This document shows positions 1 through 64,000 of a stretch of 64,000 bases of DNA, piece after piece; position 1 is the first letter of the stretch; every line of letters begins with the position of its first letter. Made by a program: the position numbers and the translations under genes. The DNA lies in contig NZ_AP018721.1 in assembly GCF_003967275.1 (NCBI RefSeq), positions 1,302,001 to 1,366,000 of the forward strand, in the 5' to 3' direction. Origin of the DNA: Sulfuritortus calidifontis. Its GTDB lineage: Bacteria; Pseudomonadota; Gammaproteobacteria; Burkholderiales; Thiobacillaceae. Below the pieces are notes generated by a model. The model ran no database searches, was not told the origin of the DNA, and saw only the letters and a list, made by a program, of their open reading frames with translations.

Positions 1-104
1 AACTGGCCGAGGTCATGGGCATGACCTACAACCCGATCACCAAGGCCTACAAGCTGGAGCGGGACACCGACGTCAACTACCTCATGGCCTTCCGCAAGGT
101 CTGA
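1..104 (+). CDS. ubiG: UbiG C-terminus (partial): ubiquinone biosynthesis O-methyltransferase
   Basis: The last 33 codons of a gene that begins outside the window; the stop is TGA at 102-104. The fragment contains GMTYNPITKAYKL followed by DVNYL, which matches the conserved C-terminal end of the SAM-dependent methyltransferase UbiG. UbiG performs the two O-methylations of ubiquinone biosynthesis. The next gene, gph, starts four bases after the stop, and ubiG-gph is a common proteobacterial operon order, which supports the call. The methyltransferase fold itself cannot be seen here. Confidence 0.8.
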   Translation, partial: LAEVMGMTYNPITKAYKLERDTDVNYLMAFRKV

Positions 105-108
105 GCCG

Positions 109-786
109 ATGGCGGGCAAGGCATACCGGGTCGTCCTGTTCGACCTCGACGGCACCCTGGTCGATACCGCGCCCGACCTCGGCTACGCCCTGAACCAGTT
201 GCGCCAGCGCCGGGGCCTGCCCCCGCTGGCCGAGGCGGTGATCCGGCCCCAGGCCTCGCACGGTGCCCGCGGCCTCTTGCAACTGGGCTTCGACATCGGC
301 CCGGAAGACAGTGATTTCGCCGCCCTGCGCCAGGAATTTCTCGCCCTCTACGAGGCCAACATCGTCCGCGCCTCGCGCCTGTTCCCCGGCATGGCCGAGG
401 TGCTGGCCGACATGGAGGCGGCTGGCCTGCGCTGGGGCGTGGTGACCAACAAGCCCGAGCGCTACACCGTGCCCCTGCTGCGCGGCCTCGATCTCCTGGC
501 ACGGGCCGCCTGCGTGGTCAGTGGCGACACCTGCGCCCAACCCAAACCGCACCCGGCGCCCATGCTGCACGCCTGCCACCTGGCCGGGGCCGAGGCGCCG
601 CAATGCCTGTACATCGGCGACGCCGAACGCGACGTCGAGGCGGCCAGCGCCGCCGGCATGCCGACCCTGATCGCCCGCTACGGCTACCTCGGCGAGAACG
701 ACCGGCCGGAAGAGTGGGGCGCCGCCGGCTTCATCGACCGCCCGGCCGATCTGCTGCGCTGGCTGGAAATTCGCGAATCGGCTTGA
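109..786 (+). CDS. gph: Phosphoglycolate phosphatase (HAD family)
   Basis: A 225-residue HAD-superfamily hydrolase of normal Gph length. Motif I FDLDGT is at residues 11-16 (nucleophile D12, acid D14), motif II VVTNKP is near residue 110, the motif III lysine lies in QPKPHP near residue 145, and motif IV YIGDAERD is near residue 168. In this family the enzyme dephosphorylates 2-phosphoglycolate, in the cytoplasm. It is probably cotranscribed with ubiG because the gap is four bases. The ATG at 109 is the only plausible start. Other HAD phosphatases share these motifs, so the substrate rests on gene context and length. Confidence 0.88.
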   Translation: MAGKAYRVVLFDLDGTLVDTAPDLGYALNQLRQRRGLPPLAEAVIRPQASHGARGLLQLGFDIGPEDSDFAALRQEFLALYEANIVRASRLFPGMAEVLADMEAAGLRWGVVTNKPERYTVPLLRGLDLLARAACVVSGDTCAQPKPHPAPMLHACHLAGAEAPQCLYIGDAERDVEAASAAGMPTLIARYGYLGENDRPEEWGAAGFIDRPADLLRWLEIRESA

Positions 787-810
787 ACTTTTTCGCCCGG
801 CAGGCATCAT
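783..810 (+). promoter_or_regulatory. Putative ssrA promoter
   Basis: TTGAAC at 783-788 and CATCAT at 805-810 are separated by 16 bases and lie just upstream of the tmRNA 5' end at 826. The -35 box overlaps the gph stop codon. The -10 match is only partial, so this is a reasonable but unproven sigma-70 promoter; processing of a short leader by RNase P would then give the mature 5' end. Confidence 0.4.
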
Positions 811-825
811 AGAGGCCTGTACTGC

Positions 826-1188
826 GGGGGCGACCTGGTTTCGACGTGGGTTGCAAAGCAGTTAGGGCATACCGAGGAGCGGGCTACCTCGTTAATCCAT
901 CCGTCATCAAGATAGTCGCCAACGACGAATCTTACGCTCTGGCCGCTTAAGGCCGGACGCTGCACCGATCGGCCTGCGGGTCGGGCTGGGTAAAACCAGC
1001 AGCAGCGTCATAAACAGCAGGAGCAAGGCAAGCCTGAGCCGCGGGGGCTTGCACGGAAACCTAGCGGATCGCTCGTAACCAGCCTGCCGGTCGGCGGGTT
1101 GCGGGTCAAATCAAACGACCAGGCTAAGTATGTAGAACTGACTGTAGAGGGCTTGCGGACGCGGGTTCGATTCCCGCCGCCTCCACCA
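826..1188 (+). ncRNA. ssrA: Transfer-messenger RNA (tmRNA)
   Basis: A 363-nt tmRNA. The 5' end GGGGGCG pairs with CGCCTCC just before the ACCA at the 3' end (one G-U pair), forming the acceptor stem; CCA is encoded at 1186-1188. A tRNA-like T arm with TTCGATT lies near 1166-1172. The tag reading frame at 918-950 encodes ANDESYALAA and then TAA, a typical proteobacterial degradation tag. The RNA rescues stalled ribosomes with SmpB and marks the peptide for ClpXP. The gene is intact although an element is inserted at its 3' end, as is usual for ssrA-integrating elements. Confidence 0.98.
1156..1169 (+). repeat. Left attachment-site candidate (attL core)
   Basis: A 14-base sequence in the tmRNA T arm recurs identically at 55630-55643, beyond the last prophage cargo gene. 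Downstream of it both copies continue with a CCA-like end, a terminator hairpin and a similar stretch containing GTTGGCGCGG, but with many differences. Insertion into the 3' end of tmRNA genes is a well-known habit of phages and islands. The exact crossover point cannot be fixed from one sequence. Confidence 0.6.
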
Positions 1189-1198
1189 CTTACCCAAA

Positions 1199-1229
1199 AC
1201 CCAACCCTTATCGGTTGGGTTTTTTTTTT
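1199..1229 (+). terminator. Rho-independent terminator of ssrA
   Basis: Stem ACCCAACC (1199-1206), loop CTTATC, stem GGTTGGGT (1213-1220), followed by a run of about ten T. Similar hairpins with GGCCAACC/GGTTGGCC arms occur at 55672-55699 and 57110-57130, each just after a CCACCA-like sequence. Confidence 0.92.
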
Positions 1230-1451
1230 GCCCGTTCCCCCAGCGTTGGCGCGGCTCCCGGGCTTGGTCTCGCGAGCGCCACCCCTGCGAAGTCGGCGTT
1301 TTCGCCCCCGCTGACGCCTCTCTGTTCTCCGTTTTCTCTGGTGGTCACGCGAGCGTTCTCGAGGCCACTTCCTTTGCTGGCGCGGGTTTAGAGGCGGTCG
1401 GTTGTGGTTGGCAACTCCTGTAGCGGTGGCGACCGAGTGCCAAGCGGCCAC
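1230..1451. other. Intergenic stretch between ssrA terminator and recombinase cluster
   Basis: No convincing gene is seen here. The first part contains CAGCGTTGGCGCGGCTCCCG, which resembles 55720-55740 beyond the right end, so this belongs to the duplicated attachment region. The remainder has no recognisable RNA gene or promoter. Confidence 0.5.
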
Positions 1452-1474
1452 AAAAAAACCGCCCGTAGGCGGTT
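1452..1474 (-). terminator. Terminator of the recombinase operon
   Basis: Read on the minus strand, AACCGCC (1474-1468) pairs with GGCGGTT (1463-1457) and is followed by seven T. It lies about 20 bases after the stop codon of the last gene of the minus-strand recombinase operon. Confidence 0.85.
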
Positions 1475-1494
1475 GCTGGCGCTGAGCGACGCGC

Positions 1495-1968
1495 TCACCC
1501 GGGTGGCACGAGCACCCGCATCTGGTCGCCCCAGGCGTTGGGCCAGGGGCGGCGCATCACCTTCTCCAGCACGGCGTCGGGCGAACCCGCCAGCCGTTCC
1601 ACGACATCCGGGGCCAGGAGCGTCAGCCGCATGACCCGGCGTACCTGCGTCACGTCCATGCCTTCGGCCTCGGCGATCTCGGCTACTGATGCCGCCCGCT
1701 GCTCATCCAGCAGGCGTTGCCAGTGGTGCGCCAGTCCTAGCGCCCGCATCAACGCGGTGTCCTGCGCGGCCGACCGGGCTTCCCGCTCCCGGGTGGCCTC
1801 GGACAGAAATTCCTGCGGCGCGTCCAAGGGCGTGATGACCTGCTTCTTCAGCCCCCGCTTCACCAGCGTCCAGGGCACGAAGGTTTCCAGTTGCACGCCG
1901 CCTGCCGGGCTCGGCAGTTGATAAGTGACCGGATCACCCTTGAACCGGCCCCGGTGCTTCTTGCTCAT
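1495..1968 (-). CDS. Recombinase-associated protein with HTH-like segment
   Basis: A 157-residue protein, the last gene of the minus-strand integration operon; its ATG overlaps the stop of the preceding gene by ATGA. The middle contains AEIAEAEGMDVTQVRRVMRL, which looks like a ParB/sigma-type helix-turn-helix, followed by TLLAPDVVE. The N-terminus carries LETFVPWTLVKRG. The neighbouring 123-residue protein has LETFVPLTFRRRG and LTLLAPDILE in the same order, so the two are diverged paralogs, probably from a duplication. The likely role is a DNA-binding accessory factor for the serine recombinase, for example in directionality, but that is inference from context only. Confidence 0.75.
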   Translation of the reverse strand: MSKKHRGRFKGDPVTYQLPSPAGGVQLETFVPWTLVKRGLKKQVITPLDAPQEFLSEATREREARSAAQDTALMRALGLAHHWQRLLDEQRAASVAEIAEAEGMDVTQVRRVMRLTLLAPDVVERLAGSPDAVLEKVMRRPWPNAWGDQMRVLVPPG

Positions 1969-2336
1969 GCGTCCTCCTCAAAGCGCTTCACGATCTGGCG
2001 TTGAGCTTCCCAATCCACCGGAAGCGGGTTGCGCTGGAACCAGATCAGGTTCATCCGGCGCGGCTGCCGTCCGGCCATCAGCAGTTCGAGGATGTCGGGC
2101 GCGAGCAGGGTCAGACGCATCAGCTCGTTGGGCACCGAGGGGTGCAGTCCTTCGGCCCGGGCAATGTCTGATCCACTCTTCATCACACCGGTGTCCACGA
2201 GGTGCTGCCAGTAGAAACCGCGTGCCACCCCCTCCAGCAGCGTCACATCGTGAACGTGGCGGTCGTCGGCGGCCACCCGCCGCGCGCCCCGGCGGCGAAA
2301 CGTCAGGGGCACGAAGGTTTCCAGTGTGTCGTCCAT
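1965..2336 (-). CDS. Recombinase-associated protein, paralog of the next gene
   Basis: A 123-residue protein coupled by ATGA overlaps to the recombinase upstream and to the 157-residue protein downstream. It shares LETFVP near the N-terminus, SDIARAEGLHPSVPNELMRL in the middle (HTH-like) and LTLLAPDIL with the downstream protein. The C-terminus (FQRNPLPVDWEAQRQIV) is distinct. Small proteins of this type accompany DUF2924-linked serine recombinases. The strict translational coupling suggests they act with the recombinase, possibly as a recombination directionality factor or DNA-bending subunit; no direct evidence for that is visible. Confidence 0.75.
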   Translation of the reverse strand: MDDTLETFVPLTFRRRGARRVAADDRHVHDVTLLEGVARGFYWQHLVDTGVMKSGSDIARAEGLHPSVPNELMRLTLLAPDILELLMAGRQPRRMNLIWFQRNPLPVDWEAQRQIVKRFEEDA

Positions 2337-3715
2337 CAGGCTTCGACCTCCACCAGTTCCGCGCCGATGCCCCTTGGGGCAAACTCACCGATCAGGGCGT
2401 CCCAGCCCAGTTCCCGCCACTTCACCTTGATGCCCTGCACCTCGCCGACGTGGACGAGGTCGATGCGCTCGATCATCAGGTTGGCGATTCGGTGACGCTC
2501 GACCGGGAACAACTGATCCCACACGTCGTTGAGCCGTCCCATCGCCATCACCGTGGTGGCCTCGTCGATCTGACCGCCGTTGCGCTGGATGTGGCGCACC
2601 ACCGATGCGATGGATTCCGGGCTGGTCAGCACCGTGCGGATCTGAGCCACCACTGCAGCCTCAATCTCCGGCGCAGGTAAGCGCTCGTAGCTTTTGCCCG
2701 GTGCCCCGAACCTGCTTTCCGACTTGGACACGTAGTAGTGGTACTTGCGCCCGTTCTTGCGTGAGTAGGTCGGGTACATCCGTTCGCCCGAGGGGGCGTA
2801 CAGCAGGCCGCGCAGCAAAGCGTCGGTGCGCGACCGGATCTTGGTTTCCACCGACCGGGTGTGCCCATCCCTGGCCAGCACCGTGTGGACCTTGTCCCAA
2901 AGCTCCTGGTCGATGATCGGCGGGTGAGCGCCGGGGTACCAGTTCCCCTTGTGCGACAACTCCCCCAGGTAGATGCGGTTGCGCAGCAGCTTGTGCAGGT
3001 ACTTCTTGTCGATGCGCGTGCCGCTGCGGGTCTGGCCCTCCTGCGTCGTCCAGGCCTTGGTAGTGATGCCGTCGGCGGTGAGGTTGACGGCGATCTGGGT
3101 TGGAGAACCAATGGTCAGCATCTCCTCGAAGATGCGACGCACCACCGCCGCCTCGGTTTCGTTGATGACCAGGAGGCGGTTGTCGACGTCGTAGCCGAGG
3201 GGCGGGACACCGCCCATCCACATCCCCTTGCGCTTGGCGGCCGCGATCTTGTCGCGGATGCGCTCGCCGGTGACCTCGCGCTCAAACTGGGCGAAAGAAA
3301 GCAGGACGTTGAGCATCAGCCGCCCCATCGAGGTGGTGGTGTTGAACTGCTGGGTGACCGACACAAAGGACACCTCGTGGCGTTCGAACACTTCGACCAT
3401 CTTGGAGAAGTCGGCCAAGCTGCGCGTCAGGCGGTCGATCTTGTAGACCACCACGATGTCGATCTGGCCGCGCTCAATGTCCGCCATCAGGCGTTTCAGC
3501 CCGGGCCGATCCGTGTTGCCGCCTGAGAAGCCAGGGTCGTCGTAGTCGTCGGCCACAGAGATCCAACCCTCGGATCGCTGGCTGGCGACGTAGGCGTGGC
3601 CCGCCTCCTTCTGGGCGTCGATGGAGTTGAACTCCTGGTCAAGCCGTTCATCCGAGGACACCCGACAGTAGACGGCGCAGCGCTTGCGGGCGCGGGTAGC
3701 GGCGATCTCGCTCAT
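2336..3715 (-). CDS. Serine site-specific recombinase (likely prophage integrase)
   Basis: A 459-residue serine recombinase. The N-terminal resolvase domain has AVYCRVSSDE (catalytic Ser), FSGGNTDRPGL, and the arginine-containing YKIDRLTRSLADF. GYDVDNRLLVINETEA begins the 'recombinase' domain near residue 190. A longer frame extends upstream, but the ATG at 3715 begins MSEIAATRARKRCAVYC and overlaps the upstream gene by ATGA, so that start is chosen. The zinc-ribbon position reads LLYAPSGERMYPTYSRKNGR, without the cysteines found in many large serine integrases. It is the only integrase-type gene in the element and lies next to ssrA, so it is probably the integrase. Most ssrA-targeting elements use tyrosine recombinases, which makes this worth checking. 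Confidence 0.9.
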   Translation of the reverse strand: MSEIAATRARKRCAVYCRVSSDERLDQEFNSIDAQKEAGHAYVASQRSEGWISVADDYDDPGFSGGNTDRPGLKRLMADIERGQIDIVVVYKIDRLTRSLADFSKMVEVFERHEVSFVSVTQQFNTTTSMGRLMLNVLLSFAQFEREVTGERIRDKIAAAKRKGMWMGGVPPLGYDVDNRLLVINETEAAVVRRIFEEMLTIGSPTQIAVNLTADGITTKAWTTQEGQTRSGTRIDKKYLHKLLRNRIYLGELSHKGNWYPGAHPPIIDQELWDKVHTVLARDGHTRSVETKIRSRTDALLRGLLYAPSGERMYPTYSRKNGRKYHYYVSKSESRFGAPGKSYERLPAPEIEAAVVAQIRTVLTSPESIASVVRHIQRNGGQIDEATTVMAMGRLNDVWDQLFPVERHRIANLMIERIDLVHVGEVQGIKVKWRELGWDALIGEFAPRGIGAELVEVEA

Positions 3716-4164
3716 CGGGCACCTCCCTTGCTCAGGCCAAAGAACAGCGGCCCAGACCAGTGCGCGCCGGTGATGTGGCGGGCCACCGCCGTCAAGCTCT
3801 TGAAATTGCGCCCCTGGTACTCGAACAGCCCCTCGGCGGTGACTGTCACCCGGTGCTCGCGTTCGCCCCATTCGCGCAGCAGGATCGTGCCCGGCGCGAA
3901 ATCGAACTCGCGCGGCTTGGCCCGCAACTTGATCTTGGAGTGTTTCGCGCCGATGGCCTCCAGACGCTGCTTGGTCTCGGGCGCGAGGCCACCGAAGGCC
4001 TCCTCCTGTAGCTTGTAGGCGATCCGGGACTCGACGTGGGTGCGGTTGGGGTAGTCCGGGCGGCGCGGGAAATACCGATCCCACACCGTCCAGAGCTCGG
4101 ACATTGGCAGGCAGGCCAGCTCCGCGATCCGTGCCGCGACGGATGCTTGTTTCTCGTTCATCAC
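3712..4164 (-). CDS. DUF2924 family protein
   Basis: A 150-residue protein with the DUF2924 hallmarks: LACLPMSELWTVWDRYF, then RTHVESRIAYKLQEEAFGGL, FDFAPGTILLREWGEREHRV, and a C-terminus with SLTAVARHITGAHWSGPLFF. DUF2924 genes are regularly found just upstream of serine recombinases in proteobacterial prophages, and here the two overlap by ATGA. The molecular role is not established; the basic SRIAYKLQ and the RHITG segments would suit DNA binding. It is probably an obligate partner of the recombinase. Confidence 0.88.
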   Translation of the reverse strand: MMNEKQASVAARIAELACLPMSELWTVWDRYFPRRPDYPNRTHVESRIAYKLQEEAFGGLAPETKQRLEAIGAKHSKIKLRAKPREFDFAPGTILLREWGEREHRVTVTAEGLFEYQGRNFKSLTAVARHITGAHWSGPLFFGLSKGGAR

Positions 4165-4352
4165 AACTTCTCCTCTTGATAGGGGGTTGTATGAACGCGC
4201 TGGTCGGGCAGGAAGCCAAGGCCAACTTCTCTCTGTTTCGGCTCATCCGCAGCAAGGGTGCGGACGATTGCAGCCGCAAGGATGGCGGCGATTTCGCCAG
4301 CACGGGCGCTGGCACTCATCTCCGTGGGAGATGCGAGTTCGAGGTTCTTCAT
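4161..4352 (-). CDS. Small protein, first gene of recombinase operon
   Basis: A 63-residue protein that starts the minus-strand operon; its stop overlaps the DUF2924 start by ATGA. The ATG at 4352 is preserved after a GGAG-like site, so it is preferred to the start seven codons upstream. The N-terminal half is Ala-rich and helical; the end reads LGFLPDQRVHTTPY. The DNA encoding that end is one of four copies of a conserved element (see 19667, 20326 and 20629), which elsewhere lies in leaders of small minus-strand genes. Function unknown. Confidence 0.6.
   Translation of the reverse strand: MKNLELASPTEMSASARAGEIAAILAAAIVRTLAADEPKQREVGLGFLPDQRVHTTPYQEEKL
4193..4220. repeat. Conserved leader element, copy 1
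   Basis: GAACGCGCTGGTC, then seven bases, then GAAGCCAAG. It matches the elements at 19667-19708, 20326-20371 and 20629-20657. Here it lies inside the end of a small gene and 30-60 bases upstream of the DUF2924 start on the minus strand, the same spacing seen for the other copies relative to their downstream genes. Confidence 0.6.
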
Positions 4353-4448
4353 GACGGCTCCGAGGAATTGCAACCGTCAGGGATAGTGAGCCTGATCTTC
4401 CGAAGCGGATGGCAACGCAGGGTAATCGTGCCCGCCAGCCATGAATTT

Positions 4449-4520
4449 ATTGCGCGTTAACGAAACAGTTGACAGAGTACCTCTGGGCCTCTACCATCTA
4501 TCGTTAACTAATCACGCAAT
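4449..4520 (+). promoter_or_regulatory. Immunity promoter bracketed by operator-like boxes
   Basis: TTGACA at 4469-4474 and TACCAT at 4492-4497 are 17 bases apart, a good sigma-70 promoter for the XRE-ImmA genes. It is bracketed by ATTGCGCGTTAACGA (4449-4463) and, in inverted orientation, TCGTTAACTAATCACGCAAT (4501-4520). A related box lies at 5679-5696. Binding of the XRE regulator would block this promoter and could also affect the divergent recombinase operon, whose start lies about 100 bases to the left. Binding is inferred from symmetry and position. Confidence 0.65.
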
Positions 4521-4532
4521 CAGGTCACAACC

Positions 4533-4811
4533 ATGCCCTTTGGAGCATTCATCCGCAAAAAGCGCGAAGAGAAAGGCATTCAGATGAATGACTTTGCGCG
4601 CCAGCTGGAGATATCACCCGCCTACTGGTCGCGCATCGAGCGCGACATGGAGAAACCGCCCAAGGACGAGCTGATCCGCAAGGCGGCAGAGATCCTCGGT
4701 ATCAGCGCCGACGACGCCTTCGTTGAGGCCAGTCGTCTGCCTCCCGACATCCGCGATGATGTTGGCAACCTGGTTCGGATGTACCGCCGGAACGTGACGG
4801 AGAAGAAGTGA
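4533..4811 (+). CDS. XRE-family helix-turn-helix regulator
   Basis: A 92-residue Cro/CI-type DNA-binding protein. The HTH reads FARQLEISPAYWSRIERDM and is followed by AAEILGISADDAF. The stop codon abuts the ATG of the ImmA/IrrE gene, so the two are translationally coupled. XRE-ImmA pairs control lysogeny in several mobile elements: the metalloprotease removes the repressor when induced. The promoter upstream is flanked by inverted boxes that are probably its operators. No dimerisation domain of the lambda CI type is present, so repression must be relieved by the partner rather than by self-cleavage. Confidence 0.9.
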   Translation: MPFGAFIRKKREEKGIQMNDFARQLEISPAYWSRIERDMEKPPKDELIRKAAEILGISADDAFVEASRLPPDIRDDVGNLVRMYRRNVTEKK

Positions 4812-5624
4812 ATGGCGGTACTGACTCTCGACTACCGGTGCTGCGACCGGAAGCGCCCCCTGTACATCAAGCACATTGAGGTCGAACGCATCGCCGCGAC
4901 CGCGCGCCAGCAACTGGTCGCGGACAGCATCGATGCCATTTCTTTCGACGCGCTGCGGCAGATCTCCGGCCTGAAGATCAACGGCATCGACTTCGCGCTG
5001 GAGGTCAGCACCGACTACGCCGTGCATGACGAGCGAGGCAACCACGTCTTCGGCGTCTGTGAATTCGACCCCGCTATGCCCGACGCCGCAATGGTGTCCA
5101 TCTCGCCCGTGGGTGAAAGTCTCAGCGAACTGCTGGCCCTCAGCACCTTGGCCCACGAACTGGGCCACGCCGTGTTCGACGCCCCCGGTTGGGTTGTCCA
5201 GGGCAGTAAGGGCCCCGGGTTGTTCGATGACATCGAACCGACGATGCAACGCGCCTACCGCACCACGACGCCGGACAGCGACCATCTGTCCAAATCACTA
5301 TCTGCGAAGCCAACGACGGAAGAACACTTCGCCGAGCTGCGCGCCAACGAGTTCATGGGCTCCTTGCTCGTGCCGCGCCAGCGCATCATCGCCGCCGTCG
5401 AAGAGCTTGCATCCGAGCACGACATCACCATCCATCGCCATCCCTCCACCGATCCCGACCACCCCGGTACGGCGCTGCGCATCACGGCGGGCAGCGACAC
5501 AGGCGTTTTCGACATGGAACGTTTCGAGAAAGCCTTGGCCGCGCGCTTCGGCGTCAATCGCCGGTTCATCCAAGTACGTCTGAACCGGTATGGCCTGACT
5601 ACTCCGGAGGCCTCGATGCGCTGA
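4812..5624 (+). CDS. ImmA/IrrE family metallopeptidase
   Basis: A 270-residue M78-family zinc protease. The HExxH motif is HELGHAVF near residues 115-122, with an upstream strand containing FGVCEFDPAMPDAAMVSISP. A possible third zinc ligand lies in TTEEHFAELRANEFMGSLLVP, as in ImmA proteins. It probably cleaves the XRE regulator encoded directly upstream, with no gap between the genes. The C-terminal part (DMERFEKALAARFGV) resembles the helical end of this family. A terminator follows at 5646-5669, and the operator-like box just after it suggests that the next two genes are controlled by the same regulator. Confidence 0.9.
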   Translation: MAVLTLDYRCCDRKRPLYIKHIEVERIAATARQQLVADSIDAISFDALRQISGLKINGIDFALEVSTDYAVHDERGNHVFGVCEFDPAMPDAAMVSISPVGESLSELLALSTLAHELGHAVFDAPGWVVQGSKGPGLFDDIEPTMQRAYRTTTPDSDHLSKSLSAKPTTEEHFAELRANEFMGSLLVPRQRIIAAVEELASEHDITIHRHPSTDPDHPGTALRITAGSDTGVFDMERFEKALAARFGVNRRFIQVRLNRYGLTTPEASMR

Positions 5625-5645
5625 CCAGGATCTACCGCCTGTGGA

Positions 5646-5669
5646 GCCGACCTCGCGTCGGCGTTTTTT
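5646..5669 (+). terminator. Terminator after ImmA/IrrE gene
   Basis: Stem GCCGAC (5646-5651), loop CTCGC, stem GTCGGC (5657-5662), then GTTTTTT. It separates the XRE-ImmA pair from the following two-gene unit. Confidence 0.85.
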
Positions 5670-5678
5670 GAACCATCC

Positions 5679-5696
5679 GATTAACTGTTCGCGCAA
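5679..5696 (+). promoter_or_regulatory. Third operator-like box, upstream of the 474-residue protein
   Basis: ATTAACTGTTCGCGCAAT closely matches the box at 4503-4520 (TTAACTAATCACGCAAT): 14 of 18 positions agree. It lies between the terminator at 5646-5669 and the ATG at 5725, so the downstream two-gene unit is probably under the same repressor. Confidence 0.6.
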
Positions 5697-5724
5697 TCGC
5701 GCACTTTGTCAAAGGAACTTGCCT

Positions 5725-7149
5725 ATGCCAGCTGACCAAGCCTCAACAACAAAGAAAAGCACCAAGTTGGCGACGAGCCACCCTGCAGTAAAACGTGCGC
5801 GTGAGCATCGATCCGATGAGGGCGCAAACATCCTGCCGAACGCAGAGAACTTCGTCAGCCTCGTGCGCAAGGTCGCGCGCCCCGGGCTGCTGGTGGATCT
5901 GCTCGAACGCGCCAGCGCGACGGCACTGCCGGAGTTGAAGGCATTGGCAGAAGCGGCCAAGGGCAAGTTGCCAGTCGAGTCGCGTCAGGCACTCTTTCAT
6001 GCTGTCGGCAAATTGCCGGCGGCCGCCCAGTACAGCATCGAGTGTGCCGCCGAGCGAGTGATGCTCCTTGACGATGACTACGGGGCACAGGCCGTCTTGT
6101 CCCTGCTCAACGAGGATCGTGCGGACGATGCCGCCGTGCTGGCTGCGCCCAGCGACCGCTACAGCCGCGCCCTGTATCTGCACCTCTTGCAGGACTTTCC
6201 GGCGCAAGGCGTCCGCCGCGACGAACGCTTCGATCAGGCTGAGCATCTGCAAGTGATGCATCGCCAGTGGAAAAGCGACCACTACTCCAGCCACTACCTG
6301 GGCCCCAAGGGCGTCGTGCCGAAGACTGGGGTCGACGTTCAAGAGGTGTTGCGCACACGCATTGCCGAGCTGTTCCCGAAGGTGCCGAAGGATCAAATCC
6401 TGATCGAGCAATTCACGCGCCGCGATCTGTCATGCGAACAGGGTGATGACGATGATTGCGAAGCTGGTCAGTCGGCGCTGTTGCACACGCTAACCGCGAC
6501 CTTCAATGGCAAGACGGCCACGTTCCAGCAAGTGGCGAACGGGCATGTCGTCGACCACGAGGAACCCGCTGCGATGTCGGCCCGCTTCTCGTGGGAGCCG
6601 GAGACTGGCTCGCTCAGCGTGTTCTGCGAAGAACGGGAGGCGCGCCGCGAGCTGGCCACCGTCTTCCGCGATGTCGCGCTGGCGCACGAAGGCCAGATCG
6701 AGGACATGCCCATGCGGCAGTTCGACCTGCTCGGCTTTGCGACCTCCAAGATGCTCGACCGCCTCAAGCGTGATCGGGTTGCAGGTATCGACGACATCTC
6801 GATTCTGCAAATCACGGTGGCCAAGCCGTTCGAGCAAACATCAGAGTACGGCGGACGTGATGTGGTGCGGCAACTCTCCAGCAAGATGCAAATCACCCGC
6901 GACCGGCGTGACGGCCGCAACATCTATCAGGTTGCTTATGAGGACTACTGCGCCGAAGACCTGAGCCAGTACACGCTCGTGCAGGTGAAGTTGGTCATGC
7001 GGATGTCCAAAACGCAACACCGCAAGGCGCACAACGTGGCGGTCCAAATCACCGCGCCAAACGGGCTGAACGACAAGAGCAGGACGGACGACGACCGCAA
7101 GCGCGTGCAGGAACAGCTCATCAAGATCGGCGTACTGAGCCAGTTCTGA
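5725..7149 (+). CDS. Unrecognised 474-residue protein in immunity region
   Basis: The frame is open from 5641, but AAAGGA at 5711-5716 sits eight bases before the ATG at 5725 (MPADQASTTKKSTKL), which is taken as the start. The N-terminus is basic and Ser/Thr/Lys-rich; the middle is helical, with LVDLLERASATALPELKAL and LHLLQDFPAQGVRR; an acidic QGDDDDCEAG stretch lies near residue 250; the C-terminal half is more mixed (MRQFDLLGFATSKMLDRLKR). No signal peptide, membrane segment or family motif is recognised. It is preceded by a box shared with the XRE promoter and followed after 11 bases by a 312-residue protein, so the two probably act together. The position between repressor and early genes suggests a lysogenic-conversion or defence role, as inference. 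Confidence 0.75.
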   Translation: MPADQASTTKKSTKLATSHPAVKRAREHRSDEGANILPNAENFVSLVRKVARPGLLVDLLERASATALPELKALAEAAKGKLPVESRQALFHAVGKLPAAAQYSIECAAERVMLLDDDYGAQAVLSLLNEDRADDAAVLAAPSDRYSRALYLHLLQDFPAQGVRRDERFDQAEHLQVMHRQWKSDHYSSHYLGPKGVVPKTGVDVQEVLRTRIAELFPKVPKDQILIEQFTRRDLSCEQGDDDDCEAGQSALLHTLTATFNGKTATFQQVANGHVVDHEEPAAMSARFSWEPETGSLSVFCEEREARRELATVFRDVALAHEGQIEDMPMRQFDLLGFATSKMLDRLKRDRVAGIDDISILQITVAKPFEQTSEYGGRDVVRQLSSKMQITRDRRDGRNIYQVAYEDYCAEDLSQYTLVQVKLVMRMSKTQHRKAHNVAVQITAPNGLNDKSRTDDDRKRVQEQLIKIGVLSQF

Positions 7150-7160
7150 GGAGGACGCCG

Positions 7161-8099
7161 ATGACGTCGCCGCATCTGAGCTTCTTCCTCGCGCTAGACA
7201 ACCTTCCACGGCTCGACGCATCAGTGCTGGCTGACAGGCTCGGGCGCGACTACCAGCAGTTTCTTCAGAGGCGCTGGATCGTGCCCGCAGGCCATCTCAC
7301 CCATGTGATGGTGCCGTTTCTCGATTCCGAACAGGAAGTCGAAGTCGATGTCGACGAAGACGCCGGTCGCTACAGCTACTGCAGTCCGCTGAACGGCAGA
7401 ACCGTCGTCCAACCGCTGGCTGGGATCGCCCTCTATTCCATCCAGATGGATTCGTGGCTGGCGGATCTGTCGGCGTTGATCGGCATTGAGGATAGGCGAC
7501 GCTCCAGCAACATCTGCCGCACACCGAATCACCTGTGGCACCTCGGTGAGCAGCGTATCGCTGGTACGCACGATTTCGCACCGGTGTTCGTTTCCCGAGC
7601 ATGGTCACGCGCGCCGCAGGACAAGATCACCGCAGTGCTTGCCGACGCCGTGTGGCCGCGTGGTGGCGTTGTTTTGTGCCCAACGCGAACCAATGCCTCA
7701 CTACCCCGTGACCACACGCTACGCGGCCTCGATGAGTTCGTGCGCGTGTCCGATGGAGCAGATGCGTTCGACACCGACGCCTTTGATCGTGTCCTGCGCG
7801 GCTACGCAACCCACGTGGGTGAGCCGGAGCCGGCGCAGTTCTTCAATGGCAAGCGACTCAAGCTCCCGCACATGGCGTCGTCCATCGATCTCACCGAAGC
7901 GCGCGCCAAGATCATCAAGCTGATGTGGGGGACCGAAGGAAGTGCCCCGCCCGTGATGTCGTGGAAAGAGGTGAATGGTGCCGTCACCGTCAACACAGGC
8001 TTTCAATCCTTCGACGATGCCTTCGGCGGCAAGGTTGCGCGTGAGGAGGTGATTGAGCTGGTTTCGCGCGGGAAATACCGGGTGAGGCGCAACACATAA
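7161..8099 (+). CDS. Unrecognised 312-residue partner protein
   Basis: The start ATG at 7161 follows AGGAGG at 7149-7154. It is the second gene of a two-gene unit with the 474-residue protein. It has a hydrophilic N-terminal third with SEQEVEVDVDEDAGRYSY, a central IALYSIQMDSWLADLSALIG, and ends with AREEVIELVSRGKYRV. No domain, membrane span or catalytic motif is recognised. In many proteobacterial prophages such unknown genes sit just right of the XRE-ImmA pair. It may form a complex with the upstream product; this is a guess from spacing and co-orientation. Confidence 0.72.
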   Translation: MTSPHLSFFLALDNLPRLDASVLADRLGRDYQQFLQRRWIVPAGHLTHVMVPFLDSEQEVEVDVDEDAGRYSYCSPLNGRTVVQPLAGIALYSIQMDSWLADLSALIGIEDRRRSSNICRTPNHLWHLGEQRIAGTHDFAPVFVSRAWSRAPQDKITAVLADAVWPRGGVVLCPTRTNASLPRDHTLRGLDEFVRVSDGADAFDTDAFDRVLRGYATHVGEPEPAQFFNGKRLKLPHMASSIDLTEARAKIIKLMWGTEGSAPPVMSWKEVNGAVTVNTGFQSFDDAFGGKVAREEVIELVSRGKYRVRRNT

Positions 8100-8150
8100 A
8101 CGCACCCATAAATCGAACCAGACACGGCCCATAAACCCGTGCGGAGACTG

Positions 8151-8182
8151 CGATGTGCCCATTTCATACAGGAGGCACATCG
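8151..8182 (+). promoter_or_regulatory. Inverted repeat over a ribosome-binding site
   Basis: CGATGTGCC (8151-8159) and GGCACATCG (8174-8182) form a perfect nine-base stem with a 14-base loop. The AGGAGG ribosome-binding site of the next gene (ATG 8185) straddles the loop and the right arm. In RNA the hairpin would hide the site; as DNA the same symmetry could be an operator. Confidence 0.65.
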
Positions 8183-8184
8183 AA

Positions 8185-8442
8185 ATGCAAACCCACTTCA
8201 CCAACGCAACATCTGGCCTGATCCCGGCCAAAACCGGTGCGCCACAGCGCATCGCCCTTGACGAAAACGAGCTCGCCATCCGCTGGGGGCTTTCCGTCAA
8301 GACCCTGCGCCGCTGGCGGCAGGAACAACTCGGCCCGGTCTTCTGCAAGCTCGGTGCCCGCGTCACCTACCTGATCTCCGAGGTCGAAGCCTTCGAGCGT
8401 CGCGTTTCGCGGCACTCGACCTTCACTCGTGCATACCAGTGA
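8185..8442 (+). CDS. Small HTH DNA-binding protein (AlpA/excisionase-like)
   Basis: An 85-residue protein if started at the ATG at 8185 (MQTHFTNATSGLIPAKTG), which has a clear AGGAGG before it; an in-frame GTG at 8155 lies upstream inside a hairpin. The fold signature is ENELAIRWGLSVKTLRRWRQ followed by GARVTYLISEVEAFERR, that is a winged-HTH/MerR-like excisionase domain. Such proteins act as early regulators or excisionases. Being first in the early operon, it may be a regulator or a directionality factor for the recombinase. Which of the two cannot be decided from sequence. Confidence 0.8.
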   Translation: MQTHFTNATSGLIPAKTGAPQRIALDENELAIRWGLSVKTLRRWRQEQLGPVFCKLGARVTYLISEVEAFERRVSRHSTFTRAYQ

Positions 8443-8453
8443 GGAGAGCGGCC

Positions 8454-8936
8454 ATGAGCGATCTGACCATCTTTCCCGCCGACCTCGCTGCCATGAGCAC
8501 CGCCCAGTTGGTGGCGCTGCCGATCACCGATTTCGTCGCTGCCGAGCGCAATGTCGACGAGGCCTCCGCCTACCTCAAGCAGCTGCGCACCAAGCTGGAC
8601 GCCGCCAAGTTGCAGCGTTTCGGCGAGCAGGCGCGCGCCGCGCTGCGTGACTCTGGCCGCGACTTCGGCACCGCCCACGTCAACGACGGCGCGCTGCACG
8701 TCAAGTACGAACTCCCCAAGAAGGTGATCTGGAGCCAGACCATCCTCAAGGAGATGGCCGAGCGCATCGTCGCCTCGGGCGACAAGGTGGAGGACTACAT
8801 CGACATCAAGTTGTCGGTGTCCGAGTCCCGCTACACCAACTGGCCCACGGCGCTGCAGGAGCAGTTCGCCGCCGCCCGCACGGTCGAGGAAGGCAAGCCG
8901 ACCATCACCCTGACGCTCGATGGGGGTGTGGCATGA
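8454..8936 (+). CDS. Phage early protein of recombination module
   Basis: A 160-residue protein starting at ATG 8454 after GAGGAG; a GTG at 8439 is an unlikely alternative. The N-terminus is a helical, coiled-coil-like stretch (VDEASAYLKQLRTKLDAAKL), followed by a beta-rich part with LHVKYELPKKVIWSQ. It overlaps the following ATPase by ATGA. Genes of this type sit immediately before Sak4-like ATPases in related prophages. No enzymatic motif is seen; a structural partner of the annealing or recombination complex is plausible but unproven. Confidence 0.75.
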   Translation: MSDLTIFPADLAAMSTAQLVALPITDFVAAERNVDEASAYLKQLRTKLDAAKLQRFGEQARAALRDSGRDFGTAHVNDGALHVKYELPKKVIWSQTILKEMAERIVASGDKVEDYIDIKLSVSESRYTNWPTALQEQFAAARTVEEGKPTITLTLDGGVA

Positions 8937-9778
8937 GCCTTCCCATCATCTCCGCGAAGCAGCGCATGGCCGAGCGCAAGGGCGTCAAGCTGCTGATGCT
9001 CGGCAAGTCCGGCATCGGCAAGACCACCCGGCTCAAAGACCTCGATCCGAAGACCACGCTGTTCATCGACATCGAGGCCGGTGACTTGGCGGTGGCCGAC
9101 TGGCCGGGCGACACCATCCGTCCGGCTTCGTGGCCGGAGAGCCGCGACTTCTTCGTGTTCCTCGCGGGCCCGGACAAGTCGCTGCCGCCTGAGAGCGCCT
9201 TCTCGCAGGCGCACTACGACCACGTCATCGAGAAGTTTGGAGACCCGGCGCAACTCGACCGCTACCAGACCTTCTTTCTCGATTCGATCACCCAGCTGTC
9301 GCGCCAATGCTTCGCGTGGTGCAAGACGCAGCCCGGTGCAACCAGCGACCGCTCCGGCAAGCCTGACCTGCGCGCGGCCTATGGCCTGCTCGGCCAGGAA
9401 ATGATCAGCGCATTGACCCACTTGCAGCACGCACGCGGCAAGAACGTGGTGTTCGTGTCGATCCTCGACGAAAAGCTCGATGACTACAACCGCAATGTGT
9501 TTGTGCCTCAGATCGAGGGCAAGCAAACCGTCGGCGCGCTCATCGGCATCGTCGATGAGGTCGTGACGCTGGCCGAGATCAAGGCCGAGGACGGCAGCAC
9601 CTACCGCGCCTTCGTCACCCACACCGTCAATCCCTACGGCTTTCCGGCCAAAGACCGCAGCGGTCGCCTCGACCTGCTGGAGCCGCCGCATCTGGGTGCG
9701 CTGATCGCCAAGTGCGCGGGCACAACCGCCGCGCCTGCCAGCGCCGCCACCCCCGCACACATCGAATCTCAGGAGTAA
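8933..9778 (+). CDS. Sak4-like phage ATPase (AAA_24)
   Basis: A 281-residue RecA-fold ATPase with Walker A GKSGIGKTT at residues 24-32, a strand FIDIEAGD after it, and a Walker B-like TFFLDSITQL near residue 110. This is the pattern of Sak4/AAA_24 phage proteins, which promote single-strand annealing during phage recombination. Its partner in such phages is a single-strand binding protein, and the next gene (starting six bases later) fits that role. The C-terminal 20 residues are Ala/Pro-rich and disordered. The start overlaps the preceding gene by ATGA. Confidence 0.85.
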   Translation: MSLPIISAKQRMAERKGVKLLMLGKSGIGKTTRLKDLDPKTTLFIDIEAGDLAVADWPGDTIRPASWPESRDFFVFLAGPDKSLPPESAFSQAHYDHVIEKFGDPAQLDRYQTFFLDSITQLSRQCFAWCKTQPGATSDRSGKPDLRAAYGLLGQEMISALTHLQHARGKNVVFVSILDEKLDDYNRNVFVPQIEGKQTVGALIGIVDEVVTLAEIKAEDGSTYRAFVTHTVNPYGFPAKDRSGRLDLLEPPHLGALIAKCAGTTAAPASAATPAHIESQE

Positions 9779-9783
9779 TCGCA

Positions 9784-10407
9784 ATGACTGCATGGAATGA
9801 CTTCAACGATGCCGACGCCCAGCAATCCGGCTTTGATCTGATCCCCAAGGGCACCGTTGTCCCGGTGCGAATGACACTCAAGCCCGGTGGCTATGACGAC
9901 CCGTCGCAGGGCTGGGGCGGCGGCTACGCCACCGAGTCCTTCGAAACCGGCTCGATCTACCTCGCCGCCGAATTCGTGGTCACCGCTGGTGAGCACGCCA
10001 AACGCAAGATGTGGTCGAACATTGGCCTGCACTCCAAGAAGGGGCCGACCTGGGGCCAAATGGGGCGCAGCTTCATTCGCGCGGCGCTCAACAGTGCCCG
10101 CAACGTTCATCCGCAGGACAACAGCCCCCAGGCTGCTGCTGCCCGCCGCATCCAGGGTTTCCACGAACTGGATGGTCTGGAGTTCCTGGCCCGCGTGGAC
10201 ATCGAGAAGGATGGCAAGGGCCAGGATCGCAACGTGGTCAAGGTCGCAATCGAACCCGACCACCCCGACTACGCCAAGTTGATGGGTGTGCCGACCAAGG
10301 CTTCCGGCGGCGGCACTTCCGGCGCTCCGGCGCAGGCAGCACCCGCGTACCAAGCACCGGCTCCGCAACGCGCACCCGTGACGGGCAAACCGTCGTGGGC
10401 ACAGTGA
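9784..10407 (+). CDS. Putative phage ssDNA-binding-like protein
   Basis: A 207-residue protein starting MTAWNDFNDADAQQSGFD. It has beta-rich IYLAAEFVVTAGEHAKRKMW and GLHSKKGPTWGQMGRSFI, resembling DUF669-like phage proteins, followed by a Gly/Ala/Pro-rich C-terminal tail (APAQAAPAYQAPAPQR). A beta-barrel core with a disordered tail, placed directly after a Sak4-like ATPase, fits a functional single-strand binding protein. There is no tip of the acidic bacterial SSB type (DDDIPF); the protein ends GKPSWAQ. The family name is uncertain. Confidence 0.7.
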   Translation: MTAWNDFNDADAQQSGFDLIPKGTVVPVRMTLKPGGYDDPSQGWGGGYATESFETGSIYLAAEFVVTAGEHAKRKMWSNIGLHSKKGPTWGQMGRSFIRAALNSARNVHPQDNSPQAAAARRIQGFHELDGLEFLARVDIEKDGKGQDRNVVKVAIEPDHPDYAKLMGVPTKASGGGTSGAPAQAAPAYQAPAPQRAPVTGKPSWAQ

Positions 10408-10418
10408 GGGAGGTGGCC

Positions 10419-11273
10419 ATGAACGCATCCATGCTCACTGCCAGCCATTACGGCGTCGTGCATTTCGGCGATCTCGACTGCGAGGCGGTCGTACTCACCA
10501 CCGGCGAGCGCGGCTACGTCCGCAAGGAGCTGGCCAAGCTCCTCGGTTTCCACGAGTCGCACAAGGGTGGCCGTTTCGCCCGATTTCTGGCGGAAATCGC
10601 GCCTAACTCATTGTCTCTATTGGAGAAATCATCCGGGCCGATTTTGCTGCCATCGGGACGCCAGACCCAGTTCTTCCCTGCAGGCATCATCGCGGACGTG
10701 GCCACCTCCGTGGTGGACGCAGCCATTGCAGGCACGCTGCACCGCGCACGCCAGGGCATCGTCGGTAACTGCCTGACGATCATGCGCGCTCTTGCCACCA
10801 CCGGCGAGGTCGCGCTGATCGACGAGGCCACTGGCTACCAGCACCACCGCGCACCGGATGCGCTGCAGGAGCTGATCTCCAAGTTGCTGCGCCAGTCCTG
10901 CGCATCGTGGGAGCGCCGCTTCCACCCGGACTACTACCGCGCCATCTATCGGTTGTTCGGCTGGAAGTACCAGGGCCACGACCAGAACCCTCCGCACGTC
11001 GTCGGCCAGATCACGCTGCGCTGGGTCTACGGGCCGGTGCTGCCAGAGGACTTGCTGGGCGAGATCCGCAATCGCAAGGGCATCTCGCAGAAGCACCACC
11101 AGTGGCTGTCCGATCAGGGACTCGCGCATCTGGAATCGCAGATTCACGCGGTCACGGCGATTGCGCGCAGCTCGCAGAGCTATCCCGACTTCAAGCGCCG
11201 CTGCGAGGCCGCCTTTGCTGGCGCTGCCCTGCAGTTGGGCCTGCTGCTCGATGAACTCGAGGAGGGGGCGTGA
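10419..11273 (+). CDS. P63C domain protein
   Basis: A 284-residue protein with a P63C-type C-terminal half: HPDYYRAIYRLFGWKY, then PHVVGQITLRWVYGPVLPE and HHQWLSDQGLAHLESQI. P63C proteins are common in phages next to antirepressor-like domains, and the N-terminal part (LTTGERGYVRKELAKLLGFH) resembles them. GGGAGG lies before the ATG at 10419; a longer upstream frame is a shadow of the SSB-like gene. The role is probably regulatory, in the lysis-lysogeny decision or host takeover, by analogy only. Confidence 0.82.
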   Translation: MNASMLTASHYGVVHFGDLDCEAVVLTTGERGYVRKELAKLLGFHESHKGGRFARFLAEIAPNSLSLLEKSSGPILLPSGRQTQFFPAGIIADVATSVVDAAIAGTLHRARQGIVGNCLTIMRALATTGEVALIDEATGYQHHRAPDALQELISKLLRQSCASWERRFHPDYYRAIYRLFGWKYQGHDQNPPHVVGQITLRWVYGPVLPEDLLGEIRNRKGISQKHHQWLSDQGLAHLESQIHAVTAIARSSQSYPDFKRRCEAAFAGAALQLGLLLDELEEGA

Positions 11274-11770
11274 AATGCTGGGTCTGCAAAAGACAGGCCC
11301 GGGGCTACGGCCACACCGACAACCGCCATGGTGTGGGCGATCCCCGGCGCTATCCCATCGACTGGGTGTTCTGTTCCCGTCGCTGCCAGGACGCGTTCCA
11401 CGCGCTGTACGGCAACTGGCAGCGGGCCAAGGAAGGTCGCATCGACAAGACGGAGGTCGCCATGATCGATCCGTCTGACGTCGAACTGGCCGCCATGCGC
11501 CAATGCCTCAAGTCCTTCGGCGAGGCGGCAGGCGAGATCGGTTTCACCAAGCCTCTGGGCGACTACTCCGAGGCCGAAGCGCTGCGGGTGATCGATGCCA
11601 TCGTCACTTGCTGGTCGGAGGCGATGGTCGCGCACCACGAGTCCAGCAAGTTTCCGCCCGTGCGGGGCTTGCCGCCCACGCCCGATCCGCTGGCACCCGA
11701 TGCCGCCAATCCGTTCGCGGATCTGGAGGACGACCTGCCCTGGGAAGAACCGAAGGGGAAGAAGCCATGA
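11270..11770 (+). CDS. DUF6511-like zinc-binding phage protein
   Basis: A 166-residue protein with a GTG start at 11270 that overlaps the previous stop (GTGA) behind GAGGAGG. The N-terminus has CWVCKRQARGYGH and, about 30 residues later, WVFCSRRCQDAFHALYG: two pairs of cysteines that would bind one zinc, as in DUF6511 phage proteins. The middle is helical (ALRVIDAIVTCWSEAMVAH), and the C-terminus is acidic and Pro-rich. Function unknown; placement within the replication module suggests nucleic acid binding. Confidence 0.78.
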   Translation: MKCWVCKRQARGYGHTDNRHGVGDPRRYPIDWVFCSRRCQDAFHALYGNWQRAKEGRIDKTEVAMIDPSDVELAAMRQCLKSFGEAAGEIGFTKPLGDYSEAEALRVIDAIVTCWSEAMVAHHESSKFPPVRGLPPTPDPLAPDAANPFADLEDDLPWEEPKGKKP

Positions 11771-12501
11771 TGGACTTCAATTCCTCATCGAGCATCGCGG
11801 GCCAGGTCACCGCCCTGGTCGACGCCGGGTTGCAGCAGGCCCGCGCCCGTCAGTCTGAGCGCCGGTACCTCGGGGCCTCGCGCCTCGGGGTGGCCTGCGA
11901 ACGCGCGCTGCAGTTCGAGTACGCCAAGGCTCCCATCGACCACGGGCGGGACACCCCGGGCCGGATGCTGCGCATCTTCGAGCGTGGCCATGTCATGGAG
12001 GACTGCATGGTCGCGTGGCTACGGGACGCAGGTTTTGACTTGCGCACCCGAAAGGCCGACGGCGAGCAGTTCGGCTTCTCGGTGGCCGATGGTCGCCTGC
12101 AGGGACACGTCGACGGCGTCGTCGTTGGAGGCCCTGAGGGCTTCGCCTATCCCGCGCTCTGGGAGTGCAAGTGCCTGGGCAACAAGTCCTGGAGCGATCT
12201 GGAGAAAAAGGGCTTGGCCATCTCCAAGCCCATCTACGCCGCGCAAGTGGCGATTTACCAAGCCTATCTCGAACTGCACGAGCACCCCGCGATCTTCACG
12301 GCGCTCAACGCCGACACGATGGAGATCTACACCGAGCTCGTGCCATTTGACGCGGCGCTGGCCCAGCGTATGTCGGATCGGGCGGTGAAGGTCATCACGG
12401 CGACCGAGGCAGGCGAACTGCTGCCACGCGCCTTCGTTGATCCGACCCACTTCGAATGCCGGATGTGCGCGTGGCAAGACCGCTGCTGGAGGACGACATG
12501 A
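11767..12501 (+). CDS. PD-(D/E)XK exonuclease (Cas4/RecB-like)
   Basis: A 244-residue nuclease. The core reads GHVDGVVVGGP near residue 113 and ALWECKCLGNKSW near residue 131 (E-x-K of the PD-(D/E)XK fold), and the protein ends with a cysteine pair in FECRMCAWQDRCWR. These are features of RecB-like/Cas4-like phage exonucleases, although the usual four-cysteine cluster is not complete. It would resect DNA ends for the Sak4-mediated annealing pathway. The start ATG at 11767 overlaps the previous stop; the next gene starts inside its end (ATGA). Confidence 0.85.
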   Translation: MMDFNSSSSIAGQVTALVDAGLQQARARQSERRYLGASRLGVACERALQFEYAKAPIDHGRDTPGRMLRIFERGHVMEDCMVAWLRDAGFDLRTRKADGEQFGFSVADGRLQGHVDGVVVGGPEGFAYPALWECKCLGNKSWSDLEKKGLAISKPIYAAQVAIYQAYLELHEHPAIFTALNADTMEIYTELVPFDAALAQRMSDRAVKVITATEAGELLPRAFVDPTHFECRMCAWQDRCWRTT

Positions 12502-12743
12502 GCAACGACAAGCAATTCATCGGAGATGTCGAACCAATGATCGACGCCAAGCAGGCCGCTGCCGCACTGCGCCTGCCGTACTACTGGTTCGCCGACCCGC
12601 AGATGCGCAGCAAGTACAAGATTCCGCACTACCTGATGGGCGGTCTGGTGCGCTATCGACCATCCGAACTGTCTGCGTGGGCAGCCCGCAGCACCGCCGC
12701 GCAAGGGCGCACCGGTGACGCCGATGGTGAGGAGGCCGAATGA
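12498..12743 (+). CDS. Small HTH DNA-binding protein
   Basis: An 81-residue protein, MSNDKQFIGDVEPMIDAKQA, with AAAALRLPYYWFADPQMRSK and VRYRPSELSAWAAR, the pattern of small excisionase-like winged helix proteins. It sits between the exonuclease and the primase-helicase and overlaps both by ATGA. Small proteins here often help load the primase or mark an origin; there is no direct evidence for this one. Confidence 0.75.
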   Translation: MSNDKQFIGDVEPMIDAKQAAAALRLPYYWFADPQMRSKYKIPHYLMGGLVRYRPSELSAWAARSTAAQGRTGDADGEEAE

Positions 12744-15040
12744 CCATCGACTTCAACGACATCGCGCCACTGCCCGACCCCATCCGCCGCACCCTGAGTG
12801 ATGTCGAGCGCGAAGAACTGCGTGCTGAACTGCTCGCGCGTCTTGAGTCCGTTCTGACCACCTTGTTCCCGGCGGGCAAGAAGCGCCGTGGCAAGTTCCT
12901 GATCGGCGACGTGCTGGGCAGTCCCGGCGACAGCCTCGAGGTGGTGCTCGATGGCGAGAAGGCCGGACTGTGGACGGATCGAGCCACTGGCGATGGCGGC
13001 GACATCTATGCACTGATCGCCGCGCACCTCGGTATCGACGTGCTGAGCGACTTTCCGCGTGTGCTCGACGCCGCTGCCGATCTGCTCGGACGCTCGCGTT
13101 CCGCACCAGTACGCAAGGCCAGCAAGAAGGACGTGCCGGTCGACGAACTCGGCCCCGCCACCGCGAAGTGGGACTATCTCGACGCCCAAGGCCATCTCAT
13201 CGCCGTCGTCTATCGCTACGACCCGCCTGGGCAGAAGAAACAGTTTCGGCCCTGGGATGCCAAGCGGCGCAAGATGGCACCGCCCGACCCGCGTCCGCTC
13301 TACAACCAGCCAGGGATGACCAGTACCGCGCAGGTGGTGCTGGTCGAGGGCGAGAAATGCGCGCAGGCCCTGATCGATGTGGGCATCGCGGCCACCACGG
13401 CGATGCACGGCGCGAACGCTCCGGTCGATAAGACCGACTGGTCGCCGCTGTCTGGAAAGGCCGTGCTGATCTGGCCCGACCGCGACAAGCCGGGCTGGGA
13501 GTACGCCACGCAGGCGGCACAGGCGGTGCTGTCGGCTGGCGCCAAGTCCTGCCACATCTTGTACCCGCCCGAAGAAGCCGCCGAGGGCTGGGACGCGTTT
13601 GATGCCATCGCCGAGGGCTTCGACGTCGCCACCTTCCTCACTCACGGCCCGCGCCTGCAAATGCACGACGTCGCCGATGACGTTGATCCAGTCGTCAGCA
13701 GCGACGAATCCGTCTGGGGTACGGAGGACGCGCTGGCGCTGTCCTTCACGCGCCGCTACCACCGCGACTGGCGCTACGTGGCTGGCTGGGGAAAGTGGCT
13801 GGTGTGGGACGGGCAACGCTGGCGCACCGAGGACACGTTGGCGGCCACGGACTTGATCCGCAGCGTTTGTCGCCAGACGGCTGTACGCGCCGACAACCCC
13901 AAGGTCGCTGCCAAATTGGCCAGCGCAGGAACGGTCGGCGGTGTGGAACGCCTGGCGCGTGCTGACCGCAGGCACGCGGCCACTACCGACGAATGGGATG
14001 CAGATCCGTGGCTGCTCAACACGCCAGGCGGCGTGGTCGATCTCAAGACAGGCCGGATGCGCCCGCACGAGCGCGCCGATCGGATGACCAAGATCACCAC
14101 AGCCACGCCCAGCGGCGACTGCCCGACCTGGAGGCAGTTCATCGACGAGGTCACGGGCGGTGACAAGGAACTGCAGTCCTATCTGCAACGGATGGTCGGC
14201 TACGCGCTGACCGGATCGACGCAAGAGCACGCGCTGTTTTTCCTGTACGGCACAGGTGCGAACGGCAAGTCGGTGTTCGTCAACACGCTGGCCACCATCC
14301 TCGGTGATTACGCGACCAATGCGCCGATGGACACCTTCATGGAAACGCGCACCGACCGGCACCCGACCGATATGGCGGGACTGCGCGGCGCGCGCTTCGT
14401 GGCGGCCATCGAAACCGAACAGGGAAAACGCTGGGCCGAGTCGAAGCTCAAGAACCTCACCGGTGGCGACAAGATCTCGGCGCGCTTCATGCGCCAGGAC
14501 TTCTTCGAGTTCTTCCCGCAGTTCAAGTTGTTCGTGGCGGGCAACCACAAGCCCGCGATTCGCAATATCGACGAGGCGATGAAACGCAGGCTGCACCTGA
14601 TCCCTTTCACGATCACCGTGCCGCCCGAGCGCCGCGACAAGAACCTGCAACAGAAGCTCCTGGCCGAACGTGACGGCATCCTCGCGTGGGCCGTGCAGGG
14701 CAGTCTCGACTGGCAGCGCCACGGACGACTCAGCCCGCCACAACGCGTGGTGGACGCCACCGAGGAGTATTTCGAAGCCGAGGACGCCCTGGGCCGCTGG
14801 CTCGATGAGCGCTGCGTGCGCGAGCCCAACGCCAAGTCGCTGACCGCCGAGCTGTTCAACGACTGGAAGCAGTGGGCTGAAGCCTCTGGCGAGTTTGTCG
14901 GCGCACAACGCCGCTTTTCCGATCTGCTCATCACGCGCGGGTTGGACAAATGGCGCAACGGGATGGGCGTGCGCGGGTTCCAGGGTATTGGCCTCAAGCA
15001 CCCGCCGACCCCTGCCTACACCCCCTACGCGGACGACTGA
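12740..15040 (+). CDS. Phage primase-helicase (TOPRIM plus D5/SF3 helicase)
   Basis: A 766-residue replication protein. Near residue 200 VVLVEGEKCAQAL is the TOPRIM nucleotidyl-transfer strand (catalytic Glu), with AVLIWPDRDKPG as the second acidic motif. From about residue 340 there is a D5-type N-terminal region, and the SF3 helicase Walker A LYGTGANGKSVF lies near residues 502-513, followed by RFVAAIETEQG and FKLFVAGNHKP. The C-terminus is a winged helix-like tail. It would make primers and unwind the phage origin. No N-terminal CHC2 zinc finger is seen. It is unrelated to host DnaG and marks the phage as self-replicating. Confidence 0.93.
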   Translation: MTIDFNDIAPLPDPIRRTLSDVEREELRAELLARLESVLTTLFPAGKKRRGKFLIGDVLGSPGDSLEVVLDGEKAGLWTDRATGDGGDIYALIAAHLGIDVLSDFPRVLDAAADLLGRSRSAPVRKASKKDVPVDELGPATAKWDYLDAQGHLIAVVYRYDPPGQKKQFRPWDAKRRKMAPPDPRPLYNQPGMTSTAQVVLVEGEKCAQALIDVGIAATTAMHGANAPVDKTDWSPLSGKAVLIWPDRDKPGWEYATQAAQAVLSAGAKSCHILYPPEEAAEGWDAFDAIAEGFDVATFLTHGPRLQMHDVADDVDPVVSSDESVWGTEDALALSFTRRYHRDWRYVAGWGKWLVWDGQRWRTEDTLAATDLIRSVCRQTAVRADNPKVAAKLASAGTVGGVERLARADRRHAATTDEWDADPWLLNTPGGVVDLKTGRMRPHERADRMTKITTATPSGDCPTWRQFIDEVTGGDKELQSYLQRMVGYALTGSTQEHALFFLYGTGANGKSVFVNTLATILGDYATNAPMDTFMETRTDRHPTDMAGLRGARFVAAIETEQGKRWAESKLKNLTGGDKISARFMRQDFFEFFPQFKLFVAGNHKPAIRNIDEAMKRRLHLIPFTITVPPERRDKNLQQKLLAERDGILAWAVQGSLDWQRHGRLSPPQRVVDATEEYFEAEDALGRWLDERCVREPNAKSLTAELFNDWKQWAEASGEFVGAQRRFSDLLITRGLDKWRNGMGVRGFQGIGLKHPPTPAYTPYADD

Positions 15041-15060
15041 CCCCATGAAAACCACGCGGT

Positions 15061-15154
15061 CTGACGCAGCTGACGCAGTTTGTCGTAACTCCTACGCGTG
15101 CGCGTGTGCGCGCGCCTCATGGAGAGTTTCGTCACGAAGTGTCAGCTGCGTCAG
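15061..15154. repeat. Inverted repeat with tandem CTGACGCAG units
   Basis: CTGACGCAGCTGACGC (15061-15076) and GTGTCAGCTGCGTCAG (15139-15154) are reverse complements at 15 of 16 positions with a 62-base centre. The left arm holds two CTGACGCAG units in tandem. The centre contains CGTGCGCGTGTGCGCGCGC. The stretch lies between the primase-helicase and the RuvC-like gene and has no clear gene; a 43-codon frame from 15045 is weak. It could be a replication origin, an operator or an attenuator. Confidence 0.65.
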
Positions 15155-15180
15155 ATCCGCACCAGATAAGGACTGACACC

Positions 15181-15657
15181 ATGACCACGACCATCCTCGC
15201 CCTCGATCTGGGCACCACCACCGGCTGGGCACTGCGCGGCAGTGACGGCCACATCACGAGCGGCTCCGAGAGCTTCCGGCCGCAGCGCTTCGAAGGCGGC
15301 GGAATGCGCTTCCTGCGCTTCAAACGCTGGCTCACCGAACTGAAGGCCGTCACCAGTGGCATCGACTGCCTGCACTTCGAAGAGGTGCGTCGCCACGTCT
15401 CGACCGATGCTGCCCACGCCTACGGCGGTTTCCTTGCCACGCTCACGGCGTGGTGCGAGCACCACCAGATCCCGTACCAAGGCGTGCCTGTCGGCACGAT
15501 CAAGAAGCACGCCACGGGCAAGGGCAACGCTGGCAAGGACGATGTGATCGCTTCCGTCACCGCGCGCGGGCACGCGCCGGTCGACGACAACGAGGCCGAT
15601 GCCCTGGCGCTGCTGCACTGGGCGATCCAGCATCACGACGACGGCCAGGAGGTGTGA
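15181..15657 (+). CDS. RuvC-like phage Holliday junction resolvase
   Basis: A 158-residue RNase H-fold protein. The first catalytic Asp is D9 in ILALDLGTTTGWA, a Glu lies in HFEEVRRH (E67/E68), and the C-terminal acidic cluster is DDNEADALALLH (residues 135-145), the classic RuvC arrangement. The basic IKKHATGKGNAGKD segment would contact DNA. It probably trims recombination branches before packaging. It is encoded at the end of the replication module. The ATG at 15181 lacks a strong ribosome-binding site, but the conserved strand starts right after it. Confidence 0.88.
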   Translation: MTTTILALDLGTTTGWALRGSDGHITSGSESFRPQRFEGGGMRFLRFKRWLTELKAVTSGIDCLHFEEVRRHVSTDAAHAYGGFLATLTAWCEHHQIPYQGVPVGTIKKHATGKGNAGKDDVIASVTARGHAPVDDNEADALALLHWAIQHHDDGQEV

Positions 15658-15658
15658 C

Positions 15659-15862
15659 GTGAAAGTTCCCACACCGCGGTACCGCTGCCCCCTCGGGCGG
15701 CTGCAACCCCAGGCCACCGATCTGGACGCCATCAAGGAACGTGGCTGGCGTGATCAGCACATCCTGGTGGTCAACGCGTCCGACGAACGTCTGGACTTCA
15801 TCGAGCGAGAGATCGTGCGTCGCATTGGCGAGCGCTTGTACGGAGGGTCGCGTCATGACTGA
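15659..15862 (+). CDS. Small conserved phage protein
   Basis: A 67-residue protein with a GTG start at 15659 behind GGAGGTG. It reads KVPTPRYRCPLGRLQPQ, then LDAIKERGWRDQHILVVNA and FIEREIVRRIGERLYG. The compact basic, helical end suggests nucleic acid binding. It overlaps the start of the DUF6362 gene. No family name is known to me. Confidence 0.65.
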   Translation: MKVPTPRYRCPLGRLQPQATDLDAIKERGWRDQHILVVNASDERLDFIEREIVRRIGERLYGGSRHD

Positions 15863-16271
15863 GTGGACGATTGAGGATGTGGCGGCCCGCTTCGAGGAAG
15901 CCGCCAGCACCGGACGACGCCTGCCCCCTGTGCGTGTGCAGGGCTACTTCAACACGTGGCCTGTCATCGTGCGCAAGGAGTGGGAGACGTTCGCAGCCGA
16001 CGAGCACGTCTATCGGCCGTTCCCACCCACACCCGAAGCCATCGACCGGATGCTGGAGACGATGAAGTGGGTGCAGTGGCTGGAGATCGAGCAGCGCCAC
16101 CTTGTGTGGATGCGCGCCAAGCGCTACGGCTGGCGAGACATCACGATCCGCTTTGCCTGCGACCGCACGACGGCGTGGCGTCGCTGGCAGCGGGCGCTGG
16201 AAATCGTGGCTGAGAAGCTCAACAGCGAAGGCATCCGTGCGCCCTCCAAAATCGTAGGCCAAGCAGGGTAA
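15855..16271 (+). CDS. DUF6362 family phage protein (regulator-like)
   Basis: A 138-residue protein that starts MTEWTIEDVAARFEEAAST. The middle has MLETMKWVQWLEIEQRHLVW, and the HTH-like MRAKRYGWRDITIRFACDR then TTAWRRWQRALEIVAEKL resembles the DNA-recognition half of a sigma/transposase-type HTH, as in DUF6362. The early operon ends here. A probable role is control of late transcription or a small terminase-like function; the sequence does not decide. Confidence 0.78.
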   Translation: MTEWTIEDVAARFEEAASTGRRLPPVRVQGYFNTWPVIVRKEWETFAADEHVYRPFPPTPEAIDRMLETMKWVQWLEIEQRHLVWMRAKRYGWRDITIRFACDRTTAWRRWQRALEIVAEKLNSEGIRAPSKIVGQAG

Positions 16272-16487
16272 TGCTTGCCGCGTTTGTCCTTCGTTTCCGG
16301 CGTTTGTCCCTTTTGACGCTGGCCGAGGCTGCAACAAATCACCCCGGTCGGGGGTAGTATTTCAGCTATCTTCTGGACAGCGGTGTAGGCAGCGAGGGCG
16401 GCCCGAGGCAAAACGGGTCCTTCCTTCCCGAATCGCCATGCGGGGGGCGCGAGCGCGGCGCTTTTTTAGCGTCAGGCCGCAAAAACA
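16272..16487. other. Intergenic stretch after the early operon
   Basis: No gene is supported. A GC-rich segment followed by CTTTTTTAGC near 16460-16470 may be a weak terminator of the early operon. The sequence TTTGTCC recurs twice near 16280-16310 (CGTTTGTCCTT and CGTTTGTCCCT). Late or methyltransferase promoters may lie here, but no consensus pair stands out. Confidence 0.4.
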
Positions 16488-16541
16488 GGTTACCACCCGG
16501 CCAGGTTACCGGCCCCGGTTACCACCCCGAACGCAGTTACC
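16488..16541. repeat. Four GGTTACC-type repeats
   Basis: GGTTACC at 16488-16494, 16504-16510 and 16517-16523 and AGTTACC at 16535-16541, all in the same orientation, spaced 16, 13 and 18 bases apart. They lie in the non-coding stretch just before the tandem methyltransferase genes and suggest an iterated protein-binding site. Confidence 0.55.
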
Positions 16542-16565
16542 ACTCACCAGAATCGTCATTCAACC

Positions 16566-16605
16566 AACCCGCCCGGCGGCAACGCTCGGCGGGTTTTGCT
16601 TTTGG
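16566..16605 (+). terminator. Terminator-like hairpin upstream of the methyltransferases
   Basis: AACCCGCC (16566-16573) pairs perfectly with GGCGGGTT (16588-16595), followed by TTTGCTTTT. It is only about 20 bases before the TTG start of the next gene, so it could be a terminator for upstream transcripts or an attenuator. Confidence 0.6.
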
Positions 16606-16615
16606 GACTTCCACT

Positions 16616-18037
16616 TTGAACACGCTCAACGTCGAGTACCGCAAGGTCGAGGCGCTGATTCCTTACGCCCGCAATCCGCGCACGCACGCCGAGAGCCAGA
16701 TCGCCAAGATCGCGGCCAGCATCGTCGAGTACGGTTGGACGAATCCGATCCTGGTCGACGGCGACAACGGCATCATCGCCGGGCACGGGCGTTTGGCCGC
16801 TGCGCGCAAGCTCGGCCTGGATCAGGTGCCGGTGATCGAACTTGCGCACCTGACCCCGGCGCAGAAGCGCGCGCTCGTCATCGCCGATAACCGGCTGGCG
16901 CTGGATGCGGGCTGGGACGAGGAGCTGCTGGCGCTGGAACTGGCCGAGCTTTCCGAGGCCGGGTACGAGCTGGCGCTGACCGGCTTCGAGCGGTTCGAGA
17001 TCGACGCGCTGCTGGCCGATGCCGCCATTGCCGATGAGCCAGAGCAGCAGGATGCGGAAGCTGATGCCGAGCCCGACGCCGACGATGACGTGCCGGGTAC
17101 GCCGGTGGTGCCGGTGTCGCGCCCGGGCGACGTCTGGCAGATCGGGGCACACCGCTTGATCTGCGGCGACGCCACCGACCCGAGCGTGATCGCCGCACTG
17201 ATGCAGGGTGACCTCTCTCGCCTGTGCTTCACCTCGCCTCCCTACGGCAACCAGCGCGACTACACCTCCGGCGGCATCTCCGATTGGGATGGCCTGATGC
17301 GTGGCGTGTTCGCGCACCTGCCGATGGCAGGCGACGGTCAGGTGCTGGTCAACCTGGGCCTGATCCACCGCGACAACGAGGTGATCCCGTATTGGGACGG
17401 CTGGTTATCCTGGATGCGTCAACAAGGTTGGCGGCGCTTCGCGTGGTACGTCTGGGATCAGGGTCCAGGGATGCCCGGCGACTGGGCAGGCCGCTTCGCG
17501 CCGAGCTTCGAGTTCGTCTTTCACTTCAACCGGGAGAGCCGTAAGCCGAACAAGATCGTCCCCTGCAAGCACGCAGGCCAGGAATCCCACCTGCGCGCCG
17601 ACGGGTCGTCCACCGCGATGCGCGGCAAGGATGGCGAGGTGGGCGGCTGGACGCACAAGGGGCTGCCGACGCAAGACACCCGTATCCCCGACTCGGTGAT
17701 CCGCGTGATGCGCCACAAGGGCAAGATCGGCCAGGACATTGACCACCCGGCCGTGTTCCCGGTGGCGCTGCCGGAATTCGTGATCGAGGCTTACACGGAC
17801 GCGGGCGACATCGTGTTTGAGCCCTTCGGCGGCAGCGGCACGACGATGCTGGCCGCCGAGCGCACCGGTCGGATCTGCTGCAGCGTGGAGATCGCCCCGC
17901 AGTACGTGGACGTGGCCATCAAGCGGTTCCAGCAGAACCACCCCGGCATACCGGTCACCTTGATCGCCACCGGTCAGTCCTTCGAGCAGGTCGCCGTTGA
18001 GCGCGCCACCACCCCGGATGCCGAGGTGGTGGCATGA
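16616..18037 (+). CDS. ParB-like domain fused to DNA methyltransferase (TSPPY type)
   Basis: A 473-residue protein. Residues 1-120 form a ParB/Srx-like domain: IPYARNPRTHAESQIAKIAA, GIIAGHGRLAAARKLGL and ALVIADNRLAL. The rest is a beta-class DNA methyltransferase: catalytic motif FTSPPYGNQ near residue 205, and the SAM-binding FEPFGGSGTTM near residue 402, in that order. TSPPY is more typical of N4-cytosine enzymes. The start is TTG at 16616, since the conserved ParB strand begins about ten residues in. It overlaps a second fusion of the same design by ATGA. No restriction partner is adjacent; methylation of phage DNA against host restriction is the likely role. Confidence 0.9.
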   Translation: MNTLNVEYRKVEALIPYARNPRTHAESQIAKIAASIVEYGWTNPILVDGDNGIIAGHGRLAAARKLGLDQVPVIELAHLTPAQKRALVIADNRLALDAGWDEELLALELAELSEAGYELALTGFERFEIDALLADAAIADEPEQQDAEADAEPDADDDVPGTPVVPVSRPGDVWQIGAHRLICGDATDPSVIAALMQGDLSRLCFTSPPYGNQRDYTSGGISDWDGLMRGVFAHLPMAGDGQVLVNLGLIHRDNEVIPYWDGWLSWMRQQGWRRFAWYVWDQGPGMPGDWAGRFAPSFEFVFHFNRESRKPNKIVPCKHAGQESHLRADGSSTAMRGKDGEVGGWTHKGLPTQDTRIPDSVIRVMRHKGKIGQDIDHPAVFPVALPEFVIEAYTDAGDIVFEPFGGSGTTMLAAERTGRICCSVEIAPQYVDVAIKRFQQNHPGIPVTLIATGQSFEQVAVERATTPDAEVVA

Positions 18038-19296
18038 ACTGGCTGGCCGACAAGATCGAACAGTGGCCTACCGCCAAGCTGCTGCCCTACGCCCGCAACG
18101 CGCGCACCCATTCCGAAGACCAGGTAGCGCAGATCGCTGCCAGCATCGCGGAGTTTGGATTCACCAATCCGATCCTGGCGGGCAGTGACGGGATCATCGT
18201 CGCGGGCCACGGTCGTCTCGCCGCCGCCCAGAAGCTCGGGCTGGAGCGGGTGCCTGTCGTGGTGCTCGACCATCTGAGCCAGACGCAGCGCCGGGCCCTG
18301 GTCATTGCGGACAACCGCATCGCCGAGAACGCGGGCTGGGACGACGCGATGCTCAGGATTGAACTGGAAGCCTTGCAGCTCGATGGTTTCGATCTGGACA
18401 TCACCGGCTTCGACGCCGACGCACTGGCCGAACTGATCGCGGGCGACGAGCCGGACAACGAGGGCCAGACCGATGAGGATGCGGTACCCGAGGTCAGCGA
18501 GACACCCATCTCGCGTCCGGGCGATGTCTGGGTCATGGGCCAGCACCGGCTGCTGTGTGGCGACTCGACCGTGGCCGAGAGCTACGAGCGCCTGATGCGA
18601 GGCGCGGCGGCGGACATGGTCTTCACCGATCCGCCGTACAACGTGAACTACGCTAACAGCGCCAAGGACAAGATGCGCGGCAAGGATCGCGCCATCCTCA
18701 ACGACAACCTCGGTGATGGCTTCTACGATTTCCTGCTGGCGGCACTGACGCCCACCGTCGCCCATTGCCGGGGCGGTATCTACGTGGCGATGTCCTCCAG
18801 CGAACTCGATGTGCTGCAGGCTGCCTTCCGCGCCGCTGGTGGCAAATGGTCGACCTTCATCATCTGGGCCAAGAACACCTTCACGCTGGGACGCGCCGAC
18901 TACCAACGCCAGTACGAGCCGATCCTGTACGGATGGCCCGAGGGGGCGACACGCCACTGGTGCGGCGACCGCGACCAGGGCGACGTCTGGAACATCAAGA
19001 AGCCGCAGAAGAACGACCTGCACCCGACGATGAAGCCGGTGGAGCTGGTCGAGCGCGCGATCCGCAATTCGAGTCGCCCCGGCAACGTGGTGCTCGACCC
19101 GTTCGGGGGCTCGGGGACGACCTTGATCGCTGCGGAAAAGTCAGGCCGCGTTGCGCGGCTGATCGAACTCGATCCGAAGTACGTGGACGTGATCGTGCGC
19201 CGGTGGGAGGACTTCACCGGCAAGCAGGCCACCCGGGAGGCGGATGGCGCGGTGCTCGATCAGGCGGCAAGCGACTCCTCAACGATCTCGCAGTGA
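18034..19296 (+). CDS. ParB-like domain fused to DNA methyltransferase (DPPY type)
   Basis: A 420-residue paralog of the preceding gene. The N-terminal ParB-like domain reads LPYARNARTHSEDQVAQIAA, IIVAGHGRLAAAQKLGL and ALVIADNRIAE. The methyltransferase half has FTDPPYNVNY (motif IV, near residue 200) and LDPFGGSGTTLIAAE near residue 352. DPPY suggests N6-adenine methylation, so the pair may modify two different bases or sequences. The last 37 bases overlap the end of a convergent small gene. ParB-Mtase fusions are frequent in phages, but a tandem pair with different catalytic motifs is less so. Confidence 0.9.
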   Translation: MNWLADKIEQWPTAKLLPYARNARTHSEDQVAQIAASIAEFGFTNPILAGSDGIIVAGHGRLAAAQKLGLERVPVVVLDHLSQTQRRALVIADNRIAENAGWDDAMLRIELEALQLDGFDLDITGFDADALAELIAGDEPDNEGQTDEDAVPEVSETPISRPGDVWVMGQHRLLCGDSTVAESYERLMRGAAADMVFTDPPYNVNYANSAKDKMRGKDRAILNDNLGDGFYDFLLAALTPTVAHCRGGIYVAMSSSELDVLQAAFRAAGGKWSTFIIWAKNTFTLGRADYQRQYEPILYGWPEGATRHWCGDRDQGDVWNIKKPQKNDLHPTMKPVELVERAIRNSSRPGNVVLDPFGGSGTTLIAAEKSGRVARLIELDPKYVDVIVRRWEDFTGKQATREADGAVLDQAASDSSTISQ

Positions 19297-19628
19297 ATCA
19301 CGAAGCCCGTCAGGTAAGGCAGGCCGCGCGGGATGCCGTATTGCTTGCTGGTCTGGCGGCCAATCGTCCAGCCCATCCAGCGTTGGGTGGCGGCGTTGAT
19401 CGCGCCCGCCAGGGGCTGGCCCTGATAGAGCCCGTTCTGGACGTCGTCTGCAAAATGGCGTCCGTGGCGGCTGTCGAGGAAGACCTGAACCGATTCGAGG
19501 GGCTGGCTGGTGGCGTCCGAAATGGCGACCATCGCCAGGGGCCACGCCGCGCTGGCGTGCTCGTTCATCGTGCCCCAAAAGCCCCAGGCGTCGTTCTGGG
19601 TGGCGGGGATCTGTGTGGTGACGTTCAT
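19260..19628 (-). CDS. Hypothetical phage protein
   Basis: A 122-residue protein, NVTTQIPATQNDAWGFWGTM at the N-terminus, with HASAAWPLAMVAISDATSQP, FADDVQNGL and a central WMGWTIGRQTSKQYGIPRG. The N-terminus is preceded by a GGAG site. It is the last of three small minus-strand genes (with DUF3489 and DUF6900 types), and the same leader element precedes each. Similar proteins often occur beside DUF3489 genes in prophages. Function unknown. Its end overlaps the convergent methyltransferase by 37 bases. Confidence 0.72.
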   Translation of the reverse strand: MNVTTQIPATQNDAWGFWGTMNEHASAAWPLAMVAISDATSQPLESVQVFLDSRHGRHFADDVQNGLYQGQPLAGAINAATQRWMGWTIGRQTSKQYGIPRGLPYLTGFVIHCEIVEESLAA

Positions 19629-19666
19629 CTCTGGCTCCTTCGGGTTGATCGTTGCGACACCCGTAG

Positions 19667-19708
19667 TAACGCGCTGTTCGATTGAGAAGCCAAGCGCCGC
19701 TTGGCCTC
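19667..19708 (-). promoter_or_regulatory. Conserved leader element, copy 2, with hairpin
   Basis: TAACGCGCTGTTC (19667-19679) followed by GAAGCCAAGC (19686-19695), loop GCC, GCTTGGCCTC (19699-19708). The last two form a nine-of-ten-base hairpin. On the minus strand this precedes the gene starting at 19628 by about 40 bases. Confidence 0.6.
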
Positions 19709-19725
19709 TTCCTCGATCTTTCTGA

Positions 19726-20289
19726 TCAGGCGATGCGGTACACCCGCTCGCCGCCCTGCGGCTTGTCCGAGACGATGGTCAGGCCCAGCTTTTTCTTGAA
19801 GGCTCCGGCAAAGGTACCGCGCACCGTGTGCGCCTGCCAGCCGGTGGCGGCGCAAATCTGGCCAATGGTTGCGCCCTCGGGGCGTTGCAGCATCCGGATC
19901 ACTTCCGCTTGCTTGCTGTTGTCGCGGGTGCGCGGCTTGGCCCACGTTGCTTCGGCGGCGGTTACGGCGGCTTCCAGTTCGGGATCGCTCGCGGCGGCTG
20001 ACGCGCCTTCAGCATTGGCGATGATCTGGTCGAGATTGGCTTCGAATTGACCGATGCCATTCTTGTTCACTCCCGGGCGTGGCATGCCCAGGGCGTCATA
20101 GCCCTCTGCGGCGACGAACCAGTCGGTGCCGTCGGTGGTGATCAGGGCGCGGTTGAACATGCCGTCGAGCACCTTCTTGCGTGCGCCGCCTTTGATGTTG
20201 TCGGGGAACCAGTCGATCTTGCCGCCGCTGGTGTTGATGGCCTTGGCCAGGATGGCGTGCTGGACCGGGGTCAGGGTGGTGGTGGTCAT
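19726..20289 (-). CDS. DUF3489 family protein
   Basis: A 187-residue protein, starting at ATG 20289 after GGAGCAG. It contains LTPVQHAILAKAINTSGGKI, DWFPDNIKGGARKKVLDGMF and, at the C-terminus, the winged-HTH-like KQAEVIRMLQRPEGATIGQI with ATGWQAHTVRGTFAGAFKKK, which is the DUF3489 signature. These proteins are probably DNA-binding and are frequent in proteobacterial phages; function is not established. It is the middle of three minus-strand genes that each have the same leader element. Confidence 0.88.
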   Translation of the reverse strand: MTTTTLTPVQHAILAKAINTSGGKIDWFPDNIKGGARKKVLDGMFNRALITTDGTDWFVAAEGYDALGMPRPGVNKNGIGQFEANLDQIIANAEGASAAASDPELEAAVTAAEATWAKPRTRDNSKQAEVIRMLQRPEGATIGQICAATGWQAHTVRGTFAGAFKKKLGLTIVSDKPQGGERVYRIA

Positions 20290-20325
20290 TTGCTGCTCCT
20301 TCGGGGGTGGTGATGACGATGTGAT

Positions 20326-20371
20326 GAACGCGCTGTTCAAGAGTGAAGCCAAGCGATTTCTGCTTGGCTTC
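20326..20371 (-). promoter_or_regulatory. Conserved leader element, copy 3, with perfect hairpin
   Basis: GAACGCGCTGTTC (20326-20338) is a GAAC-N5-GTTC near-palindrome. It is followed by GAAGCCAAGC (20345-20354), loop GATTTCT, GCTTGGCTTC (20362-20371): a perfect ten-base stem. On the minus strand it lies between the DUF6900 gene and the DUF3489 start. Confidence 0.65.
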
Positions 20372-20383
20372 GTCGGTTTCCGA

Positions 20384-20590
20384 TCAGTCCTTGGCGATTT
20401 CCGCGTCCTTGGCCTTCGGGTTCGATGCGGCAAATTCGACGCCGGCCTGGAAGGCTGCTTCCAACGCGTCCTTGAGGCACCACACCGCCGTGTCGTGGAA
20501 GTCCAGGCTGTCGGCGTGGCGGGTTTGCAGGGTGTCGATGCCCAGATGCTTCTGGGCGATGAGGGTGAGGATGGTGTCGATCTGGCTCAT
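20384..20590 (-). CDS. DUF6900 family small protein
   Basis: A 68-residue protein, MSQIDTILTLIAQKHLGIDT followed by RHADSLDFHDTAVWCLKDAL and EAAFQAGVEFA. That LGI.TL..R..DSLDFHD pattern fits DUF6900, seen in plasmids and phages. Function unknown. It is the first of the three minus-strand genes and is divergent from the small terminase gene, so the stretch at 20591-20700 should contain promoters for both directions. Confidence 0.85.
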   Translation of the reverse strand: MSQIDTILTLIAQKHLGIDTLQTRHADSLDFHDTAVWCLKDALEAAFQAGVEFAASNPKAKDAEIAKD

Positions 20591-20628
20591 GGCGTGTTCC
20601 TCTCGAGGGTTGGTTGGCGTGACGTGAT

Positions 20629-20657
20629 GAACGCGCTGTTCTCCGGTGAAGCCAAGC
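20629..20657 (-). promoter_or_regulatory. Conserved leader element, copy 4
   Basis: GAACGCGCTGTTC (20629-20641), then six bases, then GAAGCCAAGC (20648-20657); identical in these blocks to copy 3. It lacks the second hairpin arm. It lies about 40 bases upstream of the DUF6900 start on the minus strand, in the divergent region before the small terminase. Confidence 0.6.
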
Positions 20658-20700
20658 TCGAAACGCTGGAATGACGAACAAATGATTGAAGAAGGTGACG

Positions 20701-21261
20701 ATGGGACTCTCGATTCGCGCCTACGCGCGCCACCGTGGCGTGTCGCACGTGGCCGTGAAGAAGGCCATCGACACCGGGCGCATCACGCCGCTTCCCGACG
20801 GCACCATTGATCCGCAGGCGGCCGACGCGCAGTGGGCACAAAACACGTTGCAGCCGCGCAGGGCCGCAGCAGCCGACAAGGCGCCTGCAACGAAAGTGCG
20901 TGTAGAACCGGCGACGCCACCGCCTCCTCGTGAAACGCCGGAGGTCGCTACGCCGCCGCTATCGGCGGGCGGCACCTCACTGCTGCAGGCACGCACCGTC
21001 AACGAGGTGCTCAAGGCCCAGCTCAACAAGGTGGAGCTGGCCCACCGAAAAAGGGAACTGGTCGACCGGGCGCAGGCGGTCGCGCACGTGTTCAAGCTGG
21101 CGCGCATCGAGCGCGACGCCTGGCTCAACTGGCCGGCGCGCGTGTCCGGGCAGATGGCATCCACGCTCGGCGTCGACCCGCACACGATGCACGTGGCGCT
21201 GGAGGCCGCCGTGCGTGAGCACCTGATCGAGTTGGGCGAGCTGCGCCCGCGGGTGGATTGA
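20701..21261 (+). CDS. Phage terminase small subunit (Nu1-like)
   Basis: A 186-residue protein with an N-terminal HTH (SIRAYARHRGVSHVAVKKAI, DTGRITPLPDGTIDP) like the DNA-recognition end of Nu1, a Pro-rich linker, then a helical ARTVNEVLKAQLNKVELAHR and REHLIELGELRP. It would recognise the phage packaging site and assist TerL, which starts three bases downstream. The ATG at 20701 is used; a TTG at 20686 is less likely. The convincing context is the adjacent large terminase. Confidence 0.88.
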   Translation: MGLSIRAYARHRGVSHVAVKKAIDTGRITPLPDGTIDPQAADAQWAQNTLQPRRAAAADKAPATKVRVEPATPPPPRETPEVATPPLSAGGTSLLQARTVNEVLKAQLNKVELAHRKRELVDRAQAVAHVFKLARIERDAWLNWPARVSGQMASTLGVDPHTMHVALEAAVREHLIELGELRPRVD

Positions 21262-21263
21262 CA

Positions 21264-23222
21264 ATGGATGACTACGAAGGCGCCGACGAGATTGAACGCG
21301 CGTGGCGCGACGGGCTGACGCCCGATCCGCTGCTCACCGTGTCCGAATGGGCGGATCGGCACCGGATGCTCTCCAGCAAGGCCTCTGCCGAGCCAGGGCG
21401 CTGGCGTACCAGCCGCACGCCGTACCTCAAGGCCATCATGGACTGCCTGTCGCCGACCTCGCCGGTCGAGCGTGTGGTGTTCATGAAGGCCGCGCAGCTT
21501 GGCGCGACCGAGATGGGATCGAACTGGATCGGCTATGTGATCCATCACGCACCCGGGCCAATGATGGCGGTGTGGCCGACAGTGGAGATGGCCAAGCGCA
21601 ACTCCAAGCAGCGGATCGATCCGCTGATCGAGGAGTCATCGGCACTGGCTGAACTGATTGCACCGGCGCGCAGTCGGGATTCCGGCAACACCATCCTGGC
21701 CAAGGAGTTTCGGGGTGGCGTGCTGGTGATGACCGGGGCCAACAGCGCGGTCGGGCTGCGCTCGATGCCGGTGCGCTACCTGTTCCTCGACGAGGTCGAC
21801 GGCTATCCGCTGGACGTCGAGGGTGAAGGCGATGCGATCTCGCTGGCCGAGGCGCGCACGCGCACCTTTGCGCGGCGCAAGATCTTCATCGTCTCGACGC
21901 CGACGATTTCGGGGGCATCGGCCATTGAGCGCGAGTACGAGGCCAGCGACCAACGTCGCTACTTCGTGCCGTGTCCGCATTGCTCACACCGGCAGTGGCT
22001 GCGTTTCGAGCAGCTGCGTTGGGATAAAGGGCAACCGGAAACCGCCGCCTACATCTGCGAGTCGTGTGACACGTCTATCCCTGAGCATCACAAAACGTGG
22101 ATGCTGGAGCACGGCGAGTGGCGCGCGATGGCCCCGGAGAACGGCGCCAAGACGGCGGGTTTTCACCTGTCCTCGCTGTACAGCCCGGTGGGCTGGCGTT
22201 CGTGGCGCGATATCGCCGCCGCGTGGGAAGCCGCCGTCAACAAGGAATCCGGCTCGGCCGCTGCCATCAAGACCTTCAAGAACACCGAGCTGGGCGAAAC
22301 CTGGGTCGAAGAAGGTGAAGCGCCGGACTGGCAACGGCTGGTCGAGCGCCGCGAGGACTATCGCGTCGGCAGCGTGCCGCAAGGCGGTCTGTTGCTGGTG
22401 GGCGCAGCCGACGTGCAGAAGGATCGTATCGAGGCGTCGGTCTGGGCCTTTGGGCGCGGCAAGGAGTCCTGGCTCATCGAGCACCGCGTGCTGATGGGTG
22501 ACACCGCCCGCGACACGGTGTGGAAGCGCCTTGCTGAATTGCTGGCCGAGACATGGACACACGCCTCCGGCGCATCGATGCCGCTGGCCCGCTTTGCACT
22601 GGATACCGGGTTTGCGACGCAGGAGGCCTACGCCTTTGTGCGGGCCTGCCGCGATTCGCGTGTGATGGCGGTCAAGGGGGTACCTCGCGGTGCAGCCTTG
22701 ATCGGCACGCCGACCGCCATCGATGTCTCGCAGGGCGGCAAGAAGCTGCGCCGGGGCATCAAGGTGTACTCGGTGGCGGTCAGCATCGCCAAGCTGGAGT
22801 TCTACAACAACCTGCGCAAGAGCGCGGATGTGGCCGAGGACGGCGTGACGGTGACCTACCCGGCCGGGTTCGTCCATCTGCCCAAGATCGACGCTGAGTT
22901 CATCCAGCAACTCTGCGCGGAACAACTGATCACCCGCCGCGACCGCAACGGCTTTCCGGTGCGTGAGTGGCAAAAGATGCGTGAGCGCAATGAGGCGCTC
23001 GACTGCTACGTCTACGCCCGCGCGGCTGCATCGGCGGCGGGTCTGGATCGCTTCGAGGAACGTCACTGGCGGGAACTGGAGCGACAACTGGGGCTGGCCG
23101 GTCCGCCAGCCCTTGAAACACCTACTGAATCGATCAACGAGGCCACCCAACGCGGTGGCCTCGCTGTTTCTGGCAATCGCAACACCGGTCGGCGCGTGAT
23201 CAAAAGCCGCTGGCTGTCCTGA
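21264..23222 (+). CDS. Terminase large subunit (lambda gpA-like)
   Basis: A 652-residue packaging ATPase-nuclease. The ATPase has a GpA-type Walker A replacement VVFMKAAQLGATEMG near residue 75 and Walker B RYLFLDEVDGYPLD near residue 175. A zinc-ribbon-like CPHCSHRQW with CESCDTS lies near residues 238-270. The RNase H-like nuclease has LVGAADVQKDRIE near residue 380, LDTGFATQEAYAF near 445 and NEALDCYVYARAA near 580. The length and order match lambda gpA. ATG at 21264 is preferred over TTG at 21258, which would overlap the small subunit. Confidence 0.93.
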   Translation: MDDYEGADEIERAWRDGLTPDPLLTVSEWADRHRMLSSKASAEPGRWRTSRTPYLKAIMDCLSPTSPVERVVFMKAAQLGATEMGSNWIGYVIHHAPGPMMAVWPTVEMAKRNSKQRIDPLIEESSALAELIAPARSRDSGNTILAKEFRGGVLVMTGANSAVGLRSMPVRYLFLDEVDGYPLDVEGEGDAISLAEARTRTFARRKIFIVSTPTISGASAIEREYEASDQRRYFVPCPHCSHRQWLRFEQLRWDKGQPETAAYICESCDTSIPEHHKTWMLEHGEWRAMAPENGAKTAGFHLSSLYSPVGWRSWRDIAAAWEAAVNKESGSAAAIKTFKNTELGETWVEEGEAPDWQRLVERREDYRVGSVPQGGLLLVGAADVQKDRIEASVWAFGRGKESWLIEHRVLMGDTARDTVWKRLAELLAETWTHASGASMPLARFALDTGFATQEAYAFVRACRDSRVMAVKGVPRGAALIGTPTAIDVSQGGKKLRRGIKVYSVAVSIAKLEFYNNLRKSADVAEDGVTVTYPAGFVHLPKIDAEFIQQLCAEQLITRRDRNGFPVREWQKMRERNEALDCYVYARAAASAAGLDRFEERHWRELERQLGLAGPPALETPTESINEATQRGGLAVSGNRNTGRRVIKSRWLS

Positions 23223-23239
23223 CACCTCAAGGAGAAAAC

Positions 23240-23731
23240 ATGTCCCTCGCCACTCGCATCGAAAGCCTGGTCATCCGCGTCGCGCAGGAGTTCAACGACG
23301 TCCGCGCCAAGGCGGGCAACCTGGCCAACCTCACCACCACCGACAAGTCGAATCTGGTCGCAGCCATCAACGAACTGAAGGCCGCCGTGGTGTCCTCGGT
23401 GGTGATCGACGATGCGCACGTCGCGGCCACGACCACGTACTCGTCCAACAAGATCGTCTCGCTGCTCGATGCGCTCAAGACCGAGATCTTGGGCGGTGCC
23501 GATGCCGCCTACGACACGCTGGTGGAAATCCAGCAACTGCTGCAGAACGGCACCAGTGGTCTGGATGCGCTGCTGGCCGCCGTCAACAACCGTGTGCGCT
23601 TCGATGCGGCGCAGTCGCTGACCGTGGCCGAGCAACTTCAGGCTCGCAGCAACATCGGCGCTGTCGCCGCCAGCGACGTTGGCAATACCGACACAGACTT
23701 CGTCGCGGTCTTTGTGGGTGCGCTGGTCTGA
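23240..23731 (+). CDS. Putative phage fibre-like protein
   Basis: A 163-residue protein. It starts MSLATRIESLVIRVAQEFND and has TTDKSNLVAAINELKAAVVS, a motif found in trimeric phage fibre and adhesin stalks, then ATTTYSSNKIVSLLDALKTE and a C-terminal repeat-like end. It is followed, overlapping by one base, by a smaller protein with the same N-terminus MSLA(T/S)RI. The place between TerL and gpW, in the head module, is unusual for fibres; it could be a head fibre or decoration. This reading is inference. Confidence 0.65.
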   Translation: MSLATRIESLVIRVAQEFNDVRAKAGNLANLTTTDKSNLVAAINELKAAVVSSVVIDDAHVAATTTYSSNKIVSLLDALKTEILGGADAAYDTLVEIQQLLQNGTSGLDALLAAVNNRVRFDAAQSLTVAEQLQARSNIGAVAASDVGNTDTDFVAVFVGALV

Positions 23732-24123
23732 TGAGCCTCGCATCGCGCATCAGTGCGTTGGCCAGTCGTGTCGGACTCGAGGTCAAGACCAAGATCGACG
23801 CAACCCACCCCGGCGTGGCCCGGGCGTGGGTGTGTTTCGGCTATGTCGGCAACCAGATCGTCGTGCGTGCATCGCACAACGTGGCCAGCGTGGCCCGGAC
23901 GGCGGCGGGTCGCTACCGCGTGACCTTCGCCGTTGCCATGCCCGACGCCAACTATTGCTGGACGGCGCTTGCCCGCAGTAGCACCAACAGCGGCACGCAG
24001 CGCATTGCCATCGTGCGATCCACCTCCGACCAGAAGACCGCCCAGTACGTCGACATTAGTTGTGCGACGAGCTCGGCGTCGTTTTCTGATTCATCGGAAA
24101 TCAACCTCACGGTGTACCGCTGA
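23731..24123 (+). CDS. Putative phage fibre tip/knob-like protein
   Basis: A 130-residue protein with the N-terminus MSLASRISALASRVGLEVKT, homologous to the start of the preceding fibre-like protein, followed by a beta-rich C-terminal domain (ARAWVCFGYVGNQIVVRASH, YRVTFAVAMPDANYCWTALA). A shared N-terminal anchor with different C-terminal parts suggests two components of one decoration or fibre. It overlaps the gpW-like gene by one base (ATG at 24123). Confidence 0.65.
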   Translation: MSLASRISALASRVGLEVKTKIDATHPGVARAWVCFGYVGNQIVVRASHNVASVARTAAGRYRVTFAVAMPDANYCWTALARSSTNSGTQRIAIVRSTSDQKTAQYVDISCATSSASFSDSSEINLTVYR

Positions 24124-24344
24124 TGGCCTACACACAAGCACACCTCGACGCACTGGAAGCGGCGCTGATCAAGGGCGAAAAGCGCGTGACCTTCGGCGAC
24201 AAGACCGTCGAGTACCGCAGCGTCGAGGAACTCCAGGCCGCCATTCGCGCGGTCAAGCGCGACCTCTTCGAGCAGGCCGTGGACACCGGGCTGTGGCCTG
24301 GCGCGCCACGCCAGATCCGGGTCACCACCGGTAAAGGGTTCTGA
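24123..24344 (+). CDS. gpW-like head-tail joining protein
   Basis: A 73-residue protein, MAYTQAHLDALEAALIKGEK with VEYRSVEELQAAIRAVKRDL, the length and helix-hairpin-strand shape of lambda gpW. It joins the filled head to the tail and lies, as in lambda, between the terminase and portal genes. The overlap with the preceding gene suggests coupling. The call rests on size, position and the YRSVEEL motif. Confidence 0.85.
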   Translation: MAYTQAHLDALEAALIKGEKRVTFGDKTVEYRSVEELQAAIRAVKRDLFEQAVDTGLWPGAPRQIRVTTGKGF

Positions 24345-24346
24345 AC

Positions 24347-25834
24347 ATGGCGTGGTATTCCAAAATCCGCAGCCTGTTCGGCCCGTCACCTGTTCACGAA
24401 GCAGCCGGACGCGGGCGGCGAGCCCTTGCGTGGATGCCTGGGAATCCGGGCGCCGTGGCCGCCATGCTGGCGACCTCCCACGAGCTGCGTGTGAAATCGC
24501 GTGACCTGGTGCGCCGCAACGCCTGGGCCAACGCCGGAATCGAAGCCTTCGTGTCCAACGCAGTCGGCACCGGCATCAAGCCGCAGTCGATGGCCAAGGA
24601 CGAAACCTTCCGCGCTGACGTGCAAGCGCTGTGGCGCGACTGGACCGAGCAGGCCGACGCCAGCGGGCAGACCGATTTCTACGGCCTGCAGGCGCTGGCT
24701 GCCCGGGCGATGTGCGAAGGGGGTGAATGTCTGATCCGGTTGCGCCCCCGCCGCCCCGAGGACGGGCTGGTCGTGCCGCTGCAACTGCAGTTGCTCGAGC
24801 CCGAACACCTGCCGCTGAATCTCAACACGGAACTGCCGTCCGGCAATGTCGTGCGCTCCGGCATCGAATTCGATTCGATGGGGCGGCGGGTGGCGTATCA
24901 CCTGTACCGCTCGCATCCGGAGGACGGCCGGCTTTCCCCGATGTCCGGACAAGGCGGCCAGGACACGGTGCGCGTGCCGGCGGACGAGATCATGCACCTG
25001 TACCGCGTGCTGCGCCCCGGACAGATACGGGGCGAGCCGTGGCTGGCGCGCGCCCTGGTGAAACTCAACGAACTCGACCAGTACGACGACGCCGAGCTCG
25101 TGCGCAAGAAAACCGCCGCGATGTTCGCCGGCTTCATCACGCGCCTGTCTCCCGAGGACAACCTGCTGGGTGAAGGCGTGGCCAACGATGCAGGCATCGC
25201 GCTGGCGGGAATGGAGCCCGGGACGCTGCAAATCCTGGAACCCGGCGAGGACGTGAAATTCTCCGATCCCGCCGACGTGGGTGGCAGCTACGGCGAATTT
25301 CTGCGCGCGCAGTTTCGCGCGGTCGCCGCCGCCATTGGCGTGACCTACGAGCAGCTGACCGGTGATCTTTCCGGCGTCAATTACTCCTCGATCCGCGCCG
25401 GAATGCTGGAGTTCCGCCGTCGCACCGAAGCTATTCAGCATGGCGTTCTGGTGCATCAGCTGTGTCGCCCGGTCTGGAATGCCTGGCTCGATCAAGCAGT
25501 GCTGTCCGGCAGCCTCACGGCGCCAGGCTATGCCAGACATCGGCGTGACTACATCGCCTGCAAATGGATTCCGCAGGGCTGGCAATGGGTCGATCCCGAG
25601 AAGGAATTCAAGGCGATGCTGCTGGCGATCCGCGCGGGCTTGATGTCGCGCTCGGAAGCCATCTCGGCGTTCGGCATGGATGCCGAGGACGTTGACCGCG
25701 AGATCGCCTTGGATAACCAGCGAGCCGATGAACTTGGCCTGATCTTCGACTCCGATCCGCGCCGCACCTCCAAGGATGGCGGCAGCGCCGAACCCAACTC
25801 ACAGGCGACCGACAGCAATCCGTCGCCCCCCTGA
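24347..25834 (+). CDS. Phage portal protein (lambda gpB-like)
   Basis: A 495-residue portal of the lambda/GTA type: SRDLVRRNAWANAGIEAFVS, GTGIKPQSMAKDE, then RPRRPEDGLVVPLQLQLLEP and the characteristic YEQLTGDLSGVNYSSIRAGM near residue 345. It would form the dodecameric ring for DNA entry and exit in the procapsid. The C-terminus is hydrophilic and disordered. The start at 24347 is three bases after the gpW stop. Length is usual for the family. Confidence 0.93.
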   Translation: MAWYSKIRSLFGPSPVHEAAGRGRRALAWMPGNPGAVAAMLATSHELRVKSRDLVRRNAWANAGIEAFVSNAVGTGIKPQSMAKDETFRADVQALWRDWTEQADASGQTDFYGLQALAARAMCEGGECLIRLRPRRPEDGLVVPLQLQLLEPEHLPLNLNTELPSGNVVRSGIEFDSMGRRVAYHLYRSHPEDGRLSPMSGQGGQDTVRVPADEIMHLYRVLRPGQIRGEPWLARALVKLNELDQYDDAELVRKKTAAMFAGFITRLSPEDNLLGEGVANDAGIALAGMEPGTLQILEPGEDVKFSDPADVGGSYGEFLRAQFRAVAAAIGVTYEQLTGDLSGVNYSSIRAGMLEFRRRTEAIQHGVLVHQLCRPVWNAWLDQAVLSGSLTAPGYARHRRDYIACKWIPQGWQWVDPEKEFKAMLLAIRAGLMSRSEAISAFGMDAEDVDREIALDNQRADELGLIFDSDPRRTSKDGGSAEPNSQATDSNPSPP

Positions 25835-25844
25835 AGGTTTTTCG

Positions 25845-27053
25845 ATGACCCTGCTACCGCATATGGCGGCGCGTATCTTTGGCGCGCCGCTGCTGATTCA
25901 TCGCCCGAAACTCGAGGTGATCCTCGCCGTACTGGGGCCACGCATCGGGTTGACGGATAACGGCACGCCACTTCCTTCACCTGCTACGCGCAGTCCACCC
26001 GCACCGGATGCGGGCATCGCCGTCCTGCCGATCTATGGCACGCTGGTGCGGCGAACAGTGGGGCTGGATGCCGCCTCTGGCTTGACCAGCTATCAGGACA
26101 TTGCCCGTCAGCTCGACAGCGCCATCGCTGATCCGTCGGTGGCGGCCATCGTGCTCGACATCGATAGCCCGGGCGGTGAGTCCGGTGGTGTGTTCGATCT
26201 CGCCGACCGCGTGCGTGCTGCCGCGCAGATCAAACCGGTCTGGGCGCTAGCCAATGACATGGCGTACTCGGCGGCCTACGCCATCGGGTCGGCGGCGAGC
26301 CGCTTCTTTGTCACCCGCACCGGCGGCGTCGGCTCGATTGGCGTCATTGCCATGCACGCCGATCAGTCGGTGAAGGACGCCAAGGACGGCGTCCGCTACA
26401 CCACCGTCTTTGCCGGAGCGCGCAAGAACGACCTCAACCCGCACGAGCCGATCTCGGACGAAGCCCACGCGTTTCTCAAGCGCGAGGTGGATCGGATCTA
26501 CGGCTTGTTCGTCGACACCGTGGCCAGCCATCGCGGCCTCACCAGTGACGCGGTGCGCGCCACCGAAGCGGGCGTGTTCTTCGGGCAGGACGCCGTCGCA
26601 GTAGGACTGGCGGATGCCGTCGGCACGTTCGACGACCTGCTGGCCGAACTCACCGCCGCACTTTCACCCCCACCGGCGCTTGCAACTGCGGCGTCGGGAC
26701 ATCTTCACCCACCACGACTGGAGCCTTTCATGAATGAACCCGGAACCACTGCTGACCCTGGGGTTGGCGCTGATCCTGATCGCACTGATGGCGCGCACCC
26801 GCCGATGACCATCGAGGACGCGCAGGAAATCGCCGAGCTGTGTGCGCTGGCAGGCTGCCCTGAGCGCATCGCCGGTTTTCTGGCTACACGTACGTCGCCA
26901 TCGGCGGTGCGTGGCCATCTGCTGGCCGCGCGCGCCACCGGGCAAGAGATCAACAGCCTGATCACACCGAGCGCAGCCACCACGGCAACGCAATCCCTCA
27001 ACGACAACCCCTTGGTGCTGGCGGCCCGTGCCCGCGCCGGACAGGAGAAGTGA
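25845..27053 (+). CDS. S49/ClpP-like head maturation protease (lambda gpC-like), possible nested scaffold
   Basis: A 402-residue protein. The protease part has LDIDSPGGESGGVFDLADRV near residue 105 and MAYSAAYAIGSAASRF with TRTGGVGSIGVIAMH, the Ser-Lys features of the SppA/S49 family. The C-terminal 110 residues from about 295 are hydrophilic and helical and end LVLAARARAGQEK. An ATG at 26730 starts MNEPGTTADPGVGADPD in frame, which could produce a separate scaffold, as lambda Nu3 is produced from the end of gene C. The protease start ATG at 25845 is chosen; the frame upstream overlaps the portal end. Confidence 0.9.
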   Translation: MTLLPHMAARIFGAPLLIHRPKLEVILAVLGPRIGLTDNGTPLPSPATRSPPAPDAGIAVLPIYGTLVRRTVGLDAASGLTSYQDIARQLDSAIADPSVAAIVLDIDSPGGESGGVFDLADRVRAAAQIKPVWALANDMAYSAAYAIGSAASRFFVTRTGGVGSIGVIAMHADQSVKDAKDGVRYTTVFAGARKNDLNPHEPISDEAHAFLKREVDRIYGLFVDTVASHRGLTSDAVRATEAGVFFGQDAVAVGLADAVGTFDDLLAELTAALSPPPALATAASGHLHPPRLEPFMNEPGTTADPGVGADPDRTDGAHPPMTIEDAQEIAELCALAGCPERIAGFLATRTSPSAVRGHLLAARATGQEINSLITPSAATTATQSLNDNPLVLAARARAGQEK

Positions 27054-27054
27054 T

Positions 27055-27432
27055 ATGCCCGTCATCACCGAAGGCCTCAACCTGGGCGATCTTCTGAAGT
27101 ACGAAGCGCCCAATCTCTACTCGCGCGATCAGGTCACCGTCGGCGCAGGCCAGAACCTGCCGTTGGGTGCGGTAGTCGGTCTGGTGACCGCCACCGGCAA
27201 GGTCAAGCAGATCGACCCCTCGGCCACCGACGGCAGTCAGTACGCCGCAGGCGTGCTGATGCAGGCCGTCGACGCCACGCTGATCGACCGTGAGGACGGG
27301 CTGATGCTGGCCCGTCACGCCATCGTCGCCGATCACGCCCTGGCGTGGCCAGCCGCCATCACCGCCGCAGAAAAGCTGGCTGCCATCGCACAGCTCAAGA
27401 GCCTCGGCATCCTCGTTCGCAAAGGAGTCTGA
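27055..27432 (+). CDS. Head decoration protein (lambda gpD-like)
   Basis: A 125-residue protein with SRDQVTVGAGQNLPLGAVVG, DGSQYAAGVLMQAVDATLID and a C-terminal KSLGILVRKGV. These match the HDPD/gpD decoration family that stabilises expanded capsids. It sits between the protease and the capsid genes as in lambda. The ATG at 27055 follows AGGAGAAG. Confidence 0.88.
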   Translation: MPVITEGLNLGDLLKYEAPNLYSRDQVTVGAGQNLPLGAVVGLVTATGKVKQIDPSATDGSQYAAGVLMQAVDATLIDREDGLMLARHAIVADHALAWPAAITAAEKLAAIAQLKSLGILVRKGV

Positions 27433-27434
27433 CC

Positions 27435-28439
27435 ATGAACAACGTTTTCGAGAATCCCGCGTTCTCGATGTCGGCGCTGACCGCCGCTATCAACATCCTG
27501 CCCAACAACTACGGGCTGATGGAGAGCATGGGGCTGTTCCCGGCCAAGCCGGTGCGCTTCCGTTCCGTGGTTGTCGAGGAGAAAAACGGCATCCTGACGC
27601 TGCTGCCGACGATGCCGGTCGGCTCGCCCGGCACTGTGGGCAAACACGGCAAGCGCAAGCTGCGCTCCTTCGCCATTCCGCACATCCCGCACGACGACGT
27701 GGTGCTGCCCGAGGAAGTGCAAGGACTGCGGGCTTTCGGTTCGGAAACCGAGCTGCAAACCGTGGCCTCGGTCATGGCCGAACACCTGCAAACGATGCGC
27801 AACAAGCACGCGATCACGCTCGAGCACCTGCGCATCGGCGCGCTCAAGGGCGTCATCCTCGACGCCGACGGTTCCGTGCTCTACGACCTGTTCGATCTGT
27901 TCGGGATCACGCCCAAGGTGATCAATTTCCAGCTGGGCAACGCCGGCACCGACGTCAAGAAGAAATGCCTGGAGCTCAAGCGCTACCTCGAGAAAAACCT
28001 CAAGGGTGAGCGCATGACCGGCGTCCACTGCCTGGTGTCCGAGGAATTCTTCGATGCGCTGACCAGCCACGAGAAGGTCGTCGCGGCTTACGAGCGCTGG
28101 CAGGACGGCGTTGCGCTGCGCTCCGATCTGCGCTCGGGCTTCACCTTCGGCGGCGTCACCTTCGAGGAATATTCGGGCGAGGCCAGCGACGGCGACGACA
28201 ACGTCCGCCGCTTCATTGCCGCCGGCGAAGGCCATGCCTTCCCGCTGGGCACGGTGGATACCTTCGCCACCTACTTCGCTCCGGCTGACTTCAACGAGAC
28301 GGCGAACACGCTGGGACAGCCGCTCTACGCCAAGCAGGAGCCGCGCAAGTTCGACCGGGGCACCGACATTCACACCCAGTCCAACCCGCTGCCGATGTGT
28401 CACCGGCCTGCGGTGCTGGTGAAGGTGCTGGCGTCCTGA
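27435..28439 (+). CDS. Major capsid protein (lambda gpE-like)
   Basis: A 334-residue capsid protein: MNNVFENPAFSMSALTAAIN, then LPNNYGLMESMGLFP and the HK97-fold HDDVVLPEEVQGLRAFGSE, FEEYSGEASDGDDN and TYFAPADFNET, as in the lambda gpE family. It is preceded by AAAGGAG. Length matches the family. Its stop overlaps the ATG of the next gene. Confidence 0.93.
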   Translation: MNNVFENPAFSMSALTAAINILPNNYGLMESMGLFPAKPVRFRSVVVEEKNGILTLLPTMPVGSPGTVGKHGKRKLRSFAIPHIPHDDVVLPEEVQGLRAFGSETELQTVASVMAEHLQTMRNKHAITLEHLRIGALKGVILDADGSVLYDLFDLFGITPKVINFQLGNAGTDVKKKCLELKRYLEKNLKGERMTGVHCLVSEEFFDALTSHEKVVAAYERWQDGVALRSDLRSGFTFGGVTFEEYSGEASDGDDNVRRFIAAGEGHAFPLGTVDTFATYFAPADFNETANTLGQPLYAKQEPRKFDRGTDIHTQSNPLPMCHRPAVLVKVLAS

Positions 28440-28720
28440 TGCTGGCCGTCGAGCTGTTCTACGAATCGGCCCGCAATGCCGGACTGCTGACCGCCGTCAC
28501 GGTGGCGGGCAGCACCGTGCACTGCGCCTTCCGTGCCCCGGACGAAACCGTGCTGGATGGTTTTGCGCTGTCGCGGGACTACCAGATCGACTATCCGGCG
28601 TCCTGGCTGACGCTGGCAGCCGGGGACACCGTCGAGGTGGCAGGCAACACCTATCAGGTGCGCGATGTTCGCGCCATCGGCGACGGCTCCGAGCGTCGCG
28701 CCTCGCTCTCCCAACTCTGA
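28439..28720 (+). CDS. Head-tail connector/joining protein
   Basis: A 93-residue protein, MLAVELFYESARNAGLLTAV with CAFRAPDETVLDGFALSRDY and VEVAGNTYQVRDVRAIGDGS, similar to small beta-rich head-tail joining (gpFII-type) proteins. It starts inside the capsid stop (ATG at 28439). The order capsid, joining protein, tail-terminator-like gene matches lambda-like phages. Confidence 0.8.
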   Translation: MLAVELFYESARNAGLLTAVTVAGSTVHCAFRAPDETVLDGFALSRDYQIDYPASWLTLAAGDTVEVAGNTYQVRDVRAIGDGSERRASLSQL

Positions 28721-28730
28721 GGAACACCCC

Positions 28731-29156
28731 ATGAACTCCGTCCGCGAGCGCGTCTTGCGGGAGATCGTCACGCGCCTGGCATCTGCGATTGCCCCGACAC
28801 CGGTGCTGCGCATGCCTGCCGTGCCGGTCACCCGCGAGGCCAGTCCAGCGCTGCTGCTGTTCGTTGATGGCGACAGCATCACCGCCCACGCCAACCACCT
28901 GGTCGACCGGCTGCTGATCGTCCGGCTTGCCGTGGTGGCACGCGGTGCGGACGCCTTCGACGTCGCCGACCAGGCGCTGGTCGCGGCCCACGCGGCCATG
29001 CTCGCCGACCCGAATCTGGGCGGTCTGGCCATCGCCGTGCGCGAGATCGACTGCGAATGGGAGTTCGACGACGCCGACGCCGGGGCCGTGCTGCTTCCCG
29101 CCCGCTACGAAATCCGCTACCGCACCTTGGCCTCCGACCTCACCCAAACAGGATGA
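28731..29156 (+). CDS. Phage tail completion/terminator-like protein
   Basis: A 141-residue protein, MNSVRERVLREIVTRLASAI with TREASPALLLFVDGDSITAH, a central DRLLIVRLAVVARGADAFDV and the C-terminal YEIRYRTLASDL. Such alpha/beta proteins directly before the tail tube usually cap the tail (gpU/gpZ role). The ATG at 28731 has GAGGAAC upstream. Assignment to a specific family is by context. Confidence 0.72.
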   Translation: MNSVRERVLREIVTRLASAIAPTPVLRMPAVPVTREASPALLLFVDGDSITAHANHLVDRLLIVRLAVVARGADAFDVADQALVAAHAAMLADPNLGGLAIAVREIDCEWEFDDADAGAVLLPARYEIRYRTLASDLTQTG

Positions 29157-29163
29157 ATTTTTT

Positions 29164-29367
29164 ATGCACATCGAATTGATCAAACCCCACACCCATGCAG
29201 GCAAGCGCCTCAAAGTCGGTGATCGCCTTGATCTGAATGACGCCAGCGCCCGTTGGCTGATCGACCAAGGCGTGGCCAAGGCGGTCACTGCCGCCCTTGA
29301 TGCCAAACCCACCCGCCGTGATGCCACGTCCGGTGTTTCCACAACTGCAGCCACCCAAGGAGACTGA
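29164..29367 (+). CDS. Small DUF7210-like phage protein
   Basis: A 67-residue protein: MHIELIKPHTHAGKRLKVGD, RLDLNDASARWLIDQGVAKA and a disordered tail. The H-A-G-K-x-L-x-x-G-D-x-L-x-L pattern fits the small DUF7210-type proteins encoded just before tail tube genes. Function unknown. It is seven bases after the previous stop, with a T-rich spacer. Confidence 0.72.
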   Translation: MHIELIKPHTHAGKRLKVGDRLDLNDASARWLIDQGVAKAVTAALDAKPTRRDATSGVSTTAATQGD

Positions 29368-29369
29368 AC

Positions 29370-30122
29370 ATGGCTTACTTTTCCGGACAAGGCCGCGTCT
29401 ACATCGGCGCACGCGATGCACTCGGCAACCCTGCTGGGCTGACCTTTGTTGGCAACGTGCCCGAACTGAAGGTGTCGCTGTCGGTAGACACCATCGAGCA
29501 CCAGGAAGCGCAGTCGGGTCAGCGCCTGACCGACCTGCAGCTCATCAAGACCAAGAAAGGCGAGTTCGCCTGCACGCTGGAGGAACTCATCCCGGCCAAC
29601 CTGGCGCTCGCGCTCTATGGCCACTCGACCACGATCACCCCCGGCACGGTGACTGGCGAACTGCTGCCCAACCCGGTCACCGCGGGCCACCTCTATCCGC
29701 TCGCACACCAGAACGTGTCCGCCGTGCAGATCCAGGACTCGGACATCACGCCCAAGACGCTCCCGGCCAGCCAGTACAGCGTCAATGCCAAGCACGGTTC
29801 ACTGGTGGTGCTCGATGTCACGTCGGGCGGCCCGTACACCGAGCCGTTCACCGTCGACTACGCCTATGGCGCGGCGCAGAGCACGGCGATGTTCACCCAG
29901 CCCTTGCCCGAGCGCTGGATTCGCTTCGAGGGGCTCAACACCGCCGACGGCAACCGCGAGGTGGTGATCGACCTCTACCGCGTGGCCATCAACCCGGCCA
30001 AGGAACTCTCGATCATCACGGACGAACTCTTGAAGTTCGAGTTGTCGGGCCAGGTACTGGCGGATCTGACCAAGCCAGTCGGTGGTGATCTCGGTCAGTT
30101 CGGCCGTCTGGTGCTGCTGTGA
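29370..30122 (+). CDS. Major tail tube protein
   Basis: A 250-residue protein. It has YFSGQGRVYIGARDALGNPA, VPELKVSLSVDTIEHQEAQS, YALYGHSTT-type strands and a C-terminal DRL-poor end with FELSGQVLADLTKPVGG. This is the tail tube fold and position (before the frameshifted chaperone and tape measure). It would polymerise around the tape measure to form the tail. The start at 29370 is two bases after the previous stop. Confidence 0.88.
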   Translation: MAYFSGQGRVYIGARDALGNPAGLTFVGNVPELKVSLSVDTIEHQEAQSGQRLTDLQLIKTKKGEFACTLEELIPANLALALYGHSTTITPGTVTGELLPNPVTAGHLYPLAHQNVSAVQIQDSDITPKTLPASQYSVNAKHGSLVVLDVTSGGPYTEPFTVDYAYGAAQSTAMFTQPLPERWIRFEGLNTADGNREVVIDLYRVAINPAKELSIITDELLKFELSGQVLADLTKPVGGDLGQFGRLVLL

Positions 30123-30133
30123 GGGTGGAAGCC

Positions 30134-30523
30134 ATGAGCGACTTCAATACCTTTCCGCCCACGCCCGTGGTGGTGAATCTGGCCAGCGGCACGCTGGAAC
30201 TCACCCCGGTGCGTCTGGGTGAGCTGCCGCGTCTGCTGGCCATCGTGCGTCCGCTGGCCGATGCCTTGAACGCGGAACCGGACTGGCTGGCGCTGTTTGG
30301 CCAGCACGGCGAAGCTCTGCTGGAACTGCTGACGCTGACCACGCGGCGCGAGCGGGCGTGGATCAACGATCTGCCGCTGGACGATGCGGTGCAGCTGGCC
30401 GCTGCCGTGTTCGAGGTGAACGCGGATTTTTTCGTGGGCCGGGTGGTGCCGGGCATCCAGCGTTCGGCGGACAAGCTGGCCCCGCTGATCCGCAACCTTG
30501 GGACAGCGCCGTCACCCGCCTGA
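30134..30523 (+). CDS. Tail assembly chaperone, short form (DUF6631-like)
   Basis: A 129-residue protein: FPPTPVVVNLASGTLELTPV, LTLTTRRERAWINDLPLDDA and AAAVFEVNADFFVGRVVPGI, as in DUF6631 tail chaperones. It lies between tail tube and tape measure, where lambda encodes gpG. The frame contains a perfect slippery heptamer at 30427-30433, and an open -1 frame continues for 91 codons, giving a longer form. The ATG at 30134 follows GGTGGAA. Confidence 0.85.
   Translation: MSDFNTFPPTPVVVNLASGTLELTPVRLGELPRLLAIVRPLADALNAEPDWLALFGQHGEALLELLTLTTRRERAWINDLPLDDAVQLAAAVFEVNADFFVGRVVPGIQRSADKLAPLIRNLGTAPSPA
30427..30433 (+). promoter_or_regulatory. -1 ribosomal frameshift site (T TTT TTC)
   Basis: In the chaperone frame the codons are GAT TTT TTC, giving the heptamer T TTT TTC, which fits X XXY YYZ exactly. 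A -1 slip here leads into the open frame 30433-30708. A GC-rich stretch follows. Confidence 0.8.
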
Positions 30524-30708
30524 TCCGCGCCGGTCACGGCCTGCACGCAGTGCTGGGCTACACGCTGGCGCAGGCCGTGGCCTTTCTGGATCTCGAAGGC
30601 CAACTGGAACGCCAGCGTCTGGCGCAACTCTTGGGCGTGGTCGCCGTTGCCGCCCAAGGCGAAAAACGATCCATCGAACAACTGCAACGCGATCTGCTGA
30701 AGGACTGA
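30433..30708 (+). CDS. Frameshift extension of tail chaperone (gpGT-like)
   Basis: This frame has no start codon with a ribosome-binding site. If entered by the -1 slip at 30427-30433 it extends the chaperone to 191 residues: after D98-F-F it continues RGPGGAGHPAFGG, then the conserved-looking DSAVTRLIRAGHGLHAVLGY, LAQAVAFLDLEGQLERQRLA and KRSIEQLQRDLLKD. This reproduces the G/GT arrangement used by long-tailed phages, where the extension binds the tail tube subunit. The heptamer is canonical, so confidence is good; the structure after it was not folded. Confidence 0.8.
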   Translation, partial: RGPGGAGHPAFGGQAGPADPQPWDSAVTRLIRAGHGLHAVLGYTLAQAVAFLDLEGQLERQRLAQLLGVVAVAAQGEKRSIEQLQRDLLKD

Positions 30709-30712
30709 AACC

Positions 30713-31354
30713 ATGCGTTTGTCGCTGACCACCGCCGGCTTGCTCGACCCGCGCCAGTTGGCTGCGTGGAGCAGCGAACGCCGCCGCGCCGTCCACACCG
30801 CCGTCACCCGGGGCATGAAAACAGGCGGCCGCGAGGTGCGGGACTCCGCCCGCGCCGAGATGCGCAGCGCCTTCGACGTCAAACGCGCGAGCTTCGTCTC
30901 CTCGATGGGCATCAAGGTATTCGACAAGAAAGCCAACGAGCTGCCTGCCTTGTGGGTGGGCAGCAAGATCCCCTGGCTGGGCCTGCACGAACAAGGCGGC
31001 AGCGTGAGCGGCAATCTGCTGATTCCGCTGCTGCCCTGTCGCATCGGTCCCAAGCGCTTCAAGGCGGTCATCGACGGCCTGATGCGCTCGGGCAATGCCT
31101 TCTTCATCGAGAAAAACGGTCGCGTGCTGCTGATGGCCGAGAACATCTCGGAGAACAGCCGCCAGCTGACCCGCTTCAAGCGTGCCGAGCGTGGTCGTAC
31201 CGGGGCCAAGCAGATCAAGCGTGGCCAGGAGATACCGATTGCCGTGCTAGTCAAGCGCGTCGATCTCAAGCGCCGACTGAACCTGGCGGGCGGCGTGCAG
31301 CGCGCCTTGCCTGCACTGGCTCGGGCGATTCAACAAGAACTGGACAAAGTCTGA
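30713..31354 (+). CDS. DUF6441 family phage tail protein
   Basis: A 213-residue protein with helix-rich RRRAVHTAVTRGMKTGGREV, then AFDVKRASFVSSMGIKVFDK and the central NELPALWVGSKIPWLGLHEQ, the signature of DUF6441. These resemble minor tail/neck proteins encoded before tape measures. The stop overlaps the tape measure start (TGATG). Function assigned by family and place. Confidence 0.82.
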   Translation: MRLSLTTAGLLDPRQLAAWSSERRRAVHTAVTRGMKTGGREVRDSARAEMRSAFDVKRASFVSSMGIKVFDKKANELPALWVGSKIPWLGLHEQGGSVSGNLLIPLLPCRIGPKRFKAVIDGLMRSGNAFFIEKNGRVLLMAENISENSRQLTRFKRAERGRTGAKQIKRGQEIPIAVLVKRVDLKRRLNLAGGVQRALPALARAIQQELDKV

Positions 31355-34059
31355 TGGCAAGCAATCGTGCCCAAATCCTGATCAGTGCCGTCGACCAGAC
31401 CAAGACCGCTTTCGACTCGATCAAGCGGGGCCTGGGTGGCCTGACCGATACCGCCAAGAGCGTCAACGGCGTGCTGGCCAACCTCGGGGTGGGCGTTTCG
31501 CTGGCGGGCATCGGGGCCATGATCAAGTCCAGCATCGATTCGGCGGATGCGCTGGACGAGATGGCGCAGCGTACCGGCATTGCCGTCGAATCGCTGTCGC
31601 TGCTGGTGCCTGCTGCCGAGTTGTCGGCGGTGTCCACCGAGAAGTTCGAAGCCGGGCTCAAGAAGCTGGCCACCGGCATGCTGGAGGCCGCGACCGGCTC
31701 GGAGGCGTCGGCACAGAACTTCGAAGCGCTGGGTGTGGCTGTCCAGAACCAGGACGGCACCCTACGCGACAGCGAACAGGTATTGCTGGATCTGGCCGAC
31801 CGCTTCCAGGCCATGCCCGATGGCGCTGAGAAAGCGGCTTTGGCTGTCGATATCTTCGGCAAAGCCGGTGCGGAGATGATCCCCTTCCTGAACCAAGGGC
31901 GGGAGGGCATTGGTGCGCTGAAGCAGGAGGCGGCTGAACTCGGGTTGCAGTTGTCCGCTGACACCGCCGCACAGGCGGGCAATTTCAACGACGCGCTCGA
32001 CAAGCTGAAGCTGGCCACCCAGAGCATCGGCAACCAGATCATCGCGTCCTTGCTGCCCGCCCTGAACGATATGGCCGGTGGCATGGTCGAGTCGGCCAAG
32101 CAAGGCGGCACACTGCGCGCGATCCTGGATGGCGTGGTGCTGGTGCTCAAGACCCTTGCACTGGGTGCCGCCACCGTTGGCAAGGCCTTCGTCGCCTTGG
32201 GCGAGGCCATTGGTGCCGGTGTGGCGGCGGCGGTCGAGGCGCTCAAGGGCAACACCGATGGGGCCAAGGCCATTATTGCCGACCTCAAAGGCAATCTGGT
32301 CAAACGGCTGGATGAACTGGCGTCCTTCCGTGACAGCCTGTTCGACCCCAAGCCCATCGAGGTCAAGGCACCCAAGATCCAGGCCGATCCGGAACTGCTG
32401 CAACGCCTGACCAAGCCCAAGGCCGTCAAGCCAGCGCAGGACACGACCGGCGCGCAAACCACGCTGATAAAAGCGCAGCTGGACGCCGAGTTCGCCCTGC
32501 TCAAAGACGGCCTGACCCGACAGCAAGCCGCGCTGGATGCGGCACTCGAGGATCGTCTGATCTCGGTGCGCGACTACTACACGCAGAAAACCGCCATCGA
32601 GCAGCGCGAGATCGATGCCGAGATCGCGCGCAGGCAGCAGGAACTCGCTCGCAGCCAGGCGATGGTTCGCAGCAGCACATCCGAGAACGAACGCCTGCGT
32701 GCCAAGGCCGAAGTGGCCAAGGCGGAAGCCGACCTCATCACGCTCAATAACCGGCGCACGGACATCGAGCAGGCCAATGCCCGTAAAGCAGCGCAAGCCG
32801 AGCGCGAGCTGGCCGACGCCTTGGCGCAGGCGCGTGAGGAACTGGCGCAGATCACCGGCACAGCCACCGATGCCGACCGGCAGGCGGCCATAGCGCGCAG
32901 CTACCGCGATCTGCGGGCGCGACTGGCGGCAGAGAGTGATGCTGACGGCGTGTCGCTCGTTGATCGGCTCATCAATGTGAAGGCTGCACAGGCCAATCTG
33001 GCGGCGCTCGAAGCCCAATGGCGGCAGGTCACCGAGCGTCTGCGCAATGCGCAGGAGGCCATTCAGACCCAGCAGCAGGCCGGGCTGCTCACCGAAGCCC
33101 AGGCGCGGCGGCAGATCGTGGCGCTGCAACTGCAGTCGGCGACTGAGATGGAGCGCCTGTTGCCGACCATGCAGCAAGCTGCGCAGGCCATCGGGCCGGA
33201 TGCGGTGATTCGCGTGCAGGCGTGGCGCAATGAGCTGGATCGCACCAAGCTCACCGTCGATGAAATGGCCCCGCTGTGGAATCGCATCGGCGAGAGCTTT
33301 GGTGGTGCGCTCAACGGGATGATCACCGGCGCGCAGACCTGGCGCAGCGCGTTGGCCAGCATCTTCCAGCAGGTGGCCGATGCCTTCCTGCAGCAGATCG
33401 TGATCCAGCCCTTCCAGCAGTGGATCGCTATGCAGGCGCGGATGCTGGCGCTCAAGCTCGGTTTTATCCAGCAGGAGCAAACCGTCGATGCAGCAGCCAG
33501 CGCCGCCAAGGTCGCCCAAAAGAGCGCTGAAACCACTGCCGTGGTGTCAATGGATGCCGCCAAGGCCGGTGCCGGGGCAGCCGCCTCTCAGGCTTCGATC
33601 CCCATCGTTGGGCCTGGACTGGCCATTGCCGCCATGGTGGCCATGGTGGCCGCCGTGATGGCGCTGCTCGGCAACGTGAAGAAATTTGCGGCGGGCGGTC
33701 TGGTTTCAGGGCCGGGTAGCGCCACGTCGGATTCGATCCCGGCGCGTCTGTCCGCAGGTGAGTACGTGGTGCGGGCGGCCGCCGTGCGCCAAGTCGGGGT
33801 GGCCTTCCTCGATTCCATCAACGGTTTGTCGGCAGGCCCACGTTTCAAGGGGGGCGAACTGGCCTTCGCCGCGGGCGGGCTGGTGCCGGATGTGAAAGTG
33901 CCGCCCGCGCAGCCGCAGATGAATCAGGCGGTGCGCATCGTCAACGCGGTCGATCCGGGCGTCACCCACGACCACCTGCAGTCGCCTGCCGGAGAGAAAG
34001 TCATCGTCAACATCATCGGGCGCAATGCACGTGCCATCCGTGCGGCGCTGCAAGGGTAA
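31354..34059 (+). CDS. Tape measure protein
   Basis: A 901-residue tail length-determining protein. The start is MASNRAQILISAVDQTKTAF followed by VNGVLANLGVGVSLAGIGAM. A long helical coiled-coil region (residues about 370-600, for example QREIDAEIARRQQELARSQA) is followed by LNGMITGAQTWRSALASIFQ, a hydrophobic stretch IVGPGLAIAAMVAMVAAVMA near residue 760, and the C-terminal FAAGGLVSGPGSATSDSIPA repeated in part (FAAGGLVPDVKV). All are typical of tape measures. The ATG at 31354 overlaps the previous stop. Confidence 0.92.
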   Translation: MASNRAQILISAVDQTKTAFDSIKRGLGGLTDTAKSVNGVLANLGVGVSLAGIGAMIKSSIDSADALDEMAQRTGIAVESLSLLVPAAELSAVSTEKFEAGLKKLATGMLEAATGSEASAQNFEALGVAVQNQDGTLRDSEQVLLDLADRFQAMPDGAEKAALAVDIFGKAGAEMIPFLNQGREGIGALKQEAAELGLQLSADTAAQAGNFNDALDKLKLATQSIGNQIIASLLPALNDMAGGMVESAKQGGTLRAILDGVVLVLKTLALGAATVGKAFVALGEAIGAGVAAAVEALKGNTDGAKAIIADLKGNLVKRLDELASFRDSLFDPKPIEVKAPKIQADPELLQRLTKPKAVKPAQDTTGAQTTLIKAQLDAEFALLKDGLTRQQAALDAALEDRLISVRDYYTQKTAIEQREIDAEIARRQQELARSQAMVRSSTSENERLRAKAEVAKAEADLITLNNRRTDIEQANARKAAQAERELADALAQAREELAQITGTATDADRQAAIARSYRDLRARLAAESDADGVSLVDRLINVKAAQANLAALEAQWRQVTERLRNAQEAIQTQQQAGLLTEAQARRQIVALQLQSATEMERLLPTMQQAAQAIGPDAVIRVQAWRNELDRTKLTVDEMAPLWNRIGESFGGALNGMITGAQTWRSALASIFQQVADAFLQQIVIQPFQQWIAMQARMLALKLGFIQQEQTVDAAASAAKVAQKSAETTAVVSMDAAKAGAGAAASQASIPIVGPGLAIAAMVAMVAAVMALLGNVKKFAAGGLVSGPGSATSDSIPARLSAGEYVVRAAAVRQVGVAFLDSINGLSAGPRFKGGELAFAAGGLVPDVKVPPAQPQMNQAVRIVNAVDPGVTHDHLQSPAGEKVIVNIIGRNARAIRAALQG

Positions 34060-34064
34060 ATCTC

Positions 34065-35120
34065 ATGGCACTTCTGTTCATCGACGGTTTCGATCACTAC
34101 GACCCGCAGGCCGTGGACAGCTTTGGCGATCCGTGGCTCGCGCGTGGCAAGGCGGCGTATCTGTCCCCGCAGGCCACCCGCATCCAGGGCCGTCGCCCGT
34201 CGTCCTATGCCCTGCGTTTGCCGGAAGGCTCTGGGGGTGGCTACGTCAAGAACCTCGACGCCACCAAGACCAGCCTGATCGTCGGGGCGGCCATTCGCGT
34301 GGCGCCGTTTGAGAACACCTACATCGAGCCGCTGCTGCTTGGCGTGCGCGACAGCACGTCACAAATCAGCCATCTCGTGAAGATCGGCGAGGACGGAAGG
34401 CTCAAGCTTTATCGCCGCCAGTCGGGCTGGGATCAGTTGATTTCCACGTCCATCGCCAGCGCGCCCGCCCGTGGCTGGCACTACGTCGAGTTGCAGGTGA
34501 CGCAGGGCACCAGCAACGGTGTGCTTTCGGTGCGCATCAACGGCATTCTGGCCATCCAGATGACCGCACAGAACACCATCCAGGGCGGGGGGCAACTGCT
34601 CACGGTGTTTGTCGGCGCGGTTCCGGGAGAGTCGAGTCCGTTGACCGTCGATGTGGATGATTTCTACATCGCCGACACATCGGGCACGATCAACAACACG
34701 TTTCTGGGTGATGTGCGGGTGGATGCGCTCAAAGCCCAGGCGAACGGCGCACTGAACCAATGGACGGTCGAAGCCGCAGCGTCGGCCTGGGAGGCGGTCA
34801 GCGATGACGACGAGGCCACGGCCATTCGCGCGGCCACTGCAGGGCTGCGCCAGTCCTTCGATATTGAGCCGCTGCCGGTGATGGCCACGCCCGCCATCCA
34901 TGGCGTCCAGCTCACGATGCTGGCGCGCAAGACCGACGCCGGTCTGGGCAAGGTCAAAGGCCTCGTGGTCAGCGGTGCACAGAGCGCCGTCAGCACTGAC
35001 GTCATCCTGCAAGAACAACTGGCCTGGCACACGGCACTCTTCGAGCGCAACCCGAACGGCAACGTGCAGTGGACGGAGGCCGCCTTCAATGCCGCTGAGT
35101 TCGGCGTGGAGTCGGCATGA
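34065..35120 (+). CDS. Phage tail protein with lectin-like fold
   Basis: A 351-residue beta-rich protein: MALLFIDGFDHYDPQAVDSF, LPEGSGGGYVKNLDATKTSL, then VKIGEDGRLKLYRRQSGWDQ and GWHYVELQVTQGTSNGVLSV, which looks like a concanavalin/LamG-type sandwich. It sits between tape measure and the distal tail proteins, where a host-contacting component is expected. No catalytic motif was seen. The next gene begins four bases before its stop. Confidence 0.72.
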   Translation: MALLFIDGFDHYDPQAVDSFGDPWLARGKAAYLSPQATRIQGRRPSSYALRLPEGSGGGYVKNLDATKTSLIVGAAIRVAPFENTYIEPLLLGVRDSTSQISHLVKIGEDGRLKLYRRQSGWDQLISTSIASAPARGWHYVELQVTQGTSNGVLSVRINGILAIQMTAQNTIQGGGQLLTVFVGAVPGESSPLTVDVDDFYIADTSGTINNTFLGDVRVDALKAQANGALNQWTVEAAASAWEAVSDDDEATAIRAATAGLRQSFDIEPLPVMATPAIHGVQLTMLARKTDAGLGKVKGLVVSGAQSAVSTDVILQEQLAWHTALFERNPNGNVQWTEAAFNAAEFGVESA

Positions 35121-36700
35121 CCGATCGCGTCGTCGTTCAAGACCTCGCGGAGGTTTCCAGCAAACCAACGCCGGGAAGCGAACTGCCCGCCTTCCAGAGT
35201 GAAGTGCTCTCGCGCGCCAGCTTCGGGGCGAGCGCAGCCAGCTTCACGCCGGAAACAGCTGTCGCTCCGCTGCCGCCCAATCTGGCGGCCAGTTTGTTCA
35301 CGGAATCCTTGGCGGGCCCCTGGCCACCCATCGATGCGCCGACATTTCTGGTCGAAGTGTTGCGCCGTGATACGGCTTCGAGCGCCATCGTCGCCACCGG
35401 TATGGATGCCTTTGGCGACCAGCCTTGGCCGGATGCGCAGCGCGGCGTGTTTGCCTTCCGTCATGATTGGATGGAGCCCCTTGTGGAACGGCTGGAGTGG
35501 CAGACCAGCGTCACACGGCTGGCCAGTGGCAACGAATCCCGTCAGGCACGCCGACGTGTACCTCGGCGCTGGCTCACCTACAAGGTGGGCAACGCCCGAC
35601 AGACCGATGCCCTGGTGGCCGACTGGCTGGCCGATCATCTCGGTCAAATGGCGCTGTGGCCGCTGCCGCAGTACGCGGTGCACCTGACCGAGCCCTGCGA
35701 ACGTGGCGCACTGGCGCTCAGCGTGACGGACGCTGACGGGCGACAGTTCGGGCCACTCTCGGCCAATGTGCATCTGACCTACGACGGGGTGCAGGGCTGG
35801 CAGGAAACGGAGAACAATGGCCGCTGGATTTTGATCATCGCCGCCGATGGCTGGCAGATCGCCCAACTTGAGCGTGTGGAAAGCGATCTGCTGTGGCTGA
35901 CGGAGCCCTTGGCACGCGCCGCTGCCGTGGGCAGCACCATCATGCCCTTGGTGTGGGGCAAGGCCATCGATCCGGCGGATCTCACGCAGTGGGTACCCGG
36001 CATGGTCGGCGGCAACATTCCCATACAGATCCAGCCTGCGCCACTGCCCGACCAGGATGTTCTCGATGACCCATGGATCGACGAGATCCCGGTCTGGCCA
36101 GATGGCAACTGGCGTGACGATCCGACAGCCGCCGCGCAGGCCTCGATCACCCGCCAAGACTTCTCGCCTGCAGATCCGTGGGCGCGCCGGGACGATCCGT
36201 GGGCGACGACAACTTTGCAGCGGCGCTATCTGGCCAGCTCACTCGATGAAATCGAACGCTGGCGGGCGCGGTTGTGGCGCACCCAAGGCCGTCTGGAGGC
36301 CTTCTGGCTGCCAGATGGCTTGGCTCCGATCCTGTGGGTGAACGTCGAAGCCGATCCCGAAGATGGCTTCCTGCGCGTGGATGGCAAAAACATCTCCGCG
36401 CGAATCTCGGATTTTTGGCATCGCCCCGCCGCCTGCTTGATCGTGCACCCAGACGGCTATCGGCAGTACGTCCTGACGGCGACCTGCCATCTGGATCAAG
36501 GCGGTGTGCTGGTGCTGCGCTCGGGACTTGAGACTCAAGTGCCCGCAGGCAGCCGCGTCATTCGCCTCGTGCGTTGCCGCCTCGACCACGACGCCATCGA
36601 CCTCTACTGGCACAGCCCGACGCTGATGGAGATCACCCTGACCGCGCGCCAGTTGCCCGAACCACGCGGCAACGACCGACAAACCTACGAGGGAGAGTAA
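35117..36700 (+). CDS. Distal tail protein
   Basis: A 527-residue protein. The N-terminal 90 residues are Pro/Ser/Ala-rich; from residue 120 there are tail-type segments DWMEPLVERLEWQTSVTRLA, RRVPRRWLTYKVGNARQTDA and, near the end, GSRVIRLVRCRLDHDAIDLY and LTARQLPEP. Such proteins precede DUF2163 genes in phages of this class and probably form the distal tail ring. No enzymatic motif was found. Confidence 0.75.
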   Translation: MTDRVVVQDLAEVSSKPTPGSELPAFQSEVLSRASFGASAASFTPETAVAPLPPNLAASLFTESLAGPWPPIDAPTFLVEVLRRDTASSAIVATGMDAFGDQPWPDAQRGVFAFRHDWMEPLVERLEWQTSVTRLASGNESRQARRRVPRRWLTYKVGNARQTDALVADWLADHLGQMALWPLPQYAVHLTEPCERGALALSVTDADGRQFGPLSANVHLTYDGVQGWQETENNGRWILIIAADGWQIAQLERVESDLLWLTEPLARAAAVGSTIMPLVWGKAIDPADLTQWVPGMVGGNIPIQIQPAPLPDQDVLDDPWIDEIPVWPDGNWRDDPTAAAQASITRQDFSPADPWARRDDPWATTTLQRRYLASSLDEIERWRARLWRTQGRLEAFWLPDGLAPILWVNVEADPEDGFLRVDGKNISARISDFWHRPAACLIVHPDGYRQYVLTATCHLDQGGVLVLRSGLETQVPAGSRVIRLVRCRLDHDAIDLYWHSPTLMEITLTARQLPEPRGNDRQTYEGE

Positions 36701-36705
36701 GCACG

Positions 36706-37494
36706 ATGAGCCAGAACCCATTGCTGGAAGTCGAGCTATACGCCTTCGCCAGCAACAGCGCGCAGTTCTATCTGACGCCGCACGAATTCGATGTTGATCT
36801 GGATGGCAACCTCTACAAGAGCCTGGCCTTGGAACGCAACGAACTGGCGTTGGGTGCTGAAGCTGCGAAGGCTGGCTTGGATCTGAAACTGCCGCCGAAC
36901 TGTGATTTAGTGCGTCACCTGCTCGCCAACTCGCTGACCGGCGACACCACCTCGATCACCCTGCGCATAGGACGGCGCGACACCTGGGGCGACTACTGGT
37001 GGATCTCCGGCACGCGCTGGATGGGCCGGGTGTTGGGCGTCGAAGTTGCTGACGATGTCGCTCGCGTTCGCTGCGAGTCGGCGCAAGTCAGTCTCAAGCG
37101 TATCGGGTTGCGGCGGCTCTACAGCCGCAAGTGTTCCCACGTGCTGTATTCGGCTGCCTGTGGTGCCTCACCCATTTCTTCCAGCGCCTTCGTGAGCAAC
37201 AGCAATGGCCGCAACGTTGATCTCGACGGTGGCACGCCCGGCAGCGTCAGTGGTGGCTTGGCCGGTGGCTGGCTGCAAACCCCGGAAGGTGCGCGCCACA
37301 TGATCGTCAATGACTACGGTGGTGGTGTGGAGTTGCTCTATCCGGTGGCCATTGAGGTCGGCACCGAGGTGCTGCTGACGGTCGGCTGCGATCACAGCAC
37401 GACCACGTGCGAGTCGCGCTTCGGCAACCTCGACAACTACGGTGGCTTTCCCGCCATCCCGAGCAAAAACCCGTTCTCGACGGGCGTGTTCTGA
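36706..37494 (+). CDS. DUF2163 / phage BR0599-like tail protein
   Basis: A 262-residue protein. N-terminal DUF2163: QNPLLEVELYAFASNSAQFY, LERNELALGAEAAKAGLDLK, DTWGDYWWISGTRWMGRVLG. The C-terminal BR0599 part has LRRLYSRKCSHVLYSAACGA and a final CDHSTTTCESRFGNLDNYGG with pocketed cysteines, probably metal-binding, and IPSKNPFSTGVF. These occur in GTA-like and siphophage tail tips. The ATG at 36706 is preceded by GGGAGAG. Confidence 0.87.
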   Translation: MSQNPLLEVELYAFASNSAQFYLTPHEFDVDLDGNLYKSLALERNELALGAEAAKAGLDLKLPPNCDLVRHLLANSLTGDTTSITLRIGRRDTWGDYWWISGTRWMGRVLGVEVADDVARVRCESAQVSLKRIGLRRLYSRKCSHVLYSAACGASPISSSAFVSNSNGRNVDLDGGTPGSVSGGLAGGWLQTPEGARHMIVNDYGGGVELLYPVAIEVGTEVLLTVGCDHSTTTCESRFGNLDNYGGFPAIPSKNPFSTGVF

Positions 37495-37512
37495 ATCCCT
37501 GGAGAAATCGCC

Positions 37513-37740
37513 ATGTGGTACCTCGTCGTCATCGTGGTGGCGGCGCTGGTTTCGGTCGCGCTCGCGCCGAAACCGCCCGAGCCCAAACCGGCATCGCTGT
37601 CCGACGTCGATGCCCCAACCGCAGAAGAAGGCAGACCGATTCCCGTCGTGTTCGGCACCGTGCTGCTGCGCGGGGCCAACGTCGTCTGGTACGGCGATCT
37701 GGAAGCCGAACCAATCCGCAAAAAAGGAGGTAAGAAATGA
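37513..37740 (+). CDS. Small tail protein with N-terminal hydrophobic segment
   Basis: A 75-residue protein. MWYLVVIVVAALVSVALAPK is a hydrophobic helix, followed by a Pro-rich stretch and EEGRPIPVVFGTVLLRGANV, a motif shared with tail tip (gpI/GTA) proteins. It overlaps the next small gene by four bases. Probably a tail tip accessory; the hydrophobic helix may be involved in membrane contact. Confidence 0.72.
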   Translation: MWYLVVIVVAALVSVALAPKPPEPKPASLSDVDAPTAEEGRPIPVVFGTVLLRGANVVWYGDLEAEPIRKKGGKK

Positions 37741-37949
37741 GTACGGATGTGATCGTCACCATCGACGATGTGCGCGCCGTTGGCCTGTGCGTGAACGGCA
37801 CGCGGGTCTGGTTCGCGCGCCACGACCTGGACTTCCGCGCCTTTCTGCGTGACGGCTACGCTGCCGACACCTTACTGGCCACGGGCGACGCGATGGCGTT
37901 GCGGGTGGTGCAGTACGCCCGTGCGCAACAACGGATGGAGCGCGACTGA
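37737..37949 (+). CDS. Small tail accessory protein
   Basis: A 70-residue protein, MSTDVIVTIDDVRAVGLCVN with GTRVWFARHDLDFRAFLRDG. ATGA overlaps link it to both neighbours. Genes of this size lie just before the large tail-tip gene in related phages. No known function. Confidence 0.7.
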   Translation: MSTDVIVTIDDVRAVGLCVNGTRVWFARHDLDFRAFLRDGYAADTLLATGDAMALRVVQYARAQQRMERD

Positions 37950-40222
37950 TGGGTGGCCGCAGTAAGAAGCAGACCGTCGGCTACCGCTATCGGATGGGGC
38001 TGCATCTGGCCCTGTGCCAGGGGCCCGTCGATGCCGTGCAGGAAATCCAGATGGGCGACCGTACCGCATGGGGGAATGCTGAACGTGTGCCGCTGTCCAG
38101 CGGGCACGGGCTGACCAGCCTCTCGATCAACAAGCCCACGCTGTTTGGCGGCGACGAGCGTGAAGGCGGCGTGGTCGGCACCATCGATGTGCTGTCGGGT
38201 CATGCCGGACAAGGACGCAACGACTACCTGATGAGCCGCCTCGGCGGCTCCATTCCGGCATTCCGGGGCGTGCTGTCGCTGGTGGCGCGCAAGATCCTGT
38301 TCGCGGCCAACAACCCGTACATCAAGCCTTGGGCGGTGCGCGTGCGGCGCTTCACGGCGGGTTGGACGGGCGAGCCCTGGATGCCCTGGAACGCCGAAGT
38401 CCGTGCCTGGGATAACAATCAGGGCCGCGAGATCAGTGTCGGCATGAACCCAGCCCACATCCTGGTGCAATGCCTGACCGATCCGCACTGGGGCATGGGC
38501 TACCCGCAGGACAGCATCGGCTGGAGCTTCTGGAATGCAGCATGGGCCCTGTCGAGCGAGGGCTTCGGCCTCAATCTGATCTGGACGCGCCAGCAGCCCA
38601 TCGAGAGCTTCATCAGTCAGGTCATCGACCACATCGGCGGCATCCTCTACACCGACCCTGAGCAGGGCACGTTTGAGCTCAAGCTGCTGCGCGACGACTA
38701 TTGGATCGACAGCCTGCCGCAGTTGGGGCCGGACGAGATCGTGCGGCTGGAACGCTTCGAGCGTGCCCAGTGGGGCGAGCTGCCCAACGAACTGACCGTG
38801 GTCTACACCGACTGGCAAACCGGCGGTGATGCCACCGTCACGGTCGAGAACCTGGCCGCCATCCAGTTGCAAGGCGGCGTGATCAATCAACGCCGCGACT
38901 ACCCGGGTGTGAACTACGGGCCGCTGGCCGCGCGTCTGGCCTTGCGTGACCTGCGCGCCTTGGGTTCGCCCCTGGCCCGGATGAGTCTGACGGTAGCGCG
39001 CGACACGCTGGAGCGTGCGCCGCTGCCGGGCGACGTGTTCCTGCTGAACTGGCCACGCTTAGGGCTAGACCAGATGGTGGTGCGCGTGACCGGCATCGAC
39101 ACCGGCACGCTGGGGTCATCTGAGTGGCGCATCGAGGCGATGGAAGATGTGTTCGGGATGAGCAACACCGTGCTGTCGCCTCCGCCACCACAGATCGAGG
39201 AGCCGACCATGGAGCCTTTGCCGCCTGCGTTGGTGCTGGCGGTGGAAATTCCGTACTGGGAACTGGCGCGCACCTTGTCACGAGCCGAACTGGACTACCT
39301 GACCGACACCGATGCTGCGCTTGGCGCATTGTCCGCAGTGGGTGGTGCGGGCCAGCTCAATTGGCAGCTCGCCACCGGTGCCTCAGCCAGTGATATCGCC
39401 AGTGTGGCCAGCGAGGACTACGCGCCACTTCTCACGATCGATGTGGCGCTGCCTGCCAGTGAGGCTGTTGCCGTCGGTGTGCCAGTGACCGCCATCAGTC
39501 AGCCGGAAAGGCTGACCGTGGGCGACTATGCCTATCTGGTCGATGGCAGCGGTGCAATCCGCGAAGCCGTCGCTGTCCTTGACTTCGATACGGCTGCGGC
39601 CACCGTTGTCCTTGCACGCGGCGTACTCGACACCACACCCCAAGCACATGCCTCGGGGACTCGGTTGATCGGTGTCGGCGAATGGCTGGCGTCGGAAGGC
39701 GCGGAGCGCGCCCCGGGCGAGTCGGTGTTCGTAGGCGCGATCCCGCGCACATCGACCGATCAGGGCGATTCTGTGCTGGCCGCCAATGGGCAGCCGATCG
39801 TGCTGACCGGTCGGCAGGCTTTGCCGTATCCACCCGGTCGTATCCGCCTCAATGGCCAGATCGAGCCTGTCGTGGTGGCCGGTGACCTCACCGTCACGTG
39901 GGCCCATCGCGACCGCACGCAGCAGACCGCCTACCTCGTGCAGCAAGACGAGGGCGACATCGGGCCGGAGCTGGGCGTGACCTACACGGTGCGCATCCGC
40001 AATCGCAGCAACGTGCTGGTTCGTACTGAGACGGGGCTGCTCGGCACCACTTACCTGTGGACGGCAGCAGTGGGCGCGCTGGATGCCGGTGCGCTGGGTG
40101 ACCGCATCACGGTGGAGATCAGTGCCGAGCGCGATGGTTTGAGCAGCTGGCAGCCGCAGGTGCGGGTCATGGATCGCGCGGGCTACGGCCTGCGCTGGGG
40201 ACAGTATTGGGGAGGTGTGTGA
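37949..40222 (+). CDS. Tail tip / host-attachment protein (GTA-like)
   Basis: A 757-residue protein with the phage tail-tip (GTA orfg-15-like) layout: MGGRSKKQTVGYRYRMGLHL, PVDAVQEIQMGDRTAW, then NDYLMSRLGGSIPAFRGVLS, HILVQCLTDPHWGMGYPQDS and NELTVVYTDWQTGGDATVTV. The C-terminal third is beta-rich and may contain fibronectin-like folds (TYTVRIRNRSNVLVRTETGL). It would form the baseplate or tip that contacts the host. No catalytic motif recognised. Confidence 0.85.
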   Translation: MGGRSKKQTVGYRYRMGLHLALCQGPVDAVQEIQMGDRTAWGNAERVPLSSGHGLTSLSINKPTLFGGDEREGGVVGTIDVLSGHAGQGRNDYLMSRLGGSIPAFRGVLSLVARKILFAANNPYIKPWAVRVRRFTAGWTGEPWMPWNAEVRAWDNNQGREISVGMNPAHILVQCLTDPHWGMGYPQDSIGWSFWNAAWALSSEGFGLNLIWTRQQPIESFISQVIDHIGGILYTDPEQGTFELKLLRDDYWIDSLPQLGPDEIVRLERFERAQWGELPNELTVVYTDWQTGGDATVTVENLAAIQLQGGVINQRRDYPGVNYGPLAARLALRDLRALGSPLARMSLTVARDTLERAPLPGDVFLLNWPRLGLDQMVVRVTGIDTGTLGSSEWRIEAMEDVFGMSNTVLSPPPPQIEEPTMEPLPPALVLAVEIPYWELARTLSRAELDYLTDTDAALGALSAVGGAGQLNWQLATGASASDIASVASEDYAPLLTIDVALPASEAVAVGVPVTAISQPERLTVGDYAYLVDGSGAIREAVAVLDFDTAAATVVLARGVLDTTPQAHASGTRLIGVGEWLASEGAERAPGESVFVGAIPRTSTDQGDSVLAANGQPIVLTGRQALPYPPGRIRLNGQIEPVVVAGDLTVTWAHRDRTQQTAYLVQQDEGDIGPELGVTYTVRIRNRSNVLVRTETGLLGTTYLWTAAVGALDAGALGDRITVEISAERDGLSSWQPQVRVMDRAGYGLRWGQYWGGV

Positions 40223-40830
40223 TGGAAGCGCCAATGGAACCACGCATCGATGTTCATCTGCTCACCCTGCACGAGTCTGCCGAATGGCGTGAGGCCTGTA
40301 TCGCCAGCCTCGACGACGCACCGATCCAGTTGCACGTTTTGCCCGGCATTCCAGGCCGTATCGGTGAGGCTCGCGCAGCAGGTTATGCGCAAGGCACGCT
40401 GCCGCTGGTGTCCTTTGTCGATCCCGATGATTTGTACGAAGCCAGTGCCTTCACACAACTGGCCGATGCGCTGGATGCCTGCCCGCAGGCCGTGATGGCC
40501 TACACCGACGAAGCACTGACCGACGAGAACGGCCACGACATCGCGGTGCGGCGTCTGGCCTACAGCCGTTGGCAGCACGCCAACAGCGCCAGCCACGTTC
40601 ACGGCCTGATCGTGATGCGCCGATCTGCCGTGGAAGCCGTGCTCAAGGAAACCACCGACCTCAACAACTTTGCTGACTGGCTGTTGACCCTGCTGGTGGC
40701 CAAACGCGGCGGCGTGCTGTACCTGCCTATCGTCGGGCGTCACTGGCGGCAGCACCCGCAGCAAAGCCACCGCACCGGCGACCCAGAAGCCGTCCGGCGC
40801 ATTCGCAAAGCATCGAACCTCTGGAGATAG
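40222..40830 (+). CDS. Glycosyltransferase-like protein in tail module
   Basis: A 202-residue GT-A-like protein: PRIDVHLLTLHESAEWREAC, a strand LVSFVDPDDLYEASAFTQLA (a DxD-like DPDD typical of GT2 enzymes) and VMAYTDEALTDENGHDIAVR. The C-terminus has VLYLPIVGRHWRQHPQQS. There is no membrane segment. It starts within the stop of the tail-tip gene, so it is cotranslated with tail genes. It may glycosylate a tail or capsid protein, or a host surface glycan to exclude other phages. Confidence 0.75.
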   Translation: MEAPMEPRIDVHLLTLHESAEWREACIASLDDAPIQLHVLPGIPGRIGEARAAGYAQGTLPLVSFVDPDDLYEASAFTQLADALDACPQAVMAYTDEALTDENGHDIAVRRLAYSRWQHANSASHVHGLIVMRRSAVEAVLKETTDLNNFADWLLTLLVAKRGGVLYLPIVGRHWRQHPQQSHRTGDPEAVRRIRKASNLWR

Positions 40831-40833
40831 ACC

Positions 40834-41184
40834 ATGTCATCGACCGACCCGAACCTTGGGCTCAACTACGGCTGGACGCTCGGCGAGAGCGGCTGGGACA
40901 CCGGCATGGACGCCAACCTCAAGCGCCTCGGCGCGGTGGTTGGGCTGTCCGTGAAAGACCGCGACCTGACCACACCACCGGCCAGCCCCGCCAACGGCGA
41001 CCGCTACATCGTGCCTGCGGCTGCCACGGGCGTGTGGGCGGGAAAAACCAACCAGATCGCGGTGCGCATTGCCGATGCCTGGGAGTACCACTCGCCCAAG
41101 ATTGGCTGGCTTTGCTACATCGAGGACGAGGCCAAGCTCTCGGCCTACAAGTCCACCGGCTGGAGCGCAGGCCTCGCCATCTGA
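40834..41184 (+). CDS. DUF2793 domain protein
   Basis: A 116-residue protein, DPNLGLNYGWTLGESGWDTG followed by TTPPASPANGDRYIVPAAAT and GVWAGKTNQIAVRIADAWEY, the DUF2793 signature. DUF2793 proteins occur at the end of tail modules in phages and GTA-like elements, probably as fibre or tip subunits. A terminator follows at 41208. Confidence 0.87.
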   Translation: MSSTDPNLGLNYGWTLGESGWDTGMDANLKRLGAVVGLSVKDRDLTTPPASPANGDRYIVPAAATGVWAGKTNQIAVRIADAWEYHSPKIGWLCYIEDEAKLSAYKSTGWSAGLAI

Positions 41185-41207
41185 TTTCCCATCTTCGTAC
41201 CCACCAG

Positions 41208-41230
41208 AAACCCGCCCACGAGGCGGGTTT
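41208..41230 (+). terminator. Hairpin after the tail operon
   Basis: AAACCCGCC (41208-41216), loop CACGA, GGCGGGTTT (41222-41230): a perfect nine-base stem followed by CGCATTTCT. The T tail is weak but present; it separates tail genes from the lysis cassette. Confidence 0.75.
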
Positions 41231-41249
41231 CGCATTTCTGGAGACTGCT

Positions 41250-41552
41250 ATGACCGAACCCGAACAACAGCCTGCGCTCGTCGAGAACATGCTGCTCCTG
41301 CGCCGCGAGGACTTCGACGAACTGCTCGACCGTGCCGCCGAACGCGGAGCCGAGCGTTGCCTTGCCCATCTCGGGCTGGAGAACGGCAGTGCCGCGAAGG
41401 ACATCCGCGAACTGCGCGATCTGCTGGAAGCGTGGCGCGATGCCCGCCGAACGGCGTGGCAGACCACCATCAAGGTCGTGACCACCGGCATCCTGGCCGC
41501 GCTGCTGGTGGGGGCCGCCATCAAGTTGAAGCTGATGGGAGGCGTCCAATGA
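41250..41552 (+). CDS. DUF6127-like small membrane protein
   Basis: A 100-residue protein. The N-terminal half is soluble (LLLRREDFDELLDRAAERGA); the C-terminal half has one membrane span, KVVTTGILAALLVGAAIKLK. It is coupled to the holin-like gene by an ATGA overlap. Proteins of this type are frequent directly before holins and may modulate membrane disruption. ATG at 41250 after TGGAGA. Confidence 0.75.
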   Translation: MTEPEQQPALVENMLLLRREDFDELLDRAAERGAERCLAHLGLENGSAAKDIRELRDLLEAWRDARRTAWQTTIKVVTTGILAALLVGAAIKLKLMGGVQ

Positions 41553-41776
41553 CCGCCAAGCCGAAGATCTGCCTTCTGGACGACTGGCGACGCGTGTTGC
41601 GACGGGCCTGGAGCATCCGCTTTTCGCTGCTGGCTGCTGCCTTCACTGCGGCAGAAGTGGTCGTGCCGCTGTTCGGTGACGTGTTGCCGCGCGGCGCGTT
41701 TGTGCTACTGGCCTTTGCCGCCAGCATCGGCGCAACCGTGGCTCGCATCGTGGCGCAGCCGGAGATGCATCGATGA
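41549..41776 (+). CDS. Holin-like protein (DUF7940-like)
   Basis: A 75-residue protein, MTAKPKICLLDDWRRVLRRA with two hydrophobic segments (RFSLLAAAFTAAEVVVPLF and AFVLLAFAASIGATVARIV). Two spans plus a short charged N-terminus match small phage holins of the DUF7940 kind. It would release or activate the endolysin encoded directly downstream with an ATGA overlap. Confidence 0.8.
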   Translation: MTAKPKICLLDDWRRVLRRAWSIRFSLLAAAFTAAEVVVPLFGDVLPRGAFVLLAFAASIGATVARIVAQPEMHR

Positions 41777-42282
41777 CCCGGCCAACATCACCCGTGACGC
41801 GCAGGACGGTGACCGGACTGACACTGTCCGCTGCCGCCCTGGTTGGCATCGTGCTGCACGAGGGCTACACCGACCGCGCAGTGATCCCGGTCAAGGGAGA
41901 TGTGCCGACCATCGGGTTCGGCACCACCACCGGGGTGAAGATCGGCGACACCACCACGCCGCCGAAGGCGCTGGCTCGGGCGCTCACCGATGTGCAGCAA
42001 TTCGAGGGCGCGCTCAAGCAATGCGTGACCGTGCCCCTGGCCCAGCACGAGTACGACGCGCTGGTGAGCTTTTCTTACAACGTCGGCAGCCGCGCGTTCT
42101 GCCAATCCACGCTGGTCAGAAAACTCAACGCCGGGGACTACGCCGGTGCCTGTACCGAGCTGCTGCGCTGGCGCTTCTTCCGGGGCAAAGACTGCGCACT
42201 GCCCAGCAACGCTCGGCTGTGCGGCGGGCTGGCTACGAGGCGAGAAGCCGAATACCGGCAGTGCATCGGGGAGGCGTCGTGA
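41773..42282 (+). CDS. Phage lysozyme / endolysin (GH24)
   Basis: A 169-residue GH24 muramidase. The active-site region is LHEGYTDRAVIPVKGDVPTI (catalytic Glu near residue 29) followed by GFGTTTGVKIGD, then PLAQHEYDALVSFSYNVGSR and SNARLCGGLATRREAEYRQC. The hydrophobic N-terminus (TVTGLTLSAAALVGIVL) could be a signal-anchor-release segment, so export might be holin-independent. Spacing between Glu and Thr differs by one residue from the T4 pattern, as in many GH24 endolysins. Confidence 0.92.
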   Translation: MTRPTSPVTRRTVTGLTLSAAALVGIVLHEGYTDRAVIPVKGDVPTIGFGTTTGVKIGDTTTPPKALARALTDVQQFEGALKQCVTVPLAQHEYDALVSFSYNVGSRAFCQSTLVRKLNAGDYAGACTELLRWRFFRGKDCALPSNARLCGGLATRREAEYRQCIGEAS

Positions 42283-42776
42283 GCGTGATTCCGTGGCCGT
42301 ACCGGCTGCTGGCCCTCGCGGCGCTCGGCGTCGCCCTGGTTGGCTTTGGCTGGATCAAGGGTGCGAGCCACATCCAAGCGCAATGGGATGCCGCCATCCA
42401 GCAACAAGCCCTACAGACAGCCGCCGCCCGCGAGCGGCACGCACAAGCCACCGTCAAGGTCGTCACCCAGTACGTCGACCGCGTCCGCGTCATCCGCGAG
42501 AAGGGCGACACCATCTTCAAGAAGGTTCCCGTCTATGTGCCCGTTCAAGCCGATGCTGTTTGCACTATCAACCGTGGCTTTGTGCGCCTGCACGACGCTG
42601 CCGCCGCCGGTGAGCTGCCCGAGCCCGCCAGAGATGCTGATGCGGCCGCCGCAGGCATTGCGCTCTCTACCGTCGCCGGAACCGTCGCCGCCAACTACCA
42701 GACCTGCCACGAAAACGCCGAGCAACTGAGGGCGTTGCAGGGGTGGGTGAGGGATATGCAAATGACTACGAAGTGA
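42279..42776 (+). CDS. Rz-like inner-membrane spanin
   Basis: A 165-residue protein with GTG start at 42279 behind GGGAGG. It has one N-terminal membrane span (YRLLALAALGVALVGFGWIK) and a periplasmic helix-rich body (QWDAAIQQQALQTAAARERH, QYVDRVRVIREKGDTIFKK). It contains in another frame a short lipoprotein gene, the expected Rz1 (42535-42729). The pair would fuse inner and outer membranes at lysis. Its 3' end overlaps the convergent defence gene by 11 bases. Confidence 0.88.
   Translation: MSVIPWPYRLLALAALGVALVGFGWIKGASHIQAQWDAAIQQQALQTAAARERHAQATVKVVTQYVDRVRVIREKGDTIFKKVPVYVPVQADAVCTINRGFVRLHDAAAAGELPEPARDADAAAAGIALSTVAGTVAANYQTCHENAEQLRALQGWVRDMQMTTK
42535..42729 (+). CDS. Rz1-like outer-membrane spanin lipoprotein (embedded in Rz)
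   Basis: A 64-residue frame in the +1 register entirely within Rz. It starts MCPFKPMLFALSTVALCACT; the lipobox is LCAC, giving a mature N-terminus Cys-Thr-Thr-Leu-Pro. The mature part is Pro-rich (LPPPVSCPSPPEMLMRPPQA), as in Rz1 proteins. GAAGG lies at 42521-42525 before the ATG. Embedded Rz1 genes are well known, and this one was easily missed. Confidence 0.83.
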   Translation: MCPFKPMLFALSTVALCACTTLPPPVSCPSPPEMLMRPPQALRSLPSPEPSPPTTRPATKTPSN

Positions 42777-44535
42777 CCTGGTTTTGGTCAATGCGCAGCA
42801 GCCACTCAACCTGGCGTCGAGCAGAGGCAATCACTTGACTGAAGATTCGAGCATCGACATTCGGCTCACGATTCTCTTTCCGCGGAAAATCAGACGACAA
42901 ACGCCCCCCAATCAAGAGCACTTGTATCGGCGAGATGATGTGCTTGGCGAAGTCGTGCCGGTACTCGATGGCTTGCTTGTAGTCATCGTAATTCAAGCTG
43001 TGGTCGGGCCGCTTGAACTCGATCAGCAGATACTCGCCGCTTAGATTCTGGTTCAGAAGTAAGTCCGGACGTTTGTTAGCATTCTTCCCCTTGTAGGTCG
43101 TATTGAGGATATCTTCAATCTGCCTCTTCAACGTGATGTTGGAGCTGAAGAGTGAATACTCTGGCCCGAACACCCACAGACTCAACTCCAGCGATTTGTG
43201 CATCGCAGCTTCGGTCGTAGCGGGATCGCGAGCCAATGCTTCCAGTTGGTCGAGGAACTCCTGCCGTGCAGCTGCTTGGGCGACTAGAAAGGCCATTTCT
43301 GCCAGCCCGAAGTTGTTCAAGCGATCTGCAATGGTCGCCACTTCACCTTGCGATGCATCGGCTATGTGTTCCAGCAGGATGCGGTAGTCTGATCGCTCCA
43401 ATGCATCCAGCAACACGCCGACGATGGGTTCAATCTTGCTCGGCGGCTCGTCGTAGTAGCGTTCGAGAATTTTCTTGATCGACTTGTCGGCGAAAATCCG
43501 CTTATGTTCTGGCAAGCCGGCCAAGCGTTGCTGAATGGCCTTCTGCATTCGCGCTTGCGCGAGCTGGAGTTCCATCCCGTACTTTTCTTTCGCCGCCGAA
43601 ATGAGGATCGGCTGAACGAAGGCTTCCACCGCTTTCAGTTTTTCGCTGTTCTCTACCAGTGAATCCCATCCGGCGGTGACGTGGTCGAGCAGCCCGTCCG
43701 CATCCACTTCACCGTACATCTTCTTCAACAGCTTCGGCGGAAAATACTCGTGTGCTTCCAGACCGAAGAAACTGGGCGAGCCGACCGCCTTGCCACCAAC
43801 ACGCAGCGTTATTCCGGGTTGGCGTAAGCCCGCTTTCCCGTCGAAGATCGATAGTCGCAGTTTGACGTCGCCAACATCAGGCAGTGTAGTCTGGTGTTCC
43901 GAGTAGCTACCTTGGACGTCATCGACATCGAGTCGCTTACCATCGACGAACACGGAAAAGTCGTCATGCCTCCCGTAGTCCTGCAGTAGCACTTGCCGCA
44001 GGCGATTAGCGTCGGGATAAGTCAGTCCCTGATGCAATTCGCTCAACGTGATGAGCGTGCCGTGGTCGATCGGATCACAGTCTTCGCTGTGAAGAGCTAT
44101 GTCGAGATGCTCGATATCCTCCACCTTGCCTATGGCATCCAGTTGCAGGGCAATACGGCACAGCTTCCCCCTCGTGCGCGTCTCCAAGGTCATCACTGAC
44201 GCGACCATGAATCCGGCAAACTTGCCGATCCCTTTGCGCCCTTTTACCTGACGATTCTTTCCCGCAGTCCGCTCTCCTCGAACTGAACGGCGATCTTTGG
44301 CAATAGTGAGGTAGTGCCGCCGGAGCTCTTCTTCTGTCATTCCGGTGCCATCGTCCCGGATGACGATGGGTTCGCCGCTCAAAGGTTTCGGCAGTTGGAT
44401 GCTGACCTGATCCGCATCAGCATCCCAAGCGTTGTCCACCAATTCCTTCAGCGCACGCTCGGTTGATGTGTACTCCTGGCTCAGCAGCGTGGCGAGACGG
44501 GAATCGACTTGGAATCGAAGCTTGGCAGCGCTCAT
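42766..44535 (-). CDS. GHKL (MORC/Hsp90-like) ATPase with C-terminal PD-(D/E)XK nuclease
   Basis: A 589-residue protein. N box ELVDNAWDADA (residues 31-41), G1 box RDDGTGMTEEE (60-70), and G2 box KGRKGIGKFAGF (98-109) mark a GHKL ATPase; GKFAG is MORC-like. The C-terminal 100 residues contain RPDLLLNQNLSGEYLLIEFK (489-508), an E-x-K nuclease core. The middle is helical. It is the last of five minus-strand defence genes, nine bases after Res, and overlaps the spanin gene by 11 bases. A sampled line (43081-43140) has 25 of 60 GC, below the typical local value. A likely role is ATP-clamped cleavage or silencing of foreign DNA. Confidence 0.85.
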   Translation of the reverse strand: MSAAKLRFQVDSRLATLLSQEYTSTERALKELVDNAWDADADQVSIQLPKPLSGEPIVIRDDGTGMTEEELRRHYLTIAKDRRSVRGERTAGKNRQVKGRKGIGKFAGFMVASVMTLETRTRGKLCRIALQLDAIGKVEDIEHLDIALHSEDCDPIDHGTLITLSELHQGLTYPDANRLRQVLLQDYGRHDDFSVFVDGKRLDVDDVQGSYSEHQTTLPDVGDVKLRLSIFDGKAGLRQPGITLRVGGKAVGSPSFFGLEAHEYFPPKLLKKMYGEVDADGLLDHVTAGWDSLVENSEKLKAVEAFVQPILISAAKEKYGMELQLAQARMQKAIQQRLAGLPEHKRIFADKSIKKILERYYDEPPSKIEPIVGVLLDALERSDYRILLEHIADASQGEVATIADRLNNFGLAEMAFLVAQAAARQEFLDQLEALARDPATTEAAMHKSLELSLWVFGPEYSLFSSNITLKRQIEDILNTTYKGKNANKRPDLLLNQNLSGEYLLIEFKRPDHSLNYDDYKQAIEYRHDFAKHIISPIQVLLIGGRLSSDFPRKENREPNVDARIFSQVIASARRQVEWLLRIDQNQVTS

Positions 44536-44543
44536 GGGGGCTC

Positions 44544-47252
44544 CTATAGCAGCATCCTGAAACGGCGGTTGTCCGCATCCGACGACTTAAGGATGCGGTA
44601 CTCCATCCCACTGGCCACCGCGATCTGCTGGGCGAAGTCCTTCTTGGCCTGCACCACGGCGTCCTCGATCTGGTTGTCGGCCTTCACCTCGACAATCACG
44701 TACTTTAGGCTGCCATCCGGCTCTTGGCGCTGGAAGATAAAGTCGGGGTAGTAACTGCGAACAGTGCGTGAATCCGGATCGATGTACTGGATGAAGAAGT
44801 CTGACTGGCCGTGGGTCAGCATCCCGGTGAAGTAGATTTTCTTGACCCGCTGCTCGCGCAGCAGATCCCAGAACAGCCAGTTCTCCGAGCCAGAGTCGAA
44901 GCAGTAGGTGTCGAGGTGGAAGCTCTTGGCGCGCTCCTCGTCCTTGATTTGCGGGTCATTCATCCGGACGATCTTGTCCTTCGCCGCCGATACCTCGTAG
45001 TAGCCGTTCGTAGGCATCTTGATCAGCTCGACCTCGTGTTCTTCGGTCTGTTGCGACTCGTCCAGGTCGTAGAGCTGGCGGAACAGGCGCGGGATGATCT
45101 CGTCGTAGAGCAGCTCGTTGAACTCATTGGTGATGGCCACGAGCTCGTCGGCACCTTCCTTGGTCGCGTCGAGTAGATCCTCGATCTCCAAAGGGCTGCG
45201 ATTGAGATAGCGTGACACCTCGGCCACCAGCGATAGCCGCGAGAACACCCGCTTTTCCCGGCGCGCCGTCAGATCGAAGGTGCGACTTGCAGAAGCGCGC
45301 GCCGCGTCGGCGGCGGTCAGGCCGTCCTGCTGGGTTTCGATGAGGCGGTACTTCTCGACCAACTCCCCCCACTTCTGCGGGTCAGCGCGTTCGGGCATCA
45401 ACGCTTGCCCGGTCACCAACTGCTTCTCGCGCATCTGGTACTGCTTGCGCACGCGCACCAGCTTGATCTTGACCGGCGGCTCCACCACACGCACTTCTAC
45501 GCGCACCTTGTCCTTGCCAGTCTTTTGCAGCTCGTCCGCACTGATGCGGAAGTTCTGTTGCAGCTCGTCGTTGAGGGTGTTGAGGTTGTCGTCCGAGAGG
45601 AATACGTGGCCGGTGTGCTGGGCCTGGCCGATGGCGCGCAGGCAGCGCATCGTGGCCTGCAACACGAACACCTTAGACTTAGGCTCGCGGAACATGCCAA
45701 CGCCGAACAGCGAGCGGCAGTTCCAGCCCTCGCGGCCTTTGTTGACCAGCAGGATGAACTGCTTTTCCGATCCTTCGGTGTCCAGGCGGTTGAACTCGCG
45801 GATGTCGTCGTTGGTGGTGAGCTTGTCGTCGCCCACGTTGACCAGGATGCGCGAGGTCGGAATGCCGTGCTTGAGCAGCGCACGCTCCACCGCTGGGCGC
45901 AGTTCGCCGGTCAGCTCGTCGATGGTGGCTGCAAAGAAGGCCAGCTTGGGAAGCAGCCCTTCCGGTCGCAAGTCACCCGTTTCCTTCAGGAAGGTTTCGA
46001 TGGCGATGTCGACAAACTCGTCGGAGCGGGTGTTGGCGTAGCCGTGCAGCGTCACCTTCTTGAGAAAGCCTTTGTCGATGGCTTCCTTCAGGCCGTAGGC
46101 GTAGACCACTTCCGGCAACACCTCGCGCCCCACGTAGGGCGTGCCAGTGAAGTTGTAGCAGGCCACCACCCGGGTGCCCGCCGCGTTCAGGCTGGCGGCC
46201 AGGATGTCGATGGTGGTGCGCAGGCTGGTGTCCGTTTCCTTGGTGCCCAGGCCCATGTCCTTGGCCAGCGCCTTGCCGAAAGCGTGGTGGGCCTCGTCCA
46301 CATAGATGCCCAACTGCTCCAGGCGGCGCAGTTTCTCGAAGCGCTGGTTGGTGGTCAGCTCGCCTTCTTCCTCGGGCTGGTCGAAGTTGTAGAGGTCGGC
46401 GGCGTCGGCATAGACCCCGCTGGCGGCGAGGGTTTCGCCGGTCGCACCGAACAGCTTTTCGACGGAGGTCTTTTCCTTGTGCTGGCGCTTGAGGATGATC
46501 TTCTGCGTGTTCGAGACGATGATGTTGAAGCGCGAGCGATCCAGCGTGTCGAGTGAGGTGCCCGCCTCCTCGAGGTAGTGGAAGCGCAGGTGGGTGGTGA
46601 GGAAGTTGACGTACTCCGGCGGCACCACGCGGGTCAGGTCGAACGACTCGATCTCCTTCAGCGACTGCAGCACGGTCTTGTCCGGCGCGAACACCAGCGC
46701 GTTGTGGCAGTAGCGTGAATCCTTCTCGAACTTGTTGCCCAGCAGGAACTCGTAGAAGATGCAGGTGGCCATGAGGATGGTTTTGCCCGTCCCCATCGTC
46801 AGCGCGAAGATGTAGTTCGGATAGGCGCGCGAGTTTTTGCGCATCTTCTCGAACAGCCGCTTGTACGAATCCAGTTCCAGCTCGTCCGTTTCGCCGAACT
46901 GGAACATCTCCTGACCGGCGGTGCCGAGGAAGGAGCCGAACTTGCGGCCCTCGAACTTGCCGCTGCGCTCGTACCACGCCTTGAAGATCTCCTCGACCTT
47001 GGCGTTGTCGAGGAACTCCTTGAGAAAAACGTAGGTTTCCAGCGCCTCGAACTGCGGCTGGCGCAGGAAGGCCTTGGGGTTTTTCTCCGGGTTGTTGAAG
47101 TCGAGGAACTTGCGCGTTAGCTCTTTGTAGTGCGAGCGGATCGCCCCTCGGTTGTCTTGGTAGAACTGCCACAAAAAGCGAAAGAAGGCGAAGTCCAGCG
47201 ACGCGCCGGACGAGCTGGCCTTGGCCGAGGTGGCTGTGCGTTTAGTCGCCAT
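44544..47252 (-). CDS. Type III-like restriction subunit Res (DEAH helicase-nuclease)
   Basis: A 902-residue SF2 helicase. Walker A is LTMGTGKTI (153-159), motif II is VDEAHHAF (318-325), and motif VI-like QATMRCLRAIGQ follows. Near the C-terminus YPDFIFQRQEPDGSLKYVIV continues with EVKAD, a PD-(D/E)XK core. This matches Res of Type III restriction enzymes. It overlaps Mod by 11 bases and reads downstream of Mod as in Type III operons. ATG at 47252 is chosen (MATKRTATSA); an upstream start would extend into Mod. Confidence 0.9.
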   Translation of the reverse strand: MATKRTATSAKASSSGASLDFAFFRFLWQFYQDNRGAIRSHYKELTRKFLDFNNPEKNPKAFLRQPQFEALETYVFLKEFLDNAKVEEIFKAWYERSGKFEGRKFGSFLGTAGQEMFQFGETDELELDSYKRLFEKMRKNSRAYPNYIFALTMGTGKTILMATCIFYEFLLGNKFEKDSRYCHNALVFAPDKTVLQSLKEIESFDLTRVVPPEYVNFLTTHLRFHYLEEAGTSLDTLDRSRFNIIVSNTQKIILKRQHKEKTSVEKLFGATGETLAASGVYADAADLYNFDQPEEEGELTTNQRFEKLRRLEQLGIYVDEAHHAFGKALAKDMGLGTKETDTSLRTTIDILAASLNAAGTRVVACYNFTGTPYVGREVLPEVVYAYGLKEAIDKGFLKKVTLHGYANTRSDEFVDIAIETFLKETGDLRPEGLLPKLAFFAATIDELTGELRPAVERALLKHGIPTSRILVNVGDDKLTTNDDIREFNRLDTEGSEKQFILLVNKGREGWNCRSLFGVGMFREPKSKVFVLQATMRCLRAIGQAQHTGHVFLSDDNLNTLNDELQQNFRISADELQKTGKDKVRVEVRVVEPPVKIKLVRVRKQYQMREKQLVTGQALMPERADPQKWGELVEKYRLIETQQDGLTAADAARASASRTFDLTARREKRVFSRLSLVAEVSRYLNRSPLEIEDLLDATKEGADELVAITNEFNELLYDEIIPRLFRQLYDLDESQQTEEHEVELIKMPTNGYYEVSAAKDKIVRMNDPQIKDEERAKSFHLDTYCFDSGSENWLFWDLLREQRVKKIYFTGMLTHGQSDFFIQYIDPDSRTVRSYYPDFIFQRQEPDGSLKYVIVEVKADNQIEDAVVQAKKDFAQQIAVASGMEYRILKSSDADNRRFRMLL

Positions 47253-49029
47253 GGGCCACGCTCCCTTCCCAGGACTCCGACAGCAGGTCGGTGATCTTGA
47301 CCCGGATGGTGCCTGCATCCTCCGGCACCTTGTACCTGCCCTTGACCATCTCGTTCTTGCCGGGGATGTCCACCACCGCCGGTTGCAGCACCGCGCCGTC
47401 GTAGTTCCAGTCGATCAGCACCGACTCGACAAGCTCCTTCCAGTCCTCCACCGACTCCTTCTGCAGAGAGAGCTTCTGCAGCAGGTTCATCGGGTAGAAG
47501 CGCTCGATGACCAGCTCGCCGTTCTTCACCACGACCTTGGCCTCGGAGTCGCGCTTGAACTCCAGATTGGCCTTGTCGCGCAGGATGTCCACCACCTCGA
47601 CGTCGATCTTGAAGGGCTTGGCGGCCAGCTCCAGCTGCGCGGCCAAGTCCGGCTCATGGCCCATGCAGACGAGGGTGATCTTCTCGACGGGCCGGTTCGG
47701 GCTCTCGTTTTGCTTGCGCTCCCAGGCCTTGTAGTCGAAGCCCGCGATCAGCTCGTTCAGGTCGGCGCGCGTGGCGATGCGGTTGACCGGCATGATCTTG
47801 ATCATGCGCCCGTCCTTCTCGCCGTCGAACACGGTGCTGAACTCCAGCTTCTGTACCTCCAGCGCCTCCAGCAGGAGCTCCTTGGCCTGCACCGGGTTGC
47901 GGAAGATGTCGTAGTGGTTGACGTTGTAGACCTCGAAGCCGGTGTAGTACTTGGTGTCGGGGTTGAGCGGCTTCTGGCGCAATTCCTCGGCCACCTTGAT
48001 CAGCCGCTTGGTGGTCGTCTGGATCGCGCCGAGGTTGATGTCTGCGCCGATGAAGCGGCGACCGAGCTTCATGGCAACTGCCTGAGTTGTGCCTGAGCCC
48101 ATAAAGCAGTCGAATACAAGCTGACCAGGATTCGAACACGTGCGGACAATTCGCTCTAGAAGCTCCTCGGGCTTTTGTGTCGGGTATCCGGTCCGCTCTG
48201 CACCAACGCCCGCGATAATTGAAATATCCCATACGTCTCGCATGGGCATCCCTTTGGTGTCTTCCTCCGATGTAATCTTCCTCGTACCGCTCTCGGCGTC
48301 GAGTATTTGGGTCTTGCCGCCGAATCGCTTCATGTAGCTCTCAGATGCTTCTTCGTACTCTTTGTTGAAGACCCGGTTACTGTCCTTCTTTTTGGCGTAC
48401 CAAAATAGGTTGTCATGCATCTGTTGAAAGTTTTTCGAGTTGCTTGGCCAGCGACGGTAGCTCCAGATGATTTCGTTAATGAAGTTCTTGTCGCCAAACA
48501 GTTCGTCCAATATGCACCGAATATGATGTCCCTTTGTTGAATCGCAGTGCAGAATGATCGTCCCATCTTCCGACAGCAACTCCCTGATTAAGGCAAGCCG
48601 TTCGTAGATGAATTGGAGAAACTCATCGTTCGTCCAAATATCTGAGTACTGCTTTTCCTCGATAGCACTCGAATCCCCGGCATATTTCTGCCCCTTAACC
48701 TTAATTTTGAGCTTGTAATCAGCCTTGGAATCAAAAGGTGGGTCGATGTAAACAAGGTCAACCTTCCCCCTGAACTGCTTCAGCAAGTGACTCATCACCT
48801 GCAGGTTGTCACCCCAGAAGATCTTGTTGCGCCAGCCGTCCACCTCTTCGCCGTGGATTTCCTTCAGCTGCGCGGGGTAGTACTGCGTCGAGGTGAACGG
48901 GCGCTTGCCGCGCCAGTTGAGCATCGGGTAGCCCTTGATTGGCTCGAACTCGTATTTCTCGACGTGGGTGGTGCCACCATCGGGCGTGGCCAGTTGCAGG
49001 GACTCCTGCGCAGGGGTGTTCTTGCTCAT
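47242..49029 (-). CDS. Type III-like DNA methyltransferase Mod
   Basis: A 595-residue beta-class N6-adenine methyltransferase. DLVYIDPPFDS (91-101) is motif IV; VFDCFMGSGTTQAV (305-318) is motif I. Between them the target-recognition region runs from about residue 105 to 300. The DNA for it (about 48080-48780) is AT-richer than the ends: two sampled 60-base lines have 27 and 26 GC against 36 for one in the C-terminal part, suggesting that the specificity region was exchanged by recombination. It overlaps the helicase upstream (ATGA) and Res downstream. Confidence 0.9.
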   Translation of the reverse strand: MSKNTPAQESLQLATPDGGTTHVEKYEFEPIKGYPMLNWRGKRPFTSTQYYPAQLKEIHGEEVDGWRNKIFWGDNLQVMSHLLKQFRGKVDLVYIDPPFDSKADYKLKIKVKGQKYAGDSSAIEEKQYSDIWTNDEFLQFIYERLALIRELLSEDGTIILHCDSTKGHHIRCILDELFGDKNFINEIIWSYRRWPSNSKNFQQMHDNLFWYAKKKDSNRVFNKEYEEASESYMKRFGGKTQILDAESGTRKITSEEDTKGMPMRDVWDISIIAGVGAERTGYPTQKPEELLERIVRTCSNPGQLVFDCFMGSGTTQAVAMKLGRRFIGADINLGAIQTTTKRLIKVAEELRQKPLNPDTKYYTGFEVYNVNHYDIFRNPVQAKELLLEALEVQKLEFSTVFDGEKDGRMIKIMPVNRIATRADLNELIAGFDYKAWERKQNESPNRPVEKITLVCMGHEPDLAAQLELAAKPFKIDVEVVDILRDKANLEFKRDSEAKVVVKNGELVIERFYPMNLLQKLSLQKESVEDWKELVESVLIDWNYDGAVLQPAVVDIPGKNEMVKGRYKVPEDAGTIRVKITDLLSESWEGSVAHGD

Positions 49030-51950
49030 TGGTCGTTTTTCCTGAATTTCCAGTTCTTGTTGTCGCAGTAGGCGCGCATGTCGCAGCTCTGGCACAGCTT
49101 GGCCGGGCGTGCGGCCATGCGATAGTCCTGCCGCTCGATGCGCTCCACGATGTCGTCAAAGCGCGCGATGGTTTTGCCGATGGCGCGGTCGTCCTTGGTG
49201 AAGGACACGTAAGGGTTCCCGCCGTCCTCGCCGGTGTAGTAGAGGTGCATCCGGCTGACCTTCTGGCCGGTGCGCTCTTCCACCAGGTGGGCGTACACCT
49301 CCAGCTGGTGCTGATACTGGCGCAGCCGCTCCCGTTCCTTCTCCATGTCGGGCTTCTTCTCCGACTTGAAGTCGATGATCTCGACCGTGTCGTTCTCACC
49401 CCGGATCAGGTCGACGCTGCCCTTGAGGATGTACTGATCCTTGACCAGCGAAATCTCGACCTCGGCCTCCTTGATGCGATCCCAGTTGCCGTTCTCGCGC
49501 TCGTAGTAGCGCAGCACGTGCAGCAGCGCCGCCTGCTGTGAGGAGGGCGCGAGGTAGACGCGCTCTTTCTTGGAGAGCATCGCGTAGTTGGCCGAGAACC
49601 AGCCCCGGATGGCGTCCAGGGTGATGGTGTGCTCTTCGCCGCGCAGGACGGTCTTGTGGATGTCCTCGATGGTCTGGTGCACCAGAGTACCGAAGAGCAT
49701 CGGGCTCTCGCGGATGGGCGCGAACTCCAGCTCCTTGAAAAAACGGTACTGCTCGGCGCAGTTCTCGAACACCGTGATGTGCGAGGTGAACGAGTACTCG
49801 CGCTTGAGGTTGATCTGTTTGACGGCCTCGAAGGTCAGCGCCGACAGATCGATGTCACGCCAGCTGGGCAGCTCGTAGAACAAGCGCTCGAAATACTTCG
49901 ATGGCGACTTGCCCAGGCCACGGCCATTGCGCTCCTGCGCGGCCAGCACCAGCAGGTTCTGGGCGCGGGAGAAGGCTGTATAGAAGAGCCGCCGGAAATC
50001 GAAGTGCTTGATGTGCTCCAGCGGCTCGAAGCGGGGTTTCGACAAGTACCCGCCATCTTCCAGCAGCTCGTCGAGCGCGGTGTGCTGCTTGCGCGGCACC
50101 GCCTCCAGCGAGCCGCACACCACCACCGGGAACTCCAGCCCTTTGGACTGGTGGATGGTCAGGAACGAGACGCAGCCCTTGGGCGCGTACTCAGCCTCAT
50201 CCTCGTATTCGCCGATGCCGCCCTCGTAGAGGAAGCGCAGGAACTGGTTGAACAGGTCACGGAGGTTCTTTTCCAGGAAGTCCGGGTTGAGCACGCTGAC
50301 GTAGTGCAGGTACTCGAACTTGGTGAGCAGCTTGGAGAAAGTGCCAAGATTGCGCGCGGCGCGGCCTTTGTCCACGCCCTGCATCGCCTCCTCCGAGAGG
50401 AAGCGCGAAAAGAGCGGGAACTGCAAGAGCTGGTAGAACAGACCCGAGAAGGCGTAGTCGGTGTTCTGCGCAAGCACTGCGTGGCGCTTGGCCAGCGGGC
50501 GGGCCCAATCCAGCAGGGGCTTGTTTTCCGGCTTGCGCAGCTCGTCGGTGAAGGGCTTGAAGCACTGGTGGTCGTAGTAGTCCCAGATGTCCAGATGCAC
50601 GCCTTCGGCCCACGCCCGCACCTTGGGAAACTGCGGGAACAGGAAAATCAGCGCGCCAATCATGAGGCGGATTTCCTCGCGCTCGAAGAACATGTTCGAG
50701 CGGGGCGAGAACACGGGCACGCCCTGCGCTTCGAGGAAGCGCGCCAGCGCCACCACCTTGTCATTCTTGACGGAGCGGAAGAGGAAGGCTACCTGGTTCC
50801 AGTCCGCGAGCTGACCGGATGCCTTCAACCCATTGAGGAAGGCCAGCACCTCCGCGTGCCAGTTGGTGGTGTCGTCCTTGTCGTCACTGGCCGCCAACCG
50901 CACCACCGTCGGCACGTCGGGGAAGACGTCGTCGCGTGGGACGATCTGCTTGGCGAAACGGAAGACGCGCGTTCCGTCGTCCCAGGTTTGTTCGCGCATC
51001 CACTCGTTGTAAAAGCGGATGATGTCCGGGTGCGAGCGATAGTTGACGGTCAACTTGACCTGCTTGCACTGGCCGTCGTCGAACAGCGCAGGGAACTCCA
51101 GGATGTTGCGGATGGTGGCCCCGCGAAAGCGATACAAGCCCTGGTCGTCGTCACCCACCACGCAGAGATTGCAGCGCTCGCCGGCGAGCAGGAGGAGGAT
51201 GCGCTCCTGGATGGTGTTGGTGTCCTGATACTCGTCCACCATCAGGTAGGTGAGCTTGTCGCGCAGCTGCGCCAGCACCTCGGGGCGCTTTTCCAGCAGT
51301 TGCAGCGCCTCGTACTGGATGCCGGAGAAGTCCAGTGAGTTGTGCTCATGAAGCAGCTCTTGGTACTTCACAAAGCAGGTAGCCAGGGCACGGATTTCGG
51401 GCTCGGGGGCAGCCGCTAGCGTGGAGGCATCGAGCGCCTCCTCGCTGACCTTGTTGAGCCACTTGAGCAGGTTCTCCGACTGCGCCCAGCGGCCCGTATG
51501 GTCGTCGCCCATGACAAGCTGGGCGTCGGGCAGTTCGCGGAAATCCTTGATGTGCTGGTAGAGGAAGTACTGCTGGTCGAACTGGTCGAACAGCGTGAAG
51601 CTGCGCTTGAGCCGGGTGAACTCGCGGTAGTCCTCCAGCAGCCGCAGGCAGATGGAGTGGAAGGTACCCAGGTACATCTCGTTCAAGTTGAACTTGATGC
51701 CGAGCTCGCTGAGACGGTTGGAGATGCGCGTGGTCAGCTCACGCGCGGCCTTGTCGGTGAATGTGACGACAAACAGCGACTCGGGCGCGACGCCTTTGTG
51801 GGTGATGAGGTAGACGATGCGCTCGACCAGCGTGAAGGTCTTGCCGGAACCGGGGCCCGCGATGATGAGCACCGGCCCCTCGGTGGCCAGAATGGCTTCC
51901 AGCTGCTGGGGGTTGGCCTTGGACTGGAGGGCGGTGGCGCTGGATGTCAT
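49026..51950 (-). CDS. UvrD/PcrA-like helicase fused to RecB-like nuclease
   Basis: A 974-residue SF1 helicase. Walker A is IAGPGSGKTFTL (residues 30-41), motif Ia FVVTFTDKAARELTTR, motif II YLMVDEYQDTN near residue 240, motif III VVGDDDQGLYRFRGA, and VSFLTIHQSKGLEFPVVV near 600. The C-terminal 180 residues hold a RecB-type nuclease: LKGSVDLIRGENDTVEIIDF then KSEKKPD, and LCQSCDMRAYC near the end. Fusion of helicase and nuclease resembles AddA-like defence proteins. It is translationally coupled to the HTH protein upstream and Mod downstream. Confidence 0.9.
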   Translation of the reverse strand: MTSSATALQSKANPQQLEAILATEGPVLIIAGPGSGKTFTLVERIVYLITHKGVAPESLFVVTFTDKAARELTTRISNRLSELGIKFNLNEMYLGTFHSICLRLLEDYREFTRLKRSFTLFDQFDQQYFLYQHIKDFRELPDAQLVMGDDHTGRWAQSENLLKWLNKVSEEALDASTLAAAPEPEIRALATCFVKYQELLHEHNSLDFSGIQYEALQLLEKRPEVLAQLRDKLTYLMVDEYQDTNTIQERILLLLAGERCNLCVVGDDDQGLYRFRGATIRNILEFPALFDDGQCKQVKLTVNYRSHPDIIRFYNEWMREQTWDDGTRVFRFAKQIVPRDDVFPDVPTVVRLAASDDKDDTTNWHAEVLAFLNGLKASGQLADWNQVAFLFRSVKNDKVVALARFLEAQGVPVFSPRSNMFFEREEIRLMIGALIFLFPQFPKVRAWAEGVHLDIWDYYDHQCFKPFTDELRKPENKPLLDWARPLAKRHAVLAQNTDYAFSGLFYQLLQFPLFSRFLSEEAMQGVDKGRAARNLGTFSKLLTKFEYLHYVSVLNPDFLEKNLRDLFNQFLRFLYEGGIGEYEDEAEYAPKGCVSFLTIHQSKGLEFPVVVCGSLEAVPRKQHTALDELLEDGGYLSKPRFEPLEHIKHFDFRRLFYTAFSRAQNLLVLAAQERNGRGLGKSPSKYFERLFYELPSWRDIDLSALTFEAVKQINLKREYSFTSHITVFENCAEQYRFFKELEFAPIRESPMLFGTLVHQTIEDIHKTVLRGEEHTITLDAIRGWFSANYAMLSKKERVYLAPSSQQAALLHVLRYYERENGNWDRIKEAEVEISLVKDQYILKGSVDLIRGENDTVEIIDFKSEKKPDMEKERERLRQYQHQLEVYAHLVEERTGQKVSRMHLYYTGEDGGNPYVSFTKDDRAIGKTIARFDDIVERIERQDYRMAARPAKLCQSCDMRAYCDNKNWKFRKNDQ

Positions 51951-52159
51951 TCCGCCCCCTCGCCGTCATCCACCGTCGCCTTGCCGATGCGGCTGGCGAT
52001 CCACTTGTCTAGGTCGCCGCGCCTGAAGCGCCACGTCCCGCCGAGCTTGAACGCCGGGAGCTTGCCGTTGGCGGCCAGTCGATAGACCGTGCGCTTGCCA
52101 GCCTTGAGGTAGGCAGCAACCTCGTCAATGGTGAGGATTTCGTCCGGCTGGTCGCTCAT
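51947..52159 (-). CDS. Excisionase/BldC-type HTH protein, first gene of defence operon
   Basis: A 70-residue protein with EILTIDEVAAYLKAGKRTVY, RLAANGKLPAFKLGGTWRFR and RGDLDKWI, the winged-HTH fold of excisionase-family DNA-binding proteins. It overlaps the helicase gene by ATGA. It is probably the regulator of the defence operon, or a DNA-targeting subunit; being close to the right end of the element it might also act in excision, though it is coupled to the restriction genes. Confidence 0.85.
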   Translation of the reverse strand: MSDQPDEILTIDEVAAYLKAGKRTVYRLAANGKLPAFKLGGTWRFRRGDLDKWIASRIGKATVDDGEGAE

Positions 52160-52285
52160 CGGCGTTCCCGTGTCATCTGTGCTGTGCTTGGTTTACGGCC
52201 ATGTCTCGTCATAATATTCCACAAATGTGCAAACTTGGGCAAACCTGGCATCAAACAGGTTCCATGACACGGAGAGGGAGCGGCA
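52160..52285. promoter_or_regulatory. Divergent promoter region of the defence locus
   Basis: A 126-base gap between the HTH gene (minus) and the sacsin-type ATPase gene (plus). It is AT-richer than its surroundings (for example CATAATATTCCACAAATG) and contains repeated GCAAAC (TGCAAACTTGGGCAAACCTG). It should carry promoters in both directions and possibly the operator of the small HTH protein. No single promoter is assigned. Confidence 0.5.
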
Positions 52286-55200
52286 GTGGCGTCCAACTAC
52301 GAGGCAATTTGTAAGGAGAACCGGGAAAGCTACGGCACCAAGGGCGCCCAGAAATCCGGCAGCCTAGCCGCGGGGCTGTATGACGACCGCACGCACTTCA
52401 TCTTTGAACTGCTGCAAAACGCGGAGGACGCACTCGGCCGGCGTGGCGAGTGGCACGGATCACGCAAGGTTTCGTTCACCCTGAGCGCGACTCGCCTGAC
52501 GCTCTCGCACTTCGGCAAGCCTTTTGATGAGGCCGATGTCCGCAGCGTCTGCGACATCGCCGAGAGCACCAAGAACGAGTCCTCCATTGGCCGCTTCGGC
52601 CTTGGCTTTAAGTCCGTCTACACCGTCACCGATCTCCCGGAGATCCACTCCGGCGATGAGGACTTCGCCATTGAGAACTACGTCTTCCCCAAGCGGCTGG
52701 AACGCTCCGCACGTGCCCCGGATGAGACGCAGATCATCCTGCCCCTGAAACCGCAGGACACGACGGCGGCGCAGGAGATCACGGCGGGGTTCCGCCACTT
52801 GGGCCCGGGCGCACTGCTGTTCCTGCGCCACATCGACGAAATCAACTGGAGCGTCGAGGGCGGCCCGTCCGGCTTCTACCTGCGCAACACCCCCGAAACG
52901 CTGGGGCCCAACGTGCAGCGCGTCACGGTGATCGGCCAAGAGAGTGGGCAACCCGAGGTCGATCAGAACTGGCTGGTGTTCCACCGCGACGTGTTTTCTG
53001 CTGAGGGAAAAAAGGTCGGGCGGGTTGAGATCGCCTTTTCGGTGGTCGCGGTCAAGGACGCTCCGGGGCGCTGGGCCGTACAGCCGCTGGCCAGGTCGCC
53101 GCTGGTGGTGTTCTTCCCGACCGTGGTCGAGAGCCACCTTGGTTTTCTCGTGCAGGGGCCCTACCGCACCACGCCCAGCCGCGACAACATCCCTCCCGGC
53201 GATCCGTGGAACCAGCATCTGGTCAAGGAAACATCGAGCCTGCTGGTGGAAGCACTGCGCTGGATGCGGGACGAGGCGATGCTGGATATCTCGGTGCTGC
53301 GCTGCCTGCCGCTTGACCGCGAAAAGTTCCCGAAGGATTCGCGGTTCGCGCCGATGTTCGATGCCGTCAGGCAGGCCTTTCAGGAGGAGCCGCTGCTTCC
53401 GGCTTTCGACGGCAAGTACGTCACCGCTCACCAAGCCAAGCTGGCACGCACGCAAGAGCTGCGAGAGCTGTTCAGCCCGGAACAGCTGGCATCGCTCTTC
53501 GGCTCGGAGGTAAGCGCCTGGCTGTCAGACGATATCACCGAGGTCAAGACGCCCGAGATCCGTAAGTATCTGATGCGCGAGCTTGATATCGACGAGATCA
53601 GGCCAGAGAAGATCATCCCCCTCCTGAGTAGGGCGTTCCTGGAAGCGCAACCTGACGAGTGGATATCACGTCTGTACGAGTTCCTGGGTGGCCAAGGAAG
53701 GGCCGTGCGTGTTCAGCTCGACACCATCCCGCTCGTCCGCCTGGAGAACGGCTCGCACGTTGTCGCCCGCGAAAACGGGACGATCAGGGCCTTTCTGCCC
53801 AGCGTTATCGCCACCAGCTTCCCCACCGTGCGCCGCGCAGTATGTTCGACGGCCGAGGCGCGCCTGTTCCTGAGCTCGCTGGGTATCACCGAACCCGATC
53901 CGGTGGATGACGTCATCTGGAACCTGCTGCCGAAGTACCAGCAGCCAGAGGTCGACGTGGACGACGATACCTACGCCGCCGACATCGAACGCATTCGCAC
54001 CGCCTTTAGTACCGATTCCACCGCGCAGAGGGAAAAGCTCCGGTCAGCCTTGCGCGATACCACCTTTGTGATGGTGGTCGACACCGGCGACGGCAAAACG
54101 TATGTCGCCAAGCCTGGCGAGACCTACATCGCCACCGACCGCCTACAGCAGCTCTTCGCGGGCGTGCCCGATATCTTGATCGTCGACAATGAGTACGACT
54201 GCCTGCGGGGCGAGGAGATTCGTGACCTGCTGGTGTCGTGCGGGGCAAGCCGCTACCTCATTCCGGAAGCAGTACCGTCGAGTCTGGGGCATTCGGAGAA
54301 AGAGCGAATCCGCAGAGAAGCTGGTCTTGAGCGCGCAAGCTGGGAAAACCCGCCAGAAGATTTCACCCTTCGCGGACTGACAGCGCTGCTGGAGTTCTTA
54401 CCAAAACTACCACCCAAGGATGCTGCCGCCCGAGCCAAGTTGCTGTGGGAGTCCTTGGCCGATCTGGAGGCGCGCGGTACTACCGCCTTCTACGGCTCCT
54501 ACAAGTGGGGTTACTTCTACGAGACAAAGACCGCTCGGTTCGATGCCGCTTTCGTCCGGACGCTCAATCAGGTTGCCTGGGTGCCGAATGCCGACGGCGA
54601 GCTTGTACCGCCTGGGCTCGTCTTGTTCGACACCCTCGGCTGGAAGCCCAACCAGTTCCTGCAAACCAAGATCGTCTTCAAACCACCGGTCATCGATCAG
54701 CTTGCCAAGGAGGCAGGCATCGACCCGGCCATTCTCGATCTGCTACGAAGAGACCCTACTATCGTCGCCGAGCTGACGTCCCGACTGAGCGCGAGCCCAG
54801 CGCCACAGACGGAGCCATCGGCAGAGTCCGAACAGGAGACCGGCAAGCCGTCCGATGGCGACGTGTACGACGGCGCGAAAGATCTGTACGGCGATGACAT
54901 GCCGGATATCCCACCCGGCACCCCTGATCCCGACGGCGATGATGGCGTGCGCATAGGCGCGGGAGGTGGTGGCCAAGGGCGTGCTGGTACGGGGACATCT
55001 CGCGGCGGTAGCCAGGGAAATGGAGGTGGCCACGGCGGCTCACGTGGTCACGGCACCCCCGGAGACAAGGGAGGTGGAAAAGGCGGCGGACAAGGAGAGA
55101 GGACACCCGGCCACGCCGGAGGGCGGCCGTTCATCTCCTACGTCGGCACGCACCCCGACGATGACGGCCCCGATCCCGATGGCCTCGATCAGGCAGCACG

Positions 55201-55561
55201 GATGCAGATCGAGGAGCTGGCAATCAACCTGATCCTTCGCCTTGAGCCAGGGCTGCGCCGCACCCCGGAAGGCAACCCGGGTTTTGACCTCTTCGAGGCC
55301 GACAGCAGTGGCCGGCAGATTCGATGGGTCGAAGTGAAGTCGATGACGGGCACCTTACAAGATCGCCCCGTGGGACTGTCACACACGCAGTTCGACTGCG
55401 CGCGCGAAAAGGGCGATGCGTACTGGCTATACGTGGTCGAGCGCGCAACTGATCCAGCTCAAGCCCGCGTGCTCAGAATTCAGAACCCCGTCGGCCACGC
55501 CCGGACGTTCACGTTCGACCACGGCTGGAGCGAGATAGCACGAACTGATCCACCCCGTTGA
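52286..55561 (+). CDS. Sacsin-type GHKL ATPase with Gly-rich linker and DUF3883-like nuclease domain
   Basis: A 1091-residue protein with GTG start behind GGAGAGGG. The N-terminal ATPase has FELLQNAEDAL (residues 40-50) as N box and SIGRFGLGFKSVYTV (100-114) as G2 box, with HFGKPFDEADV in place of the usual G1, as in sacsin-like ATPases. A long helical middle follows. Residues about 890-948 are a glycine-rich linker. The C-terminus (995-1085) has NPGFDLFEADSSGRQIRWVE then VKS, the DUF3883-type PD-(D/E)XK-like core. It is divergent from the restriction operon. The design mirrors the GHKL-nuclease at 42766 without obvious sequence similarity. Confidence 0.85.
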   Translation: MASNYEAICKENRESYGTKGAQKSGSLAAGLYDDRTHFIFELLQNAEDALGRRGEWHGSRKVSFTLSATRLTLSHFGKPFDEADVRSVCDIAESTKNESSIGRFGLGFKSVYTVTDLPEIHSGDEDFAIENYVFPKRLERSARAPDETQIILPLKPQDTTAAQEITAGFRHLGPGALLFLRHIDEINWSVEGGPSGFYLRNTPETLGPNVQRVTVIGQESGQPEVDQNWLVFHRDVFSAEGKKVGRVEIAFSVVAVKDAPGRWAVQPLARSPLVVFFPTVVESHLGFLVQGPYRTTPSRDNIPPGDPWNQHLVKETSSLLVEALRWMRDEAMLDISVLRCLPLDREKFPKDSRFAPMFDAVRQAFQEEPLLPAFDGKYVTAHQAKLARTQELRELFSPEQLASLFGSEVSAWLSDDITEVKTPEIRKYLMRELDIDEIRPEKIIPLLSRAFLEAQPDEWISRLYEFLGGQGRAVRVQLDTIPLVRLENGSHVVARENGTIRAFLPSVIATSFPTVRRAVCSTAEARLFLSSLGITEPDPVDDVIWNLLPKYQQPEVDVDDDTYAADIERIRTAFSTDSTAQREKLRSALRDTTFVMVVDTGDGKTYVAKPGETYIATDRLQQLFAGVPDILIVDNEYDCLRGEEIRDLLVSCGASRYLIPEAVPSSLGHSEKERIRREAGLERASWENPPEDFTLRGLTALLEFLPKLPPKDAAARAKLLWESLADLEARGTTAFYGSYKWGYFYETKTARFDAAFVRTLNQVAWVPNADGELVPPGLVLFDTLGWKPNQFLQTKIVFKPPVIDQLAKEAGIDPAILDLLRRDPTIVAELTSRLSASPAPQTEPSAESEQETGKPSDGDVYDGAKDLYGDDMPDIPPGTPDPDGDDGVRIGAGGGGQGRAGTGTSRGGSQGNGGGHGGSRGHGTPGDKGGGKGGGQGERTPGHAGGRPFISYVGTHPDDDGPDPDGLDQAARMQIEELAINLILRLEPGLRRTPEGNPGFDLFEADSSGRQIRWVEVKSMTGTLQDRPVGLSHTQFDCAREKGDAYWLYVVERATDPAQARVLRIQNPVGHARTFTFDHGWSEIARTDPPR

Positions 55562-55629
55562 GTTACCAATCGGCCAAATCGTCGAATCCACGCCCTCAAG
55601 GCCCATGCGTTACTATCCGGTTTGGGTAA
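55562..55629. other. Short spacer between cargo and right attachment site
   Basis: No gene seen. TTACCAATCGGCC and CGTTACTATCC occur before the 14-base repeat; no terminator is visible for the ATPase gene until 55672. Confidence 0.3.
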
Positions 55630-55643
55630 CGGACGCGGGTTCG
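55630..55643 (+). repeat. Right attachment-site candidate (attR core)
   Basis: Identical to 1156-1169 in the tmRNA T arm. After it come GTTCCGCGTTCCACCACC, a decayed CCA end, and the terminator at 55672. The tRNA-like end is too degraded to be functional, so this is a remnant or a diverged copy of the tmRNA 3' end. Confidence 0.6.
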
Positions 55644-55671
55644 GTTCCGCGTTCCACCACCAATCACCCAA

Positions 55672-55699
55672 GGCCAACCGTTCTCGGTTGGCCTTTTTT
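55672..55699 (+). terminator. Terminator, second copy of ssrA-type hairpin
   Basis: GGCCAACC (55672-55679), loop GTTCTC with the last bases shared, GGTTGGCC (55686-55693), then TTTTTT. Same design as 1199-1229. It would end transcription of the sacsin-type ATPase gene. Confidence 0.85.
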
Positions 55700-55803
55700 C
55701 TTGCCTGCAACGCCAGTGTTGGCGCGGTTTCCGGGCGGCGCCTTGCGGACGCGCACGTCGTCCGGGCGCTTTGCTATCGAGGAGAAACGAATCCACTTTA
55801 CTT
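55700..55803. other. Diverged duplicate of the region after ssrA
   Basis: CAGTGTTGGCGCGGTTTCCG here resembles CAGCGTTGGCGCGGCTCCCG at 1240-1262, continuing the similarity of the attachment region. No gene seen. Confidence 0.45.
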
Positions 55804-55865
55804 ACCCTCTCCCACCGGGAGAGGGTGGCGAAGCCGGGTGAGGGAATGGGTGCCGATAGGCACCC
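55804..55865. repeat. REP-like palindromes
   Basis: ACCCTCTCCC (55804-55813), loop ACC, GGGAGAGGGT (55817-55826) is a perfect ten-base stem, followed by GGGTGCC/GGCACCC (55848-55854 and 55859-55865). The first is a widespread type of intergenic palindrome in proteobacteria. It lies in a non-coding stretch of about 500 bases (55562-56080), otherwise empty. Confidence 0.65.
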
Positions 55866-56080
55866 TGTCGGGCGCCATCTTTCTCACCCTGTCCTCTGAT
55901 AAGCCTCCATCCTTCGGTATCCCGGTGGGAAAGGGGCAAATACATTTGTTTCGGATCAATAACAACGACTTGGCACCATAGAAGGGGGCAGGTCAGGCAT
56001 CGAACGCCATAAACGCGGTAGCAAACCTTTTCGACTTGCTCTATCATGAAACGTCAAGATGAATCATGATGGAGATAACC

Positions 56081-56311
56081 ATGACGACCGCTGCCCGCGA
56101 AAAGTTTTCCTCCCAGGCCGCGCCTGAGGTGCTGGCGGCGTTGCGCCAAATCGCAGAAAGCCAAGGCCGCCAGTTCCAGGCAGTGCTCGATGAGGCCCTG
56201 CGCGACTACATCGACCGGCAGCAGAAAGCGCGCCCCCGCCGCCACGTGATGGCTTCGTTCGCGTCCAGTCTGGATGAGTTCGACAGCCTCTACCGCGAAC
56301 TTGCCAAGTAA
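56081..56311 (+). CDS. Antitoxin of Doc-type pair (ribbon-helix-helix-like)
   Basis: A 76-residue protein: MTTAAREKFSSQAAPEVLAA, LRQIAESQGRQFQAVLDEAL, RDYIDRQQKARPRRHVMASF. The first half looks like a ribbon-helix-helix DNA-binding domain; the end would bind the toxin. ATG at 56081 has GGAG nine bases upstream; a longer frame from 56066 is possible. It is followed after three bases by a Fic/Doc toxin. It probably neutralises the toxin and represses the operon. Confidence 0.82.
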   Translation: MTTAAREKFSSQAAPEVLAALRQIAESQGRQFQAVLDEALRDYIDRQQKARPRRHVMASFASSLDEFDSLYRELAK

Positions 56312-56314
56312 CCC

Positions 56315-56695
56315 GTGGCTCACGATTACCTGACCGTGGCCGACGTGCTCGGCATGCACACGGTGCTGATGCAGCGTTACGGCGGCGCACCGGGCGTGCG
56401 TGACCCCGGGGCGCTGGAGGCCGCACTGTTCCGTCCGCAGACCGGCTACTACGATGACATCGTGGCTGAGGCAGCTGCCCTGCTGGAAAGCCTGGCGATC
56501 AACCACCCGTTCGTGGACGGCAACAAGCGCATCGCTTTTGCCGCGGCCGACGTGTTCCTGCGCATCAATGGCTGGCGCTTGCAGCGTGCGCCAATGACGA
56601 TTCATGCCGAGATGATGCAGATGTTCGAGTCGGGTACCTTCGATATTGCCCACCTTGATCCCTGGCTGCGGTCTTTCGCCGTCGCCGCAGAGTGA
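56315..56695 (+). CDS. Doc-type toxin (Fic fold)
   Basis: A 126-residue protein, MAHDYLTVADVLGMHTVLMQ with the Fic motif NHPFVDGNKRIAFAAADVFL near residues 63-82. HPFxxGNKR is the Doc version, which in Doc proteins phosphorylates EF-Tu. GTG start at 56315, three bases after the antitoxin stop. It lies between the second and third copies of the tmRNA-end terminator, suggesting it came with a separate small insertion. Length is normal for Doc. Confidence 0.9.
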   Translation: MAHDYLTVADVLGMHTVLMQRYGGAPGVRDPGALEAALFRPQTGYYDDIVAEAAALLESLAINHPFVDGNKRIAFAAADVFLRINGWRLQRAPMTIHAEMMQMFESGTFDIAHLDPWLRSFAVAAE

Positions 56696-56699
56696 TGCC

Positions 56700-57023
56700 A
56701 TGAACGAGAAAACACCGAACCTGCAGGCTCAGGCTGCGATGACAGAAGCCAGGTCGATGGCGAGGAACCGGATGCATGAACTGGCAGAGTCCACAGTAGG
56801 CGTTGAGTCATTTCCCAGTTTCACCAAGCCCGCCCGTCTGCGCTGGGAGTCTATCCCTGCCGACATCCGCCAGCGGCTGCTGTCCAATGTCTGGTGCGGC
56901 CACTGCCGCTTTGAGACCACGATCACCAGTTTCAGCGGCACCATCAAGGGTGGCGACTTGCTGCTGGTGGGCAAGTGCGCCGAATGCCACGGTGATGTGG
57001 CACGGGTGATCGAGGGCTCGTGA
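56700..57023 (+). CDS. Small zinc-ribbon-like hypothetical protein
   Basis: A 107-residue protein: N-terminal helix LQAQAAMTEARSMARNRMHE, then SIPADIRQRLLSNVWCGHCR and GDLLLVGKCAECHGDVARVI. The two CxxC pairs (CGHC, CAEC) are about 29 residues apart and would bind one zinc. It starts five bases after the Doc toxin gene, so it may belong to the same unit. No known function. Confidence 0.72.
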   Translation: MNEKTPNLQAQAAMTEARSMARNRMHELAESTVGVESFPSFTKPARLRWESIPADIRQRLLSNVWCGHCRFETTITSFSGTIKGGDLLLVGKCAECHGDVARVIEGS

Positions 57024-57089
57024 GCGCATTCCCGCGGCACCCCTCTCCAGTGCTTATCGGCCGCAATAGCAAGTTGTTCGGTAGTAAAC

Positions 57090-57132
57090 CGCACACCACC
57101 AAAACCCCAGGCCAACCTGCTCGGTTGGCCTT
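57090..57132 (+). repeat. Third, decayed copy of tmRNA-end plus terminator
   Basis: CGCACACCACCAAAACCCCA followed by GGCCAACC (57110-57117), TGCTC and GGTTGGCC (57123-57130). The hairpin is nearly the same as at 55672-55693, but the T run is gone. It suggests another att copy at the far side of the Doc region. Confidence 0.6.
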
Positions 57133-57210
57133 CCCATTGTCCTCCTCCTTTCGCAGTCAAATCCCAAGCGCAGCGAGCGGCCGTGCCGCCACTAGTGGTT
57201 TTGCCATTAG
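57133..57210. other. Intergenic stretch before the MITE
   Basis: No gene is seen. The end carries TTAG (57207-57210), the left half of the likely target duplication of the next element. Confidence 0.4.
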
Positions 57211-57468
57211 CAGGCCGTTGAAAAACTACTGCGGTGGGCCATCTGCGGCGTTGCGCGGTGCTGGCTTCGGCCGCTTCGCTTAACCTCGGCGGCGCCGAGG
57301 TTAGCCTGCGCCAAAACTGCGTTTTGGCTTCGCCGAAACTGCGTTTTCGCTCCCTCGCCTATCTATTTGATATGTGGCTGCGCCGAAACTCACTTCATTC
57401 GTTTTCTCGGTCGCTGCGCTCCGCGCGCCTTGCATCTGGCCATCCTCGCTACGTTTTTCAACGGCCTG
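57211..57468. mobile_element. MITE-like element with 16-bp perfect terminal repeats
   Basis: The left end CAGGCCGTTGAAAAAC (57211-57226) is the exact reverse complement of the right end GTTTTTCAACGGCCTG (57453-57468). TTAG flanks both sides (57207-57210 and 57469-57472), a probable four-base target duplication. The 258-base element has no transposase; inside there are repeats of AAACTGCGTTTT and GCCGAAACT. It could be mobilised by an insertion sequence with the same ends located elsewhere in the genome. Confidence 0.82.
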
Positions 57469-57472
57469 TTAG

Positions 57473-57657
57473 GGGTAAAACCCAGGTCGACGGGCGAGTT
57501 GTGTCCGAGCGCGCGGGCATAACGAGTGCGCCATCCCGTTCCTTTACATCTTGGCGCGTCGTGCTTCGTCATGCTGCGGGTTGAGGTGACGCGCACTGTT
57601 CCGCGCCGCCGTTTTTACCGCTCGCGCCTCGGCTTCATTTTGGAGTCGCAGCCCAGT
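57473..57657. other. Intergenic stretch
   Basis: No gene, RNA or promoter could be supported. It runs into the end of the minus-strand EamA-type gene. Confidence 0.4.
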
Positions 57658-58071
57658 TCAACCGGCCATGAGCGCCATGGCCACCAGAGCGATGGCGATG
57701 CCCAGCCATTGCCGGAGGCTGACGCTCTCGCCCATGAACAGCCAGGCGAGTACCACGGTCAGCAGCGGATAGAGGGCGGTGAGTACCGAAACCAGCATCG
57801 CCGGGCCGCGCGAGATGGCATACATGTAGGCGATGCCGCCGGTCATGCCGAGCATACCCGTGAGCAGGGCGAGCGGCACGGCGCGGGCGTCGAGCTGGGG
57901 CCGGAAATTCAGGGTGGCGAGCACGACCAGCGCCACAGCGAAAGCCCCCAGGGCCTGAAAGAAAAGCGCGCTCCGCGGATCGATCAGGCTCGTGGTGATC
58001 TTGGGGAACAGGGCCCAGAGCCCCCAGAAGAAAAAGGCCAAAAACGCGGGCAGATACCAGCTTTGCATCAT
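57658..58071 (-). CDS. EamA-type small membrane transporter (half-size DMT)
   Basis: A 137-residue membrane protein, about five spans: WYLPAFLAFFFWGLWALFPK, FFQALGAFAVALVVLATL, VPLALLTGMLGMTGGIAYMY and MLVSVLTALYPLLTVVLAWL with MGESVSLRQWLGIAIALVAM. This is a single EamA domain of the drug/metabolite transporter superfamily, likely to act as a dimer. The start ATG is doubled at 58071/58068. This gene is probably the original right neighbour of ssrA before insertions. Confidence 0.83.
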   Translation of the reverse strand: MMQSWYLPAFLAFFFWGLWALFPKITTSLIDPRSALFFQALGAFAVALVVLATLNFRPQLDARAVPLALLTGMLGMTGGIAYMYAISRGPAMLVSVLTALYPLLTVVLAWLFMGESVSLRQWLGIAIALVAMALMAG

Positions 58072-58273
58072 GCGAGGTCTCGAGTTGGTGGCAGGCTGAT
58101 GGCGCCCGTCAATGTTGCCACGCCTTGGACATTCCCCCCAACACGGTCGATTCCATCGAAACCTCCCCAAGCGCCTGCCGCCGGCGAGCACCTCATTGCC
58201 GGCCCAGGGCCGCCTGCGGCTCCAGCAGCAGCGGTTGTTTGGGTGGTCCGGCGCCGTCCCGGGCGTGGCCCGC

Positions 58274-58744
58274 TTACAAGAACCGGTCCAGCAATTTCCG
58301 GCTGTGCCGGTCGAGCCGGGCAGGGTCGCGGATGAGGAATTGCACGCCGTGGCTGTCGGCGATCAGCAGTACGCCGCCGGGCAGACGGTGTATGTCTTCC
58401 TCGCCGCGCAGGATCAGACGGGTTGCGCCGCGATCGGTCGTCACCTGCCAGGTGCTCGGGGTGGCGAAGGCCGACACCTTGTCGATGCGCAGGATCTCCG
58501 GCATGAACTCCCGGCTCGCCAGCGCGGCCTCGACCAGTGACCGCGTTTCGGCCGGCAGGCCATCCAGGTGCTCGATCCAGACGAGTTCATGGCCGTCGGC
58601 GCTGAGCAGGGCGATGCCCTGGTCCGGCGCGGCGATGGGGAAGGCGCGCACCGGCACCACGTCTTCGTGGGTCTGACCATCCGGCGTGGTCAGCACCAGA
58701 CGGCCCAGGCGATTGCAGCCAAGCCGGAATTCCAGTGCGCTCAT
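58274..58744 (-). CDS. DUF1854 family protein (cyanophycin-associated)
   Basis: A 156-residue protein: MSALEFRLGCNRLGRLVLTT, VRAFPIAAPDQGIALLSADG, HELVWIEHLDGLPAETRSLV and the end SHGVQFLIRDPARLDRHSRK. The A-F-P-I/D-x-G pattern with GHE(L/V)xWI is DUF1854. It overlaps the ABC transporter gene by four bases. In many betaproteobacteria these two are paired with cphA genes, hence a presumed role in cyanophycin handling. The biochemical function is unknown. Confidence 0.88.
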   Translation of the reverse strand: MSALEFRLGCNRLGRLVLTTPDGQTHEDVVPVRAFPIAAPDQGIALLSADGHELVWIEHLDGLPAETRSLVEAALASREFMPEILRIDKVSAFATPSTWQVTTDRGATRLILRGEEDIHRLPGGVLLIADSHGVQFLIRDPARLDRHSRKLLDRFL

Positions 58745-61029
58745 GGTTTGACCTCCTCGACCTTGGGCTCGAGCGCAAACGGCGGGCTGTCGTCCAGATC
58801 GGTATCGACGTTGCGGGCCTGAGCCTGGTAGAGCCGGTAATAATGACCCTGCCGCGCCATCAGTTCATCGTGCTTGCCGACCTCGACGATCCGGCCACGG
58901 TCCATCACCACCAGTCGATCGGCCCGGCGCAGGGTGGACAGACGGTGCGCGATGGCGATGGTGGTGCGGCCGCGCACCAGGTTGTCCAGGGCCTTCTGGA
59001 TCTCCTTTTCGGTCTCGGTGTCGACCGAGGAGGTGGCCTCGTCGAGGATGAGGATCTTTGGGTCGATCAGGAGCGCCCGGGCGATGGAGATGCGCTGGCG
59101 CTCGCCGCCGGACAGGCCCTGGCCGCGCTCGCCGACCAGGGAGTCGTAGCCCAGGGGCAGGCGCAGGATGAACTCATGGGCATGGGCGGCGCGGGCGGCG
59201 GCGATGATCTCGGCCCGTGTCGCATCGGGTTTGCCGTAGGCGATGTTCTCGGCGATGGTGCCGAAGAAGAGGAAGGGCTCCTGCAGCACCAGGCCGATGT
59301 TGCGGCGAAACTCCGCCACCGGCAGCGAGCGGATGTCGACGCCGTCGAGCCGGATCGCGCCTTCGCTCACGTCGTAGAAACGGCAGATCAGGTTGACCAG
59401 GGTGCTCTTGCCCGAACCGCTGTGGCCGACCAGGCCGATCATCTCGCCCGGCTCGATGGTGAGATTCACGCCCTTGATCACGGCGCGGTGACCGTAGCGG
59501 AAGCCGGCCTCGCGCACCTCGATCCGCCCCTGCACCCGCTCCAGGTGCACCGGCCGGGTCGGTTCCGGCACGCTGGAGACGTGGTCGAGGATGTCGAAGA
59601 TGCGCTTGGCGCCGGCCGCGGCCTTTTCGGTCTGCGACACGATGCGGCTCATGGAATCGAGCCGGGTATAGAAACGGCTGATGTAGGCGAGGAAGGCGGT
59701 GAGCACGCCAACGGTGATGTCGTCGTGCGCCACCTGCCAGATGCCGAAGGCCCACACCACCAGGAGGCCGATCTCGGTCATCAGGGTCACGGTGGGGGAA
59801 AACAGCGCCCAGGTGCGGTTGAGCTTGTCGTTGACCGCCAGGTTGTGCCGGTTGGCCTCGCGGAAGCGCTCGGCCTCGCGTTTTTCCTGGGCGAAGGCCT
59901 TGACCACCCGGATGCCCGGAATGGTGTCGGCCAGCACGTTGGTCACCTCGGACCAGACCCGGTCAATCTTCTCGAAGCCGGTGCGCAGCCGGTCGCGCAC
60001 CCGGTGGATCATCCAGCCGATCACCGGCAGCGGCAGCAGGGTGACCAGGGCCAGCCAGGGGTTGATCGAGAACAGGATGCCCGCGGTCATGACTATCATC
60101 AGCACGTCGGTGGCGAAATCCAAGAGGTGCAGCGACAGGAAGACGCTGATGCGGTCGGTCTCCGAGCCGATGCGGGCGATCAGGTCGCCGGTGCGTTTGC
60201 CGCCGAAGTATTCCAGTGACAGCTTCATCAAGTGTTCGTAGGTGCTGGTACGCATGTCGGCGCAGATGCGCTCGGAGACCAGGGCCAATATATAGGTGCG
60301 GGCCCAGCCCAGAGCCCAGGCGAGCAGGGCCGCCCCGAGCAGGCCGCCGAGCAGCCACAACACCAGGCTGACGTCGATGGCCTGGCCGTTCTGGTAGGGG
60401 ATCAGCACGTCGTCCATCAGCGGCATGGTCAGATAGGGTGGCACCAGCGTGGCGGCGGTGGCGGCCAGGGTGAGCAGGAAGCCGGCCAGCAGCTGGCCCT
60501 GATAAGGCCGGGCGAAGCGCCAGAGGCGCAGCAGGGTCCAGGTCGAGGGTGCCTCGTGGATCTCCCGGGCGCAGACCGGGCATTCCTCCTGGTCCGGCTC
60601 CAAGGGTGCCTTGCAGGTGGGGCAGACGGTCTCCGTCTCGGCCGGTGCCGGCTGGCCGGTTTCGCGGGCAAGCCGCTGCCGCTCGAACTGCTTGAGCAGG
60701 CGCAGGGCCGCGAGGTTCTGGCCCAGGGTGTAGCGCCAGGCGGCCAGGCGGGTCCCGCCCTCGAGCAGTTCCAGGGTACCAACCCCGGCATGGTCGTGCT
60801 GCTGCAGCTTCAATTCGGCGCGATAAGACCAGCTCTGCCAGTCGGCTTCGCCCGGCGCCCGCGCCAGCAGACGCTGATCGGTGGCCAGGATCAGGCCCTG
60901 GCCGAAATGCAGGCGGGCATCCAGGTCCAGTTCCAGCCAGGCCAGGAGGGTCTCGTCCTCGGCCAGGGCGGTGCCGATAGCCGATTGCCAGCGTTCGGGC
61001 AAGGGATTGGCGGAAGATTTTTTTTGCAT
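58741..61029 (-). CDS. Cyanophycin-associated ABC transporter (TM-NBD fusion)
   Basis: A 762-residue half-transporter. Unlike ordinary ABC exporters it has an extra N-terminal soluble part (about 1-160) that ends with a zinc ribbon, CPTCKAPLEPDQEECPVC near residue 136. Six spans follow, then an NBD with GHSGSGKSTLVN near 530, ILQEP-type Q loop (VLQEPFLFFG), LSGGERQRISIARAL near 638 and ILDEATSSVDTETE. ATG at 61029 (MQKKSSANPLP) is preferred to 61044. It forms an operon with the DUF1854 gene and is divergent from cphA. The substrate is unknown. Confidence 0.88.
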   Translation of the reverse strand: MQKKSSANPLPERWQSAIGTALAEDETLLAWLELDLDARLHFGQGLILATDQRLLARAPGEADWQSWSYRAELKLQQHDHAGVGTLELLEGGTRLAAWRYTLGQNLAALRLLKQFERQRLARETGQPAPAETETVCPTCKAPLEPDQEECPVCAREIHEAPSTWTLLRLWRFARPYQGQLLAGFLLTLAATAATLVPPYLTMPLMDDVLIPYQNGQAIDVSLVLWLLGGLLGAALLAWALGWARTYILALVSERICADMRTSTYEHLMKLSLEYFGGKRTGDLIARIGSETDRISVFLSLHLLDFATDVLMIVMTAGILFSINPWLALVTLLPLPVIGWMIHRVRDRLRTGFEKIDRVWSEVTNVLADTIPGIRVVKAFAQEKREAERFREANRHNLAVNDKLNRTWALFSPTVTLMTEIGLLVVWAFGIWQVAHDDITVGVLTAFLAYISRFYTRLDSMSRIVSQTEKAAAGAKRIFDILDHVSSVPEPTRPVHLERVQGRIEVREAGFRYGHRAVIKGVNLTIEPGEMIGLVGHSGSGKSTLVNLICRFYDVSEGAIRLDGVDIRSLPVAEFRRNIGLVLQEPFLFFGTIAENIAYGKPDATRAEIIAAARAAHAHEFILRLPLGYDSLVGERGQGLSGGERQRISIARALLIDPKILILDEATSSVDTETEKEIQKALDNLVRGRTTIAIAHRLSTLRRADRLVVMDRGRIVEVGKHDELMARQGHYYRLYQAQARNVDTDLDDSPPFALEPKVEEVKP

Positions 61030-61044
61030 GCTGGCCCGACGCAT

Positions 61045-61178
61045 TGAACGCGGGATTTGTCCTTTAAGGTATGCTTCGCCGTGGCTTCAACGGCGGCTTT
61101 CAGGCCGCCAAGTATATAGCGTGGCATCCCATCCGGTCATGGGACTCCCGCGCGCCGAACACTTGATTGCAAGTGAAA
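61045..61178. promoter_or_regulatory. Divergent region of cyanophycin cluster
   Basis: A roughly 130-base gap between the minus-strand ABC operon and the cphA-type genes. It contains GCCGTGGC and GGCGGC inverted stretches and TATATAGC at about 61113-61120, which could be a -10 box. No clear pair of promoters is assigned. Confidence 0.4.
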
Positions 61179-63371
61179 ATGACAAAGCGCGACATCGAAT
61201 TTCTCCGCGTGACCTATCTGCGCGGGCCGAATCTCTGGACCTATCGGCCGGTCCTGGAAGCCTGGGTCGACATCGGCGATCTGGAAGACAGTCCCTCCAA
61301 CACCATCCCCGGTTTTTATGAACGCCTCACCGCCTGGCTGCCCGGACTGATCGAGCATCGCTGCGGTGTCGGCGAACGCGGCGGCTTTCTCCTGCGTCTG
61401 AAGGAAGGCACCTGGCCGGCCCACATCCTGGAACACGTCACGATCGAGCTGCAGAACCTGGCGGGCATGCGGGTCGGTTTCGGCAAGGCCCGGCAGACCC
61501 ATGTCCGCGGCGTCTACAAAGTGGCGGTGCGCACCCGGCACGAGGCGCTGGGCCGGGCTTGTCTGGAAGCCGCGCGCGATCTGGTGCTGGCGGCGATAGA
61601 GGACCGCCCGTTCGATCTGGCCGCCACTCTGGCACCCCTGCGCGAGATGGCCGACCGCTATTGCCTCGGCCCCAGCACCACGGCCATCGTCGATGCCGCG
61701 ACCGAGCGCAATATCCCGGCCATCCGACTGACCGAGGGCAATCTGGTGCAGCTCGGTTACGGCATCCACCAGCACCGCATCTGGACCGCGGAGACCGACC
61801 GCACCAGCGCCATCGCCGAAGGCATCGCCAGCGACAAGGACCTGACCAAGACCCTGCTCAAGGGCTGCGGCGTGCCGGTGCCCGAGGGCCGCGTGGTGCA
61901 GGGTCCGGCCGATGCCTGGGAAGCGGCCGAGGAGATCGGCCTGCCGGTGGCGGTCAAACCGGTGGACGCCAATCATGGCCGCGGCGTCTCCCTGGACCTG
62001 AAGACCCGGGCGGAAATCGAGGCCGCCTATGCCTTGGCGGAAAAGGAGGGCAGCGAGGTCATCGTCGAGCGCTTCGTGCCGGGCAACGAGCATCGCCTGC
62101 TCGTGGTGGGCGGCCGGGTGGTGGCCGCCGCCCGCGGCGAATCGGCCTGGGTGATCGGCGACGGCCGCTCGACCGTGGTCGAACTGATCGACCGCCAGCT
62201 CAACAGCGACCCCCGGCGCGGCACCACCGAGGACTATCCGCTCAACCATATCCTGATCGACGAAGACCCGGCGGTACGGCTGGAACTCGAACGCCAGGGC
62301 CTGCACGCCGATTCGGTGCCGGCCGCCGGCCAGAAAGTGCTGATCCAGCGCAATGGCAACGTCGCCTTCGACGTCACCGACCAGGTGCACCCGAGCACCC
62401 GGCAGATCGCCGGCCTGGCCGCGCGCGTGGTCGGCCTGGACATCGCCGGCATCGACCTGGTGGTGGAAGACATCGCGCGCCCCCTGGATGAACAGGGCGG
62501 CGCCATCGTCGAGGTCAACGCCGGCCCCGGCCTGCTCATGCACCTCAAGCCGGCCGAAGGCAAACCGCAACCGGTGGGCCGCGCCATCGTCGATCATCTG
62601 TTCCCGGCCGGCAGCGACGGCCGCATCCCGGTGATCGGCATCGCCGGCAGCGAAGGGGGCGCCGTCATCGGCCATCTGCTCTCGCGCCTGCTGCAGCTGA
62701 CCGGCAAGCAGGTCGGCCTGGCCTGCTCGAACGGGCTCTATCTCAACCACCGGCGCGTGGCAGCGGGCGATTGCACCGAATGGCGCCTGGGCCAGCGGCT
62801 GTTGCGCAACCGGGCGGTGGAAGCGGCCATCTTCGAAAACGGTCCCGAGCTGATCCTGCGCGAGGGCCTGGCCTACGACCGCTGCCTGGTCGGCATCGTC
62901 ACCGATATTCCCGGTCCCGAAGGCTTCGCCGAGTATTACCTGCAGGAGCCGGAACAGATGTACGCCGTGTTGCGCACCCAGGTCGATGTCGTGCTGGCCG
63001 AAGGGGCGGCCGTGCTCAATGCCGACGCACCCGAGGTCGCGCGCCTGGCCGAGCTGTCCGACGGTGCCGTGATCTACTACAGCCAGGACCCGGCCTCGCC
63101 GGTCCTGGCCCGACATCGCGCCGAGGGCGGCTGGGGCCTGTACGCCCACGGCGGCCGGATCATGCTCACCCAGGGGCACGAAGAGCGGCTGTTGGTCGAT
63201 CTCGCCAGCCTGCCGCCGCCCGGCCCCACTCAGGCGGCGTTGACCCTGTCCCATGCCCTGGCCGGAATCGCCGCCGCCGTGGCCCTGGGACTGCCGGCGG
63301 AACTGATCCAGGCCGGAATCGAAACCTACGCGCCGGGCCAACTCGGGCTCGGCGCTCCCGACGGCCACTGA
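61179..63371 (+). CDS. Cyanophycin synthetase-like protein with degenerate Mur-ligase P-loop
   Basis: A 730-residue CphA-type protein. The N domain has LRVTYLRGPNLWTYRPVLEA, the ATP-grasp part is intact (VAVKPVDANHGRGVSLDLKT, EVIVERFVPGNEHRLLVVGG, GAIVEVNAGPGLLMHLKP), but the Mur-ligase region from about residue 480 reads VIGIAGSEGGAVIGHLLSRL where active CphA has GTNGKTTT: the Lys and Ser/Thr of the P-loop are missing. So it likely cannot perform the arginine-adding step itself and resembles CphA2/CphA' proteins. It is followed after about 40 bases by a second cphA. ATG at 61179. Confidence 0.88.
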   Translation: MTKRDIEFLRVTYLRGPNLWTYRPVLEAWVDIGDLEDSPSNTIPGFYERLTAWLPGLIEHRCGVGERGGFLLRLKEGTWPAHILEHVTIELQNLAGMRVGFGKARQTHVRGVYKVAVRTRHEALGRACLEAARDLVLAAIEDRPFDLAATLAPLREMADRYCLGPSTTAIVDAATERNIPAIRLTEGNLVQLGYGIHQHRIWTAETDRTSAIAEGIASDKDLTKTLLKGCGVPVPEGRVVQGPADAWEAAEEIGLPVAVKPVDANHGRGVSLDLKTRAEIEAAYALAEKEGSEVIVERFVPGNEHRLLVVGGRVVAAARGESAWVIGDGRSTVVELIDRQLNSDPRRGTTEDYPLNHILIDEDPAVRLELERQGLHADSVPAAGQKVLIQRNGNVAFDVTDQVHPSTRQIAGLAARVVGLDIAGIDLVVEDIARPLDEQGGAIVEVNAGPGLLMHLKPAEGKPQPVGRAIVDHLFPAGSDGRIPVIGIAGSEGGAVIGHLLSRLLQLTGKQVGLACSNGLYLNHRRVAAGDCTEWRLGQRLLRNRAVEAAIFENGPELILREGLAYDRCLVGIVTDIPGPEGFAEYYLQEPEQMYAVLRTQVDVVLAEGAAVLNADAPEVARLAELSDGAVIYYSQDPASPVLARHRAEGGWGLYAHGGRIMLTQGHEERLLVDLASLPPPGPTQAALTLSHALAGIAAAVALGLPAELIQAGIETYAPGQLGLGAPDGH

Positions 63372-63410
63372 ACTTCGAACCCTTCCAGCCCAAGACAGGA
63401 ACCCGCTGCA

Positions 63411-64000
63411 TGCAGATCTCCCGCATTCGCGCCCTGCGCGGCCCCAATCTCTGGAGCCGGCACACCGCCATCGAGGCCCTGGTCGTCTGCTCCCCGGCCG
63501 AACGCTCCATCGATGCCATGGTCGGCTTCGAGGCTGCCTTGCGCGCGCGTTTCCCCGACATCGGCGCGCTGCGTCCGATCGGCTACGAGGGCGAGGTGTC
63601 CCTTGCCCACGCCCTGGCCTTCGCCGCTCTTCGGCTGCAATCCCAGGCCGGTTGCCCGGTTACCTTCTGCCAGGCCACGGAAACGGTCGAGGCCGGAGTC
63701 TATCTCGTGGCGGTCGAGTACACCGAAGAGGCAGTCGGTCGGCTCGCCCTCGATCTGGCCGAGGTCCTGTGCCAGGCGGCCGTGGAGGACAAGCCCTTCG
63801 ATCTGACCGATGCCATCGCCCGGCTGCACGAGCTGGATGCCGACATCCGCCTGGGCCCCTCGACCGGCGCCATCGTCCAGGCCGCCGTCGCCCGCGGCAT
63901 TCCCTATCGCCGCCTGACCCAGGGCAGCCTGGTGCAGCTGGGCTGGGGCAGCCGCCAGCGCCGCATCCAGGCGGCCGAGACCGATCGCACCAGTGCCATC
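63411..64000 (+). CDS. cphA: Cyanophycin synthetase CphA (5' part, runs off the window)
   Basis: About 196 codons of a second CphA: MQISRIRALRGPNLWSRHTA, HALAFAALRLQSQAGCPVTF and IPYRRLTQGSLVQLGWGSRQ, then RRIQAAETDRTSAI at the edge. These match the N domain and the start of the ATP-grasp domain of standard CphA. The Mur-ligase part is outside the window, so activity cannot be judged. CphA polymerises Asp and Arg into cyanophycin. AGACAGGAACC precedes the ATG. Confidence 0.88.

Follow-up and report, generated by a model that had tools for sequence, protein, structure and literature searches.

In ICEBs1, ImmR and ImmA constitute a switch in which the repressor has boxes both at the promoter of its own gene and at the genes under its control. 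A comparable pair of HTH and M78 proteins, CapH/CapP, regulates CBASS. Winged-helix regulators of the PhoB/OmpR type recognize 11-bp tandem sites. In lambdoid phages, the reader domain of O and the iterons of ori are exchanged as one piece. A further point of comparison is the Rex system, as the genes of lambda RexA (PF15969) and RexB as well as of the actinophage RexA homologs adjoin the repressor gene in the immunity region, and RexA dimerizes, binds DNA and influences the lytic switch (Adams et al., 2024, PMC11077077).

The present analysis concerns a 64-kb window of the Sulfuritortus calidifontis genome, in which a prophage adjoining ssrA carries genes for an XRE protein, an ImmA-type protease and two large proteins, here called A and B (Table 1; all coordinates are positions in the window). 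The four open reading frames agree with the preliminary description of this region. AcaML1, a relative of this prophage, has been reported in the same gene, ssrA (PMC3826726). We lean towards the reading that A and B are the two subunits of a sequence-specific DNA-binding complex, which would represent the second tier of a lysis-lysogeny switch, with XRE-ImmA as the first. With regard to the flank, the small conserved protein adjoining the integrase is one that we take to be DUF2924.

Table 1. Features of the prophage region in the 64-kb window.
Feature	Position	Strand	Evidence or remark
tmRNA gene ssrA, integrase side of prophage	826-1188	+	ARAGORN; Rfam RF00023
Large serine recombinase (integrase)	2336-3715	-	PHROGs phrog_95, E 1.8e-111; conserved neighbor
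Small conserved protein adjoining integrase	3712-4164	-	ORF; conserved neighbor
Inverted box-like element TTGCGCGTTAAC	4450-4461	-	7 bp upstream of XRE-promoter -35 (4469-4474)
XRE-promoter box, relaxed pattern RTTAACNNNTCRCGCAAY	4503-4520	+	downstream of -10
XRE repressor, 92 aa	4533-4811	+	HTH_3, E 8.8e-11
ImmA-type M78 metalloprotease, 270 aa	4812-5624	+	Pfam Peptidase_M78, E 4.9e-6; HELGH present
Intrinsic terminator between immA and A box	5646-5662	+	conserved in relatives shown
Box before A, ATTAACTGTTCGCGCAAT	5680-5697	+	candidate XRE operator
Gene A, 474 aa	5725-7149	+	model pLDDT 82
Gene B, 312 aa	7161-8099	+	model pLDDT 92.5
Phased direct-repeat array, allele 1: CCATAAA / CCAGACA / CCATAAA	8106-8135	+	spacing 12 and 11
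Hairpin CGATGTGCC...GGCACATCG	8151-8182	+	around RBS of gene after B
Small HTH_17 / excisionase-like protein	8185-8442	+	early operon gene 1; phrog_66, E 4.1e-7
Sak4-like gene	8933-9778		further along early operon
Primase gene	12740-15040		further along early operon

The tandem of an XRE HTH protein and an M78 protease has the layout of the ImmR/ImmA type. The two proteins also score the capH (E 1.3e-5) and capP (E 5.4e-4) models, respectively; however, the genes that they would control here are the phage-core genes A and B and not a CBASS operon. It had been proposed that the box before A matches the one at the XRE promoter. Since the two differ at 4 positions, ATTAACTGTTCGCGCAAT itself is unique in the window at up to three mismatches, while the relaxed pattern RTTAACNNNTCRCGCAAY has exactly two sites in the 64 kb, namely the two boxes of Table 1, with 0 mismatches each. 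At up to two mismatches, the chance expectation is 0.49 sites, and two sites are attained in 6 of 100 shuffles, so that the window alone constitutes weak evidence for the boxes. In 20 chosen nearer relatives (L079, L080 and L047 excluded; L012 counted by hand), the box upstream of A is found without mismatch in every locus, and the one upstream of XRE is exact in 17 of 19 loci and has at most one mismatch in 18; the approximately 238 kb of these loci hold a single further match, with 2 mismatches. In a wider count, which took in all 72 loci that have XRE, ImmA and A in tandem and differ in their flanks, a box with at most one mismatch precedes A in 61 and XRE in 62.

The 11 loci without a box before A comprise L075, L079, L080, L095 and seven members of the diverged L088-L098/L144 group. 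These seven also have no box before XRE. In L079 and L080 the box on the XRE side is retained, but before A there is only a half-like element. The misses thus fall mostly in one diverged clade. The inverted element TTGCGCGTTAAC is conserved in the relatives compared. The intrinsic terminator behind immA was absent from the preliminary description. Taken together, conserved putative operators are found at the repressor's own gene and at its presumed target genes, as in an ImmR/ImmA-type switch, and the conservation of the boxes and the co-evolution of the genes argue that the XRE repressor very probably controls A-B, as had been suggested. Compared with ICEBs1, the controlled genes here would be A-B, seemingly a second regulatory tier with an array of its own.

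That A and B form one unit had likewise been proposed, and the comparisons support this. Both genes are adjacent down to about 20% identity and are fused in AcaML1 gp6 (A with 51 bits at residues 3-404, B with 80 bits at residues 420-726) as well as in further phages. Identity correlates with that of A most strongly for XRE (Spearman 0.95), ImmA (0.91) and B (0.82), compared with 0.37-0.74 for the flanking genes. A-B is present in 60 of 61 loci that were anchored on other genes and had enough upstream sequence (40 of 41 among anchored loci outside the earlier-collected sequences). This unity and near-constant presence argue against an optional defense cargo. The earlier suggestion that the two genes protect the lysogen is not supported as their main role, given that the pair is not patchy, that neither protein has a PADLOC match, and that the reader domain is swapped together with an array at the head of the early operon; as a side effect, A-B may still exert a Rex-like exclusion. 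AcaML1 gp6, from an inducible, ssrA-integrated relative (PMC3826726), represents a variant of the unit, which lies behind a PIN/HTH_17 pair and not behind XRE-ImmA, and for which no 11-12-bp array was found; gp6 also has no PADLOC match (E up to 1e-5). A structural or tail role for A-B was rejected, as there was no match to such genes. A partition system was set aside in passing, no partition ATPase having been noticed beside A-B.

At the sequence level, the statement that A and B contain no known domain stands: neither had a confident match in Pfam, PHROGs, NCBIfam or PADLOC (for the latter, E up to 1), and no replication or structural family was matched. For A, searches of the sequence against phages and plasmids, of the profile against PDB sequences and of a distant relative against phages gave nothing at the limits used, while the unnamed phrog_37634 matches 13 of 30 A members, namely the distant ones. 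Gene A has an in-frame GTG at 5641.

The model of A comprises an N-terminal helical part (residues 33-187) followed by two further parts (188-330 and 330-474). Up to residue 330 it is similar to Chl4/CENP-N/Iml3 (Z up to 8.2, with 105 residues aligned at an rmsd of 3.3 A), and residues 330-474 are similar to RdgC (2owy; Z 5.9, with 105 residues aligned at an rmsd of 3.1 A). Foldseek paired the model with RdgC 2owl_B (prob 0.95, E 5.9e-4, TM 0.16-0.22), and in BFVD three RdgC-type phage entries were matched (prob 0.96-0.99), the named entries among the best six rows all being RdgC-type. RexA itself (8TWQ) was not among the structural matches listed. By its model, A resembles CENP-N/Chl4 and RdgC and may have the two-domain fold known from lambda RexA, although the matches are moderate (best Z 8.2). 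Compared with RexA, A shows no detectable sequence similarity and has the extra N-terminal helical part; compared with RdgC (PF04381), the likeness lies in the C-terminal half, and A has no Pfam match and occurs together with B and either XRE-ImmA or PIN genes. Neither PF15969 nor PF04381 matched any of 30 A members at E 0.1, and hhalign gave 0.3% against a 2-row RexA alignment (A3 as query) and 0.5% against 11 RdgC rows. The comparison of RexA with RdgC, however, also gave only 0.1%, so that profile comparison is blind to this fold. PF15969 had no match in 200 genomes, but as the control also matched nowhere, this result is uninformative.

By analogy with RexA, A may dimerize, bind DNA and affect the lytic switch. 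The same likeness raises the question whether A-B could be a Rex-like exclusion system, in which a RexA-fold, DNA-binding A is made in the lysogen and, together with B, blocks other phages. The location of the module, which like rexAB adjoins the repressor within the immunity region, its place behind a PIN pair in AcaML1-type phages and the CapH and CapP scores of XRE and ImmA would fit such a function. Nevertheless, we consider it distinctly unlikely, as the pair belongs to the phage core, is not detected by PADLOC and shows a reader-array linkage that points to the phage's own DNA. In addition, a RexB-like membrane partner was rejected for B, which is modeled as a soluble, mixed alpha/beta protein whose helices are short and which contains a winged helix. 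For Rex, the passages of PMC11077077 considered here describe neither a repeat array nor a co-exchange.

The winged helix of B is predicted at the C-terminus, from about residue 223 (7827-8096), and is similar to the DNA-binding domains of NsrR, GlnR and SaeR (Z 5.0-5.7; 5dcm 5.7 with rmsd 3.3 A and 81 aligned, 8hml 5.5, 4ixa 5.0), with TFIIE also at Z 5.7. B thus appears to end in a PhoB-like winged helix, the fold match being moderate (best Z 5.7). As with PhoB/OmpR regulators, this predicted shape is accompanied by head-to-tail repeats about one turn apart; a receiver domain, in contrast, was not found in B. The first approximately 220 residues have weak structural neighbors only (Can2, Z 5.2). 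In the central region of the model, the elements follow, by eye, a nuclease-like order, and there is weak similarity to Can2 and Bax1 (Z 5.2 and 3.5); an active PD-(D/E)XK nuclease was rejected, since the invariant columns are without the D...(E/D)xK set. Searches of the B sequence against phages, and of profiles of B and its C-terminus against PDB sequences, gave nothing at the limits used, while a distant B relative as query led to AcaML1.

The repeats after B provide a candidate target for this winged helix. The array of the window is short, and its lag test is not significant by itself. In most relatives, however, direct repeats 11-12 bp apart follow B: lag-12 repetition is reached by at most 2 of 300 shuffles in 9 of 13 manually delimited regions, and among 343 spacings (12,11,12) and (12,12,11) score best over 22 regions, the latter not ranking first for three-repeat alleles. 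In 22 further intergenic regions, which are the sole previously unseen test set and amount to perhaps seven independent groups, the best lag is 11 or 12 in 17.4 and a multiple in 3.5, with ties shared and both counts standing without a shuffle control. The sequences had already been viewed when the winged-helix alleles, the motifs of the repeats and the majority of the array regions were defined.

The type of repeat follows the type of winged helix. In cluster 0 (45 rows) the repeats are of the CCATAA type and in clusters 1 and 2 (14 and 7 rows) of the CCGTA/CCGGA type, with no crossover row and 3 rows without repeats. The exchange test covered these three clusters (61 rows, 58 with repeats), with clusters 1 and 2, which have the CCGGA motif in common, pooled; other clusters, rows without A and duplicates (24 of 85 rows) lay outside. 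Not one of the 58 rows was mismatched, and on the tree of A six of six independent exchanges agree (p 0.031). When the alleles were initially coded as binary, 13 of 74 rows appeared mismatched; these consist of 11 diverged allele-1 relatives (clusters 3, 5, 6 and 9) that had been assigned to the opposite type, plus two rows lacking repeats. The exchanged tract extends from about B codon 220-240 to about the array end, with 73-98% identity nearby on both sides, and the co-exchange could partly come from hitch-hiking of adjacent DNA. That the probable DNA-reading part is swapped together with its repeat address makes A-B a likely master control of virus awakening.

An exchange of this kind would also be compatible with A-B being a replication initiator, for which B would read the repeats as origin iterons and A would open or hold the DNA, with XRE-ImmA keeping replication off in the lysogen. 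Besides the lambdoid O/ori precedent, it fits this idea that A-B is core and precedes the Sak4 and primase genes. The 15 repeat units in 558 bp of L180 (10 in L179) fit as well, since such numbers recall an origin or a centromere rather than a simple operator. We nonetheless regard an initiator as unlikely: the phage encodes a primase/helicase itself, an AT-rich stretch beside the array is not evident by eye, A-B of L178 and L179 sits with the integrase and away from the replication genes, and a lag-11/12 array upstream of the HTH_17 gene is found in none of eight AcaML1-type phages.

For the preferred regulatory complex, the following sequence of events can be imagined. XRE would bind the boxes at its own promoter and before A until ImmA, presumably by cleavage in response to a host signal, removes it; a promoter before A would then allow the A-B complex to be made. 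The three or four direct repeats that separate B from the HTH_17 gene, at about one repeat per DNA turn, would be the docking site for the C-terminal winged helix of B, with A as the dimerizing, DNA-gripping subunit. A-B would thereby control the early operon, which serves excision, recombination and replication, and would most likely switch it on. The XRE boxes, the unity of A-B and the reader-array co-exchange are supported by the comparisons above, and evolutionary evidence suggests the docking. In favor of this reading, the array of L179 precedes the HTH_17 gene even though A-B lies beyond XRE-ImmA. Against it stand the missing array of AcaML1-type phages, the many repeat units of L179 and L180 and the diverged loci that have no XRE box before A. 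An activator is the sign that we prefer. In the promoter scan (4100-8500), the XRE promoter was the sole prediction, with none before A and none after the array, and repression is therefore possible.

A-B might even be the true lysogenic repressor, produced in the lysogen and silencing the early operon through the array while XRE-ImmA tunes the dose. Repressor-operator sets are often more diverged, and ImmA, A and B do diverge more than the integrase and recombination genes; the divergence is, however, not confined to ImmA-A-B (median identity 89% for XRE, 74% for HTH_17 and 68% for the gene after it). XRE boxes are absent at the HTH_17 gene, so that another silencer would be needed, and the last repeat contains, by eye, a weak -10-like CATAAA. 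We find this reading quite improbable, since the XRE boxes before A suggest that A-B is off while XRE is present, and since the divergent L176 and L180 put A-B where ImmR-controlled elements have their induced operon.

The literature matches listed, including passages of PMC11077077, PMC5567305 and PMC3826726, contain no description of the A-B module, the search having been confined to papers outside subscription. More tentatively than the two-tier switch itself, one could speculate that phage master switches include a new class founded by the A-B pair, in which a protein of the RexA/RdgC/kinetochore fold and a PhoB-like reader are core to a large ssrA-side phage family, and reader and array are swapped as one cassette of about 300 bp, so that immunity or "address" would change in one recombination step.

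Overall, two families of unnamed function from a widespread, mostly proteobacterial phage group would gain a specific role that can be tested. Through the linked exchange of reader and array, nature further provides matched and mismatched pairs, by which binding specificity becomes directly testable. If A indeed shares the RexA/RdgC/CENP-N fold, a phage-core regulator would be added to a poorly connected fold family that spans exclusion, recombination and kinetochores, and this would help in asking whether, among RexA-like proteins, the switch function is primary and exclusion secondary.

The prophage adjoins a tmRNA gene (826-1188) and carries, directly after the genes for an XRE repressor and the M78 protease ImmA, two genes, A (474 aa) and B (312 aa), whose coordinates and sizes had been given correctly in the preliminary description. 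They are followed by a small excisionase-like gene (HTH_17), the first of the early operon, with Sak4-like and primase genes to its right and terminase, portal, protease, capsid and tail genes located farther right. At the sequence level neither A nor B matches any curated family, in agreement with the initial statement that they have no known domain, and distant relatives of A match the unnamed phrog_37634. The window further holds a DNA methyltransferase with a fused ParB-like N-terminus (18034-19293, phrog_498), four related 37-nt copies (4185-4221, 19659-19695, 20318-20354 and 20621-20657; 68-100% to the reference copy, core AACGCGCTG, end GAAGCCAAG) and, right of the tail genes, a defence-like cluster of lower GC (42769-55558; 57-63%) in which one gene matches type II restriction models, another resembles a type III methyltransferase, and others encode a GajB/DRT-like UvrD helicase and a large TmtA-like protein. 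In L012, L013, L016 and other related loci, ~0.8 kb of additional DNA lies between the flanking genes O160 and Sak4, a place occupied in the Acidithiobacillus phage AcaML1 by a gene with the annotation prophage antirepressor.

Features of the A-B region in the window
Feature	Position	Strand	Remark
Serine recombinase	2336-3715	-	small gene adjoins
XRE	4533-4811		
ImmA	4812-5624		
A	5725-7149		
B	7161-8099		
HTH_17 gene	8185-8442		

A search with A alone returned 51 viral and 26 genome loci, and profile searches extended this set to relatives of ~20% identity. Extensimonas vulgaris DSM 100911, a cultured environmental lysogen, has an A of 99% identity. A adjoins B in the loci that hold both. Most loci with a single one of the two genes are contig ends or weak fragments; L010 and L077 represent odd joins, and in L138 the whole of A and over half of B have been lost. 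By eye, the open frame L010:4998-9524 joins A residues 1-367 to an apparent tape measure protein and represents either a deletion prophage or an assembly error. In AcaML1, A and B form one 751-aa protein (gp6; 51 and 80 bits), and two further groups have them fused in 21 of their 23 loci. An anchor search independent of A and B, which used the best 80 of 175 matches to the HTH_17 gene and 8 matches to one integrase, gave 76 new loci. Of these, 61 contain an HTH_17 gene preceded by 2.5 kb or more of sequence (HTH_17 anchors from the best 80 of 175 matches), and A and/or B were present in 60 of the 61, and in 40 of the 41 such loci new to the collection; the exception, L285, has a 252-aa frame at this place whose end is B-like by eye. 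Since 60 of 61 anchored loci carry A and/or B, we regard the pair as core to these phages; the unit proposed in the preliminary description is supported by co-conservation, adjacency and fusion. Across 77 distinct rows, identity to the window tracked that of A for XRE (Spearman 0.95), ImmA (0.91) and B (0.82), and less closely for the flanking genes (0.37-0.74). In the 50 rows with at least 85% identity in Sak4, median identities were 69% for ImmA, 70% for A and 63% for B, and 90-91% for integrase, Sak4, O207 and YqaJ; XRE (89%), DUF2924 (78%), HTH_17 (74%) and O160 (68%) indicate that the divergence extends beyond the module.

Four gene arrangements occur among the relatives. The first, that of the window, is the tandem order XRE, ImmA, A, B, HTH_17; in the second (L176, L179, L180; M78 E 6e-19 to 9e-16), XRE-M78 is divergent from A-B, and in L178 and L179 the block has the opposite orientation, with A-B next to the integrase side. 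The third consists of an M78 protein (11 of 11 such loci) whose N-terminus is XRE-domain-like by eye, followed by fused A-B and HTH_17. L177 has separate A and B together with HTH_3 and M78 in one protein (Pfam). In the fourth (AcaML1 type), an HTH_17-like and PIN pair precedes fused A-B, divergent from the early operon; all 12 loci have the gp8-like gene, and 11 of them the PIN gene. A PIN gene paired with an HTH_17-type or XRE-M78 partner directly precedes A-B in AcaML1-type loci (L188, L233 and others), in L177 (match slightly below the Pfam cut-off) and, by eye, in L250 of the third arrangement, where a PIN-like frame lies between the M78 protein and A-B; given this position, a promoter common to A-B and such toxin-antitoxin-like pairs is possible.

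The box that had been described in the XRE promoter and before A is indeed found at both places, in the window and in relatives. The 18-mer at 5680 is unique in the window with up to 3 mismatches allowed, and the relaxed pattern RTTAACNNNTCRCGCAAY has two exact sites there, in the XRE promoter and before A, which by itself departs only modestly from chance. In the 20 nearer relatives that were chosen (~238 kb), an exact box precedes A in all 20 and XRE in 17 of 19, with a single further match, of 2 mismatches, elsewhere. Among all 72 tandem loci with distinct flanks, 61 have a box with at most one mismatch before A, and 62 have one before XRE. It is absent from both places in seven loci of the diverged L088-L098/L144 group, from before A only in L079, L080, L095 and L075, and from before XRE only in L045, L055 and L137; the XRE-side box of L055 is present in the 20-locus count, the larger count having used a longer reading frame there. 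The boxes are conserved blocks amid otherwise variable intergenic DNA, and an intrinsic terminator between immA and A is conserved together with them. In the window, no box precedes the HTH_17 gene, and a scan for promoters found no promoter before A.

Immediately past the B stop codon, most relatives carry an array of direct repeats 11-12 bp apart. In 9 of the 13 regions examined (L031, L016, L156, L151, L090, L175, L177, L179, L180), no more than 2 of 300 shuffles equalled the lag-12 repetition; the test was negative for the window itself, L091, L183 and AcaML1. When spacings were scored over 22 regions, several of them mutually related, (12,11,12) and (12,12,11) came out on top of 343 (499 and 485 vs a mean of 402, sd 19). 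In 22 intergenic regions unused before, forming perhaps seven independent groups and counted without shuffle control, the best lag, with ties shared, was 11 or 12 in 17.4, one of their multiples in 3.5 and another in 1. Phages of the fourth arrangement have no array upstream of the HTH_17 gene (0 of 8). Regularly spaced direct repeats could also be the iterons of a replication initiator, a role that A-B would then have, and we consider this unlikely. In L179, an array of 10 CTACC units precedes the HTH_17 gene and A-B lies beyond XRE-ImmA; the array hence belongs to the HTH_17 operon, and A-B would act in trans as its reader. A hairpin (8151-8182), present at the same place in relatives, encloses the HTH_17 ribosome-binding site. 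Its stem varies on both sides across relatives (CGATGTGCC/GGCACATCG, CAATGTGCC/GGCACATTG, CGGTATGCC/GGCATACCG, GGGACTCC/GGAGTCCC and others) and is fully paired in 11 of 14 checked; folds of five leaders, one of them shortened, gave z of -0.3 to -3.2, and from sequence the hairpin suggests that the first early gene is controlled at translation.

The C-terminal residues of B form clusters that go along with the repeat motif. Cluster 0 (45 rows) has CCATAA/G in 43 and no repeat in 2, cluster 1 (14 rows) CCGTA/CCGGA in 13 and none in 1, and cluster 2 (7 rows) CCGGA throughout; CCGTA and CCGGA are absent from cluster 0, as is CCATAA from clusters 1 and 2. Clusters 3, 5, 6 and 9 (11 rows) have CCATAA or CATAAG, and the remaining 8 rows have different motifs or none of this kind. 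When mapped on the tree of A with 61 rows of clusters 0-2, 58 of them with repeats, the reader type changes 10 times and reader and repeat disagree in 0 of 58 rows; on supported branches, all six pairs agree (p 0.031, the minimum possible for six). L031 and L035 are 83-97% identical as far as B nucleotide ~660 (codon 220), 50-65% from there until shortly beyond the stop codon, and again 88-98% in the leader. L012/L019 and L014/L016 have the same low tract (70-97% before, 87-100% right after), and L001/L005 a longer one. From these profiles, the exchanged tract therefore comprises the predicted winged helix of B together with the array. Part of this linkage is accounted for by hitch-hiking of neighbouring DNA, which leaves the recurring repeat spacing and the L179 array unexplained.

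The model of B (40 rows, pLDDT 92.5) places at residues 223-312 a predicted winged-helix domain resembling the DNA-binding domains of NsrR, GlnR and SaeR (Z 5.0-5.7) and also TFIIE (5.7); the first 217 residues show a weak predicted likeness to Can2 (Z 5.2). For A (30 rows, pLDDT 82, pTM 0.62), the first seven Foldseek PDB rows are chains of CENP-N/Chl4 and RdgC (prob 0.75-0.99, two with E < 0.001, TM ~0.2). VIA-align ranks 1-15 are the inner-kinetochore chains CENP-N, Chl4, Iml3 and CENP-L (best Z 8.2, rmsd 3.3 A, 105 aligned), above phosphoglucomutases (Z 6.3), and residues 330-474 align with RdgC (2owy, Z 5.9, 105 aligned). Of the six best BFVD entries, the three that have a name are RdgC-type (prob 0.96-0.99), and ranks 8 and 9 are labelled exonuclease. 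That the two modelled domains match one known two-domain family in the same order is encouraging, a Z near 8 being no proof. According to Adams et al. (PMC11077077), lambda RexA has the RdgC/Iml3/Chl4 fold, forms a dimer, binds DNA and favours the lytic state. Profile comparison of A gave no sequence link to RexA or RdgC, the RexA-RdgC pair being equally invisible to the method. A Rex-like exclusion function of A-B, which the possibly shared fold might bring to mind, appears quite improbable, and we prefer A-B as reader of the array. The host genome has no RdgC (PF04381) match; such a match occurs in 11 of the 36 genomes of the class that were searched.

In the literature searched on the module, we did not find the A-B pair, its fold combination or the exchangeable reader-array cassette described; the parts of the switch logic are of known kinds. 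A-B might instead act as a repressor, a role that seems quite improbable to us; the direction we propose is taken by analogy from the known logic of ImmR-type switches. From our point of view, XRE-ImmA would govern A-B, and A-B would in turn read the array, which heads the operon for excision and replication; upon induction, A-B would probably activate this operon.
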